Source of the DNA: Branchiostoma floridae
Taxonomy: Eukaryota > Chordata > Leptocardii > Amphioxiformes > Branchiostomatidae
Assembly (NCBI RefSeq): GCF_000003815.2
Contig: NC_049985.1
Coordinates: forward strand, 23,315,406-23,379,405
Reading direction: 5' to 3'
Length of the DNA: 64,000 nt
Under the pieces are notes generated by a model, which saw only the letters and a list, made by a program, of their open reading frames with translations, was not told where the DNA came from and did not search any database. This document shows, in pieces, positions 1 through 64,000 of the stretch; within the stretch, counting starts at the first letter, position 1; the number at the start of each line of letters is the position of its first letter. The position numbers and the translations under genes were made by a program.

Positions 1-1593
1 AATATTATTCTGCAAACAACAAACTGGTACAGGGCCCTGAAGTTGTTGCTTCCGGAGAACAAGCAAAAACGTAATAATATACAAAAATAAATCAAATTGG
101 TGCTAAAATAATAACCATGATGTGTTTAGTGTAAACTAGGTTCTTGTGGCCGTATGCCATTACTTCTTGTAATATTTTTCTTTAAATCTGAGACTCATTA
201 TCAGTTTGCAATGTTACATTCACAAGGTTAGTTCATCCTTTTGTATGTTATAGATATAAGGAAAGTTCGTAAAGAAAACTTGAAAAAGTATAAAGTTCAT
301 CATTTTCCCTACGGCCTTAACAAATGAGGTCTACTGCAGTGAAGATTTGTATAATTTTGACAAATTTTGAAATGTATATAAATTTGCGCGTTGAGTAAAA
401 TATTCCAATTACTTTCTAAATGTTATACTAAGAAAGAGGCATAGCCTTAAACACCAAAGTGTTGGGCAGTATTTGACATTATGTTCATTATATATCACAG
501 GCTAAAAATATACATGCAGGTTAAGGAAAAACACACATTCAAGTTAAAATTTCCCCGTAAAGTAGCCCAAAATGTCCCATTTCTACCTCAAATCTTCAAC
601 AACTTAAACCTATATCCTTGTGCACCACCCCCTGGATTGGTTGCTCCCTCGCCAAGCTTTTTAAACACCCCCCCCCTTCATACAGTTTTTTCTAGAAAAA
701 AAAATGACCTGTACATTACAATTTACTGATAACATGTATTGACCAAAAAGAAATTATCCAAATCACGCCATTTCTACCAACATCCTCTGACATGCCAGGC
801 CGAGACTGGCAGATGTACCACTTTTTCTCACATCACTCAACCTTATCCCGCATGGAATCAATGGTATCTCCTGATGACCAGTATAGTGAACGCACAGTGG
901 TGGACATATCACATTTTCAGTCACTTGGCTCACCTCGTTGCCATTCCTGATGAAAAAGGAAAAACAGCTTTAAGTTAACAAGATCTGTTTAAAGTTCAAG
1001 CTTTGTTCCGACACAAGGAAACACTCTCCAACAATTTTCAGGTCGATCTTGCCGACGTACTTCATCAGATGTCTCATTGATCAATGCGCTGACGTTCCGT
1101 ACGTTCGATGACGTCAGGAGCGAGTGTTTCCCTTGTGTTTGAACATAACTCAAACTTTGTAACTTTGAATTCTACCAACACAAATGAGTCTTCATTCGAA
1201 GATCTAGCTTACTGAAAGCAATGTTCAAAACTACAGTGATCTTTTATTTGCCCGAGGGAGGGAGAGAAAGCAATTGACCAGGCTTATGCGGAAAACGCAA
1301 ATGTCTTTAAGCGATTGTCTCCCCCATGAACAAAGCCTATTAGATTAAGCATCGTTTTCCTTTCGTGATCCGTACCCTCATCCCATCACGGTTATGCCCA
1401 TTCTGATGTCAAAGCATTGTTACCCTTCTTTGTATTGGCATTTCTATAGTCTATCAGACACCTTCCTCAGAGCTTCTGACTGGAGTTCTGCTTCTCATCG
1501 CTATAGGTAGGTGTCGCTTTTGAACACAATCTCAAACGTGCTAAGTTTATATATTTCTATAGGCTACAAATCGCAAACAATGATTTTCTGTAC
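1..1593. other. Region downstream of LecR exon 8; no exon recognised
   Basis: No further LecR exon was identified on the minus strand. Open frames at 481-729 and 739-978 are short, low-complexity and unlike proteins. A loose inverted repeat lies at about 989-1160 (acacaaggaaacactc against gagtgtttcccttgtgt). The rest shows nothing I can support. Confidence 0.4.
989..1160. repeat. Fold-back inverted repeat, possible MITE
   Basis: Arms near 1011-1028 and 1119-1138 are complementary with one or two gaps, and looser similarity continues outward to aaagttcaagctt and its counterpart near 1155. The centre carries a GC-rich stretch with gacgt repeats. Ends and target duplication are not clear. Confidence 0.35.
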
Positions 1594-2037
1594 CTGCTGA
1601 GATTCCGTGGAAGTTCAGTTCTGTTAGCCATGGCTGCCAGCCCGAGTGGGTCCGAGTGATGAGGAACTTCCAGTACCGCGCAGTTCCCCGGAACCCGCCG
1701 AACTCCTGCCGCTCGTACGTCCCTCCTTGTACGGTAGTGACGTTCACGACGTCCTCCCAGTTGTACGGACTCCCAACCTGCGACTTTTGCAACGTGAAGG
1801 CTGCGATGTCATGGTCGGTGTCTCCGTAGTTGTTGACTGCGATGCGGGTCAGTGTTTGAGGCACTGTGAGGTCGAATACGATGTACCATCTATTGTAGTT
1901 CTGGTCGAGACTGGAAGGGTTCCACAGAGTCGTAATGTCCCCATCCAAAACCTTCGCAGCATCATACGTCACTCCGTAGTTGACCCACGGTGTACCGGTG
2001 GATCCCACAACCCATGACGGATCCCGTATCAGCCATC
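1594..2037 (-). CDS. LecR exon 8: F5/8 type C (discoidin-like) domain
   Basis: Acceptor cttccccag| to donor GCAG|gtacag, 444 bases, phase 1-1, about 148 residues. Diagnostic stretches are AAKVLDGD near the start, RWYIVFDL (first core strand), LTRIAVNNYGDTDHD (middle), ARYWKFLITRTHSGWQPWLTE and NFHGIS at the end, all in the family order. This galactose-binding-fold domain recognises sugars or phospholipids in known members. A complete domain on one exon is unusual but fits the exon-shuffling layout here. No stop codon is present, so the protein continues. Confidence 0.8.
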
Positions 2038-2472
2038 CTGGGGAAGTGGATGCAGAATTGTTATGCCAACTCTATCGAGACTTGGAAGTCAAAATCACCA
2101 ATGTACTTTTGGAAAGAATAGAATGGTCATTGTGATGGTACAGTTGTCAACCCTAACTATGATAACCTCTAAAATAACGCTGGCCTACAGGAAGATCCTA
2201 AAATATAGTGTAAACAATACGGTACGGTCTACCACAACCGTGTTGACCTACCCTTATTTCGTTACGGTGTGCCATTTTTACCTTCGCCAAGAAGGTTATA
2301 TTTTGTGTAGAAAAATAATATTGTGACCTTGTATGTATTAGGTCAATTGATATAATTTGAGCAGCTGAGGATGGAATTTCATGATATTTGGTATTTGAGT
2401 GGCGGTTGCAGATACCACGGTTTTGTTCGAAAACGGTTCACCTGGCGCTTTTTGTCGGGACTGCAGCGGGGC

Positions 2473-2503
<31 letters not shown>

Positions 2504-4253
2504 GTTGCGGACAAGATAACTAGACGCTGTGGATCGTTTTGCATGATATTTGGTAGTTAAGTAGCGGTTTGGTAAACGAAGGTCAGCTTCGATAATGGCG
2601 TCCTGGCGACAATTAGGTTGCTGTACTGCAGTGGAGCGTCGAAGTTGGCGTTAAAGTTACCTTCAAGTGACAGGTTCGGGATTTTTGGCTAGTGGAGACG
2701 TCTTTGGGCAGGGAGTAAGTGGTGTTAGTTTGGGCCCCCTGGCGGCTTGTTTTGAAGTGCATTGGGCGATTTTGTTGTTATCTTTGGAAGAGAATAAATC
2801 AAGGACGGTTTGGTGGATTTGCATTATTTTTGGTACGTACATACCATGGGTGATGATTAAAATCCTGAAATGTATTGTATGAAAACCGGGACTTCATTTG
2901 CATGATAATTGTCTTTCCCGGACACCCAGTGCTCAGTGCCTAACCACATCTGCGCCCCAGACTTGGGTATAGTTGATGACATATTTGTGTCAGCAAAACA
3001 TAGATGTAATTTTTGCTGACACGTTATTCGTTAGTTTTCACTTTGCAAGTGCCTTGTGGTCGCATAACACAACATATAGTAGATCGGGCACAAAATAGGT
3101 CGTCGTAGTTCTTGAAAAGCCATAGAATTTTTTCTGTGCAAGACAGCGAGTCGGAAACTGTGGTGAATAGTAGAGGGAAACGTAAGTTTTGAGGCTGTAT
3201 GAGTAGGGTTACGATGTTTGTATTTGCTGGGTAGAATTTCGTGCACGAATCCGGTTCCCGCTACTTCCGTGTGTCGGCTGCAGTATGGTGACCTCCGCTG
3301 GGGGTCATTTCAAAGTGTTCTTTCTGGGAAAACGAGCAGGCGAACTTCATCTCATTTTCACATATGTTGCAGATTATACCCTCAACTCCAACATATCGAA
3401 TTCTTGTTAATTACTTTTGCACCCTGATATATTTTCTGAGTCGTCGAACCACCTCACTTTGGGGTCCTTAACCATGTAAATCCCCATAGGCGAATAACTG
3501 TGTTCTGCTACCTTTAACCACAGTGGTAATTCCCCAGGGACGGACAACGGCATTAAATTTGACTGATATGTTAGGTACTGACGTGGGCTGACTTGAACTA
3601 TAACATTTTTGTTACCGTCAGACCCGCCGTTACCATGGCAACGGCCGCCAAGACCGCGCCCTATGCTTAAGTATAGGACTTAGTGTGAGCCAATACCCGC
3701 TCTACCCCCCACCCTTTTTCCGCCGAAAAAAAGACTAACCCCCAACCCCAATCACTCAGAACGTTAGAATAAGGCCTGGCAAGCTCTTTGTAGAAGAAAA
3801 AGTCAACCAGAATATTAGATTTGTTGAGATAATGAGACCAATTAGCGGCCCCACAGATAGCCCTTGTACGGGGCCGACACCTGTGCTAGGCGTCGAAGTG
3901 CAAAGTTGGCCATATTTCAGGAACCATTTGGATTTCTGCTCTAAAACTTGGTACGGTTTTATATCTTGACTAGTTTTATTGTTTGAGCGGAAAAAAATCC
4001 AAGGTCAAGTTTGCTTATGTGGCATGGAAAAGTGAAAGCGCGGTGGTTCTGTGGCCTTTTCATTACCTTCGCCAAGAAGATTAAACTTTCGATTAAACCA
4101 TAGTGTTAGGTGAGTCTTTATGTAGGTCAACAGTATAACTGGAGAACTGATTAATGGATCTTCATGATACTTGGTATTTGAGTAGCGGTTGCAAAAACAA
4201 AGGTTGAGTTCGAAGATGGTTTACCCGGTATTTTCCGTCGGTACTGCAGAGGG

Positions 4254-4306
<53 letters not shown>

Positions 4307-7300
4307 TCTGTATGTGTGTTTGTGTGTGTATGTGTGAGTGTGAGTTTGCGGAGAGTATAACTTGAGAATCTGAAGATGGTTTTGCTTGATATTTGATGGC
4401 TATGTGGAGGTTGGGAAAGTGAAGGACAAGTTCGACAATGGACCTTCAGCGGCAACTTACGGTATTGAATTGGAGGTTAAAAGCTGGAGGTAAAGTTTCC
4501 CGCAAGTGGCAAGTTAATAACATTTTGGCATTGGATAGGTCTTGGAAATAAAATTAAATGATGAACACATTTGTGTCTACAGACATCATTCTACATTAAA
4601 GTACATACTGTTTATTTGGCGAAGGTATGTGCCCGGGGAACTCTACTTATCATAATGAAATGACGTAACGTCTCTGCAAATACTTAACTAGAATTAGGTT
4701 CAATATTGCTGTGATATCCGACCCGCTGGAGGGCTGGGACCGAGGGTGATGCGGAATACACCGTGTTGTATTTTATTTATGTCATCGTCCTGTCAACAGT
4801 GCAAACTTTTCTACTGCTGGCAGGATCGTCCTGTCAACAGTGCAAACTTTTCTACTGCTGACAGAATCGTCCTGTCAACAGTGCAAACTTTTCTACTGTT
4901 GACAGGACGATCCTGCCAATAGCCTAAGGCATATCGTAAACTGGGCAAACTGTCGTGATACTGCCCAGAAACACGCTACCGAAATATCGTAAACTGGGCA
5001 AACTTTTGTGATGCTGCCATGAAACACGGTACCGAAATATCGTAATTCGGACTATTTAACGACAGTTAACGACAGTTTGTCCAACTTACGATATTTCAAC
5101 TCGCGCGCTACGATACGTATCGTCTTATCATGCCTATCGTCTAAGCTTGCGATGTGACGCTTACGATAGCTATCATATGCATATCATTACGTTACTTTAA
5201 CGCACGTCGGCAGTTCCTAGGTACAAGATCCCATAAGCATAACAAGATTTTTTTTGTATTCTGAACAAATTGCATCTCAAAGACCAATACCCGTTTCTGC
5301 TGTAGACTTCCCCTTCGATAAATGATGTACTCGATAGACAAAATGCTCCAACCTGTTCGATGAATCCGATCGTACATGTTGCCAGGCGATGTAAACGATT
5401 TCTCCTCATCTGAGCAGAGCCTGCTTTTCAAATAGCATTGGTTGCGTATGTTGTACTGAAACGACAGGCATGTCGAGTTGGCACAACACGCTTCCGCACA
5501 GCCCTGGAGGGTGACATTAGGGGGACTGGATATGTCTGAACCTCCACAATCAGTCCAGGGGACGTGGCGAAACGCTGATAGTCCATGGCCACAAGTTTCT
5601 GAAACATATGAATATAACTTTACCTGACGCATCAGTTGGACCGCTAAATATCCTATATAAGCTAACTGGAGGTTAGCTGATTATGACCGAAATTTCTACT
5701 CTCCAAGCAGAGGTTCGGCTCCGGACGGCGGACATGAATAAAACAGGACAAAATAGTGCCAGGTACAAGTCACATCAAAGTTGACAGTCGCGGCGTATTT
5801 AAGGTCGCACGTAAAATATGTCACGTACCTTATGTCACACGTTCTATTAAATCACAGATGTTATAAGGAAATGATTCGCCAACAGTACACCCGATCCAAT
5901 ATATATGTACTTAAATTAATGTGGCACGATATGGCATCATTTCCGTTTCAAAATATCGTATCTAAAACGTACCTTAAACCAGCGAAAATACGTCTACGAT
6001 ATCCGTATTTTACGTACGAGGGGGGTTCAATAAGTTCTTGGCCTCACCAAGAAATAACAAGCACAACTCAGATTTTCAGGCACAACTTCATAGTATGAAG
6101 TCTTTTATCAATATCCTCCAAATTTCAAATCATTGGAGTCATTACTTTCCAGGCATTCGTTTTTCCTAAATTAGAAGGTAAGTGGCGAGAAAAAAGTTGT
6201 GTGAATTGTGATCAGACATGTGTGGGTCTAGTTTCCCATGCCATAAATTAACAAAAGACGTTGTCAAAATGGTTGATAATGATTCTCTTCCTATTTCAAG
6301 CAAAAAGAATTGGGTTTCTAACTTCCAGCAGCGCAAATTGACCCACACACTCAGGTCAGGTCAATTGTCCACGTTTTTTTTCCTTCTCCCTCACCTAACG
6401 TTACTGGGTGTCGCCTGCAAAGTAATGATCACACTAATTTGAATTTTGGTACATATTTATATAAGACTTTATACTTGACATCTATGCTTCGAAATCTGAG
6501 CTGTGCTTATTTTTTCTCGGTAAAGTCGGGGACTTATTGATAACCCCACGTACATGTATAAAGTCTTATATAAATGTGTACCAAAATTCAAATTATTGTG
6601 ATCATCATGTTGCAGGCGACACCCAGTAACGTTAGGTAAGGGATAACGAAAAAAAAAGGTGGACAATTGATCTGCAACCTGAGGTGTGAGGTCAAATTGT
6701 CTGATCACACTTCACCCTTCTTTTTCTCCCCACTTACCTTCTAATTTAGAAAAAAACGAATGCCTGGAAAGTAATGGCTCCAATGATTTGTAATTTGGAG
6801 GATATTGATAAAAGACTTCATACTATGAAGTTGTGCCTGAAAATCTGAGTTGTGCTTGTTCTTTCTTGGTGAGGCCAAGAACTTATTGAACCCCCCTCGT
6901 ATACGGTATCGTCTCGGAACAAAAATATTGGTATACCCCATTATACCCAGCAAACTTCACTTTGCTAAGCTATCGTTATAAGACGTACCTTAAATTATCG
7001 TCATCAGGTATACCCGTACACCATTTATTAGAGTCTGACCTGTAATCTTGTACACTTCATTTCCCCAATACCCGCCCTCGCCGTCCGCGGCGCAGGTTGT
7101 GGAAGGACCGTACTTGTTGTAGGTTTTGAGCCCATCGGCAGACCCGAAACACTGTCCGCCATTCTGTACACCAAACACGGGGAAACCCCTAGAAAGTGCT
7201 ACCTGGTAACACTTCTCTATGGGGTTTTCTCGTGACTGGTAGTGGTCTCCGTCCAGGCGTGGATCTGTCTCTTCGAGTGTCGGAATGGCGCGGTCTAATG

Positions 7301-10300
7301 TGTCCGCCCAGCATCCCAGGCTGATGTACTCACGGCTTTCGCTTCCTGTGTGAGGTAGGTAGTAACGTACGTTAATAGCCAAATGGAGTTTTCTACTCTT
7401 GTTCTTCTTTCAGGAGGTAGGTGTATTGGTATGGTGGTCTTCGTCGAAATACCGTGTTATGATTTCATGTCTATCAATATGAATTTAATCACACGCTGTG
7501 GTCATGATTTTTAAGTGGTAGATAGCCCTCGAGGCAGAGAGTAAGTGCTGTGAGTTTGGGCCCCCTAGCGGCTTTTTTGGAACTGCAGGCGCCGGTTTCC
7601 ATTCAAACTTTGGAGGAGAATAACTCTACAACGTGTTGACGGATCGTCATGATTTTTGGTATGTAGATAGAATGAGTGATGACTTAAATAATGGGATACT
7701 AATTATGCAAATCAACAGCTAATTTGCATAATTAATGAGGAAAATTTATAAATCCACTGCATTCCATGATAGGACTTTCAAACTTGTCACATATGTAGCT
7801 GGGAAGGAGAGAAATGTCGATAGATATCAATTATGCAAATGATGACCTCATTTGCATAATTAATGAGAAAATATGAACATGTTGACGGATCATCATGTTT
7901 TTTGGTATGTAGGTAGCGTAAGTGAAGACCTACATAATGAGATACCAATTATGCAAATCAACAGCTAATGTGTATAATTAATGAGAATATTTTATAAATT
8001 CACTACATTCCATGATAGGACTTTAAAACTTGTCACATATGTAGCTGAGAAAGAGAGAAATGTCACTTCACATTTATCATGCAAATGATGATCTCATTTG
8101 CATAATTAATGAGAAAATATGAACGTGTTGACGGATCGTCATGATTTTTGGCATGTAGATAGCCTAAGTGAAGACTTATATAATGTGATACTTAATTTGC
8201 ATAATTGATTAGGAAAAGCTCATAAATCCACTGCATTCCATTATAGTACTTTCATCAAAGTTGTCACATATGTAACTGAGAAAGAGGGAAGAGAGTAACT
8301 CAGTAAGAGTGTATTTAAAGACTTTGAAAGAGAATAAGTCAAGAATGGATCAAAGGATCATCATGATTTTGGTATGCTGATAGCTTAAGTAATGCTTGAT
8401 ACAATTTGATATCAGTTAATTGTAACTTGGGGTCTAATTCTACTAAACAAGCCTGGTTTTTTTGCAATGGTATGTGTTCGTGGAACTCTAGTTTCCTTAT
8501 AACATCTGTGATTTAATAGAACGTGTGACATAAGGTACGTGACATCTTTTACGTGCGACCTTAAATACGCCGCGACTGTCAACCTTGATGTGACTTGTAC
8601 CTGACACTATTTTGTCGTGTTTTATTCATGTCCGCCGTCCGGAGCCGAACCTCTGCTTGGCTTTTAAGGTACGTTTTTAGATACGACATTTTGACACGGA
8701 GATGATGCCATAGGCAGGTTCTGGACACGCGGGGCCTTGGCACGGTGCGGGATAAAGCACGATTCGGGGCGCAACAAGCAATGTTCCAACGTCCGAATCA
8801 GGTATTCGAAGTTTCGACCGCGCCGCTCTGGCGTGCGCAGTGTATGTTCGAAATATTCGATGGAAGCCTGTGTGATACAACTTCGAAGCTTAGGGACGAC
8901 AGACATAGGAGACTGAGGAAACGTTCGTTGGGCACACCAATACAGAACATTGTACAGCTGTATATACAAATTAGTTACATGAGGAGAGTTCAAGTTGCTT
9001 ATGTGTACCTAGTGTAGGACAACTAATTTGTCGCCTGAGTGTCATACCTTCGTGAGTTGTTAAAAGTTGTTGCTTTGTAGTCGTCTGAATCTGGTCAAAC
9101 CCTGTCCTTTCCACAGAATGTGTCAAACCCTGGTGACAAATAATAATACAAGCATGTTTGTATCACTGTAGAGTACAAAACTGCATTTCATTATAGGCTA
9201 GGGCGTTTCACAGATCTTTAACATTTCCTTACCTTATCTTTAGTTGCCGACTGTCTTTGCCTGCGGAAACATGCTATGTATTACATGAAGTACATGAAAA
9301 CAGTGATTCGTTATAGGACAAACAATGTAGGCTAGGGCATTTCAAAAGCCTTTGACTTTTTCTTACGTTAGCTGGCAGCGTCACACCATCAGATGTCTTC
9401 CGCGAAAGAAAGGCTGTCATGTTGGCTGGATCCCATGGATCTTCCGTCACGATCATCATGGTCTGTTAAAGATGTAGATATCAAATTATAACTTATTATT
9501 ATTGAACACATATAGTCTTCTTCGGTACACAACCCTCTTTTATATTCTTCTGAATACCGTACAGCGACTAGTCTGTCGTTGTTATTAGTACAAAATGAAC
9601 AGTTTCCATCGGCACTGAATGAACTTGTCATGTCAGTGCAAATCGAACTTGATCTATCGTGACGAAACATCTTGTCAAGAAGACAAGTCTGAAGAAGAAT
9701 TAAAACGGGTCGTGTCCCGAGGAAGACTGCGTTGCTTTTAAGGCCCTTCTCTTTTAAGTCCTGTAACTCTTCAACGACTTATCATATTACCACCAAATTT
9801 TTAGAGAATAATGTAGACATTATATCTAACGATTCTAAGAATGTCGACACTATTATGGCGTATTGTGACGTAATTATGACGTCATCATTTTGATTTTATT
9901 AGCTGGACCCATGAAAAAAAGGTATTCCCAGAAACCTTCAAGGTATGCTACAAAAATGTAACAGCAAGTGCAGATAACGGAATGATAATGTTTTTACAAC
10001 TTGTGTTGCAAATAGCAACATGAATGACGTCAAAATGACGGGTGACTTAAGGCATGTGACACGCGTATAGCTATGTTAAACGCTTAAATCCTCATAACTT
10101 TTTGTCGCGTAGTCGTATCAAGATGAAACTTCACACAATGCTTGAACTGTTTATAATGTACTAGACACTGGTGGATTTGTATGTGAAATGCTGGAATTTT
10201 AGGTTGGAAATACATATTTTGGTTAAAAAAATATCGTTCACTTCATGTGTCCGAGCCTTGGCGAGGACAACACGTTTAGCCTTCACATTCATCAAGATAA

Positions 10301-13300
10301 GAGCTTACCTCCTTTAGATTAATTTTATCCGCGGCTATTTTGCCTAAAGTGAAGGAATCCTAAAATTTTTAGGCCAAAAAGAGCAAAAAGCTTTCGTTTT
10401 TCTAATTTTGTGATGAAAATGAGCTCCAGTGAAAATATTTAAAAACAAAAACAAAATAGCCGTGGACAGTTTCAACAAACAAGTGTTGATACTTCAAAAT
10501 ATACTTAATTTGGCAGCAATCCTGCTGTTTTGACCGAGGCTGAAGCCCATAAATGAGACTATGCGAGATCCGTAGGGCCGTTGTCAATCAAAGCTGTTGT
10601 CTTTGTTTTCCCGCCATTTCACATCCCGTGTGTTCGGACGTTCGAACGCGCGGGTTCGGGCGGTACCATTATGCGATTTCCGCGGGGACCTCTTTTCTTA
10701 ATCGCAGCGGATTATGTCAATATTTGATAAATACTTCATCAATGTCTAATACAGTTAGCATTTAGACGTCGTACCAAAAGTAATTAGTCTACCCCATACA
10801 TAGTGAGTGCCTGTTTTTACAATGTAACATTACAATATGACATTGGGCCGTTCTGAAAACTTCGCGGCCCTGCAGGTCACCTGCGGTCACGGAGTGGTTC
10901 GGAATTCATGTATGATTCCATCACCCTGGTAACCTCCCGGGGCGACGCCCTTTTTCACTCCTCAGCGAGCTCCATTGAATCACAGGCCTTAAGTTACCCG
11001 AAGATGATAAGCTAGTTATTATTGATCTGGTCATAAGACTCATATTGTCCGCCATCTCAGATTTTGGCTGATGACGTCACCAAATTAGCATAATTTATGC
11101 ATATTTGATTATGAAAGATATTCCAGATAACATAAGCTTCTATCAAGGTAAGAAATAGCAGTAATATAGCAAATAAACGTGAAAAATACATTGTTAGAAA
11201 CAAATTTAGCGATTTTTTTGTCAAAAGTGCCTGTCAACAAACGGTTGCCATGGCAACATGAGAATGAGGATTTTTTTCAAACTTTGTGAAATTGTTTCTA
11301 ACAATAATTAAGGAAAGCTAAGAAAATTCGGTGGCTTTAGCATAAGCCATTCCAGCATTAAAGTTGGCGCATGCCTCAAAAGCCCCCCCCCCCCACCCGC
11401 GTTGAATAGGGATATGGTTAAAATGAGGCAGCTCTTACAAAATAAAGCTACCATTTTCATAACATGAAAACTTTGCGCATCATTAGAAATGGATGTTCTA
11501 TTTTTTTATTAACAGCTGCATCTTGTTTGACATAAAAACAAAACTGTAGTGGTCTAAAACTGCACGTTCAATACAAGGTTAAGGGAACCAACCGAGGTTT
11601 TTACACTTTTGTTTTCCAGTGTAGAACCGGTAGGGATGGCTGGGAATGGTGACACTGGTGGTCGGCTTGATGTAACACTCCGCTCCAGAGAACTGTTGGG
11701 TGAGAGTGGATGAGTCTCCTGCACGGTTGTGAGGAATATGACGAGACCAGCTCCTGCACCAATGCCAATGGCGATGATGACGAGTAGCACCACAAAGGAA
11801 CGGTGGGATGTCACGTTGAAACTTCCCGGAAACACGCAACTGTCTTCAGCATCGTTGTTATCTGTCAGCAGAAAATATTCCATATCTTTATTTCATAACT
11901 GTTGTCAAATTACTTTCGCAAGAGCTATATATAAACGCAAAACCTTTTTTTATCATACTTTATGATACTTGTTGTGAGACTGTCATGAAAAAGAGCCACA
12001 GTAAACCGAGGGATATTTTATCACGAATCATCACACTTGGGTAGATAAGAAGTCAGCACAAAATTCTTTACTTTTCAGGAAGACAAAGAAATGCCCATAA
12101 TTTTGTCAAAGTACGTACTATTCATGAGCATTTCAAGAGTACAGTAAACTGTGTCAACAATGGTGTCATAATATTGTAAAATGACGTACAGCATTATCTG
12201 TTGACTAATATAAAGCCTGCAATGTATCTAGATACTAATCAAATGGAAAAGCAAACTTATGATTTAAAACACTCTTCTAATTTCTTTGTGGTAAATTTAA
12301 ACAAACAACAAAACGCACCTCCGTCGTCCTGTCGTAACACACCCGCCGCGTACATCGGGTTCTCCAACAGGCGGGTACCGTTACGGCCCGTCTCATCTGT
12401 ATCTTCTGCAGTTGGCTGTCCATCGGGTCCACTTTGTGTGGTATTTTCGATGGGTTCTGTAAATATCACATGACAGCAAGTTATAAAATTTCAACAGGAA
12501 AATATCATTCCAATCCATTAGAACTTCTTGGTAGTACTTTTCGTTCACGCAAAGATGTGCTGCCCTACCACACACATTCAGCTCTACTTATTCCTTTGTG
12601 GTAGAAATTGTAAATGTTACAAGAAGTTGTGCTGTACTGTTCATACTCTCGCCCAAATGAAGTATTTCCAAAATTCTTGCCACATTTTGGTGGGAATTAC
12701 AACTGGACCTTATATCCCCTTCACACAAGAAGGAATGAGCCAAAATGCTGTCATAAGGAAAATTCTTCTCTATTCCTGGCAATTCGTAGTGTATTCTAGA
12801 AATTCTCCCTGCATTCCAGATATTCTTTTGGCCACATTCTGCCAGTATTCGAAGTGGTTTGCCGTTTCGGTTCTCCATCGAATGATATAACGGGGGCCGC
12901 CCTAAGATGCCCCCTGCCCTAAGATTTAGCTTTTTTTCTATTAATTTTTTCTTACACATGTTCACTTCCCTTTTTTTTGAAGACATAATTTTCACAATAA
13001 TGTTGGTAGCGCCGAATCACTGTGATCACCTGTTACTAGGTATTGGTGGCTTGTGTCCATAAATAAACAACCAGTAAAAAAACAGCCACACAACTGTCAT
13101 ACACATAAGAAATAAAGCTTCACAAAACACTACAAATATTGCTCTAACAAATGATTCGTGCAGTCTATTTAAATGAAACTTCACAGAGTGATGTTGAATA
13201 TGTTCACCAATACGTACACAGATTTTTTTTTGTGATTTTGACGTTGTGGTTTTTCGTAATGATTTTGTGAGTCGGGCCGCCGCATTCAGTGCATTTCGCC

Positions 13301-16300
13301 CATTTCCCATGAAAACACGACATGGATTGTGAAAGATTAAGCCCTCCTCGCGGGAGACAAGAAGCACACACAATCACAATTCTACTGTCAAAAGAAAGCT
13401 ACTATATCATAAAATTAGAATTTTTATCTATGTTTGTCTAAATTGGTCACCAGCTTCCAAAAAGAGTAAATTCCAAAAGCGGGACAAGTTAGGGCGCACT
13501 GTTTAACGCGGCTCAAAATCGGAATTTATATTCACGATAACGTCCTCGGCGTTTGCCAGTTGTAACGCGGAGGGTGAAGAGTTCATGAACAGTATGAATG
13601 CATTCCTTATCCAAGTATGGTCTCTAGATGAATGTGTTAAAAATTCATTGATCAAAACTTGACCACTCTTTGGCAACCAGTGATGGAGCGCCGTGAGTTC
13701 GAGTGCGTAAAAAAGGGGGCATCTTAGGGCGGGCCCAGTTAAGAATGTTTCGAATAATGTTGGAATGCTGTTGAATGAGGTCATATTGCAGAAAGAATAG
13801 TTAAAATACACTTAGAATACACTTTGAATGCCGTTCGAAATTCTCCAATAAAAATGCACCTCGAAAGTTATGATCACGTCAAAAACTTTCCGAACAGCTT
13901 AAAGAACGGGCACAAATATTGGGAATGCAGTGAGACTTTCTAGAATACACTACGAAGTCCCAGGAATAGAAAAGAATTTTCATTCTGACGGCATTCCGGC
14001 TGATTCCTCCTCTCGTGTGAAGGTACCTTTCGGAAACTAATGTAGGACACATTCCTCTTTGAATGGAGACAGAAAATGAGAAACAACAATAAACTCAAAG
14101 TATATTCTAATGTAAAGAATCAGTTTGGTATAAAAGATAACTATTCAAAAAAAAAAAAAATTGTGACCAGCCCAAGAATAAGTCTTTACCAAACTGAGAA
14201 TAAATGCACATTTCCTCGAAATGGTTAAATTGTTGTAATGAAATGTAACGTTATATGTGTATTACTAGACTGTAAATTTTGTTATTGATACATTGCCATA
14301 CATTGTCACCAATGCAATTGTTGCGTAATAAATCAATGATTCATAAAGAAGATTAATAATGTCTGACTGACGTCACTAAAATGTTTCTAATAACATGCAT
14401 GGCGTGCATGTGAAGATATTATGCGAAATTTTGTTACAATTTACCATCATATATAACATGGCTTTGATATGCATGTAGTTACACATCATGCTTTCTAAAC
14501 TTTAATAATTAATAATCAAATGAAAACGATTAATGAAGTGAATAGCTAAGAAAAATGTATTTCTAGACACATGAAGTTAATAACGAAAGGCTTCTTAAAA
14601 TACAGTATTTTTAACTATCTGAATAAGATGAAATTCTTAGTTAATTGTGATGGTTTATTTGATGTGCAGGATAATTATTTATACCCCCTTTCCACTAGGA
14701 CAACGCTCTCGCCGCGCTCTCTCTGCGACCTAAATTTTGATAGTCGCTCAACGAATTTTATAGAAAAGAAAAGAATCTTTTTACACTTTTTGCATTTTGT
14801 TGTCTTCTCAGTCACACTTTAACATTTTGTATGATATACCCAGTAAGAAAGCGATGTAGTCCACTAGTATTGTAGTAACTGAAGTTCTTGCAATATACCG
14901 TACATGTGTAGTACACATGTACGGTATATTGCAAGAATTTCAGTTTCAGGCAATAGTGTAGTATTAGAAACTTTTGTTGTATATACATTGTCATACATTG
15001 TCACTGATACAATTGTTACACAATAAACCATCTATCTACCTATCTATCTATCTATCTACCTATCATATCTTACTTGGGTCGCAGTGAGAGCACATCGCGA
15101 TCGCCGTTTAGTGGGCCTTACAAAGAAGCCAGTCATCTTAAGCAGTTTCTCACTACAAAATGTTTAATCCCTATGCAGACAATTACTTAAAAATATTATT
15201 TACGACTGTTCGCTGTAAAAAGGGTTTTAGTGATCTTATGCAAAACTTTGCCAATTCATGTTTTTCAAAAGAATCCACCAATTCAATGGACCTTTTGTTC
15301 ATTGAGTTGTGTTTTTGATAGGTTCTGTAAAAATCAGATGCCAGTAAGTTACAAGAAAAGCAAGTATAAGCAACAGTGAATACTTGCACAGCGCATATGT
15401 ATTCTACATGTGAATCTTGGGCCGATCCATTCCAACTTACTTTACATCCATTTGCACGATATAACGTTTTTTAAGGGACGAGTCTCAGTCTGTGATATCC
15501 TGTTGTATGGCATTGAATAGCATTCATGCACTTCAGTTATATGAAAATGTCCCTTCATTGGAATTCACAGAAGGAACAACGTCTTTCCAATCCATTCTCA
15601 ATGACTCAAACTGCACTTTTCGTTCACACATTCAGTCCTTAAATTTCTCCACTCATGTTGTGTAAATTGTAAGTTTTATAAGAATGCAACCAACAAAACG
15701 TACCTCCGTCGTCCTGTTGTAACACACCCGCTGCGTACATCGGGTTCTCCAACAGGCATGCACCGTTACGGTCCGTCTTGTCTGTATCTTCTGCAGTTGG
15801 CTGTCCATCGTGTCCACTTTGCTGACTAGCCTGTCCTGGGTCGTTGGTATCTTCTTCCTCAGCGTACTGGCTCACATTGGCGGGATCGTCATAGGTGCCA
15901 GGAGATTGTTCTTCGGTTCCGTTGTACAGAGTCGTACATTCTAAACATATTACAAAGAATGTGCTCTTTGAGGATACATGCAATTACGAGAATGCTGATG
16001 TGATGTACATGTGCAAAAGGATACCTTACCAATTTAAAAAAAAAAACGGAAAATGTGAAAAAAGATTTAAATTTACAATAATTTCTTGTAGAGACTGAAA
16101 GCTCACAAAAATCCTAGTCTTAAACCGTCAGAATAGAATAAAACAAAATTGCAAATTGGTAAGAGGGGTGAAATTTGGGTATTGATTGGTTACAAACAAG
16201 CAATTCTCATCATTGAATGCATTTTTTTGGGGGGGGGGGGGATCCCCTCGATTTAGCTTCAGTAATCTTATGAAAAACTTTTTATTGAAAAAAATTATTC

Positions 16301-16669
16301 CTCAATTGATATCTCTCCCATTTTTCCCTGAGATTCCTGTTATGGAATGCAATAGATTTGTAATATTTCCTAACTATCTATGCAAATTACTTAATGATTT
16401 GCAAACTTACCAAGGGAATCAACTTTTTTCTGCACCATGAGCTATCTACCACTAAAGATATTATCATAGCATGTCTAGAACACGAGATATCAAATCTGGA
16501 AGCAATACAGTGCCATAAGGTAACCCATCTCTAGTTATTCCAAGGCCTACCTATATTGCAAATATCAAGAAACATTGAGACCCACGCAGGCATTCTAGAG
16601 CTAGTTATCGTGTTCACCCATACAAAACGTCTTGGAAAAGGTAAAAAAATTGTTTGAACCGTTCGACTC

Positions 16670-16722
<53 letters not shown>

Positions 16723-17740
16723 ACAGACACACACACACACATACACACACACACATTGTTTGCGAAGGTAATGACAATGTGTTACCTTTTATTTTCGCCT
16801 TCCGTAAAGCACCTTGCCTCGCAGGGACCTGGCTGTACGTGACATTGTTCGGTTCTCTCCTCAGGGTACCGGTTTGTCGGGGAACATTGCTGTTCGGATC
16901 TTCACAGTTCTCATCGACCTCGATTTTTCCATCTGTTGTGATATATATTCAATAAAAATATTTATCTGAAAGTTTATGATTTTTATCGGGGTACAAATTT
17001 GACCAATGCTTTACTAGTTGATCATGTTGATCCGATAAGATCGATGACCATCAAAGACTTGACAAATTTACAGTAGGTGACCATTTGTGACCAAAGGTTT
17101 TGCCCATTTTGTCCAAAGCAAATTGAAAATGAATTTCATTTCGCCATGGAATGTCCTATGTATGATATGTTACGCAGTATGTTTTTTAAAACATTCTTAT
17201 GTTTGAATACTACAGATTTCATATTCTAGATACCAGAAGTAGATTTAGCTATATCTTTAGATCCGACAGATACCCATAATGCTATGATAGGTAAATACAT
17301 AAAAGATTGCTTTGTGATTAGAAAAGGTAGTGACACGTTTAGCCCCACTTGATTGTTTAAAGGTTTTTCCTTGTTATTCTGTATCATTCAATTAGTAGAA
17401 TCATATTATTCTATACTGTTTAATCAGTAGAATTGTAATTTGTAAGATATATTCTGTATTCTTTTTTTTTGCAGTTTTTCTTGGCCATACAAAAGTGACT
17501 GTACTTTCTCGACGGTCGTGTCAATAAAGCTTGTAATGTGAAGGTCACCATCTTGCAGAATTGCTACGGAGTCTCTTGCTGTTGTCGTCATTCAAATTGT
17601 TTTTTTCACCTACCTGTATCCAGATCTTGGTGTGAAGGTGGTAGCACCTTAGAATCCGGTAAGGCGGGGAGGGGCCTTCCTTTCATGCTTGTCATCGGTA
17701 AAGCAGGGAGGGGCCGTCCCCTCATGCTTGTTCTCTTCAT
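1594..17740 (-). CDS. LecR gene model: type II membrane lectin-like receptor (8 exons, 3' incomplete)
   Basis: Eight exons join in one frame (17614-17740, 16786-16932, 15704-15940, 12319-12456, 11628-11861, 7040-7345, 5353-5598, 1594-2037), about 626 codons. Every junction is phase 1, so domains are carried on symmetrical exons that can be skipped or shuffled without a frame change. A cytosolic N-terminal part of about 215 residues precedes a single hydrophobic helix. Outside the cell come a Pro/Ser/Thr stalk, a WSC-like module, a PAN/apple module and an F5/8 type C module, the last being a family known for sugar or lipid binding. The cytosolic part holds SH3-ligand-like, ITIM-like and NPxY motifs, so a signalling or endocytic surface receptor is inferred. 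No ligand can be named. The frame stays open at the last donor, so further exons are expected below position 1594 or outside the window. I do not recognise an exact orthologue. Confidence 0.7.
2475..2503. repeat. (GT)n microsatellite
   Basis: Fourteen uninterrupted GT units inside a dispersed repeat that also occurs near 4150-4500. Confidence 0.95.
4065..4625. mobile_element. Non-autonomous element with ACCTTCGCCAA termini
   Basis: The left end ACCTTCGCCAAG and the right end TTTGGCGAAGGT are inverted copies. Inside are a long TG microsatellite and a degenerate dispersed sequence (catgatacttggtatttgagtagcggttgc) also seen at about 2380-2420. A second left end, with the same ACCTTCGCCAAGAAGGTTA, occurs at about 2280 without a clear right end. 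No coding potential. Target duplication not resolved. Confidence 0.5.
4255..4345. repeat. (TG)n microsatellite with TA and TC interruptions
   Basis: About 90 bases of TG dinucleotides, pure in the first half and interrupted by TATG, TCTG and GAG steps in the second. Confidence 0.95.
4784..4912. repeat. Three tandem 41-bp units ending in a hairpin
   Basis: Units begin ATCGTCCTGTCAACAG at 4784, 4825 and 4866. In the third unit the last bases changed so that CGTCCTGTCAACAG (4868-4881) pairs perfectly with CTGTTGACAGGACG (4896-4909) around a 14-base loop. The first two units have one to three mismatches in that stem. Confidence 0.8.
4929..5095. repeat. Tandem pair plus inverted copy around ATATCGTAAACTGG
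   Basis: Two direct copies start at about 4931 and 4984 (atatcgtaaactgggcaaac). An inverted, partly degenerate copy follows at about 5060-5095 (gacagtttgtccaacttacgatat). The three could fold back on each other. They adjoin the 41-bp repeats. Confidence 0.6.
5353..5598 (-). CDS. LecR exon 7: PAN/apple domain
   Basis: Acceptor gtttcag| to donor ACAG|gttgga, 246 bases, phase 1-1. The 82 residues begin ETCGHGLSAF and contain the apple-domain core GCAEACCANSTCLSFQYN, then QCYLKSRLC and the ending MYDRI. The spacing CxxxCC(x)nCxxFxYN is characteristic of PAN/apple modules, which mediate protein or sugar contacts. It follows the WSC-like exon directly. The frame runs on beyond the donor for about 50 codons without domain features and is taken as intron. 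Confidence 0.75.
5703..5872. repeat. Left arm of a 170-bp inverted repeat pair
   Basis: It starts CCAAGCAGAGGTTCGGCTCC and matches, inverted, 8488-8660 almost throughout. A further matching block, 5937-5985 (catcatttccgtttcaaa), pairs with 8668-8713, but in a different order, so the pair has been rearranged. The two arms flank LecR exon 6. Confidence 0.65.
6017..6899. mobile_element. TA-flanked composite MITE with nested fold-back
   Basis: The ends CGAGGGGGGTTCAATAAG and CTTATTGAACCCCCCTCG are perfect inverted copies, flanked by TA on both sides (6015-6016, 6900-6901), as for Tc1/mariner-type insertions. The inverted arms are near-identical for about 180 bases. Inside, 6353-6550 and 6555-6690 form a second inverted pair whose sequence matches the element at 59627-59862, so one MITE seems nested in another. 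No transposase. Confidence 0.7.
7040..7345 (-). CDS. LecR exon 6: WSC-like cysteine domain
   Basis: The exon (306 bases, acceptor cacacag|, donor ACAG|gtcaga, phase 1-1) codes about 102 residues beginning SESREYISLGCWAD. Key features are LGCWAD, the run DRAIPTLE, KCYQVALSRGF, GGQCFGSADG, a TYNKYG stretch, TTCAADGEGG and NEVYKIT at the end. This four-cysteine module is abundant in lancelet and cnidarian extracellular proteins, often annotated as WSC-like, and is thought to bind carbohydrate. It sits just outside the membrane stalk. The whole module is on one symmetrical exon. Confidence 0.75.
7630..8300. repeat. About 247-bp tandem repeat, rich in octamer motifs
   Basis: Three units begin GTTGACGGATC at 7634, 7879 and 8127. 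Each carries one to four ATGCAAAT/ATTTGCAT octamers, about eight in all, plus the shared stretch cactgcattccatgatag. The third unit is truncated. It lies in the intron between LecR exons 5 and 6 and has no coding potential. Confidence 0.7.
8488..8660. repeat. Right arm of the 170-bp inverted repeat pair
   Basis: Reverse complement of 5703-5872 with scattered mismatches, ending GGAGCCGAACCTCTGCTTGG. The adjoining 8668-9010 stretch is GC-rich with short open frames on both strands that resemble no protein I know. Confidence 0.65.
8716..11627. other. Intron between LecR exons 5 and 6, upstream part
   Basis: Apart from the possible orphan exon at 9367-9462, nothing gene-like is seen. A local duplication (ggctagggc-tttca) occurs at about 9197 and 9330. 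The 9700-10300 and 11040-11260 stretches contain several TGACGTCA-like sites and look like old dispersed repeats. A C-run sits at 11383-11393. Confidence 0.35.
9367..9462 (-). CDS. Possible orphan exon (32 codons, unrecognised)
   Basis: A good acceptor (ctttaacag|) and donor (AAC|gtaaga) enclose 96 bases open in only one frame, coding TMMIVTEDPWDPANM followed by FLSRKTSDGVTLPAN. It is phase 0 at both ends, unlike the phase-1 exons of LecR around it, so it cannot be inserted into that transcript without breaking the frame. It may belong to another transcript or be chance. I recognise no domain. Confidence 0.2.
11628..11861 (-). CDS. LecR exon 5: transmembrane helix and Pro/Ser/Thr stalk
   Basis: Acceptor ctgacag| opens a phase-1 exon coding NNDAEDSC, a short Ser/Thr/His/Arg stretch, then about 24 hydrophobic residues (SFVVLLVIIAIGIG...FLTT). 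The helix is Gly-rich. A Pro/Ser/Thr-rich stalk follows (HPLSPNSS, VTSSRPPVSPFPAIPT), likely glycosylated. With no signal peptide before it, this single helix makes the protein type II. The proposed donor ACCG|gttcta is weak but gives the phase needed by exon 6; the frame stays open beyond it, so the 3' limit is the least certain in this gene. Confidence 0.55.
12319..12456 (-). CDS. LecR exon 4: duplicated NPMY-bearing cytosolic segment
   Basis: Acceptor tttacag| to donor GGAG|gtgcgt, 138 bases, phase 1 at both ends. It encodes EPIENTTQ, then the block DGQPTAEDTDET ... LLENPMYAAGVL ... QDDG shared with exon 3. The NPMY motif and its flanks are kept in both copies while other positions differ, which suggests the motif is under constraint. 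Intron sequence 3' and 5' of the exon also resembles that around exon 3 (the stretch TTTTCGTTCAC at 12539 and 15617), so a genomic segment was duplicated, not just the exon. Confidence 0.65.
14877..14945. repeat. Near-perfect palindrome, 34-bp arms, 1-base centre
   Basis: The inner 26 bases of each arm (14885-14910 and 14912-14937, starting TTCTTGCAATATACC) are perfectly complementary around a single G at 14911. The outer eight bases match with one difference (G against A). The loop is too small for a microRNA precursor; a cruciform or recent template-switch product is more likely. Confidence 0.9.
15028..15063. repeat. (CTAT)n microsatellite with CTAC variants
   Basis: About nine tetranucleotide units, mixing ctat and ctac. 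Confidence 0.9.
15285..15329 (-). pseudogene. Relic of a third exon-4-like copy
   Basis: Read on the minus strand, a polypyrimidine/acag acceptor is followed by EPIKNTTQ and then TGA, closely matching the start of exon 4 (EPIENTTQ). The intron bases before it also match those before exon 4 (around 12457-12490). Downstream similarity fades within about 40 bases. It looks like the broken 5' end of a further duplicated exon, now inside the intron between exons 3 and 4. Limits are approximate. Confidence 0.45.
15704..15940 (-). CDS. LecR exon 3: tyrosine-rich cytosolic segment with NPMY
   Basis: The exon runs from acceptor tttag| to donor GGAG|gtacgt, 237 bases, phase 1 at both ends. Its second half (DGQPTAEDTD ... 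LLENPMYAAGVL ... QDDGG) is a close copy of exon 4, so the two arose by tandem duplication. The first half is unique and holds further tyrosines, including TYDDP (a YxxP pattern seen in Crk SH2 ligands) and SQYAEEED. NPMY fits the NPxY signal bound by PTB domains and endocytic adaptors. The segment has no hydrophobic stretch and is strongly acidic. Confidence 0.65.
16670..16755. repeat. (CA)n microsatellite, TG repeat in the LecR transcript
   Basis: About 85 bases of CA with a few CAGA and CATA steps. On the LecR strand it is a TG repeat beginning about 30 bases past the exon 2 donor, a position where UG repeats are known to bind CELF or TDP-43-type splicing factors in animals. Any role here is inference. 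Confidence 0.95.
16786..16932 (-). CDS. LecR exon 2: cytosolic segment with ITIM-like VTYSQV
   Basis: Acceptor acaacag| and donor AAAG|gtaaca bracket 147 bases, phase 1 at both ends. The 5' part is acidic (DGKIEVDENCEDP), the 3' part basic (LRKAKIK). In the middle, NNVTYSQV matches the ITIM pattern (I/V/L/S)xYxx(I/V/L), a site that recruits SH2 phosphatases once phosphorylated in known receptors. A long TG repeat, as read in the transcript, begins about 30 bases beyond the donor. Exon confidence comes from the matching phase on both sides and the open frame; the ITIM role is inference. Confidence 0.65.
17077..17540 (+). mobile_element. LINE 3' end relic (C-terminal CCHC and tail)
   Basis: On the plus strand the frame from 17077 to a TGA at 17350 codes CPFC...HFAMECPMY, the CX2CX8HX4C motif found near the C-terminus of many non-LTR retrotransposon polymerases. 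One in-frame TAG at 17227 breaks it. The sequence after the stop is AT-rich and ends in TCAATAAAGC just before 17540. Only the last about 90 codons remain, so it is dead, inserted antisense in LecR intron 1. Confidence 0.65.
17614..17740 (-). CDS. LecR exon 1: start codon and duplicated RPLPALP motif
   Basis: The ATG at 17740-17738 follows an in-frame TGA only nine bases upstream, and no earlier ATG is possible in this frame. The exon gives 42 codons plus one base and ends at a good donor (CAG|gtaggt). It contains a 13-residue tandem duplication, TSM-R/K-GRPLPALP, encoded by a 39-bp DNA repeat. Each copy has R-P-L-P-x-L-P, which fits the class I SH3-ligand pattern RxxPxxP. Being first, basic and without a hydrophobic stretch, it should lie in the cytosol of a type II protein. 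A start further upstream by splicing is possible but not needed. Confidence 0.6.
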
Positions 17741-20700
17741 CGTCTTTCAAGCAAAGAGCTCACTTTGTCCAAGAGTGGGCACTCCGCCCAGAATTCCAAA
17801 TGTCTGACAAACCGACAATAGAAGACGTTTTGAAACGCCCTGTAACGAAATGTTTGTCCGATAAAAAGTGATAGAATTGGCCACAAGCTGAAAATGCGAA
17901 ATGCTTGTCTGAAACTGACGACGGTTTGAAAGAATTGCAGGCCCAGGATCGACGACGTACCTAGACTAATGAGGCAAGATCTCATTAATTATTCATGAGT
18001 TTCAATAGGTTCTACATGTAAGAAATCATCATAAAAGCAAAATTGCTCTTTTAACCAGCGTGAAGGTATGAATTGCAGCTAGCTAGTTTCTTTCAAATAC
18101 ACAACACACTATCAACATTATGTTACATCAGCTTGAATTGTCTTCAAAAGACCTCAGTTTTACGTAAATTTGAAATCGATAATAATAACAACATCAATCC
18201 TGGTAATTTCAGCTCAGGGTACGACTGCTTATAACACGACTGAGAAAAAACATAAAGTTCTGCCGACAACGTAATCTCTAGATTTTCAGAAAAACAGCTT
18301 TTTTAGCCGTTGGTTCAAAGTGGAGTGATCAAACAGTTGATGTGTGGCAATCAAAGCTCTTTATTTCGACTCAACTGTTACAACTGACCGCCACGCATCA
18401 TTTCAAAGAATAGAATGTCTACACTGCCTGTCTGGCTCTGAGTAGCACCGCGTCTGATCGGTAGTTTGTAGCTGGAGAAATGCATTTTCTTTCGAGCAAT
18501 TTAGTCTGGGGGTAATTTAGTCATACAAAGCTCCCACAAGAAGTTATTACCAAAAGGTCCTTCAGTAAGTCACAGAAAAGTAAGAAGCTTCTTGGCCAGC
18601 AAGCACAGTCTTCCAGCATGTAATCACCTTAGGCCACGTTGATTTGATTATATGGATGACATCCGCGCAAGAAAAAAAATCTATTGTTGATTGGGGGAGG
18701 TACCAGTACAGAAAATTCAGGTCCAGAGGATCATGGCATACCATACTATGTGTGTTTAGTCCTTCAGATGTTACTTTCAAAAAAAATTTCAAGAACTAAT
18801 TGAACTACAACTCTATTATCCCATCTAAATAAACACAATGCTGCCAATCGTGTACACATGAAAAGATGCACACGAACGAAAATTGTTTCAACGAGTGTCT
18901 TTAATCGAATTTCATCCTTCTAAGCGTTGATGGACAAAGACAGCACGCCCACAAAACAATAAATAAAATCCACATTTGTACACAAAATGCAAAACAAATA
19001 GACCATACAATGAATAATTTGCCCAATATAGACCCCCTTTCAAACAGTATACAAACAAAATCATAAAATGTTATGTCAACCTTGTAAAATCTAATCATCT
19101 TTCGCCATCCAAATGTTGTGAATAACAGACTGTTTAAACATCATCAGAAAGTATTTTATGAAACCTAGTGACTAACCTTATAATGGTTGAATAACAATAA
19201 TGGTTGCTTCTTATGAAAAAAAAGACAATGACGATAACTCTCTTGTCTTTGGCATGCAATTTAAATACAATTAATTTTGAAGTTGAACAAGTTCAATTAC
19301 TAAATTAATCTCAATCTACAGGTGCATTGACCACATTAAGATATTTAAATCAATAGCCTAATATTAATATTTGTAATATTGATATTGTTAAATCACACAC
19401 TTGTATCTTCCCTTGAGATTTTCACCCATGCATAAGAAGAAAGCGGCACATTCAAACTATGGTACAAGTACCCGTTGTGATCCGATCTCATATCATAACT
19501 CAAACCACCTCTATTCCAAATTATTTGCAAGTCAAATATCAAACTTTCCAACCAAAAGAACAGAAGTCCAACTTATTTTCTATATACAAAGCCTCTGTCT
19601 TAGCAAGTAGCTTGGTCTAAGCTTCATAACATTCCATTATAAAAGTTTGCTGAAGATTGTCAGATGTCAGAATATTTAAATTCCAGATTATACTGTGCGA
19701 CATATCATGCCGCATTTTGCATTGATTTCACAATATTTCTAATCAATATAATATAATATAATACAATGTAATTATTGCTTCCTGGTTTCAATCATACCTA
19801 ATGGCACAAACAGTAAGTTTTTGGAGCATGGAGCTTTTAATACACTAGAGGGAAAAGTCTATACCATGAAAGGCTGAAAAGTTTTCTTGGATAGAATGGT
19901 AAAACTACAATCTAGCTACTACCAACTGGTACTATCTACTATAGCAGGGCTGATAATAATCATGTTCAGCATAATGTTCATCTAAGGTAAATGGTGTTTT
20001 GTAATATTTCTCTAAAATGTTAATTGTTAGTCATGGTATGTGCAGATGTCAGTTGACAATGTATTAGACATACCAGTGCCGTGCACTACATGAAACATTA
20101 TGACACAAGTTCTATTTTGATGTACAATACATTCAAGCCATTAGACCTTAAAGCAACAATATTTTGCATATATCTATATACTCAGCTGTTGTTAAAACGT
20201 ATTGCTAGCTGCGTTATATCTAGATATCAACTCTTACCTTTCTTTTTTAATATATATAAGGGTAAGTATTCAAGTATTGAATGGATTTAATTGGTAACTC
20301 TTAGCTTCACAAATCCATTCAGTACTTTAACACTGATCCTTATTTTAGCATGCTACCAAAAAGACAACTCTTGTGACAGCTCAATGTAGATTAGTAAGTT
20401 ATACTTTTGAATTAGTATGTTTTTTAAGTAAGTTACATGTAGAAGAACTGTTGTTTACGCATGTTAGTAGTAGCCAACTTGTTGTTACAATTCTTGTGAA
20501 GTTAATGCCTGCCTATAATAAACTCCACCTACTGGCTGTCATTAGTTCAGACTGTGTTATTATTTAAGTAATAAATGACAGGATTCATACAACTCTGAAC
20601 ATTGACATTCAAGATGGACATCTATAGACTTTATAATGGCATCAAAACACAGTCATGTGAACACTCATGTGCCATTTGGCAAAGATCTTGTGGCAATTGG
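17741..20700. other. Intergenic stretch upstream of LecR
   Basis: This should hold the LecR promoter and 5' UTR, but no TATA box or other element could be assigned. Open frames here are short and AT-biased on both strands. Nothing else is supported. Confidence 0.35.
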
Positions 20701-20719
20701 CAAGGAACAATTAACTTGG

Positions 20720-21030
20720 TGAAATGGCCAATTGAGTGGACAATTTGTCTTGCCTCCGGTAGGTCGTGAGTTCAATCCCGGCCGAGACCAAAGACTTTAA
20801 AAATGGTACATGTTGCTTTCTCTGCTTAGCAATCAGCATTTGGGATAGAGCAGGGTAGATGAACACACACACCACTACCATTGAGCTGCTCCCCTGCTGT
20901 AGGGATTGCAGAAAGTTAATGTGTGGCCAGAGGGCTATTGAAACAGACATGGGTGCCACTCTGTATGCCATCTGGTGTGAGGACTTTAAATTTTACCCAG
21001 CCTTTTTCTCAGAGTGGTCTTGAAATTTTA
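20720..21030 (+). mobile_element. tRNA-derived SINE copy
   Basis: The head has an A-box-like TGGCCAATTGAGTGG (20724) and a B-box-like GAGTTCAATCCCGG (20768), the internal polymerase III promoter layout. No cloverleaf can be folded, so it is not a tRNA gene. The body after it is non-coding on the plus strand. The minus strand shows an open frame typical of such repeats. The 3' limit is approximate. Confidence 0.5.
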
Positions 21031-21500
21031 ACTACATCTACTACAATTTGATCGCAGTCCCAAGAGTGTGTATGAATCCTGTCACAGATCTATAGGTGAC
21101 TACTAGTGAGGACTATTACTGCAGCAGTTCTGTGCAGGTGACTCTGAGGTGACTACTGGTGTAGTGCAGCCTGTCTCATCTCATGCACAACACACGCCTT
21201 GTAGCCATCCCAACCCTCATGCTTGATCAGGTGACTCTGCAATACCAAATGCACAAACACGTTATACACTCGTCTGGAAGCTTAAACTTTCAGTTACTAC
21301 CACCATGATAACGTCCTTGTTACACAGTCAATGAATTTTGGCTGTATTTCGTGATTGCCAGAAATTTCCTGTATTTAAATATCAGAGACTCGAGCGTATT
21401 TCCCATCTGAAAATCTACACCATAACAATAGACAGGGCTGAGACTTGCGAACATCAGCTGATCTTCAAATGATCAAGAAAGCACCAGGTGTATACATGTA

Positions 21501-22081
21501 CGAGGGGCATTCAATAAGTAATGTCCCTGACCCATTTCCCATAGCAGGAGATTAATGAAACTTGGCACAGTTATTAGTCTTTCTCTTCATAGGAACCACC
21601 CAGAGTTTTGCATTTCTCCCATCATTTGATGTAGCTCTGGACACCGTTCTTGTAGGACATCCCAGGTTGGTCCTCCGACAGATGCCTCATCAATGGCAGA
21701 AGAGGAACGACCCGGTCTGGGAGCTGTTTCCACAGACTTACTTCCGACCTTGTTTGAATTCAGGATGCCAGCGTTTTACAAGGTCATATGATGGGGCATC
21801 ATCACCATAAGTTTTTTTCATTTCATCAAAAGTCCCCTTTGGTGTGCGTCCTTTCAAATTCAAAAACCGGATCACTGCGCGACACTCAACTTGCTCCATT
21901 TCACACCTGGTCCATTTCACACCTGACTCAGTTCAAACACCAGTAAATCAGTAACCACAATTAGTTCAGAGCTTTTTTTGCAACATAACCCATAGAGATA
22001 TGACTCATTACACATGCAAAGTTTCATCTAGATCAGACAACTGGAAGTGGGTCAGGGGCATTACTTATTGAATGCCCCTCG
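21501..22081 (-). mobile_element. Non-autonomous mariner-type element
   Basis: Inverted termini CGAGGGGCATTCAATAAGTA and its complement (ending 22081) span over 30 bases and are flanked by TA (21499-21500, 22082-22083), the classical mariner target. The 581-bp element keeps only the N-terminal part of a transposase gene on the minus strand, so it is an internal-deletion derivative. Its terminal sequence is related to that of the MITEs at 6017-6899 and 59627-59862. Confidence 0.85.
21660..21920 (-). pseudogene. Mariner transposase N-terminal fragment, frameshifted
   Basis: About 60 codons show the DNA-binding region of mariner transposases: VECRAVIRFLNLKG (first helix-turn-helix), TYGDDAPSYDLVKRW and FKQGRK. 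A one-base shift after FKQGRK moves the next conserved part (SVETAPRPGRSSSAIDEAS, linker with GRP-like motif) into another frame. The catalytic DDD domain is missing. It cannot make an active enzyme. Confidence 0.8.
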
Positions 22082-22083
22082 TA

Positions 22084-23334
22084 ACTGTCATCTAGAGCTG
22101 CTCTCAAACTTGTTGGATGATTCATTTTCTTTACGTGTGACAGGGACATTATCATTTTTATTGGGTAAACATTTATCTCTTGGATCTCTGTGAAGATAAA
22201 TGTGACCGTATTATTAGCAAATAGAGCAAATGTTATGTTTGAAGCAGTACCTGTAATAAAAGACAACATTGTTACATTGGGCAACCCTATCCAACACACC
22301 ACAAGTCTTGTGAGTTCAAAATCATTTGAGTTGTTAGCATATTCTACAAGCCAGTATAATTTGCAGACCTTCACCAACCCTGTTACATTATAGTAAAGTA
22401 AACAGTTACATGTAGTACACAGTAAGTTGATAGATCTTGCAGTGAGCAAATTAGAGTTTGTTCATAATTGTGTTTGAGTCAAAAACAGAGCTTCTCTTTT
22501 CATCCATCAAAGTCACTGAACATTCCTTCTTCATACATTCTACAACTTCAACTAACTCCTTTACAGTCAGATCCTTTAAGCCTTATCTTTTTCTGTCGGC
22601 TCCTCTCTCCACTTACATTACCAATAAACTTCAAGTTTCCATCTGCAGTGGTTCTTTTCCATGTGAAAGTCTACAAGCCTTAGGGCTACATTTAGTACAA
22701 GACTGTACAAGACTGAAATGCCTGCTTCCATATCATAAAATTTTGCAAAGTTTGATACATTGACTGAGAAGTCGGTGACAAGTAAAACAAGTATAAAATG
22801 TAAATAATGAAAATGTAGTGCTGATTATCTTCTAAGAAAATTTCATTTGCATACACAGCATTTAGGCAATGTAACATTCAAGGCCTTGTCTCTCACTGGA
22901 CTGCAGCAAATTGGCAGTGACGCTGCACCTTAATGCAGTATGTATTCTGAGACTATGAGTTAAATGTACATATTAACAAAATTCACAAAGCGTAAAAATT
23001 GATTGATTCTTATCTACTGAAATTCATTTTGCATTGCATAAAATCTCTCTGTGACAGTGATGACCAACATTCCCCAACTTCAGTAAGAAGCTTAAATAAT
23101 TTCTTCACAACTGACCTATGATTGTAAGGCACACACATAAGTGATGAAATTACGGTAAGAATACAACACCTAGTAACCTAATCAATAATGGTGATAATGA
23201 TAACAATGATGATAAAACCGTCTATAATTATATTAAAGAGTCAGTCAAATGATGTACTGATGATAGACTATCAAAGTTGGAGATAAACTCCTTGCAATTG
23301 CAAGGCTTGTAGCATAAGAAAACTTTAAGGTAAA
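22084..23334. other. Probable 3' flank of the MICU gene
   Basis: The region follows the MICU stop codon on the minus strand and probably includes its 3' UTR. No AATAAA on the minus strand was seen close to the stop; the nearest I noticed is around 22156-22161. Open frames at 22033-22449 and 22458-22763 are AT-rich and resemble nothing known. Confidence 0.35.
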
Positions 23335-23475
23335 TTATGAGAAATATCCTCCACTGCTTCTGCGAGACTGCTGATCGTACTGCCAAAACCTCATCAGTGG
23401 GTTTCTCTTCACCTTCCTCTTTATGCAGGAGGCAAAACTTAACCAGTCATCCGCATGTTCGTACTCTTCTGCTGG
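23335..23475 (-). CDS. MICU3: MICU exon 12 (terminal), C-terminal tail
   Basis: Acceptor accatcccag| leads in phase 0 to PAEEYEHADDWLSFASCIKRKVKRN and then a basic, Ser-rich end before TAA at 23335-23337. In the family, the stretch after HRGFR also carries a short FxxCxKK-type tail, matching FASCIKRK. The tail here is about 20 residues longer than I would expect for MICU3, nearer to MICU2. Confidence 0.75.
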   Translation of the reverse strand, partial: PAEEYEHADDWLSFASCIKRKVKRNPLMRFWQYDQQSRRSSGGYFS

Positions 23476-26400
23476 CTGGGATGGTGAGAAGTTACACCAA
23501 GAACACGTAAGAACAACGAAGAATGGAGATAGAATTCCCTGCAATTCGTAGCCGTCATTAAGATGTTTGATTGAAACTTTTTTTTTTTTTGTTCCTGGTT
23601 CTGTATACGTGCAGGAAGAACCAAAATGTCAGAAAGATCTATAGGACAAAGTTTTATAAAAAAAAATCAACAACCTAAACAGAAAACCTGAATATGCAAG
23701 CTCAATGAATCTATAAACTCTAAGTAAGTCTTTGAATCATACTGATAGACTGAATATAGTCAAAGTGAAAAAAGGACAACTTTGAATATCAAACAACAAT
23801 TTCAACTGAGTTACTAAACTCTAAAGAGAAAGAGGTGGCACTACTCTCCAAGCAGGGGTGAAGAAGATTGCGACCTGTTTTTCTGTTCACGCTCCAAACC
23901 AGATCGTGAACAGAAAATAGGACATGAAGATAGAAACGTCAGTCTCCCCTACCAACTTCTGCTTGGAGACTATAACCACTCCACTGTTACAATAAAATGC
24001 AGGTAGCAATGCAAGAAAAAAGCACAAGAAGGCTCTACAAAGTACAGGTAAGCGCAAAGAAGCAAAACAGGTAGTACATTATACATGACTGTACAAGTCA
24101 TGTATATGTTAGTTATGAGCCGTCAACGCAAACATAACAAAAGACAAGGAATGGTCAAGAGAATGGTAAAGATTCTCTTGACCATAATGACGGGTTAGTT
24201 TGATGATTAATGCATGGCAAACAAAACAAAGCATGGGGCAAGCTTTCTGGACACCTGTTACTCAATTTTTACATTCAATGATTGTAGTCTGACTCAGAGT
24301 CTGTAGAAATTTCACTTTGATCAGAATTCACACTAGTTTAGCTCAGTCAAAAGGCAGGAATTGGAGAGTCTGTGATTCTTAACAGAGTGCAATTACATTT
24401 GAAAAACGAGTCAAACAACAGAGTTAAATATAGTTTTCCTACATATATAAACAATGGTTACCTTAATATTTTCCTGCTTATAATACATTCAGTGTGACAG
24501 CAAAGAAAACTGTCAAAATATTAGAATATGTGCACAATATATAAGAAAACTATTAATAATAGTATGATATGTTCAACTGATGAATTAGACTGATGAAAGT
24601 TTGATGTTAAGCAGGGTGTCCAGAAAGCCTGACCCATAACTAAGGCAGAAATGCTTACTGACGTGGATAGGGTTGGACATGGTAGGAGCGAGGTGCAACA
24701 CTTAAGCTGTAATCACATCTTTAAGACAAGTCTTGTAGCCTTCCCAGCCGTGGTAAGATTCACTCTCAGCCTTTTTCTTCTGCACACATGTAAGGACAGG
24801 AAGTACAGAATTATGTTACCATTGATATTATAGCTGCAGGGAGAACTCAACTTGTGAAAGATATGTCTAACAGGGTTATTGTTTGTACAATACATTTTCA
24901 TGAAACACTGTCAAAAATGATTTAATTATAATCTGAATATAAAAAGTTTCCCAGTGTTTCAAAGTACCATGCTCTAATTCAATTACTAATTGAATTAGAG
25001 CATGGTACTTTGAAACACTGGGAAATGAGTTATTCTTCCTGTGAATGTATAAAATATATCATTTCTAGTAAATGTTTCAAACTAATCTGGCCAAAGTGAT
25101 TGCCATGATATCTGAATCTTTTATTATAATAAATCTTTTATTATAATAAGCCAATCGGTGTTGCTTTGAATGGTGAGTATACAATGGATGCATTTTGAAA
25201 GCTTTATAGCTGCAGCATATCAAGAACAACACAAAATGATGTTCTAATGGCCACAGCTTATGAGTTAAAAAGTAACTCAAACGCACATCTATCTGGAAAG
25301 AGCAGAAGACCAGAATGAAAACAGTGACTATTAATCTTGACATAAAAGTTCACTACACCTAAAAATGATCTATCAAGAGATGAAAGTGGGTACCATACAT
25401 GCACTGCTCTGCATGGTTTTTGCTGTTTTTTCTAAAAGATTTTTTCAACACAGTATATGGTGTCATACACCATAGTACATTCTATTAGTCTCATACATAC
25501 AAAATCAATCTGAAAAAAAAAAAAAACTCTATTTGTAAGTAGATGTGCATTTGATGATTACATGCCTTGTCAGACACATCTTCCCAAGAAAGCAAGGTCA
25601 CAAATAAAGCAACTGAACCTTTACATGAATTATTTGTGTTCAATGAACATATTATACAAGGCAGTGCTTATAGGCGAAGGAGGACAATTTAGTGCCAGCA
25701 CTCAGAAACAGAGATGCTTGCCTAAGAGCTCGAGGGAACATGGCATCACTTTTACATACTACGAAAAAGCATTAATATTATTGGAATGAAACAACAACAT
25801 TTTATAGCATGATGGCACACACATACAATAAGCTCACACATGTGTCAATGGATCTAAGCCACAGACATTGGTGTGATTTGCAAGATTCAATGGCAATGTC
25901 AATCAGTGGCTAGCACGATAATATTGAGCCAGCAATTACTAATGGTAATTCATGGTCATGCATGTGTAATATGAAATTCAACTGTCTCCTACAGAAAATG
26001 ATGTGACATATAGTTCCTTGTTTGGGGTTGGTTCTGTCACAACCTACATTCTGTAGACTAAAAATTCTATGACTTGAAGACTTGTACAACAGTCTGCAAC
26101 AAATGTATTTCATCTGTGACGGCAATCAACATTAATGTTGCAATTTTAAACTTAACATCCGGACACAAAATAGTGTGCTTACCAACGGGGGCGAATATCA
26201 ACTGCCAAGCACCTTTGACCCTTTGCTGATGTCACACTTCCAATCTGAATGTGTGACATTGGCTTTGGGTCATTACAACATAAGGATCAGAGGACTGATC
26301 AAAATCATGTTGGTAAGTGCTTTTTTTTCTGTGTACAGATGTAATTTAGTTAAAAAATTGCAACATAAGTCTGCAACGAATGTTACTGACTACCTTATGT

Positions 26401-29400
26401 CAGTTCCCTATCCATCTGTAATTCCCAACAGCAAGTTTTTGCTGAACTCACCCTAAATCCCCGGTGGATGCGGTCCTTCATCACACTGATGAACTCCTTG
26501 TGGCTCAGCTTTCCGTCTCCGTCCTCGTCAAAGATCTGGAACACGGTGTTGATGACGTGGGGCGCCAGGTCGATCCCTGTCGACACCTTCACAGCTCTCT
26601 TAAACTCAGCTGGAAACCAGTAACGTTACATGTTACAGGTCAATCCCTGTCGACACCTTCACAGCTCTCTTAAACTCAGCTGGAAACCAGTAACGTTACA
26701 TGTTACAGGCTACAAGTCGATCCCTGTCGACACCTTCACAGCTCTCTTAAACTCAGCTGGAAACCAGTAACGTTACATGTTACAGGTTATAGGTCGATCC
26801 CTGTCGACACCTTCACAGCTCTCTTAAACTCAGCTGGAAACCAGTAACGTTAGATGTTACAGGTCAATCCCTGTCGACACCTTCACAGCTCTCTTAAACT
26901 CAGCTGGAAACCTGTAACGTTACATGTTACAGGTCAATCCCTGTCGACACCTTCACAGCTCTCTTAAACTCAGCTGGAAACCTGTAACATTACATGTTAC
27001 ATGTTACAGGTCAATCCCTGTCGACACCTTCACAGCTCTCTTAAACTCAGCTGGAAACCAGTAACGTTACATGTTACAGTTACAGGTCAATCCCTGTCGA
27101 CACCTTCAACGCTCTCTTAAACTCAGCTGGAAACCAGTAACGTTACATGTTACAGGTCGATCCCCGTAGACACCTTCACAGCTCTCTTAAACTCAGCTGG
27201 AAACCAGTAACGTTACATGTTACAAGTCAATCCCTGTCGACACCTTCACCGCTCTCTTAAACTCAGCTGGAAACCAGTAACGTTACATGTTACAGTTACA
27301 GGTCAATCCCTGTCGACACCTTCACAGCTCTCTTAAACTCAGCTGGAAACCAGTAACGTTACATGTTACATGTTACAGGTCAATCCCTGTCGACACCTTC
27401 ACAGCTCTCTTAAACTCAGCTGGAAACCAGTAACATTACATGTTACATGTTACAGGTCTGTCCCTGTCGACACCTGCTCTCTTAAACTCAGCTGGAAACC
27501 AGTAACGTTACATGTTACATTTACAGGTCAATCCCTGTCGACACCTTCACTGCTCTCTTAAACTCAGCTGGAAACCAGTAACGTTACATGTTACAGGTCA
27601 ATCCCTGTCGACACCTTCACAGCTCTCTTAAACTCAGCTGGAAACCAGTAATGTTACATGTTACATGTTACAGGTCAATCCCTGTCGACACCTTCACTGC
27701 TCTCTTAAACTCAGCTGGAAACCAGTAATGTTATATGTTACATGTTACAGGTCAATCCCTGTAGACACCTTCACTGCTCTCTTAAACTCAGCTGGAAACT
27801 AGTAACGTTACATGTTACATGTTACAGGTCAATCCCTGTTGACACCTTCAACGCTCTCTTAAACTCAGCTGGAAACCAGTAACGTTACATGTTACAGGTC
27901 AATCCCTGTCGACACCTTTACAGCTCTCTTAAACTCAGCTGGAAACCAGTAATGTTACATGTTACATGTTACAGGTCAATCCCTGTCGACACCTTCACAG
28001 CTCTCTTAAACTCAGCTGGAAACCAGTAACGTAACATCATCAAAAAGCCATCCTACTCAAAATCCAAACAACTATCTTGTCCTATGTAAGATAGGTTATA
28101 TAATAGATTACTGTAATAAGAGATAATAAAAGATATACAATGTAGCTATAGATGAATTGATTGCAAAGATGTAGCTTGTTAATTTTATGTGAATTTGATG
28201 CTGTTTTGTAACGTTTTTTCTGGAGATTGCACTTTTTTGACAGATACCTGCTGGAAAGGCACATGATTGTAATGCATGTCAGGTGAGGGTCACAGCCAGA
28301 ATCAAACTCAAGGCTTCTAGTTTCAGTGGCAGGGCCACAAACCTCTGTACTACTCATGCTATCGAACACTACTGAACAATAATTATATATTCTTAGTATC
28401 GTCAGAATAGTCTGGCAGATAAAGACACTATGAAAACATACCTTGCTCCACGGGCTGGTTGGCAAATGTATACATTTGCATGGCGATGGCAAAGTCATCC
28501 AGATTGTTCAGGAACTGGAAAAAGGGCTTGAACTGGTCAAAGGTGATGCCCTGCAGCATGGAGTGGAAAGAAAGGTCACGTGTCAGTCATTCCAAACTCA
28601 TTTACACTAGCCTGAGTGTATTGACTGGGATTAACTTGCCATTAGTCCCATCCTCTGTAGTGACTGCTGGCTCAATCTTTTGCATGTTAACCACGGAAAA
28701 AGCGAAAGGATTGAGCCAGCAGTCACTACGGAGGATGGTACTAAGGCTAGGCTGTAACTGTGCAGATTTCACACTTAACCAACAAGCGATGCACCAAGCT
28801 TACTATAACCTTCTCCTTACTGCCTAACACCATAACCAATACAAATTTGGTGCAAAACAGCTACGCAGGCTAAATGTTATAAGAAGAAATGGTAACTGCA
28901 CCTACATTTTGTATTTCTACTGCAAAGCAATGAGTATTACCAAACGAAAATAATGTGGCAAAGCATGATTAAAAAAGGAAAAAGAAAACATTTTGCATAT
29001 GTCCACCAGAATCTGCAACCTAAACCCAAGCTTTTGCATGGTCCCGCAATATACCTGCATGATACACCTCACCTCACTCAAGGTTACAAAATTATCACCC
29101 TTTGTTTCTTTTCATGTTTTCCTTCTGCTGTTGTTCCAGCATCTGACTAAAGTATGTTTAATATACATGGTTGTAATGTATGTAATATACATAAATGGAA
29201 AAAACTTCATGGCAAAGTCTTGAATACAACTTACAAGTCATCACAAAAATTTAATCAGAACAATTTTTTACAAAACGTTCAACATGTAGTTACTGTTTAG
29301 TAATCATTTATCATCTTAAAATTTTCAAATTTCAAATTCAATCCCAGGATCACTGACAAGCAAAACCTATGTACCTATGTATACTTATTTCTACCACTCT

Positions 29401-32400
29401 GCAATTCTGTGAAATGAACCAATCCTGAATGTCATTATCACAATTAACAGCTCGACCAATGATAGCATGGCAATGACTCGGAGTTCACCAAATGACAAAG
29501 TGGACTGAGCTATGGGATCAGTCAATATAAGTTGAACTTTGTGCGATTGAAAAGGGACAGTGCATTGATTTATATTTAATTGACAGTCACTGACCTTCCT
29601 TTGCCTATAAAATATATTATATTCATTTGATGGAAAGTAATTGAATTTTTTTAGAGTTTTAAGTGTTATCTGCACAAACCTTCTCTTCTGGGATGCGGTC
29701 CTTGAGTCGCTCGATGATGGCGTCATGTGCAGCGTCGGGAAGATGTGTGTAACGCAGCAGGATCTGGGCAAACTCGATCTCCGAGATGGTCGGCATTCCG
29801 CGGGCAAACTCCAGGAAGTACACGGGGTTAAGGAGAGGGATAGATATTTTTCCACCTATCGAACTCTACAATTTACAAAGGAGGATTCAAAGACCTTTAA
29901 CAGGCAAGGAACCGACTATACAGTTTAGTACCTCCATTTTTCTTGGAGGTAATGACATCAGGTTATTTTCATCATCAAGCACATTATGTAGCACAAGATT
30001 TTGTCATTGGGTATCAAATTATATTGTATAAACCCACCAATACCATGATTTGCACATTCTAATATATATTCAGAAGACTCATAAAGAAACTTTAGAACAC
30101 GTGTGCATGTACCACTCTTAGGATGAATGTTCATCTAATCAACACAAACCCAGAGCAACTATGTTTTAGATGTTAAGATGATTAATCTTTAAATTAGTAC
30201 ATGACTGTATATTCCTCCTGAGTACGGTGTTGTCTAATAAAGGATATCTCCAGCTCTAGAATCTCAGTCTGCAGATTGTCCATGAACCTGTGGGTACAGA
30301 AGGATGAGGAGACAATTTAACAATAATTATAACTTTTCTCGGTAATATTCTCTATGATCATTAGATACAACAAATTATCTTTTTATAATCAATGATGGCA
30401 TCAAATTTAGAGTCTGTAGACCCGGTCTATGTTATGATCCATAAAATTAGTTGCAGTGACCTGATAGATTTTCTATATTGTGACTGGAGTAAAAGGATTT
30501 AGTAACTTATAGCATCACAGAACTTAAAGCACTTCTTACTTGTAAAAGTCTTGGAAATTGAGGTCGTCCTTTCCCTTCACACCAAACAGGTGCACCAGGA
30601 GTGTGGTGTCCTGCACATTTCCGTCCGCCAGCAGCTGGGGGAGGGGGGCAATGCAAACTGTCAGAAACACCTCTCTAACAAGTCAACATGGCACTGTACA
30701 CAGTATTTGGGATGATCTATGTGTAAGTCTTGTTTCTTATATCTGTATATTCACCCCTACAAGCACCAAGCACCAAGCACCAAGTTTTTCTGTGAACTAT
30801 GGATCACAATGAGAAGAGAACTATAAAATGTTACATTCAAGACTTTTTAATCTGTTAGGCTAGTCATAATACTAAACGGTTTCAGTTACTTGAAATCTAT
30901 GATGTCATAACCATACAAGGTTCATCCATTGTTTTCTAAATGACTGTTTTAATGCTGTGTACAGATGTTGACTGATTTTTCAATCTTTGTGTAGGCTTAA
31001 CTTGAATAGTATCTTTAAGGTTGTTTCTAGTGTATGTCCTAACACACAATGGCAAATATTATTCAATTTTGATAGCTCCTTGTAACCCTTAAGTAAATAG
31101 CATGTCTTTGAATTACTTTACTGTTGCCAACTGATCTACCCCAAGATCTCTCTAACTGGATAGGAGATGAGGAGGTCTGAAAATAAGTATGATTTAGCAT
31201 TTGAGGGAATAGCAATTTGGCATTGCACAGTATACAGGTAGCAAATATACAGGAGTGGCATAATACATTCTCTTAAACTGAGAGTGCATAGGACANNNNN
31301 NNNNNNNNNNNNNNNNNNNNNNNNNNNNNNNNNNNNNNNNNNNNNNNNNNNNNNNNNNNNNNNNNNNNNNNNNNNNNNNNNNNNNNNNNNNNNNNACTGC
31401 ATAGTCTAGAGCTGTTGTCATGGCAACAGTGTTCCACAGAAGACGGCTGCCACGGTAACAGTGTAACCATGGGGACAGATCTATCCTACCCCTGGGACCA
31501 AAGCAGGAGATGTCATGACAGTCATGAGAATGAATAACATTAAAACATGCAAGCTATGGAGTCTATGGAACTGCCAGGCTCTTAGCGTTTGCAGAAAAAA
31601 CATGATATTCCAAAACAATTTGGAGTAATGCAATTTACATTTCATCTTTAATTTCCTTAATTATAAAATGATGGATAATTTTCATAGTGAAATTCATTGT
31701 AAAGCACATACAATACTTAAAAATCAGCCACACTTGGATAAAGTTACTTAAAAGTTTATACAAAGTCAAAATCTTCTAATTTGAACTTTTAGAAGTTTTT
31801 TTAATTAATTTTCTGTTTCCCAGCAATTCCAGAGATGTAAGCTGCTCCTCAGAGCCAGTGTCTACACAATTCTACAGGATACAAGACCTAATAGTAATAC
31901 ATTACTGTAATTTATACAAAGACTCAGTGCAGCAGATGGAGGTATGAAACCACAGGAAAGCAATACAAGTACAGGCATGCAGAATCATGGAGGAAAGAAG
32001 GTACAAAATGGAGTTGGTCAGCAACCATGACCGTAGTACAGAAAATGAGGGAGGTTCAAAAACAGAAAGAAAGATCAATTCAAGTGCTATTAACCTTGCC
32101 ATACAGTTTTTGTACCTCTCTAAGGCAATTGCAAACTAAATTAATCTAACTTTAAGTTTTTTTCCCTTTGAAACACCAATTCAGTTATTCAAATTCAGAC
32201 TACACTTTTGTCCATTACCATTAAGTGTTCAATGAAATTTTACCTGCCATAATGTTAATTATGACGATGAAAAATAATAGAAATCATTCATTATAAGATA
32301 TCCAAGATGTATCAAACTTTAAAATATATATTCTATCAACATACATAGTATTACATGTAATTCATGGCAATCCAAACCTTAACTTGTTACAGATACGAAG

Positions 32401-35400
32401 ATTGTGATCCTTTTTTTTTAAATTCAGACAAATTCTGTAAACTTGGAAACTCAGGCAGAAGATATAAAATAAGCTATAATGTCATGATGTAGGGTAGAGT
32501 GCATGGGACTGATGGTATGAGCTGTGTGGTCATATAATTGCCATTTTTTAATATAAATTCTTTTAGATAAACTTTTTGGCCAGAGCTTATTTGATGTTAA
32601 CAGTAACTGAATGTGAACAATAATAATTGTAGTTCGTTGCCTTATATCACCTGGACTTAGTCTAGAAAAAAACATTGATCGCAACTATCCTCTTGGAGAT
32701 TGAAAAATGATTTACATTTTGACTCTGAGTCTTTAATTCAGACAATCTGCACAGAATGCACCAAATTTACCAGTAAGTTGTGCGTTTTTTTTCTTAATTT
32801 TTTCTGTTTATCATGATTATTATTGAACAAGCTGTAAACGTGTTAACTCAGACAAATATTGTGAATTTGCTAATCAGAGAACAGTTGTTTTGCACAGCAT
32901 TTACACAACTGCATGAATGCCTTTTCTAATATCAAATTCGTATATCATATAATTATGATGTATAATTTATCATAGAACTGAATACACCACATGAAAAGGT
33001 AATGGCATGGCATGCAGGGGAAAACTTACTACAATCTCTATTATACGGTAGAGTCTGATGTGTGTATGTGTGAAATACCTGTGCTTCCTTCTGTCTGCCC
33101 TGCATGGAAAATGGCAACATCAGTGGTCGTACGTGTTCACAGTTATACAATGGTCTGCCTCAACGCAGGCATTTCAGTACACAGAGGTGTACAAAAGATA
33201 CCGTACAGTCTTCATGCATTATCTTTAATGTACTACTGAGAGTTTATACACAACTTCAAAAATTACTTTTAAAAACACTAAAGAGGAACATTCAGAAGAA
33301 AACCAAAGAAAAGTCTTCAAGATTGACCATGCAATTATTGAAATATTCTATGTCTCAGAAACAGTATTTTGCTAACAGGCAAATGTAGCAAAACTCTTCA
33401 ACTCTCAACAATCGAGTTACGATGCAAGAACTTTCAAACACAATTAACCATGAAGGAACATTACTTAGCAGAACCATGAAAATGTGCAGTTGTCAAACCA
33501 TGCCAGTATCTTGTAAACTCTTTAGGTATAGGGGGAGGGGAGAGTCCAAGCACAGGCTAACAGAAATCTGTAACAACTTAGGATAGACTTTAAATGTCTT
33601 GTCTGAGTCACTAAAATCTGTTGGTTGGAGGTGCTGAGAAAGGTGGGGAGTAGTTGAACGCATGCCACTCTCTCAACCATCGTCAATCGAACAAAGCTCA
33701 AGTACAAATAAGTAATCGGTGGAGTGCAAGGTCGAGGTCAAGGTGCAGAATATAATAGTAGAAGGGAAAGTCGGCACAAACCTCCAAAACAGCCAAGGAA
33801 TCCTGATAAACAATGGATGCAAACAAGATGCAGAAATTATTCCCACAACACGGGTGACGTAATAATAAGCGCAATGGACGCCTCCGTAAGGCGGCGGTTT
33901 GTGAGTCAGAAGAGCACGACACAGGGACGAGTTTGTGAAAGCGGTGAGAGGCACACCACGCACACGCACGCACGAGACAAACAAACATCACAAAACCGTC
34001 CAACGTTCGTGAAATGTAAGTCTGGTTAGTAGGAGAGTCTTTGGACAGCTTCCTTGAGCCTTGTGTTTTGGTCTGACCAATAAATGCAAAATAAACTAAC
34101 TTTAACATTAATCATGCGCCGGTAGCCATTTTTAGTAAAATTCAGAATCATTTACAAAATGTTAACATTATCAAATAAGCAACTACGACACCTCAACTTT
34201 GTTAGGAAACAAAAAAATATTGCCTGTTGAATGACATGACTACTTTACATGCTTTATAATTTAAATATAAAGTTTATATCATGCAGTACAAGTTGCAACT
34301 TTAAAATAAAGTTGAACGTATTAAGAAGACTCATACATGTAAAATCCATCAGAACTTACTTGGTAGTATTGTATTTAGTTTTGTTATCAATTTCATGCCA
34401 AATATCATTCATTGTCCAATAACTTTTAATATCATTCATCATAATTGTTATTTAACACAGCTGTTTGTTGTTAGTAGTTGCACAGGTTGGTCAGCCCCAA
34501 ACAACAAGGCTTATGGCATGCTGCTAAAGGCACTCTGGGATACATACATATTTCTGTACGGCACTCACGCCCTCCGCCTCCTCTTTGGCCTTCCTCTTGT
34601 CGTTCTTCTTGCGGAAAATCTCCTGGAGCTAAAAAGAAGTAAAAGCCATCTCTACACAATGTCATGCAGTTTATTTCACTGATGAGCTACATGTATATCA
34701 TCTTTCACTGGGTCATTACAGAGAAGACAGACTCTATTTGTACTGGTAAATTTTCCCCAAAAAAAACTTTTTTTTAAACTCCTTAGCTACTAATAAATCA
34801 AATATACAATACACAAAGTAGATAAAGAATGTTACCAAGCAGTGGTTGGGCACAGATCGTGTTTTATTTCAAACCCCACAGTGCAGAAATGGTGGTTGAC
34901 AGACTACAATGTGGATGATCAGCTATATTTTCTATACAGTGCACTGATGCCACCTACCAGACTAGATTAGAATTGCAGCCAGATTTATATATTACATGTA
35001 GCCTGGTATCTAACCTGGTAATATACTAGCCCCAGTTCACTCCTCTATCACTTCCCCTGCCAAAGTCTGGAAACCCAAGGCATTTTTAAAATTTCGTAAA
35101 ATATAGGCAAGAGTAGCCAGTGATTTAAGTACGAGTATCACGGTTTTTGTAATGGCATTACAACTGGGAAGAGGAGCAAATTGAAGCTAGTATCCCACTT
35201 ACTAGGCTGACCACTTACCACCATGAATTCATTCTTGTCCACCCGCTGGTTTCCATCCGTGTCAAACATATTGAAAGCAATGTTGAACCCTGCATGAGGC
35301 TCTGAAAGGTGTAAATGTACTGCATTATTCCACGTCAAATATAATGTTGTCTAATGAAGGTCACGTGCATGACTAAGTATAGCTTTTTCTGATTCAGAAG

Positions 35401-37478
35401 AAGAAAAAAAACTTTTTGACATAGTGTGTGAATTACATATTCATATAGTCAATATTGTAACTCTCTGACATTCATCATCATCTCTGACATTAAAATTTCA
35501 ATTTGACAGATCACAATCATATTGTACAGGTTATTAATATTCTTTTACCATTGAAGTCAATGCAAGGACACATTGTCAGTAGATAAGTTGTTAAAGTCAC
35601 CTACAATGTACAACAAAAGCTGTTCGTTCCATAATGGGCTTGATAAAATTGAACTGTGGAATTTTCTGAGGAAATGAGATATATAGTATAATGAGGACCT
35701 GGTATATAACTACCTCATGCATCACACGGCGTGGGAGCTACTAAGTCTAAGTAAGTAAATGAGATATATTTAAGATCCACGATAAGACATGGATTTGTCA
35801 ACGACTTACTTGTGAGGATACAGAGCAGGAACAGGTACTCTGTGAAAGAGATGATTCCTGAGGAAGGGAAGGAAAATCAAATCTTACCTCTGTCAGAAAA
35901 CACGTCAGCGACATAAAATAACTTGGAGACAGGATTCATTTAAGTATCTGTATCAATGGACTTTGCAGTGACACAGACCAGCTTTACAGCAACACAGCAC
36001 GACAGCACACCTAACCTTAAGCTTTGCACATTAATTGAAAACATTTTGTTCACAATGACATAACAGTTTCTATTCTTGCAAACTTCTTACCTTCCTCATG
36101 CATGGAGCGGAAGAACTTGGTAGAACCCTTGTGTCGTGAGGGGGTCTTCTTCAACATGTGAGACACATCCTGCAGGACCAATGTAAAATGTGCATAAGAA
36201 CTTAAAGAAGGCAGTACTATATAGAGCAAAATGAAGGCATTGGGGAACGGTTCGAAGGGCCTTTGAAAAACTCAGCCCAAGACCTAGCTTAAAATTTCGT
36301 CAAATCAGTCTAACACCCTGGTCAACTTGGCCAGTGTTAAGTTTAGGATTAGGTTGTTGGTCTGATTAAATTGTGAAATCATGGCTCTTCCACTTGGACT
36401 GACTATCCTGATAATGACATTGTGTGATGTGTTTTCTTAGCTGCTGCTGAAATTTCAGATGAGGGCTCACCAACGTGATATATTGGATTATCACCCATGT
36501 TACATAGTAGATATATCAGGTTCAGAACAAATCTGGTGATATGTAGACTGCCATACTGTACAGGAACTACATGACATATGGTATGTGTATCTATACTACT
36601 CTAACTTAATGTTATTTATTATGAATGACATTGTACAAAACTGTAATTTTAAGACCAGTTCACTTACATCATCCATCAGGGGACGGCGACCGATACGTGC
36701 TGCAATTCAGAATAGAGGAAATGGGATGTTAGTCGAGGAAAGTTTTCATCAACTGTGAAAAGCTACAAATGTATATGCTGAGCAATAGGTGTATGACTGC
36801 ACAACATAACAATATAAAATTTCATATATTGTACACAAGCTGTAAGGAATACATGTACATGTCATGTACGTTCAATGGCATCTCTATCATAATAATTACG
36901 ATTAGATTGTTACAACTGGATAATACAGTATTTCGGAGATTACTTCCAGGATTTCGAGTGACATCCGACACTCTCTGCTGTCACTAGAATGAACTGGCAG
37001 AATGAGTATGACTCATTATACTATTGGATGTTACTTGAAGTAATCTTCAAGATTCCTTATATCTAGTTGCAGGGATTGAAATGTCTTTTTAAAGTTTAGT
37101 ATTTGATGTTAAAAATCATCTAATACATGTAATAGTAGGATGTTTAACCTTCATCAGAGTATTTATTTTAAACTTTTTACTTAGTACTTACATGTAGTAG
37201 TAGTAAGAGGATGAAAATTTTTGTCAGATTGATAATTGTAAAAAATTTAACACATTAGTATGTGCAATCAGTATATGAATTACAAAGAGACTACAATAAA
37301 TTATAAGGATTAACTTACGTCTAGGCCTTTCCTCCGTCACTGACTCCAGGAAGTCCCTGGGGGTCATGTACATCTGACCTTTGTACTCTACCGAGGAGAA
37401 CTCGCGGAAGCGGCGCTCACGGTCGGACATCTTGTGCTGCGGAGGGGCCCGCTGCCAGAACTTTCGCTTCTCCTCCTC
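23335..37478 (-). CDS. MICU3: Mitochondrial calcium uptake protein, MICU2/MICU3 family (12 exons, 5' incomplete)
   Basis: Twelve exons (37319-37478, 36668-36699, 36091-36169, 35810-35857, 35219-35301, 34569-34628, 30540-30634, 30248-30287, 29680-29817, 28442-28550, 26452-26609, 23335-23475) join in frame over 1143 bases to a TAA. The product is an EF-hand gatekeeper of the mitochondrial calcium uniporter in the intermembrane space. Motifs in order: RERRFREFSSVEY, MYMTPRDFLESVTEE, ISFTEYLFLLCILTKPHAGF, EF loop 1 DTDGNQRVDKNE, TTLLVHLFG, FMDNLQTEILELE, ISEIEFAQILLRYT, GITFDQFKPFFQFLNNLDD, EFKRAVKVSTG, EF loop 2 DEDGDGKLSHKE and the MKDRIHRGFR end. Both loops keep acidic residues at 1, 3, 9 (or Ser) and Glu at 12. 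From family knowledge it is closest to MICU3 with some MICU2-like stretches. The targeting-sequence exons were not found. Confidence 0.9.
24152..24185. repeat. Hairpin with 14-bp perfect stem
   Basis: ATGGTCAAGAGAAT (24151-24164) pairs with ATTCTCTTGACCAT (24172-24185) around a 7-base loop. It lies in the last MICU intron. Confidence 0.7.
24947..25025. repeat. Perfect palindrome, 39-bp arms, 1-base centre
   Basis: Arms 24947-24985 and 24987-25025 (starting TTTCCCAGTGTTTCAAAG) are perfectly complementary around a single C at 24986. It lies in the last MICU intron. It is unlike neighbouring repeats in sequence. Confidence 0.95.
26452..26609 (-). CDS. MICU3: MICU exon 11: second EF-hand
   Basis: Acceptor ggtttccag| at 26610 and donor AGG|gtgagt bound 158 bases. 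The split Ala codon (G from exon 10, CT here) confirms the join. It codes EFKRAVKVSTGIDLAPHVI, NTVFQIFDEDGDGKLSHKEF and ISVMKDRIHRGFR. The EF loop DEDGDGKLSHKE is canonical. The first about 40 bases and the acceptor are repeated about nineteen more times upstream in the intron. Confidence 0.92.
26569..28033. repeat. About 20-copy tandem repeat of the exon 11 splice junction
   Basis: Units of 68-78 bases, about 73 on average, run from the exon 11 start into the intron. Each contains, on the gene strand, the acceptor CTGGTTTCCAG, the first 40 or so coding bases (GAG TTT AAG AGA GCT ...), then TGTAACATGTAACG. Units differ by small changes, such as an added TGTTACA, caccgc for cacagc, and one deletion near 27468. 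Only the unit at the exon itself runs on into the EF-hand; all others hit an in-frame TAA a few codons later. Confidence 0.95.
28442..28550 (-). CDS. MICU3: MICU exon 10
   Basis: Acceptor ccatgctgcag| to donor GCAAG|gtatgt, 109 bases, phase 0 to 1. It codes GITFDQFKPFFQFLNN, LDDFAIAMQMYTFANQPVEQ, a helical block strongly conserved in MICU2 and MICU3 and lying between the two EF-hand lobes. The last base completes an Ala codon with exon 11. Confidence 0.92.
28607..28750. mobile_element. Fold-back MITE-like hairpin
   Basis: CTAGCCT (28607) and AGGCTAG (28744) are inverted, and inner arms of about 42 bases (28639-28680, 28705-28746; gtgactgctggctcaatc) pair with a few mismatches around a short spacer. 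It lies less than 60 bases upstream of exon 10's acceptor. No coding content. Confidence 0.65.
29680..29817 (-). CDS. MICU3: MICU exon 9, downstream of the AT-AC intron
   Basis: 138 bases, exactly 46 codons, donor GAAGAAG|gtttgt with phase 0. It codes FLEFARGMPTISEIEF, AQILLRYTHLPDAAHD and RLKDRIPEEK. There is no AG at a usable position before TTC CTG GAG; instead the intron ends in AC (29818-29819) preceded by a U12-type branch site. The block matches the family (EFLSYSNGM...ISEEDFAHILLRYT) exactly at this joint. Confidence 0.9.
29818..30247 (-). other. U12-type AT-AC intron
   Basis: On the gene strand the intron begins ATATCCTTT, the U12-type AT-AC donor consensus, and ends in GTGTAC. Ten bases before the end lies TCCTTAAC, matching the U12 branch-site consensus. 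No GT-AG alternative keeps both the frame and the conserved LELE-FLEF joint. Length 430 bases. Whether relatives share this intron class I cannot check here. Confidence 0.88.
30248..30287 (-). CDS. MICU3: MICU exon 8 (40 bases)
   Basis: A short exon from acceptor cccacag| to the AT-AC donor. One base completes the Lys codon from exon 7, then FMDNLQTEILELE, a sequence strongly conserved in MICU2 and MICU3. Confidence 0.9.
30540..30634 (-). CDS. MICU3: MICU exon 7
   Basis: Acceptor ctcccccag| to donor ACAA|gtaaga, 95 bases, phase 0 to 2. It codes LLADGNVQDTTLLVHLFG and KDDLNFQDFY, matching the TTLLVHFFG...LNFEDFYRF block of the family. Confidence 0.92.
31296..31395. other. Assembly gap, 100 N
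   Basis: Exactly 100 unknown bases, the usual arbitrary scaffold gap size, so the true length is unknown. It falls in the MICU intron between exons 6 and 7. Confidence 0.99.
31396..31446 (-). CDS. Possible MICU exon cut by the gap
   Basis: After an acceptor-like ccgtggcag| the gene strand reads RLLWNTVAMTTALDYA before the N run. Vertebrate MICU3 has a segment with a YWDTL-like motif and an Ala-rich stretch between the EF-hand 1 region and TTLLVHFFG, so an exon is expected about here. Exons 6 and 7 already join in phase, however, and the pyrimidine tract is weak. Confidence 0.25.
31447..34568. other. MICU intron between exons 6 and 7
   Basis: No supported exon apart from the candidate beside the gap. 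A GC-richer patch at 33880-34000 gives overlapping open frames on both strands without domain features. Otherwise AT-rich. Confidence 0.35.
34569..34628 (-). CDS. MICU3: MICU exon 6
   Basis: Acceptor tttttag| to donor GGGC|gtgagt, 60 bases and 20 codons, phase 0-0: LQEIFRKKNDKRKAKEEAEG. It continues EF-hand 1's outgoing helix (EFMV-LQEIFRKKN) and matches the family's LQEIFRKKNEKR. Confidence 0.92.
35219..35301 (-). CDS. MICU3: MICU exon 5: first EF-hand
   Basis: Acceptor acctttcag| to donor ATGGTG|gtaagt, 83 bases. With the A from exon 4 it reads KPHAGFNIAFNMFDTDGNQRVDKNEFMV. The loop DTDGNQRVDKNE has Asp at 1, 3, 9, Asn at 5 and Glu at 12, so it should bind calcium. Confidence 0.95.
35810..35857 (-). 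CDS. MICU3: MICU exon 4
   Basis: Acceptor ccttcctcag| to donor ACAA|gtaagt, 48 bases, coding IISFTEYLFLLCILT with split codons at both ends (Gly before, Lys after). Matches the family's VISYTEYLFLLCILTKP. Confidence 0.93.
36091..36169 (-). CDS. MICU3: MICU exon 3
   Basis: Acceptor gtcctgcag| to donor GAAG|gtaaga, 79 bases: DVSHMLKKTPSRHKGSTKFF then RSMHEE and a split Gly. The motif MLxxTPxxxKGSxKxFR is conserved in the family. Confidence 0.9.
36668..36699 (-). CDS. MICU3: MICU exon 2 of those found (32 bases)
   Basis: A micro-exon between acceptor gaattgcag| and donor GATGAT|gtaagt: RIGRRPLMDD. It is the only segment between its neighbours that keeps the frame (phase 1 in, phase 0 out). Poorly conserved sequence makes it less certain than the others. 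Confidence 0.75.
37319..37478 (-). CDS. MICU3: First MICU exon found
   Basis: Acceptor cccattttag| to donor AGAC|gtaagt, 160 bases, phase 0 to 1. It codes EEEKRKFWQRAPPQHKMSD, RERRFREFSSVEYKGQ and MYMTPRDFLESVTEERPR. RERRFRxFxSxExxGQxxMTPxDF is a MICU3 signature. The frame is open across the acceptor in the family sense only; the upstream exons with targeting peptide and membrane helix are missing or beyond 38 kb. Confidence 0.9.
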
Positions 37479-37925
37479 CTAAAATGGGATAAGAATTTTG
37501 GTAAGCATGTGTAAATAAGTGGACTGCAGTGATATCAAAACTCTCTAGGTGGCGCTGTTGATATGGCAAAGATGCAGGAACAAGTTAGCCACTGCCAGAA
37601 CTTTGGCTTCTCCTCCTCCTAAAATGGGATAAGAAGTTTGGTAAACATGTGTACATAAGTGGACTGCAGTGATATCAAAACTCTCTAGGTGGCACTGTTG
37701 ATCCATGGCAAAGATGTAGGAACAAGTTAGCCGCTGCAAGGACTTTGGCTTCTCCTCCTCCTAAAAAAGGATAAGAATTTTGGTAAGCATGTGTACATAT
37801 TAACTGGACTGCAGTGATATCAAAACTCTCTAGGTGGCACTGTTGATATGGCAACGATGCAGGAACAAGTTAGCCACTGCCAGGACTTTGGCTTCTCCTC
37901 CTCCTAAAATGGGATAAGAATTTTG
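37450..37925. repeat. About 143-bp tandem repeat carrying an exon's 3' splice junction
   Basis: The first unit starts inside the exon at 37319-37478. Three more starts lie at about 37589, 37732 and 37875 (the last truncated). Each holds, on the gene strand, a TTTTAG acceptor followed by GAGGAGGAGAAG and the next about 18 coding bases. A separated piece of the same unit (gatatggcaaagatgcagg) occurs at 38100-38157. Confidence 0.9.
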
Positions 37926-38549
37926 GTTTATATAACTAAATCATGTGAACTGTTTTTCAGTGTACTGTGTACAGTATATTATCTTATATAATCATTATTT
38001 AGTGCACTGCTTTTGACAGCACTTCTTACATAGTCAGTACATGTAACTCATGCTTATCAGATTCCAACAAATCCTTGTTGAAACACTATACATGTAAACT
38101 GCAGTGATGTCAGAACTCTCTAGGCGGCGCTGTTGATATGGCAAAGATGCAGGAACAATTAAGTCAACCGTTTTACCACAGATCGTTCTGTAAATGATCA
38201 GTCCTTCTGTACCTCTTAAACACTTTAATTTATCTGTCTTTCTATGATATGATGCTTGCATTTGTAAAGCCCAGGAAAACAGAAAAAAAGTCATTATGGG
38301 GCTAAGATATTGACTTTGGATGGGCACATATTACAATCCCAAACCAATATACTATTATTATAGAAACAATAAGTTACCTCCCAAACCAAAATAGAAACAA
38401 TAAGTTTCGGAAAAAATATCTTAATCCAGTCTTTTCTTGAGAGTATATACTGTATCTCTATACACACATGTACGGTTACCGTGATTTTTGGCCTTGATAT
38501 GATGGTTCGAATGCTACAACAGATGGTACCTACTGGCTGTAGTGGCTTA

Positions 38550-39739
38550 GACCCCGTTCACATGGGAAAAAAGCAAGTGAGTTAAACGAGGAATCCGATT
38601 AAAATGACCAATCCAAAGCCATGTGAACAGAACTAATCCGATTGGATTGCCCATTTTGGATTGGATTGACTTGGATTGCAATCCACCTCGGGAGGTGGAT
38701 TCAGCGCGCGCAATCCGATTGGCGCGCAATCCGATTGACCGAAATCGGCCATGTGAACACAATTGGATTGGATTCGGGCTTGTTTCATGGTTTTTACGTC
38801 ATACATACGGGCACAGTGGACATTAGATATACAACCATACCTACAACATGGCAAAAAAAGTATGATACACGGATTAGAAAAGAAGTTTATGGGCAAGTTT
38901 GCTTGCAAAATCATCTTACCGCTATGGTTAACAACCGGACGCCGCAAGATTCGCCGGAACATGTGCACCGGTTCTTTCCAAAAATCGGCAGTGTGGCAGA
39001 AGACCAACTGGTTAATTTTGGCAATATTGCCCATGAAAATAACATGTATGGTTTCGTTTCTCTCCTGTTGTTGGAGCCAATGTCCCAACACCACCAAAAA
39101 AGCAAATATTCTACGAGAAAAACAGTCGGAAGCGTGTCTAAACAGAAATTTCGAGCTTGGGTCACTTCACTGCATGCAAGCATGGGCGAGCAGTTTTTTT
39201 AAGCGAAACACAGACTTTTATTTCAGATAAATACGTGATGAAGTCAAATGTTTTGGTAGCAGTTTGCCTTATTTATGCAACTTCTGCAACAGATACATTT
39301 TATATAGTTAAATGTAGAGTATAATCACACCGCGCGTAACATTTCCACCCCCAGTCTAATAGACTATCCCAATGACCCCGTATGACCCAGAGGCCGCCAC
39401 TTTCGTCAGTGTGTGTTGCGGACCATCGACGCGTCAAAATCTGACCAAAGCCGGCCGATTTCTCAAGTTATAATCAATTATATCGATGTCGCTACATCCT
39501 TCAAAATTATGAGGTAGTCTGGCAACATTTTGGAAAAACTACGCGTGCCCGCGGTGGTCGTTGGAAACACGACGCGTGCCGCGGTAAAGAGTTTAATCCG
39601 ATTGTGTGGTCGCGGTCGTAAGTTTGAGTTTAATCCGATTGTATAAAACTCATGTGAACACATTTTTTTTAATCCGATAGAAAATTTCAATCGGATTCCT
39701 TGTTTAACTCACTTGCAATTTTTTCATGTGAACAGGGTC
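38550..39739. mobile_element. 1.19-kb Harbinger-like element with TTA target duplication
   Basis: Ends GACCCCGTTCACATG and CATGTGAACAGGGTC are inverted with subterminal arms of about 50 bases, and TTA flanks both sides (38547-38549, 39740-39742), the size and sequence usual for PIF/Harbinger insertions. The AATCCGATT 9-mer recurs about eight times near both ends. The GC-richer centre (38860-39470) has overlapping open frames on both strands (e.g. 38642-39202 plus, 38633-39097 minus) with no recognisable transposase. Confidence 0.75.
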
Positions 39740-40630
39740 TTAGTAATACAAGGTTAGGCGGTATCTCACTGAAGCTGTGCACATTGGCGACGTCACTGCA
39801 GCAGAGCCATTTGACATTCGGCACTTATCATTTGACACTCAGCAATTCATCAATGAAAACAAATCTTGTAACGCTTTGTGTTTTGTTGTCTTTTTAGTCA
39901 TACATGTACATGTACTATGTTTTGCATGATATTCCCACAACAAAGTCAAGGGTAAAAAAAATTCAATTTTCACGAGAACGCAGTGTGGCAGCCAACATAC
40001 ATTTACTGCAGTCCAGTGACTTGCAGAATTTGATATGGAAGCAAACCACACGGAATGGGGGGATAGCTGCCTGGGCAGCTGCCGACAATAAACACACAGC
40101 TATCAACAAGCTATTACTGAGTGGGACTGACACAATATTACATAAAGTTAGTAATATATCAAGTGCACAACACAACATCTGACATCATACACAGATGACA
40201 CAATTACTACATTGTGTAGTACTATAGAACTACATTATCAACAGGAAGGTATTTTCAGATTCTGCATTATTTCTTAAGCACATTATAATAAGGCGCAGTT
40301 ATTACCCCATAAAGTGTTATCTGCCATCAGCTATTACAAGGTAGGATAAGCAGCAGTTATCTGGCAGGGTGGTCTTTTATTGGTGGTGAGAAAGTTTAGG
40401 TGAACTCACACCACTGGGTTCATGACATTTTACGAGTCGGACATACGTCTTCGCAGTGGGCTCTGACTTCGAGATGGGCATTTGGGGAGCTTTAAATAAT
40501 ATTATATACAACATGTACATCGGGGTTAAGTAAGTCCATTGTCCTGAATGCTAGGGGCAAGTGAAAGTGCCAATTGGGTACTACCGTACATGCCCAATCA
40601 GGCCAGTGTGTCCATGGGCATGAATTTTCT

Positions 40631-40759
40631 ATAGCCTGGTATCCAGCTGCATTGTAGCTCCCAAGTCTCTTCTATCCTCTCCACAAAAACTTGCAAAAAA
40701 ATTTTGCAGAGTATGATAGAAGAGACTCAAGAGTATTTTACGGCTGGATACCAGGCTAT
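40631..40759. mobile_element. Fold-back MITE with TAGCCTGGTATCCAGC ends
   Basis: Ends ATAGCCTGGTATCCAGC and GCTGGATACCAGGCTAT are perfect inverses, and inner arms (agtctcttctat / atagaagagact) also pair. 129 bases, no coding content. A related half-copy begins at about 34999. Confidence 0.75.
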
Positions 40760-40774
40760 TTTTCCCACGGTTAT

Positions 40775-40839
40775 ATGAATGAATGAATGAATGAATGAAT
40801 GAATGAATGAATGAATGAATGAATGAATGAATGAATGAT
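40775..40839. repeat. (GAAT)n microsatellite
   Basis: Sixteen uninterrupted tetranucleotide units next to the fold-back MITE. Confidence 0.97.
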
Positions 40840-41128
40840 GATTATATGTGGGTACATGTACATACATGACTTTGTACATGTATTGGTTTACAAGCCTAAC
40901 TTGTATATAGCATTCCAAGTATACTAGTAGCTTGCCCAACAGACCAGCACTAGAAGCTTGTCAAATGCATAAAGCACAACAATGCAGTAAGATCAATCTT
41001 CTTTTTAGGTAATATAAAGTAGAATTATATCCACACTTGTTATTTTGAATATTTGAAGTATAAGTTGTAAATAAATACAACATCTAATTTAAATCTTTGG
41101 CCAGAGAGTCAGGCAATGATGCCAGCAA

Positions 41129-41170
41129 ATGATTGATTGATTGATTGTTTAATTGATTGATTTTGATTGA
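41129..41170. repeat. (GATT)n microsatellite
   Basis: Imperfect GATT units with one TTAATT and one TTTT interruption. Confidence 0.85.
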
Positions 41171-44100
41171 TTGAAAATTGGTTTTGGCTGGTAGAATTTT
41201 ATGTTCTCTATTGGGCAAGTGAATTTTGAAAAAAAAAAGAGTTCATGTTCAATGTCATGTAGGAAATAGAAGCTTGGCAAAATTGTAAGTATTTTTCTTA
41301 TAGTGGATGAAGTCCAGGATTCTGGGTAAAACTTTCCACATTTCATGATTTACATGGCATATACATGTACTCTATTTTTATCGGCAGCTTTCTGAGATTT
41401 CAGTTTCCTTTTAGACCTCTGAATTAGCCTTAGGTTTGTTTCTTAAGGCACGTGTCTTCCACCAACCTTAAGACATTCTCCACTTAAGGTGTAACGGTGC
41501 CTCATCCTACTTCTGGAGGATGCAGAAGGAATTCCAGATATTCCTTAAGTTGTCTGGCCTAATTCTTAACCAGTAAGGTGCTAATCTTCTAAAGCTGAAG
41601 CTAAATAGACACTTAGATTCCTATCAGCCAAAGTCAAGGAATGCTAGATATTCCACAGAAGGAATTTTATTTTCGGACATAAGACAGTTCTGCTGTTATG
41701 AATAAAGGAGGGTTATATAAAAACTTAAAATGATGTTATTATTAGCTCATAATTCAAAAGAAGACTGAAGCCAACATTGTTCAAATTTTCAGATCTAGAT
41801 CTTACCAACATACCCTTACTCTGCTAAATGGTAAAACTACAAAAGCAGCATAGGACAAATTAACCAGTTCACAGGGCTCTAGCTAGGAGATTTTGAAAAT
41901 ATAACTTAGTTAGGCTAACAGTTATCATTCTAAGGATATGCATTGTCATTAGAAAGACTCTTAAGCCAGTTTGGAGTGTCATATACATGTATATAGCACT
42001 ATTTTTTAAAAATTTAACAGACATTACCCCACAAGCAAAGTGCCACTATGCAACCTTGTGGAAAAAAAATAGTGTGATGCTTAGCATATTGTGGTCACAG
42101 AGTACATTTTGTATACTATAGAATGGTTGTTGTTACACCAAAATGCACTGGTATGACAGAATTTATACCTTTGACTAATATTGGAGGCTAAAAGCAGGAA
42201 CATGCAATAGAAATAAACAACTTTGTATACTAAAAATAAAGACTAAGAGACTTGAGACTAAAAATACTTCACTAGCTAAGAGAAAGCGAACCCTGTAGAT
42301 TAAAAGCTTAGTACGTTAAGTGTAAACTGAGTCAAATGTTAGCCTAATGTGTCTGGGACACCGTACCATGAGGAACCAGGTCTTCAAGACAATCTCTAAA
42401 GTCTTACAAAAAAGGACGGAAAGAAAATTGAATGGAACTTATAGCACTATAAGTCTTGAGATTATATATTTAAGACGTGCAAGGAGATGTCACCTTTGAT
42501 GTGGATTTCAAAGAAATTTTCAAAGAAACATTAAATTTTCTTATAGAAGGCAATCACTAGCTTAACGAAGAACCAAATGTTGCACAATTTTCAATAACAC
42601 AAACAAGGGAAAGTTAGCTTGGTTACCAAACCCCAGCCCGATCTTAGGAAAAAATGTATCTTTCCTGCAGGGAAATATATTTTTGAGGTTCAAAGGGGTA
42701 TGGTATCCAGGCTAAGGGAAAGTATACTTTACTCATTAAGTCATTTTCAACTTTAAAAGTTTACAACATTTTGTACTTTTACGGTTATAATAATGATTTA
42801 AAAAGTTAGAGTAAAATTTGAAAATAAGAAGCAAATTCAAAAACTGTCATATCCTAATGACAGTATACCTTTTTAGCAAGAATAACACTGTGGTGGAAAT
42901 AAGTCCTGTTGTGTATGTGATTGGTCACTTTTGATGTCCATTTTTTGATGACCATTTCAAAAATAACAGAAACTGAGAAGGAAAAAGCCTTACACAGTAT
43001 TGTCAGCCTGAAACGGAGTGTATGGATGTCTTATTTCTGTCACGATTGCTGCGCAAGACACTGCAAACAAGTCTTTGGGTCGATGTCTGTAAAGCCTATA
43101 TCACTATCAGTGCTCGTTGGAGCGGGGTAAATCTAGGAGATTAGTGCTAAGGATGGCCTCTCCCTAGGGATGAACTGGATTTGTGAACCGGTCCTGGGAT
43201 GGCACAGTTCTGTCAACTCATCAGCAAGGACCATTCCACTGTCACTGCAAGCAGTTAACGTGGTAAATGGCCCAAATAACTTTGCTGATCTTGAATGTGC
43301 TTCTTTAAAAAACTTTTAAAAAACCATTGAGAAAGCTCTGGCACAAAATACATTGTGTATATCCTTAATTTGTGATATCATTATAAAGCTGGTATATTAA
43401 TACCCTACGGTGCAGCACACCATGCTGTAAGTTTTAGAAGTCCACAAACAAAAGGCTTAGCTAGTATCACGTCATTGTGACGTCAGTTGGTACGATGCTT
43501 CTGCATTTGCATTTATGTCTTAGACTATAAAGCTGTACCAGGTATAACCAGGTACCTTTCGGCCTAACACACCAGCTTTACAGGTAGTGTCAGCAATATG
43601 TGGTTATAACTTATATACAGTCTGAACGACCTGTCACACCTTATCTTTACACATTTACATGTAGCTATAGCTTATTACCCAGTTCCCTCTCCCCTCCAAC
43701 CAACAAAAATTAATGTACATGTAGGCTAAATGAAATTGGAAGAAAGTAAAAAATAAACTGCAATGTTCGATTCAGTCATTAATTTGAAATATAATGATTA
43801 ATCGTTGAAAACATAACATATTTTCTACAGCTTCAATCTACATTTTGCATACAGCAAAGATATAATGTTGAAAGAAAATATACATATTATAATATATACA
43901 TCGTAAATGTCTGCCCGCAAAAAATTTACACAAAGCCTGAATTTTCTGACAGTCCAGTCGGCCACCTGGCAGAGCTATTTGAACAATGTTGTGGCAACAA
44001 CCTAAAAAAACATTGATAAAAGGTAGGGAATGTGAATTCCCATGACGGACTGCAAATTATCGTCTATAGGTCGGCATGACTCTCTGACACAGGTATTTAG

Positions 44101-44357
44101 TGCTTACGTCTCCATGGACTTTCCTGTGACCACAGCCTATATATAACTGTCTTCGTACCTGGTACCACCAAGAAGGTATTTACTACGTCAATGTGTTTGG
44201 CTTCTCACCTGTAATTAAGGCATTAAAGATACCTGAAAAGTTCCATCTCAGCATGACATGGTCTCATTTTGTGCCTCTGTTTGTGTCTTAAGTTGTTTTG
44301 TTTGTGTAGAAAAGTGCTGATACTATGACAAAACAAGCTCGCGGAATGATCCCTTAG

Positions 44358-44675
44358 CTGTCATACAAGATACTTATACCCTTCTCGAGTGTTGTATATG
44401 GCAACTATAATCTTCCCATTACACCACATGGTAAGAATGCCTTTACAGTACAGACAGTCGAACGGACATCAAAGCAGACTGCGCCTGAAGCTAAGAGGGC
44501 TTCTGTTTCACGGGACAATACTGCGAACACGGGGCGGATTAGTCGGGATTATCCCACGCTTCTTGTGGACGGGATTCCGTCTCTAGGTTCAGAAAATGTC
44601 GCAATGCGCGACTATCCTTTTGCGATGGGGAATGTTAATTGCACCATCGATATCCTCATTCCCTTGAACGTTTAA
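44358..44675 (+). CDS. ATG-less 105-codon open frame, unrecognised
   Basis: An open plus-strand frame runs from just after a TAG at 44355-44357 to TAA at 44673-44675. Its second half is GC-richer than the surroundings and of balanced composition, with stretches such as RDYPTLLVDGIPSLG and FAMGNVNCTIDILIP. An acceptor-like tttacag lies at 44441-44447. It may be a terminal exon or an old mobile-element fragment. I recognise no family. Confidence 0.2.
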   Translation: MSYKILIPFSSVVYGNYNLPITPHGKNAFTVQTVERTSKQTAPEAKRASVSRDNTANTGRISRDYPTLLVDGIPSLGSENVAMRDYPFAMGNVNCTIDILIPLNV

Positions 44676-45744
44676 GACATATATTTAGAGCAAGGCGCCT
44701 GGGAACTCGAAGACACTTTCTCAGTTCAAAACATACTTAGAGCAAAACATCTTGGAACTTCAAGACACTTATGCCTGAAGCAATGTCTACAACGTAATTA
44801 CTCACTGTGAGCACTTCACTATAACTACTAGTAAGAGGTTTACATTGTAGATAACACTAAAGATAAGATGTTGATGGAAACTACACATACTACATAACTA
44901 AAAAATGTACATTGAACAAAATACACCTTAGCTTCAAATATACAAGAAATCTTTGCTAAATAAAATAACAGTTTAATTGGCTTCATTTGTCTACTATTTG
45001 TGGCATTTAATGTATGTTGAATGTACCTTCAGAAACTTTCTTCATTTCACCTTAGCCCAGACAGCAGGTTGGTCCAGCCAGAACTGTTAGGTTTTTCCCT
45101 TTACTGTAAGTGTCTGTCATCAGCCTTGTTACAGGCACACCACAGAAGGACCACCCTAGCTAGACTTATATGTACCAATTGAAAGTTAAGTTGAAACTCC
45201 ATACTACGTGGTTCACAGGGAGTATATATCAACTGTTATATTCTCATCTTTTATATTCTCATCACATTCCCCTAGCCTTTTTAAGGCTGTACGCAGTGTA
45301 CCGTTAATGTTATCTATTAAATGTCTAGTAGGCAGGGTATTGAAAAGTGGAGCCCATCCCTCTCCTTCCACTGCCTTTTACATGTACCTCAAAGTCACAG
45401 TCAGGTACAGTTTTCGACACCTGGGTGGAGTGAGCAAAGTTGAATATGATATATAAAATGCCTGTATCATTGGCAAGATCGGCAACATGAACTCATGAAG
45501 CATAAACATAAGAAGGCCTTGATAGAGAAGTCTTTTCATCAGTACACAATTAGGACAACATTTCCTTCAACTCCGGCCAAATGTCTACCAATGATAGACA
45601 CAGGCAGCCCTCACAGTCTGACACTGTTCACTGTACTTGACTTTGGTATCTGCGCAGGGCCCATCTGTACTACACCTGTATCTGTATGTAGCTGGTATAT
45701 ATACAATGTAACTGCCCTTCAGTGTAACAAATGGGTACCTAGCT

Positions 45745-46165
45745 TCGGCTAGGGCCGTCCCTCGGATAGGACGTTAAATGGAGGTCCCGTGTCTGGGGAG
45801 AGCCATACCCCGGGCACGTTAAAGAACCCGCCACACGTGCCATTGTGTGGTGTGAGTGGTTCAAAACCTACAGTACCTTGGCCGCACCTGGGTCAATTAC
45901 TGTCGTATTGAGGTCACCTGAGTGGCGCCGAATGGCAGCTCGCTCCAGACACTTGCGACAGTCGTATTGAGGTCACCTGAGTGGCGCCGAATGGCAGCTC
46001 GCTCCAGACACTTGCGACAGTCGTATTGAGGTCACCTGAGTGGCACAGAATGGCAGCTCGCTCCAGACCCTTGCGATTTAGCCCCGCGTATTGTAAGCTC
46101 CTCGCAATTCAGCTCCTGGCTGCAAAGAGTGACTAGTCGGCCCACCCAATAGCCAAATTTAAAAA
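45745..46165 (+). repeat. Dispersed repeat copy containing three 59-bp tandem units
   Basis: The stretch GGCCGTCCCTCGGATAGGAC, then ggaggtcccgtgtctgg, recurs at 48716-48985 and, inverted and partial, at about 54885-55080, so it is a dispersed family. Here an internal 59-bp block (gtcgtattgaggtcacctga) is present three times, at 45902, 45961 and 46020, but only once in the other copies. Confidence 0.7.
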
Positions 46166-46239
46166 AAACCAGCCTTGCATGCAGGCACGTTGTATGGCAG
46201 CCTGTTATAAAACTTATAACTATTGGATGACCCGTCACA

Positions 46240-47880
46240 CCTTGCCCATCTTCAGCTATAAGCGCTGTTAAATCTATCTAATGAGGATGCTACCCAGGCT
46301 TTTAGCCAGGCATGCGTCAACACGTCATCTGGACGCACTTTTCTTAGAATAACAAGAAATTTGATGCCCCTGGACGCCCTATACTGGGGACTAAATCCTC
46401 TGACAATCATGAAATTCTGATTGACCAGGGATGCTACCAGGTCATCTGTGGTCACAGTCTTCTACTGTGACATCTGTAACAGTATTTTTGCCTCTTGGGA
46501 TACCTTAGAATGCACTGTTTTAACTCAAAATCATCAAAACTCTACACCATGGAAGGTGGATGCCCCCAGACCCCCCTACAATAGTCACTAACTGCGACTC
46601 ATCAATAAGTTTGGACTCCATATTATAAAATCCTAGCTAAAAGCCTGACGCTACCACAATGCTTTTTTTCCTACACGTTCCAATCTACATGTACGATATA
46701 CTTTTTCTAGGGAAAAACACAGCGTATCATTCCCTGGTTGATATTACATATTCAGTGATACTGACTATTTATTGTTCTTTTCTGAGCAAGCCCATGGTCT
46801 TAGCCATCCTTCTGTTTAACAAATGCACTTTGCAGGTCCACAGCACTTTGTAAAGAGTTGATTGGCCTGTCACAGCACTTAGAAGACAATCCCAGTAAGT
46901 ATGTACTAAGTTGAAGCATTCTGGCATCCATCTTTCTTTAAGTAGCAATTTCAACACATCAATTTCAGCATCAAAGTCGGTACACTCTCCAGGTTTGTTG
47001 TTGAAAACGTTAGGCTGCGTGTCTGCCAATTGTCTGCGGTCTTGTCAGTTAATGGTGTTGTGACGCACTTTCCAGTAGTAGACATCTCAAAGTCTACAAG
47101 TCAGCCCATTGTTGTACATTATAACTACAAAATGTTCCTCAAAACTACATGTAGGTCTACTTGTCCTACGTGCTTAGCTACACGTGCTACATGCAGGTCT
47201 GGAAACATTAGCTCATTATTTTCTATCTTGAAATAAAATAAAAGTGAAATAAAAAAAACGGGACAAGGAACGAAGTTGACAGACTTTATTTGTTATAACA
47301 AATTTATAAGTGTATGCTCCAGCCAATGTACAATGTACAAAGCCAATTGCAATGATTTGTGGCAATTTTGAGACAGATAAATTCTGCATTTTTAACCTTT
47401 GAAGATCAATGATATTTTTTGTTAACTTAAAATTCTCTAAAACTCTATCAGCACCATTTTGCCCATGTCTATATGTTGCAGCTCACCAAGAAATTTGGAC
47501 CCCCTATAATGAAATGATAGCTATCAGCTATCCACTAGTGTCCAGAATGATAAGAAATTGGATGCCTTACACTGGGGAGCAGATCATCTGACAAGAATGA
47601 AATTCTGATTGACCTGGGATGCTACCAGTCTTCAACTGTGACCTCTCGGACAATAATTTTGCCCCTCAGGATATGTTAGAATGTGCTGTCACAGTGTTAA
47701 CTCTGAATTCTCTAAAACTCTGCACTATGGAATATGCCCACGGAATACTCATGCCTACAAAATGTATATCACATGCTGAAACTCACCAAGAAATTTGGAC
47801 CCCCTATAATGAAATACTAGCTACAAGCTATAATAGTCTACAATGGTCTGTGCTGTCCAACTGCTAATCCCACTGTACTG
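46240..47880. repeat. Degenerate dispersed repeats (several copies)
   Basis: Related blocks with caccaagaaatttggacccc and gatgctaccag occur at about 46260-46640, 47440-47640 and 47690-47860 in both orientations, and again near 59460-59620 and 60830-61170. The family is not named. Open frames inside are short. Confidence 0.5.
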
Positions 47881-48715
47881 TCATACAGAAACTACAACGT
47901 ACAAAGTTTAACACTCTGTGAAAAGATCTTAATTATAATTGATACCTGAGTGTCAGTTTCAGGAACTTTCACATAAACATCCTCACATCCAGCCCCATTA
48001 AGCCTATTAAGTACTGTACTAATGGGTGGTTAATGATTAGGTGCGGTTGACCAGTCTCTGATGCTGTAGTATAAGTTGTACTTGTACATGACAGGTAAGG
48101 ACGTTGAAGTGGTGCTCATTCCCACCATTGTTCTGACATGCGAGGGGCACAATGTTCGGCCTGCGGAATAACATGTTGACAGGCTCCCATTGCTTGTAAC
48201 CTGTCAGTACACTTATACTGTTTAACGCACAGTCAGAGGACATGATTTATGGAATGTGAGATGCATACAATAATGCAAGATGCCACAGTAAACAACTTGT
48301 CTTGTAGGTCTTTCTTCTAAATGTTCTTTTCACTTTCTAATTAAAAACAATATTGTCCAAACATCTTCGGAAGCTGGAACTCCCGATAAAAGAGAGAGGA
48401 TATACAACTTAGAAGCCGCTTAATTGCACTCCCCATTTGCCAGTGCATTTCGTGCAATTGTCCGAATGTTGCAAGAAAGCGAAGTTATTAAGCTGGACTG
48501 CACCACCACGAAATTTTGGGATTTCCTGCAATTGTGCAATTAACTGGCTTCTACTGTATTATAACATGTAGTCTTGGCAGCACAGGTCTACATAAAGATC
48601 ACCTGACCAATGTGACCACTTTTTGGTAGTTAAAATCCCTCTAAACAAATTCTAACTGATACAAGCATTAAGAATTCTGACCATTATCATTTAGTGACCA
48701 CCGGTTAACATTGAT

Positions 48716-48985
48716 CAGACCCGTCCCTTGGATGGAACGCTAAATGGAGGTCCAATGTTTGAGGATAGCCACACTCAAGCAAATTGAAGAACCCATCACA
48801 CTTATCAAAAAGAGTAGGGGACCTTCCCGGTGTGAGTGGTTCAAACCTACAGTCCTTGGCCGCACATGGGGCAATTGCTGTCATATTGAGGTCACCTGAG
48901 TTAGCCGCTCCAGACCCTTGCGATTTAGCTCCTCACAATTCAGCCCCTGGCTGCTAGGAGAAAGTAGTCAGCCCACCCAATAACA
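48716..48985 (+). repeat. Second copy of the 45.8-kb dispersed repeat
   Basis: Shares cccgtcccttggatggaac, ggaggtcc, gtgtgagtggttcaaacc and cctggctgc in the same order as 45745-46165, without the 59-bp triplication. Confidence 0.65.
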
Positions 48986-51045
48986 ATATTAATATAACAG
49001 GAGGTCTCTCAATGAGTCGGACTGTATCAATTTGAACTAACCGTGCAGCTATTCAGATACCAGTCTCTTGATAAGTTAATGTGGTCACGGTCACAGTACT
49101 ACAGTATGTTGAACTTTCGGTCCAACATAATCAAAAACAGTATGTGAGATTAAACAGGACTGAAACATAGCTTCTGATATCTTTTCTCACAAATGTTGCC
49201 CAAACACAATGTCAAGAATGCTCCAAGTCCTTAGTGCACAGGTGCAGATGCTGTCAACGAGCAAATCAAAACAACAGCGTATAAACAGAAAAAGTCTGGG
49301 AAATAGTTCTCATACCTCCGGGGGCCAAGTACCTTTCTTAGATAATGAGTCGTTAAACTATATCACTCTAACGACATCCATCACTAATGACAGGCATGTG
49401 TTGTTGTTTTTTGTATATTCAGATTGAAGAGCGTATCATCAAAATGTTCATCGTATTCTTCTCATATTTCAGTCCGATTATTTACATGTAAGCAGTAGTA
49501 GTACTAAAGGTTTCATGTAAGACATGAGACACCTTCAGGGACAAAATATTATCACAGATTGTTATATGGGAGGCAATTATCATTCAATTACAATTTTGAG
49601 AAATACGTGAAGGAACATTGGATAATCATTCTCCTCCTCAACTCTAGTGGTAGGTGTCATATGCTTAATATGTAATTCCTATCTTTTGCCCACAGTGCTC
49701 TACACCCTTACTCGAAGTTGTGCAAAGTATACAACATGATACTTTCAGTATGTCAAGAATTTGTCCAAAATATGACTTTGGGCTGCACTTAGGCCTGGTG
49801 CGAGTGGTATGTACATTTGTATGCCCCGATGACAGATGTGTCCAAACCATGTTTAACAGAGATATAGTTTCCCATAGCAGAGTCACTCCTCCACCTCCCC
49901 AAGTTAAGGCTAATTTCATTCCAGAATCTCAGTGGGTGGTATGGAATTTACATTGGACATTCAGAATCTACAAAAATGTACAACAAATTCCCCATTCATT
50001 TCAGGGTATTGAGTATATAAGGTGTTCTGATCTTTTCTTTTTATTCAAAATCTCTTGTTTTTTTGACCAGACCCTAAAAATTTGACAACAACAGATCATC
50101 GTTTGTCACACACAATTAAAAAGAAATCAAAACAAAATCTAGAAGCTCCAACAATTTTTATTGTCTTTTGATATGAAAACTTTGTATAAATACCTTCAAT
50201 GGATAAATTTTGGATACAAATAGACATAATGCCAAATTAGAGGGATACAAGATTTGTACTCACCCCGCCCCCCCTTTCCAATTTGTTACTTAGGAGTGAA
50301 GACATTTTCTCAATGTCCATCGAAATTGACATATTTATCCCTTAAATTTGTAAGTGAGTAGAGTATGTCAAAAACTAGTGTTATGTTCTTGCTATTATAA
50401 TCAGGAGAAGTAGAAAATAGTGATTGTTGAATTGCTTTCACTCAAAGTTCAGAAGTAGGGCAGCACTAGTACTGAAATGTAAGTAATTTAGCGGAACAGC
50501 AGTGTGCTATGTAAAGGCAAATTCCAACTTCCAACTTCCTTCCGCTTCAACCCAGCCAAGAAATCCCTCGAGGATCCCAGCCGATGATAGATTCTCCGTG
50601 TTTAAATCTTTTATACACTCCCCAAAAAAATTGGAGAAAAAGGTATACCCAATTTTAAGAAAATACCAATTTGAAATTGTTTGAAGTCTTTTCTGAAAAG
50701 CTATATTGCCTATGCCATACATCCTATCATACATATTTACACATACATACATATTCATACTCTTTATCGAGTTGAAGCATTGACAAAGTTCCACTTCCAG
50801 TGTGCTCTATCTTTCATCAGTTTAATGAGGTCCTATCATAATTCCAAATAAATGATTTAGTTTATTTATTCATTCATTTGTTTGTACATTCCTTTGTTCA
50901 TTTGCTTGCTTGCTTGCCTGTCCGTTCATTCATTTATTCATTCATTCAGTTTCATTCATTTAAGTACAGCACAACTGCATGGCTGGATGGTCCTCACAAT
51001 CGTGCCAACCGAATTGTCCTAGTCTTGACTGATATGTAGTTTCAC
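48986..51045. other. No gene recognised
   Basis: A plus-strand open frame at 49720-50085 (121 codons) has no domain features and unusual composition. A loose CATT/ATTC-rich tract lies at 50860-50955. Nothing else is supported. Confidence 0.35.
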
Positions 51046-51050
51046 CACTT

Positions 51051-51437
51051 CAGGGTTCTCCCCAGAATTTTTAGTATAGTGGAGGGGCTGGCAAAAATAA
51101 CCCGCACCAACGCGCTGCGCTTTCATGAAAATTGGGTCATTTTGCAATGACAGAGGGTGTCAAATACTACAAGTATAATATACTGTTGTTATTCCTTTGT
51201 TGTGAAGTGGCAAAACTACTATTGTTTTGATCATTGCTCATTCACAAGTTTTTGCAGACAATGCTGACTGGAAAAGTGATGCCACTTGGTACAAAAATCT
51301 GTGAATTGTCATTAATCTTAGCAAAACTAACAAAGAAAATAGGGAAGAAACACACTAAATTTGAAAAATAGTATAGTGGAGCTGGCTGAGAGTATAGTGG
51401 AGGGCCTCCCTTATTCCACTCTCTGGGGAGAACCCTG
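51051..51437. mobile_element. CAGGG-ended element with 5-bp target duplication (CACTT)
   Basis: Ends CAGGGTTCTCCCCAGA and TCTGGGGAGAACCCTG are perfect inverses, flanked by CACTT on both sides (51046-51050, 51438-51442). 387 bases, non-coding. The termini are hAT-like, but the duplication is 5 bp rather than the usual 8. Confidence 0.85.
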
Positions 51438-51632
51438 CACTTGAAGAACAACCTATCTTCAGCTGCCTGCTCACCCATCTAACATAGCAGACATACCTCC
51501 ACACTTCACCCAGAACACTACATGGTCCAACATCTCCCCTGTCCGACAAATCACTCGCTCTCATTCAGAACCAGGCAAATTCCTCGGATGGCTCTGACTC
51601 TCGCCATGAGGCGTCCCTCTCAGCTGGTCTTA

Positions 51633-52035
51633 TAGGGCCACACTAATTTTATTTACTGTTTCTCGGATTTTTTCAGAAAAAAAATTGGGTCGGTCCTAAA
51701 AAAAAAAATTTTTTTTTAACTTTTCAAAAAGTCGGGGGTAGGAGAGATCGGACAGGAAAACCTAAACTTTCAACATTTATGGGGGTTTCTGGTAGCAAAG
51801 CTCAAAGTTTTAAGAACAATGATAAGTGTACCGTCCAAAATAGGCACGTACAGCTACTGGAATTTGAGGCCCATAGTTAACTTGAGAAAGGAGAAGCAGT
51901 GAAATTTTGTCAACACGAGGTGTCGCCATCAATTTGAAAATAAAGTTTTAGGTTGTTTTTTTTTTTCAAAATAATTCGAAAAAAAAATAAGGTCAAGAAA
52001 TCCGAGAAACAAGAAATAAAACTGGTGTGGCCTTA
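51633..52035. mobile_element. MITE with TAGGGCCACAC ends
   Basis: The left arm (TAGGGCCACACTAATTTTAT ... tgtttctcggat) and right arm (atccgagaaac ... ATAAAACTGGTGTGGCCTTA) are inverted over more than 40 bases. Poly-A/T tracts fill the inside. No coding content. Target duplication uncertain, possibly TTA or TA. Confidence 0.7.
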
Positions 52036-52854
52036 CCAAAAGAAGTTGGTTACCTGTGAAGGTATGTTCACCGTTCCAGGTCACCTATACAAGTCTCTAA
52101 GCAGTACACCTGATTTAATAGCTAAGCATAGTACTTAGGAGGTGACACAGGGAATGCTAACAATTTGATCCAGCGCTTGAGTCCGCTGTCATCACGGGCC
52201 ACTCAAAATGTCATCCCTTCTCGGACTTGAAGCGCACATAGTTTTTCACTTTTAATGGACCCCGGCCGTCAGTAGCCAAGGAAAACCATCAGTACTTAAC
52301 TATAAGTGGATATTTCCAGACATTACTATTGACCATAGGATTTCTTATCACATGTGGTATTGCAAAAATTTAGCCTTTGTCTTGGCAAAGACTTTGCAAG
52401 TTTTGTGCTAGTCTACTCTACATGGACAACTAAAACATGTCCGGAATGTGCTTTCCTTTGTTCAATTATATGAGGAATAGCTGCTCCTATTAAAAAAACT
52501 GTGTATGAGAAGATACTTCAAAACTGACAATACTAACTTGTAATTATATTATTTATTCAAGAAGATCCCTTATTAAGACTTCCAGTCCAAATGAGGAATG
52601 TGGATTCTTGTTCATGTCCAAATATGGCAAAAATGTCCTTTATGCTACTCAAAACAAATACCAGGGAATCCTAACCCCCATACATACCCACGGTATGCTG
52701 GGAGACAAAACTTCTTTTCTGATTCATTTAGCCCCTAGATGAACCACAAATTTTACTAAATGTTGACTCCAATGCAGTTTGTTAAATGCTGTGCATCTTA
52801 TCATCTAGGAAATTGACTTACCTGTTAACTCTTGAAAAAAAATTAATTACTCTG

Positions 52855-53218
52855 CAGGGCTCGAAATTCATTTTTGGGATTAGGTGCACTGGTGCACCCA
52901 GCTTTAAAAAATTGGGTGCACAAAAACTTTTTTGGTTGCACCACTTAAATTTAAGTAATAACCTAATAATAAAACTTAGTTACAAGCTATCAAATTCTTA
53001 AACAAGTACCATGACATTTTTATTATCTTAAATTTTCTAACACTTAGATGTCAAGAATACGATGGATGCTCGTATACATTATGTACTTTGATATCTTTAC
53101 ATACACAAACCTAAGAAAATACTTGGGTGCATCCTGTGCACCCACAGAAAAAGATTGGGTGCACAGCTCCAATTTTGGGTGCACCTGGGTGCACATGCAC
53201 CCAGTATTTCGAGCCCTG
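52855..53218. mobile_element. CAGGG-ended element with 5-bp target duplication (CTCTG)
   Basis: Ends CAGGGCTCGAAAT and ATTTCGAGCCCTG are perfect inverses flanked by CTCTG (52850-52854, 53219-53223). 364 bases. The inside is full of GGTGCAC and GTGCACC steps in both orientations, giving several possible hairpins. Non-coding. Confidence 0.88.
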
Positions 53219-54302
53219 CTCTGAGTTGGCCATAGTTCAATACTCAGCAGAACTGCATATAAAAATCATGACATTATAGCCTGTTCAGATCATGAGATAA
53301 CAAAACCGAAAGCTCTGGTGCAGTACCATTACAAGTCGCTAGGAGTCCCAAATTCTTTTTGAAATCTCATCAAGACCTATGCACCTACCAAATATCAAGA
53401 CACTCCACCTATAGGCATTCTAACAGATCAAGGTGGTTAAAATCAAGACAACCAGCAAAGAAAAATACTCATGAAATCATCACCTTCTTGGCATTGAAGT
53501 TAATTACAGTAAATCTATTGGAAAGTCACACTCAAGGCTAACTGTATACCAGGTAAAAGGAAAAACAATAGGAAGAACATATAACATGTAACTAGTCTTG
53601 TCTTAAAATTGACTCAGTCTATAATAACACCAGGTTCTGCAAAGTACTATCTCTGTGTTTATTCAATCTGAATGAACCTTGGTCACCAACACTTCGCGGG
53701 TCATCAAACAAGTAGAGACAGACATCATCATCAATCTGGAAACTGTTTCTGGACTTTTCAAAACAAGCTTGAATTTGGAGTTCAAAAGAATGTCTTAGGC
53801 TCAGGTTTTCTTCATCAAGGAGAAGTTTAGACAACCATAAGAACATTGCAACTTAGACAACTTGATGAATAGTTTAGGCGATCACAGAAACCTTCTCTGA
53901 CGTAACATCGGGTCTTTGATGTGCCGACTCGAAGTGCAACCTCATTGTTCCGTCTGAAAGGTAACCAATATACCCGACATTGTTTTGTGTCAAGTCAATG
54001 CCACTTTAAAACATGTTTGCGACTGTGCTTTATGCACCCTGAGTCATATTTAATAGCCCGTTCCCTCCCACATGGAACAAAGAGATGCAGGTGGGTTGGA
54101 TAGGGTAAACAGGTGTCAGCCCTGTACATTTAGTGTGTGTGCTAACAGGTGGGATAGTGTAGTAAACAGACTGTTTCAATCAGGCTGTTGCATGTGGCTT
54201 TGATGATAATGTGACTATGGCCAGATGCCATTTTGGTGCTTCAATTAACCATAGCCATGTCCTAAAGGTCAGAGTATGCTTTTATTAGTATAATAGAGAC
54301 TA

Positions 54303-54634
54303 CTCTCACCTCTCAAATAGAAGTACCCCCTGGAATAAAAGTACCCCCAATAAAAGTACCCCCAGGACAAATTTTCGAAATCTAATAAAAGTACCCCCTG
54401 GAATAAAAGTAAACCCCGGAAAAACCCAAACTGAAAACTAAATTGTGTCCATACTACTTCAGTCTGTCCAAGGGAAAGAAGATGATAAGGAGGTAGCTCT
54501 TAATTGATTTATGCCTGAGTACCAGATCAGTTAATTGTATAAATAATGAACAGAATAACTATAGACATCTTGAGGTTACCAGGTGTATTTTGAGGCGGAA
54601 AAAAATAAACATACGTTTATTTGAGAGGTGAGAG
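54303..54634. mobile_element. MITE with CTCTCACCTCTCAAATA ends
   Basis: CTCTCACCTCTCAAATA (54303) and its exact inverse (ending 54634) bound 332 bases. Inside, the 5' third has repeated AATAAAAGTACCCCC units (about five). No coding content. Confidence 0.75.
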
Positions 54635-54714
54635 TTCTTGGCTGCTATAATTATACTTTAATTTGTCAAAGAGAACTCTTAGAGTTTGTCAGCTGAGGCT
54701 AGGTAATAACGTTA

Positions 54715-54850
54715 GGTAGTTCCATTTTAGGCTGAAGACCCCGTTTTACGTCCCTTCCAAAAGATGAAAGCAATCCCTTACAGTTACAACATGTCCGAGC
54801 CGACCCTGGGATCGAACTCAGGGTTGCTAAACCACTAGGCTACAGAATTG
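54715..54850 (-). mobile_element. tRNA-derived SINE head
   Basis: On the minus strand TAGCCTAGTGG (A-box-like) is followed by GAGTTCGATCCCAGG (B box), then a body (gggattgctttcatctttt). There is no acceptor-stem pairing, so it is a SINE and not a tRNA. The 3' limit is not defined. Confidence 0.55.
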
Positions 54851-54884
54851 TATGTCATTTCTATCGTTTGTCTCTAGAATGTAG

Positions 54885-55080
54885 TGTTATTGGGTGGGCC
54901 AACTACTCTCTCTTTGCAGCCAGGGGCTGAATTGCATTAGGAGGGTACAAACAGTGGTACAATACCAGCACGCCCAGATGATAATGATGATGATGATGAA
55001 ATCACAGGAGTGTGGGGTGACTCAGGTGACCTCAATACGACAGTAGTTGCCCAAAGTTCGGCCAAAGGACTGCAGGTTTT
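54885..55080 (-). repeat. Inverted partial copy of the 45.8-kb dispersed repeat
   Basis: Matches in reverse order: attgggtgggcca, cagccaggggctgaatt, caggtgacctcaatacgac and ggactgcaggttttgaa. A (GAT)n-like stretch lies at 54976-54999. Confidence 0.55.
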
Positions 55081-55400
55081 GAAACACTCCCACTGGGAGG
55101 CCCGGGAACCCTTCTATTTTAATAACAGGTGCACGTACTTGTTATGGCAGTTCTTAAAAAGTGCTGGAGGTGTGGCTCTCCTCAAACAATTGGGACTTTC
55201 ATTTAATAGCCCTTGCCAAAACTGAAGTGGGAAAAATTTCGCATTACTTGTGGGAAAAGATACATTGTATTACATGAAGGATTGAAATTCATGTCAGACC
55301 ATGTTCACATAAAGCTTCCTACTGTTTGGTTTCATTTATTTCTTAATGACATTGGGAAGTACTTTGTAACTTCACATCAGCATTGTCCGGATACTGAATG

Positions 55401-56549
55401 AAATCTACTTTCTGAAATTCAGTTAAACGTTAATGGTAACAACTTTATCCTCCATTCCGTATACAATTTCCTACAGATAGGTCACTAGGATGGCTCAAGT
55501 CCAATTTGATAAAGACAAATCAAAGCTGCCAGTGTATAATTATATACAATGTACTTTCTTATCATGTAATTAAATATTTTTGATTATCATTAATGACAGG
55601 ACAGTAAGACAATTTGACAGGGATAAATGGATTACATACATGGAGATATAATTGTGGAATAACTAAAGCCATGACATGAAACAATCAAATTCAGAACCCC
55701 ATGACCTAATATTAAAGGTTTTCTGATGACATTATATTCTGGAAATGGAAAATTGCAATACAAGAAATTAGTAGACTGTACTTTCCTTTTCAACTCATAT
55801 ACATGTATTTCCAAAGTATCGGCTGCCCTGTACAGAAGAGTAACTGTTATAATTGACAATAGGGCTTAATGTAAGGCAGCAACATAACAAAGAAGAGACA
55901 AAGTAATAATAGGTCATAAACTAGTCTTAGACTAGATGTATTTATATATTGCAGCTGAAACATTGTGACCCCTGTGGTCTCATTACTACTACTAGCAAAC
56001 AATACTTGTTTTCCCAAGTTTGTCAAATGTGATGTTAAAAGTCATGTAACTGAGTTACCATCTGAAATTCACAATATCATGATACAAGAAACTTTTAGAA
56101 ATTCAAAATACAAAATGTATCTTTTGAAATCAAAGTAACTTCTTTTTAGGTTTAAATATAAACATTTCAGACAAGCATAGTTACTATATATGTTGTACAT
56201 AATGACTGTATTACCTCTAGGGCTTGTAGATGACAGTTAAAATTTTTTTTAAACTCCAAAAACCTTGCAAATACCTCGAACCAAACTCACCCCATGCACC
56301 CATACCTCTGATCACGCCAGAATGTTAAATAGAGCAGGACAGGGCAAACAGAATTAGAGGGCACTTCACAAATACCACCACTTCAGTCTGAAGTGACAGA
56401 GAAATGTAGCGTTATCAGTCCAGGCACACTCCAGGCTTGTTAGCGTGGTGTGGCTCTAAATTGAACATGGCAGCAGCATGTTCCTTATCAGAGTTAAACC
56501 GTTCTTTCTATCTCTGCCATTTCAACAGTCACACTGGACTGCGACTAAC
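55401..56549. other. No gene recognised
   Basis: AT-rich sequence with short open frames on both strands. Nothing else is supported. Confidence 0.35.
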
Positions 56550-56892
56550 TAAAGCTGAGGGCACCACCCGACCGCTGTACGTGCAATTTGTCCATACGTT
56601 TTTATTGGGGAGGCCACGTCCGCCACGTATTTCTGTAAACATCCAGGCTGTACAGGGTAGGCACGCACTGGCACATACGGGGGGCGAATCTGCAGCCCGA
56701 TGGCACACAAAGTTTTGCCTGCATTTTAAGTTCTACAGCATGTCTGCGTGCTCCAAAATCCGTCGGATTCCCTACGAGTCCGTACGGAGGCTATACTTAC
56801 CACTTACAGATACATGTACCAGAAGAGTGCCCACGTTTTGGCACGTACACAGCACGTATTTGCACGTACGGCGGGTTGTGCCCTTAGCTTTA
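56550..56892. mobile_element. MITE with TAAAGCTGAGGGCAC ends
   Basis: The left end TAAAGCTGAGGGCACCACCC and the right end (ending GGGCACAACCCGCCGTACGT when inverted) agree over about 40 bases with small gaps. The 343-bp inside has many ACGTAC/GTACGT steps. A 171-codon open frame covering it is a by-product of the lack of stops and not a gene. Confidence 0.7.
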
Positions 56893-59626
56893 ATGTTGAT
56901 CAACAATGACACATTTTCAGTCATAAGACTAGATTCAAATAAGTACGAGTGACCACCTTTACATGAAGACCAATGGAACAAGCATTAAGAACCCGGTGTA
57001 TAAGGACCACATGTTCACATAGACCAGATTCTCTAGCATAGGTCAACTCACTGTATGGTCTTTTGGTATGGCAGAATACCAGGTGTATGTCTGTACCTAG
57101 TGTGGTCATCAGACAGAGAGGAAACAACATAGCTCTAGAAACTGTGAATATATCCTTAAGTAATGATATTTGGTTGGTGAGTACACGTAGGGGTCAGGAA
57201 AACACTCAAGTTTGGCAATAGGCCACCTAGCAGCTTTCTGTAGTACTACAGCCGAACCTCTAATTTTTATATGATTTTTTTTTTCATAATAAAGTGACCT
57301 GAGTATTCATATTTCACATCTGACACAATCATCCTGTACATTGATTAATATTGTGGCTGTTTGAATCATGTGTTCTCAAAAATTTTTCCTGGGAAATTTC
57401 TTTACTAATTCATTAATGACATCTTTAAAATGGCCCTTAAAGATTTATCAAAACCTTCTATGCAGGAGATGTTGTTGGAGGCAAAACGTTTATATTTCTG
57501 TAAGGTTATGGCGCTCTGCAAAAAGAGCGGCCTTTGAAGTTGACTGTAGCAAAAGAAACACAATGACAAAGGGGGTCACCGTAATGTGTTTCTAGCACTG
57601 TTACAACAGGTGACAATGACTTAAAAGCAAAAAGGCCGAGAGCCGTCTTTAACGCAAGTGTCAAGGGTAGGGATAGACATAAAGGGGACCCTGTTTACCT
57701 ATAATCCCGAAACAAACTGTCTTTGTTGCAGATGGGCAGGTGTGATTGTTACATACCAAAAATCTACTTTAAAAGACTACAGGACACACAAAGTCAAAAA
57801 GTCTCATTCTTCAGGGTGCGAACTTGCTTTTTTTTAACAGTACCTGGCAATGTTGATTTGATTATGTATGGATGACATGCTCTTAGAACCAAAAAAACTG
57901 ATGTGTGTATTCAAAAAATATTGTTTTCATTACACAGAAGAGTATATCATGCCTAAATTATAGATTCTTCAACTTTGTTCTTACATATTTTCTTCTTTGA
58001 CTTTGTATTGAAATCCGCAGAAAAGATTTGCTCATGTTGCAGCTAGAAGTACTTTGTACGATTTACAGTACGATAAAAAAAATGTTGATGCGTGTGTGTA
58101 TGCCATAGAATAAAGCATCTAGCATGTTCTCAAAGTGAGTTCTTGAAGTTCTGCGTAATGTAACTGTCGGAAACTGTACCATTGCAACTACGTAGCTGGG
58201 CCCTGTTCGCACCTGTTGTTCTGTTACGTAAGTCGAACCACTCCTGATCTGGTAACATATCATATCAGACACGGTACAGCAATGATTGATAAGCCAACTT
58301 GTAACTCTATCAACACATCAAAATTCCACCCATGTTGGACCAGTCTAAGGTGTGTAGTAATACTTCATGATGTTACGCTCCTATGACTCTCTAAGACCAA
58401 CCCTTGGCATGATAAACACCTTAACATTCCTATAAGATAATGTTGCTTGCTCGGCATTGTGCGACTTCACTGACGTCCCGTGTTAACGGCGATAACAATA
58501 TTTTCGCTTCGACACCGTGAAAACGTTTTCAATGACCTCTCCCGGCATCTCCGACCATGATGTGGCCTTTTGAGCTTCCATATCTATGACAGGTTTACCC
58601 AAACGTCCTGCTATCTTTTCAACACTCTGCCTTCGTCGGGTACCGTGTTCAATTCACTAGCAGTCATCCTGCATGTTTACTCACTCTGTAAACAGGGCTG
58701 GGAGACAACACTGGGGATAAGGTATGTAGCAAAGAATGGCTGTTATGTACAGGGAAACGGAATACGACTAGTACACATCACCGGGAAAGCACTACATCGC
58801 AACTTAAGATTCTAATCTTCCTTGCTCTCGTTTGCCAGATTTCTATTTTAAAAAAACGACAATATGAACATATAGTAAAAATCTACAAAACTTTCAAATT
58901 GAAACCTTCTTGGCATCCTTTTTACGGTGATCAGATCTCTGCATTTGGTGCTTATTAATACAGTCAAACCTGCCCAAGAAGACCACTCACTGGACCATTA
59001 GAATCTGGTCTACATGTATGTGGACAGGTGGTCACTATAGACAGGTCTTTTTAGTGCTTGTGTCAATGGGGAAAACCATCTAACTTAAACGGATCACACA
59101 AAACAGGTGATCACATTGCCCAGGTTGTTCTTTAATGTAGAAGTGGTCACTTGTGCTGATTTGACTGTTACTTCAACCTAAGTGTGTAAAAGAATAGTTC
59201 ATTTATCACAGTAACAACTGCAGTCACTTTGACTGAGGAAAGACAGTGCAAAGGCATGCATTAGCTTCTTAAGTACTTTCCACTTGAGCACATCCTCACT
59301 TTCTTCACCTTAATGGCTAGACAAATAGCATATTGATAGCATCTATAGCCTTTAGGGACACACTTGAGGAAGGTCAAAGAATGACGTCACCTTACAGAGA
59401 CAACTATCCTTGGATGCTGACACTACATGTCCCTCTTAATCTTATTGTTACTGAAGGTTACAAGTAATATTGTTGACTAAACACATTGATGATGATGCGT
59501 CAGGCTTTTTAGTCAGGCACGCATCTGTGCAGACCTGCTGTTCTACAAATAATAAGATATTGGATGCACTAGACCCCTGAAGACTAGACTCTTAGACACT
59601 TACGCTGGGGAGCAGATCCTCTGATA
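56893..59626. other. No gene recognised
   Basis: Contains degenerate copies of a dispersed repeat with gtcaaacctgcccaagaagac (58970) also seen at 60540. Otherwise AT-rich, with short frames only. Confidence 0.35.
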
Positions 59627-59862
59627 CGAGGGATGATCGGCCTCACCCAAAAAAAATAAGCACAACTCAAATTTTGAGGCACAACTTTTTGTTCCTTCTA
59701 CCTTACCTAACGTTACTGGGTGTCGCCTGCAAAGTGATAATCACGATAATTTGAATTTTGGTACACATTCATATAAAACTCTATACTTGACATCTATGCT
59801 TCGAAATCTGAGTTGTGCTTATTATTTCTGGGTGAGGCCGAGAACTTATTGATCAATCCTCG
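59627..59862. mobile_element. TA-flanked MITE related to 6017-6899
   Basis: CGAGGGATGATCGGCCTCACC and, at the right, GGTGAGGCCGAGAACTTATT...CCTCG are partial inverses, flanked by TA (59625-59626, 59863-59864). The inside (ccttacctaacgttactgg, tcataattt-like stretches) matches the core of the composite MITE at 6353-6550. 236 bases. Confidence 0.75.
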
Positions 59863-61733
59863 TAAGCATGAAATTATAATTGACCAGGAATGTTGTCAGT
59901 TGTGGTCAGTCTTCTTCTGCAACCTGTCTGACAGTAATACTATTATAATACAGATCTCAAAGGAAAACTGTAATTCAGTGGGTGCTATTCTGCATGTCTA
60001 CAAAGCTAGTCTGGAATTACACATTGTATACCAGCCATACTGATACAGAAAATCTTTTCCCCATTTCTTAATTTATTTTCCCTTTCCCTTTGTCAAGCAA
60101 GATTTGGTTGCCTTTTCAATATTTTACACTCAAGTTTATTTTTTGAAAGTACATGTATTTCTTCATGTAGGAAAAACTTTCTTTAAGTGTGGAAAAGCAT
60201 TTGGATTCTCAGTGACTCACATAAGATGAAGTTTTAAGTGGTAAGCACATATTCCTAAAAGACAGTTCAGGGTCATTCACTGCCCAGTTATTGGTGTCCG
60301 CTGTTATCGGAGAGTTCCTACTCTCCTGGAGTCCGCTAGTACTTCTGAGCGCAGTCACGCCTTTTAGAAAAAAAGTGGTGCGAAAGTAAGAAGGTCAACA
60401 CATCAATAAAGGCCGAGCCTGTTGACCTACGTTTCAACTTGTTGAGACATTACAGGGGTAGCCGTCAGACGTGCCACCGCCCTGTCTACTGGGCCTTTAG
60501 AAAACCCACCACTCTCCAATCATTTAAACCAGGGTATGGTCAAACCTGCCCAAGACGACCACCAGGGGGGCAAAAGTGGTCAATTTGGTCAGGTGGTCGG
60601 TTAGGAGAGTTGAGTCACAACATGCCCGATGCATATGGTCCATTGTGTTTAATGGCAAATAGCAAGCACACGGCTGATACATTACATTGAGAAATGAGAG
60701 TCTGCCATTTTAATTTTGATTTTACCTGAAAATCTAGAACCATCCTACAGTCAACTGTCAGTACCACAAGTCTCTATTCTATGAAATGGTTTAGTTACTT
60801 TATTTAGACCACTTTTAGCTAGCTATAGGATTTTATTATAGGGGGTCCAAATTTCTTTGTGAGTTGCAAGTGATATAGGTGCGAGTATTGAAGGGGACAT
60901 CCACTAATTCCATGCATGGTGCAGAGTTAGGAGAATTTCTAATCTAAGGTATCCTGAGGGGCAAAAGTACTGTCAGACTCAAAGAGGTTATAGTTGAAGA
61001 CAGTGACCACTTGTGTAATGACCTACATTTTGTGTGGTAGCATCCCAGGTCAATCAGAATTTCATGCTCATCAGATCTAGACCTGCTCCCCAGTGCAAGG
61101 GGGTCTAATGTGTCTAATCTGTTGTTATTTTAAGAAAAGTACGTCCAAATGAGACCTGGGTGCCTGGCTAAAAGTCTGCTTTTGACAATTTTCATTTGAG
61201 AAATGGATTGAGAAATGAGAGTGTGCCATCAATATTTGAATGCTTGCAGATAGATGTGCAAAAGTTAGGTGTGATGGGTTGTTCGCTGTAAAATAACCAG
61301 CTGCTGCCGTGTCGCATGCCTGCGAAGCTGGTGTGTTATACCGGCTATATAGATACAGATACAGATACAGAATATTGACAGTGCTAAAAATTCTAATTCT
61401 AAGATGAACCTTAAACCACCAAATACTGTCAGTGCCCTGGATTCTAACAAAAGCTTCTCTACACAAATGTCACGTACAAAATAGAGCTTTTCAAAAATCA
61501 TTTTCCCAGCCTTGAGATAAAGCGATGCATACACCTACAAATGTAAGTCCTTAGTCTTCTTTATCCATCATTAAGGATCCTCTGCACACAAACATATAGC
61601 CTTTAATCTACCTTGTCTATGGCTTTTTAACATCCCTGACCACTGCCTTTGATTGAAAGTGGTGCCTTATACCAACAACTACAGGTGGAGTGGTCTAAGG
61701 TGACTCTGTTATGTATCTATGTGGGCTATGTTT

Positions 61734-61991
61734 CTAGGACGGACATTGTGTCCAGTTAGTTGAGCAAATCAGGCTTACAATTCTATTGTTTCCCGTTGTT
61801 AAACTCTTAAGAACCTTGTGGTAGAAACCAGCAAAGGGACGGCTTATAACGCCACGGACGATTTTTTTGTTGTCGCAGTTTTGACATGGGAAAAGTCTCC
61901 GGCGTTTAGAGAAGCTTTCACGGCCGGGGAGCGGGCTGAATCGACAGGTGGTTGATCCGTTGTTCCCTGAGAAAGTTCTAAACCCAATCAA
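61734..61991 (-). CDS. Open frame in a GC-richer patch, unrecognised
   Basis: An 85-codon minus-strand frame is the longest in a patch (61840-61990) whose composition differs from its AT-rich surroundings. It is basic and has FPCQNCDNKK as its only notable stretch. It lies upstream of, and on the same strand as, the incomplete MICU gene, so a 5' exon is conceivable, but no targeting peptide or membrane helix is evident. Confidence 0.15.
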   Translation of the reverse strand: MIGFRTFSGNNGSTTCRFSPLPGRESFSKRRRLFPCQNCDNKKIVRGVISRPFAGFYHKVLKSLTTGNNRIVSLICSTNWTQCPS

Positions 61992-61999
61992 AGTGGTGT

Positions 62000-63336
62000 T
62001 GTCTTCTTAACTGCCATGGTACAGCCCGAAACAATGCAACTGACCTGCACAAATATTTGCCTTGAGCTCACATCAAAGAGACGGTATTTCTCTTTATCTG
62101 GGAAAGTATTGCTGATCCTCAAAAAAATCTGAGGTTTGTATTTTATCAATGATCATAGATTTCTTTCTTATGTTCATAAAATTACCACTTTCTTGATTTG
62201 ACCAAGATGCATTCTAATCTATCATCCGGTTACTTGAATTTTGCAAAAATTATACAGAAAGAATCCAAGCATCATTTAGTCAATAGTACAATAATCTAAG
62301 GAAAAAATTGCATGCACAAAGTTTGTAGACAATTCTTTACTTAGTGAAATGCCTCTACTAAAATACAAGAAAACATATATTGTGAAGAAAGCCAAAGATG
62401 ACAGTTCGAAATGTTCTAAAATTGTAACATCCCGTATGTACTACTTGTACACATGCATCCCGACACAAATAGACACAACATATAAACTTTACTCTGTTAC
62501 CTTGGGGCACTAATAAACACAATATAGCACGATGATCACAAACACAGTGTAAGTCAACACAGCGGGCAAATATCTGTATCACCAGAAGTGGCTGTTTGGT
62601 TGATAAACACAGCCAGGTCGGTGGGGGACTTATATGATAGCCAGTGATGACAAAGTTTAGCTACAGCATAACTTCCCATCCAGACAACTAGACCCTACAC
62701 TGTGCATGTGGACACCTCACACATAGAACAATGATGTTCTCTTCAAACTCAGGAGTTGATAGAAAGATAGCAGTAGTTCATTATAGAAAAGGATAAAGCT
62801 ATATGTTTTGCAACTGACATATTTTTGCTACTCTTGTGTAACTTGTCAGCAAAAGCATCGCGAGTTCTTTCAATATCTACTATGAGATTAGTTTTTTTCA
62901 GTAATTGCCTCGAATGTCTTAAATTCATCTTATTCGTAGATTATGGTTCATCATTTCGTCCAAGTTTCAAGGTGATTTTGCTAATTTCTTGGTATTTTGT
63001 GAACAATAAGTAAAACGTTCTGAGTTACAAGTGTATCTTTTTAAGTATGACAGTGGCAAATGAGTGATAATTTATGGAATTCAAACTCACATAATATAGA
63101 AAAATGAATTAAAACTTTACATGAATATGTTTTTTTTAGTATCTGTGACATATACTACTGTCAGAATACTATTATGTAAATGAATGAAATCTGTACAGAG
63201 ATTTGCACAAAAATTCATGAAAGTGGCATAGTATTGCAAATTTTGAAAGGCACTTGCACTCGTGGAGCATTTTTTTCTGTCTAACAAGTCAGACACCCAA
63301 TTCTTCATGGCATACTCACTTCTAACAGCACCTATG
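62000..63336. other. No gene recognised
   Basis: Short frames only on both strands, AT-rich. Nothing is supported. Confidence 0.35.
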
Positions 63337-63685
63337 CAGGGATCAAAATACATTTTTCTGCATGCCTGCACCGGTGCAGGTAACATTAGAAATTACCTGC
63401 ACCAGACAAATTTTACCTACACTACTCTGAATTTAGGACGTATGGTTCATACTAAATTTGTTGAGGGACCATTACAGCCATTTTTTTCTTTTATACTTTA
63501 TAGGTGGTAATGCAGCTAATAACAATCCACATACACCTACAACATAGGACATTTATGACTGTGTAAAACCCAATACATTTTTACATAAACCAGTGCAGGT
63601 TAGTGCAGGTAGACACCAGAAATACCTGCACAGCTTTAATTTTACCTGCACTAACCTGCATATGCAGGTGGTATTTAGAGCCCTG
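63337..63685. mobile_element. CAGGG-ended element with imperfect 5-bp target duplication
   Basis: Ends CAGGGATCAAAATAC and GTATTTAGAGCCCTG are inverted with three mismatches, flanked by CTATG and CTGTG (one mismatch). 349 bases, full of TGCAGGT/ACCTGCA steps able to form hairpins. It is more decayed than its relatives at 51.1 and 52.9 kb. Confidence 0.65.
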
Positions 63686-63690
63686 CTGTG

Positions 63691-64000
63691 CCTCTGTGCT
63701 ATCCCGATAAAATGTTCAAGTCATTCACACCGTTATCACCATGGTAACCGGCGCGGGGATGCATAACAAGCGGGTGCATCCAAGTGCACAGCTCCCGACG
63801 GGGAACAGCGTGTTTGGTCGGCTATTTTGGGAGACCAGTATTTGCACAGTCACCTTTTCCTAAATTTAGAAGCAATTGTCCGGAAGATAAAGGAGGAATA
63901 GATGATATGCAAATCCTGACTTTGCAAGTTTCAACGCAACCAATAGGCCAAATAGGCCGTGTTAAGCCACGTGCACTTTTGCCTGGTGGTGGGATTTACT
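63691..64000. other. Window end, no feature
   Basis: A GC-richer stretch (63730-63830) without an open frame of note. It might be regulatory, but nothing supports this. Confidence 0.25.

Follow-up and report, generated by a model that had tools for sequence, protein, structure and literature searches.

A probable mirage minisatellite with nineteen decoy acceptors precedes an exon of a lancelet MICU2/3-type gene

The window, a 64,000-nucleotide stretch of the Branchiostoma floridae genome, carries on its minus strand a gene assigned by homology to the MICU2/3 type. Here, the three minus-strand frames of positions 23000-37997, with stops written as X, were used as queries against PDB, and the best match in all three was 6agi (MICU3), with E values of 1.9e-19, 8.1e-14 and 2.9e-21; MICU2 chains ranked next. 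Given that mitochondrial calcium uptake matches were obtained in three frames, and that joining the six 3′ exons yielded a single open reading frame down to the stop, the gene is of MICU2/3 type. The partial gene model comprises 12 exons, with some coordinates up to 6 nt off and the 5′ end not included; judged by frame, a small extra exon probably lies between 37319 and 36169. The features on which the analysis centers are as follows (slashes mark splice junctions).

28442..28550, minus strand: upstream exon ("exon 9" of the partial model), 109 nt, reading ..MQMYTFANQPVEQ and ending ..QPVEQ + G; donor AAG/GTATGT
26610..28037, minus strand: candidate mirage array of 19 decoy units (TRF and exact-string search, alignment)
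28015, 27938, 27868, 27791, 27714, 27637, 27567, 27491, 27419, 27342, minus strand: first exon-like bases of decoy units 1-10
27266, 27196, 27126, 27050, 26973, 26903, 26833, 26756, 26679, minus strand: first exon-like bases of decoy units 11-19
26452..26609, minus strand: real exon ("exon 10" of the partial model), 158 nt, AEFKRAVKVSTGIDLAPHV...MKDRIHRGFR; donor AGG/GTGAGT

Exon 10 is flanked by introns of 1832 nt (exon 9 side) and 1672 nt, and the array occupies 1428 nt, or ∼78%, of the former. TRF reported a 77-bp unit repeated 19.0 times at 26625-28037 (89% matches, score 2245). Read on the minus strand, the repeat consists of 20 head-to-tail copies of the 3′ splice site together with the first 44 nt of the 158-nt exon, that is, 19 decoys and the real junction. 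In each decoy, 44 exon-like nt are followed by a linker of type TGTAACATGTAACGTTACTGGTTTCCAG; the nineteenth linker runs up to the real exon, and the exon proper continues only from unit 20, whose first exon base is 26609 (28015 in unit 1). An earlier note had placed about twenty tandem copies of an acceptor and exon start in a MICU intron and had held that only the last runs into the real exon; both points were confirmed, with 20 copies recovered by string search. The repeat unit that it described also stood, but its sizes, given as 68-78 bp with about 40 coding bases, are corrected to 70-77 bp and 44 nt, and the strand is minus.

All 20 acceptors continue into CTGAGTTTAAGAG, the first 13 exon bases, which served as the exact search string. 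Units were spaced at 70, 72, 76 or 77 bp, and given this regularity the string overlooked no unit; the differences in length are due mainly to an extra heptamer in the linker. The 14 nt preceding the junction were TTACTGGTTTCCAG in 17 of the 20 units, TTACAGGTTTCCAG in two and TTACTAGTTTCCAG in one. The core TTTCCAG/CTGAGTTTAAGAGAGC, and with it the junction CAG, is invariant in all 20 units, the real junction included. The array is far beyond what could be expected by chance. Mean pairwise difference among units was 0.042, with four lengths represented and a 5-nt deletion private to unit 8. Divergence was 0.039 between neighbors (lag 1) and 0.038-0.044 at lags 2-7; given that adjacent units are no more alike than distant ones, no clear block history is apparent. 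With unit 8 excluded, resemblance to the exon was slightly higher in nearby units (rho -0.45, p 0.059), and the same trend without site 37 gave rho -0.22 (p 0.37).

The outcome of splicing to a decoy was assessed by translating each decoy in the frame carried over from exon 9. For 18 of the 19 decoys this yields AEFKRA(V/L)KVSTGIDL, followed by a stop at nt 47; in unit 8, the deletion shifts the frame and the stop falls at nt 56, 9 nt later. By eye, the stop codon is TAG in unit 18 and TAA in all other decoys, and the earlier note's in-frame TAA in every non-terminal unit therefore holds as a stop in all 19 decoys, at 47-56 nt, but not as TAA in unit 18. The sequence DEDGDGKLSHKE in exon 10, which from its pattern we take to be the loop of EF-hand 2, is located 3′ of the decoy stop point, and the expectation that use of an upstream acceptor would truncate the protein before EF-hand 2 was borne out by frame-wise translation of all 19 decoys. 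Transcripts spliced in this way would presumably undergo decay.

A second, smaller array was observed in the same gene.

37478..37927, minus strand: second candidate mirage, three decoys of TTTTAG/GAGGAGGAGAAG (TRF array 37452-37927)
37903, 37760, 37618, minus strand: first exon-like bases of the three decoys, spaced at 140-143 bp
37319..37478, minus strand: real exon behind the second array, EEEKRKFWQRAPPQHKMSDRERRFREFSSVEYKGQMYMTPRDFLESVTEERPR; donor GAC/GTAAGT

Here, 54-63 of 67 nt around the junction agree between units, although part of unit 1 may fall outside the repeat. Given this level of agreement, the second array has diverged further than the first, and it probably arose earlier. 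No other copied boundary was detected when the 24 boundaries of the 12 model exons were searched by BLAST at E ≤0.05, only these two acceptors being returned; diverged copies could be missed at that cut-off.

Twenty near-identical acceptors in one intron constitute a natural test of 3′ splice-site choice, given that a scanning process that starts at a branch point 5′ of the array should select the first decoy, and pairing across the exon the last. Acceptor strength was scored with a matrix built from 10 other acceptors of the MICU gene, of which one junction (exon 2) is not certain; the matrix is crude, since these ten scored from -2.0 to 14.3 when each was left out in turn. The 20 units scored 8.6-9.8 and the real acceptor 9.0, with six decoys higher, 12 tied and one lower, which agrees with the earlier description of some twenty near-identical competing sites. 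Given that decoys score like the real acceptor, local sequence cannot account for choice of the real site. The stretch upstream of the real acceptor is free of AG for 35 nt, and decoys 4, 15 and 16 have an additional AG 5-6 nt upstream of the junction AG. Whether RNA structure might hide the decoys was considered: predicted folding gave z values of -0.95 for one unit, -1.50 for three and -3.34 for six (100 shuffles each), and the whole array with the exon folded at -544 compared with -491 for shuffled sequence (sd 10.6, 10 shuffles), an excess that repeats alone may produce. The difference between decoys and the real site lies downstream, where only the latter leads into the remainder of the exon and a donor of good strength; AGG/GTGAGT scores 8.3, within the 5.6-9.5 range of the gene's own donors.

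Each unit contains TGTAAC or GTTAC, which we take to be a candidate branch-like motif, and the last linker has both. Under the rule of AG scanning from the branch point, described for human introns in the accessible part of PMC1431707, branching 5′ of the array would yield decoy 1, and the productive branch point must therefore be located within the last linker or close to it. Choice of the real site through cross-exon pairing with the exon donor appears the likeliest arrangement. Human data in the portion of PMC9225289 available indicate that long flanking introns favor the closest pair of sites across the exon, and the two introns that flank exon 10 (1832 and 1672 nt) are both long. The same portion reports that competing human acceptors overall favor the upstream site and that long introns significantly reduce this preference; for acceptors, what it describes is a weaker upstream preference and not a clear downstream one. 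Splicing to the last site alone is for that reason not assured, and exon definition with some leakage would be the expected outcome.

The same anatomy has been published for lancelet genes under the name of mirages, defined in the accessible part of PMC3087553 as minisatellite-like repeats over an intron/exon boundary (Adh3 and the globins BflGb6 and BflGb9) and extended in that of PMC3902484 to PGBD5 and troponin C. On these grounds, the MICU array is filed, from its sequence, as a large new member of this class. As in the known cases, a tandem repeat crosses the boundary, the authentic exon lies at its edge and the splice dinucleotides are retained, in many units there and in all 20 here. 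Further traits of the class are boundary units that escape homogenization and array lengths that vary between alleles or tissues. The array resembles that of BflGb6 in being on the acceptor side, but it holds 19 decoys, whereas the BflGb6 haplotypes in the extract of PMC3087553 have 6 and 3 units. Two arrays are present in the MICU gene, as in PGBD5 (PMC3902484, in the part available). Set against the known mirages, the MICU decoys are distinctive in that their variants are mostly synonymous. Among the matches listed in a search of the open-access literature, no report of a MICU mirage was found.

The resemblance to other arrangements of splice signals is more limited. NAGNAG tandem acceptors likewise compete, but the MICU units are spaced at 70-77 bp and each has its own linker. 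At a recursive splice site, the acceptor AG is followed directly by a donor GT; several acceptors may be found in one intron in such systems as well, but the MICU units lack the AG/GT juxtaposition. Intron gain by tandem duplication, of which potato RdRp is reportedly a case, also involves duplication that copies splice signals. Such gain, named in the accessible part of PMC3087553 as the Rogers model, differs from the MICU arrangement in that no new intron is evident here and the copies lie inside an existing one.

Taken together, these features are best explained, with good confidence, by a mirage minisatellite derived from a duplicated intron-3′-end/exon junction, which carries 19 decoys, is most likely spliced by exon definition and would exchange with, or be copied from, the exon. 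The array would have originated by tandem duplication at the junction and subsequent expansion. Every unit supplies a TGTAAC or GTTAC motif, a short run of pyrimidines and CAG, and the transcript consequently offers about 20 near-equal acceptors. U1 bound to the exon's GTGAGT donor would then pair with the nearest upstream acceptor, 158 nt away, with branching in or near the last linker. Use of a decoy leads to a stop before EF-hand 2 and probably on to decay, for which reason some leakage may be harmless or only mildly costly. The array would be held nearly uniform by exchanging with the exon or being copied from it, as is suggested by the mostly synonymous decoy variation.

A compatible but unlikely addition, in line with the earlier note's suggestion that the array modulates how much full-length protein is made, is that the array acts as an attenuator, in which decoys capture part of the splicing, the resulting premature-stop transcripts are degraded and the level of full-length MICU depends on the number of copies. 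That TTTCCAG/CTGAGTTTAAGAGAGC is unchanged in all 19 decoys, all of them truncating, would be expected of such a device, as would decoy scores comparable to that of the real acceptor. Turnover can, however, also produce uniformity, and published mirages are said not to produce aberrant mRNA: in the available part of PMC3087553, splicing appeared undisturbed from Adh3 data and from RT-PCR of globins, and the mirages in that of PMC3902484 are likewise described as not disturbing it.

It is improbable, to a somewhat greater degree, that the array is an assembly expansion of a true array much shorter. A run of 100 N at 31296-31395, an assembly gap inside the MICU gene region, marks the assembly as a draft. 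In addition, misassembly of a lancelet mirage in a draft has been reported (PMC3087553, in the extract available), and the accessible part of PMC3902484 gives the 60-bp repeats of PGBD5 as two in one version and seven in another. Simple re-use of a single unit would not, however, be expected to generate units that differ as these do, in sequence (0.042 pairwise), in length and in the unit 8 deletion, although the exact copy number may be off.

An unexpected pattern emerged when the 44 exon-like nt of the decoys were compared with the real exon. With unit 8 excluded, 10 variant types were found, nine of them synonymous; the expected synonymous fraction was 0.26-0.38 under five mutation settings (P ≤0.00005, 20,000 draws each). 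Adding unit 8 as two non-synonymous types gave nine of 12 (P 0.0005-0.001, three settings). This pattern was noticed post hoc and rests on 10-12 variant types. Differing cells, again without unit 8, fell 27 times at third, four times at first and never at second codon positions, and 15 of the 31 represent one shared change. Third positions were variable at six of 15 sites, more than positions 1 and 2 (p 0.013, or 0.044 with unit 8). Positions 1 and 2 of the exon-like part were not significantly depleted relative to the linker (two of 29 versus five of 28 variable, p 0.25), and hence the contrast is with third positions. In the second array, none of four types was synonymous over 30 nt, which differs from the first array at p 0.005, or 0.019 counting unit 8.

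Turnover was simulated with constraint on the real exon only; runs ending with 6-16 variant types were selected, from 40 runs per setting in the main comparison and 32 per setting in a further series on re-copying. When decoys copied decoys, none of 22 selected runs was at least 75% synonymous, and unequal crossover that included the exon gave none in 26 and none in 31 (0/57). The first settings of the crossover model likewise gave none of 11 at 75%, with a pooled synonymous fraction of 0.28-0.29, and most runs overshot the number of variant types by a wide margin. Re-copying from the exon reached at least 75% in two of 16 and two of 33 selected runs at two 40-run settings (at least 90% in one and none), a third setting leaving no selected run; in the 32-run series, the slower rates gave none of 15 and two of 26. 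At the fastest rates, with exons of random chromosomes as the source and decoys persisting for ∼4 generations (population size 150), at least 75% was reached in 20/25 and 17/26 selected runs (37/51 together) and at least 90% in eight and four (12/51). Given that decoy-only copying and crossover together gave 0/79 selected runs at 75%, only the fastest re-copying fits easily. In the model, the fitting runs required a per-site diversity of 0.15-0.30; this exceeds the synonymous rate of 0.070-0.075 for lancelet genes in the accessible part of PMC4284660, and the fit is therefore strained.

Apart from strained fast re-copying, the pattern might reflect selection acting on the decoys or simply chance. 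Coding constraint, in which a decoy-derived truncated MICU ending in AEFKRAVKVSTGIDL is useful, is very unlikely. The synonymous excess, with or without unit 8, and the failure of decoy-only copying and unequal crossover to reproduce it are both in its favor, but selection on any one of so many redundant copies would be weak, unit 8 is broken, very fast re-copying also yields the pattern, and the evidence comes down to few variant types, with no synonymous type in the second array. That the decoys are in some way kept coding-like, whether as a conserved truncated MICU that tunes calcium uptake or through one-way rewriting by the exon that records past exon alleles, is a more speculative reading that we regard as possible though doubtful. 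Should the synonymous excess hold in other mirages, it would establish either that exons supply their intronic copies by directional copying or that the copies are used.

Step-wise or recursive splicing via the units is extremely improbable: most exon-like pieces are followed by TGTAAC, and other decoy GTs reach 5.2, close to the 5.6 of the weakest donor in the gene, but GTs within TGTAAC score ≤2.2, AG is followed by CTGAG and not GT in all 20 units, which are for that reason not AG/GT recursive sites, and the 43-nt piece is not divisible by three. The earlier suggestion that TGTAAC might act as a weak donor for step-wise resplicing is accordingly poorly supported, its low scores making it unlikely beside own donors of 5.6-9.5. 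CAT/GTAACA scores 1.8 at 9 sites, and CCT/GTAACA lies outside the best 12 listed and hence at ≤0.0; the other decoy GTs comprise AAG/GTGTCT (5.2 at 2 sites) and AAC/GTTACT (4.4 at 13 sites).

Several further observations were made in the MICU gene. A 430-nt intron at 29818-30247 (minus strand) has AT-AC ends, GAG/ATATCCTTTATT ... TCCTTAACCCCGTGTAC/TTCCTG, with the frame running across it; these ends fit what we take to be the U12-type consensus. Candidate alternative last exons at 24702-24779 (KKKAESESYHGWEGYKTCLKDVITA) and 23335-23475 (PAEEYEHADDWLSFASCIKRKVKRNPLMRFWQYDQQSRRSSGGYFS), on the minus strand and both in frame after exon 10, were spotted by eye. Exon 9 contains an 18-nt perfect palindrome at 28462-28479, seen as an inverted self-match of the donor stretch.

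Among 186 open frames of at least 70 aa, 20 were submitted to Pfam analysis and three of these gave a family match. Elsewhere in the window, F5/8 type C, PAN and WSC domains, the WSC match being just under the cut-off, were located at 1550-2071, 5195-5680 and 6993-7409 (minus strand), and may all belong to a single gene for an extracellular protein. At 17657-17731 (minus strand), a 39-bp repeat present in 1.9 copies is coding-looking (..TSMRGRPLPALPMTSMKGRPLPALP..) and ends near a possible donor, but is not obviously a boundary repeat. A 59-bp repeat in three copies, with 97% matches, is present at 45902-46076.
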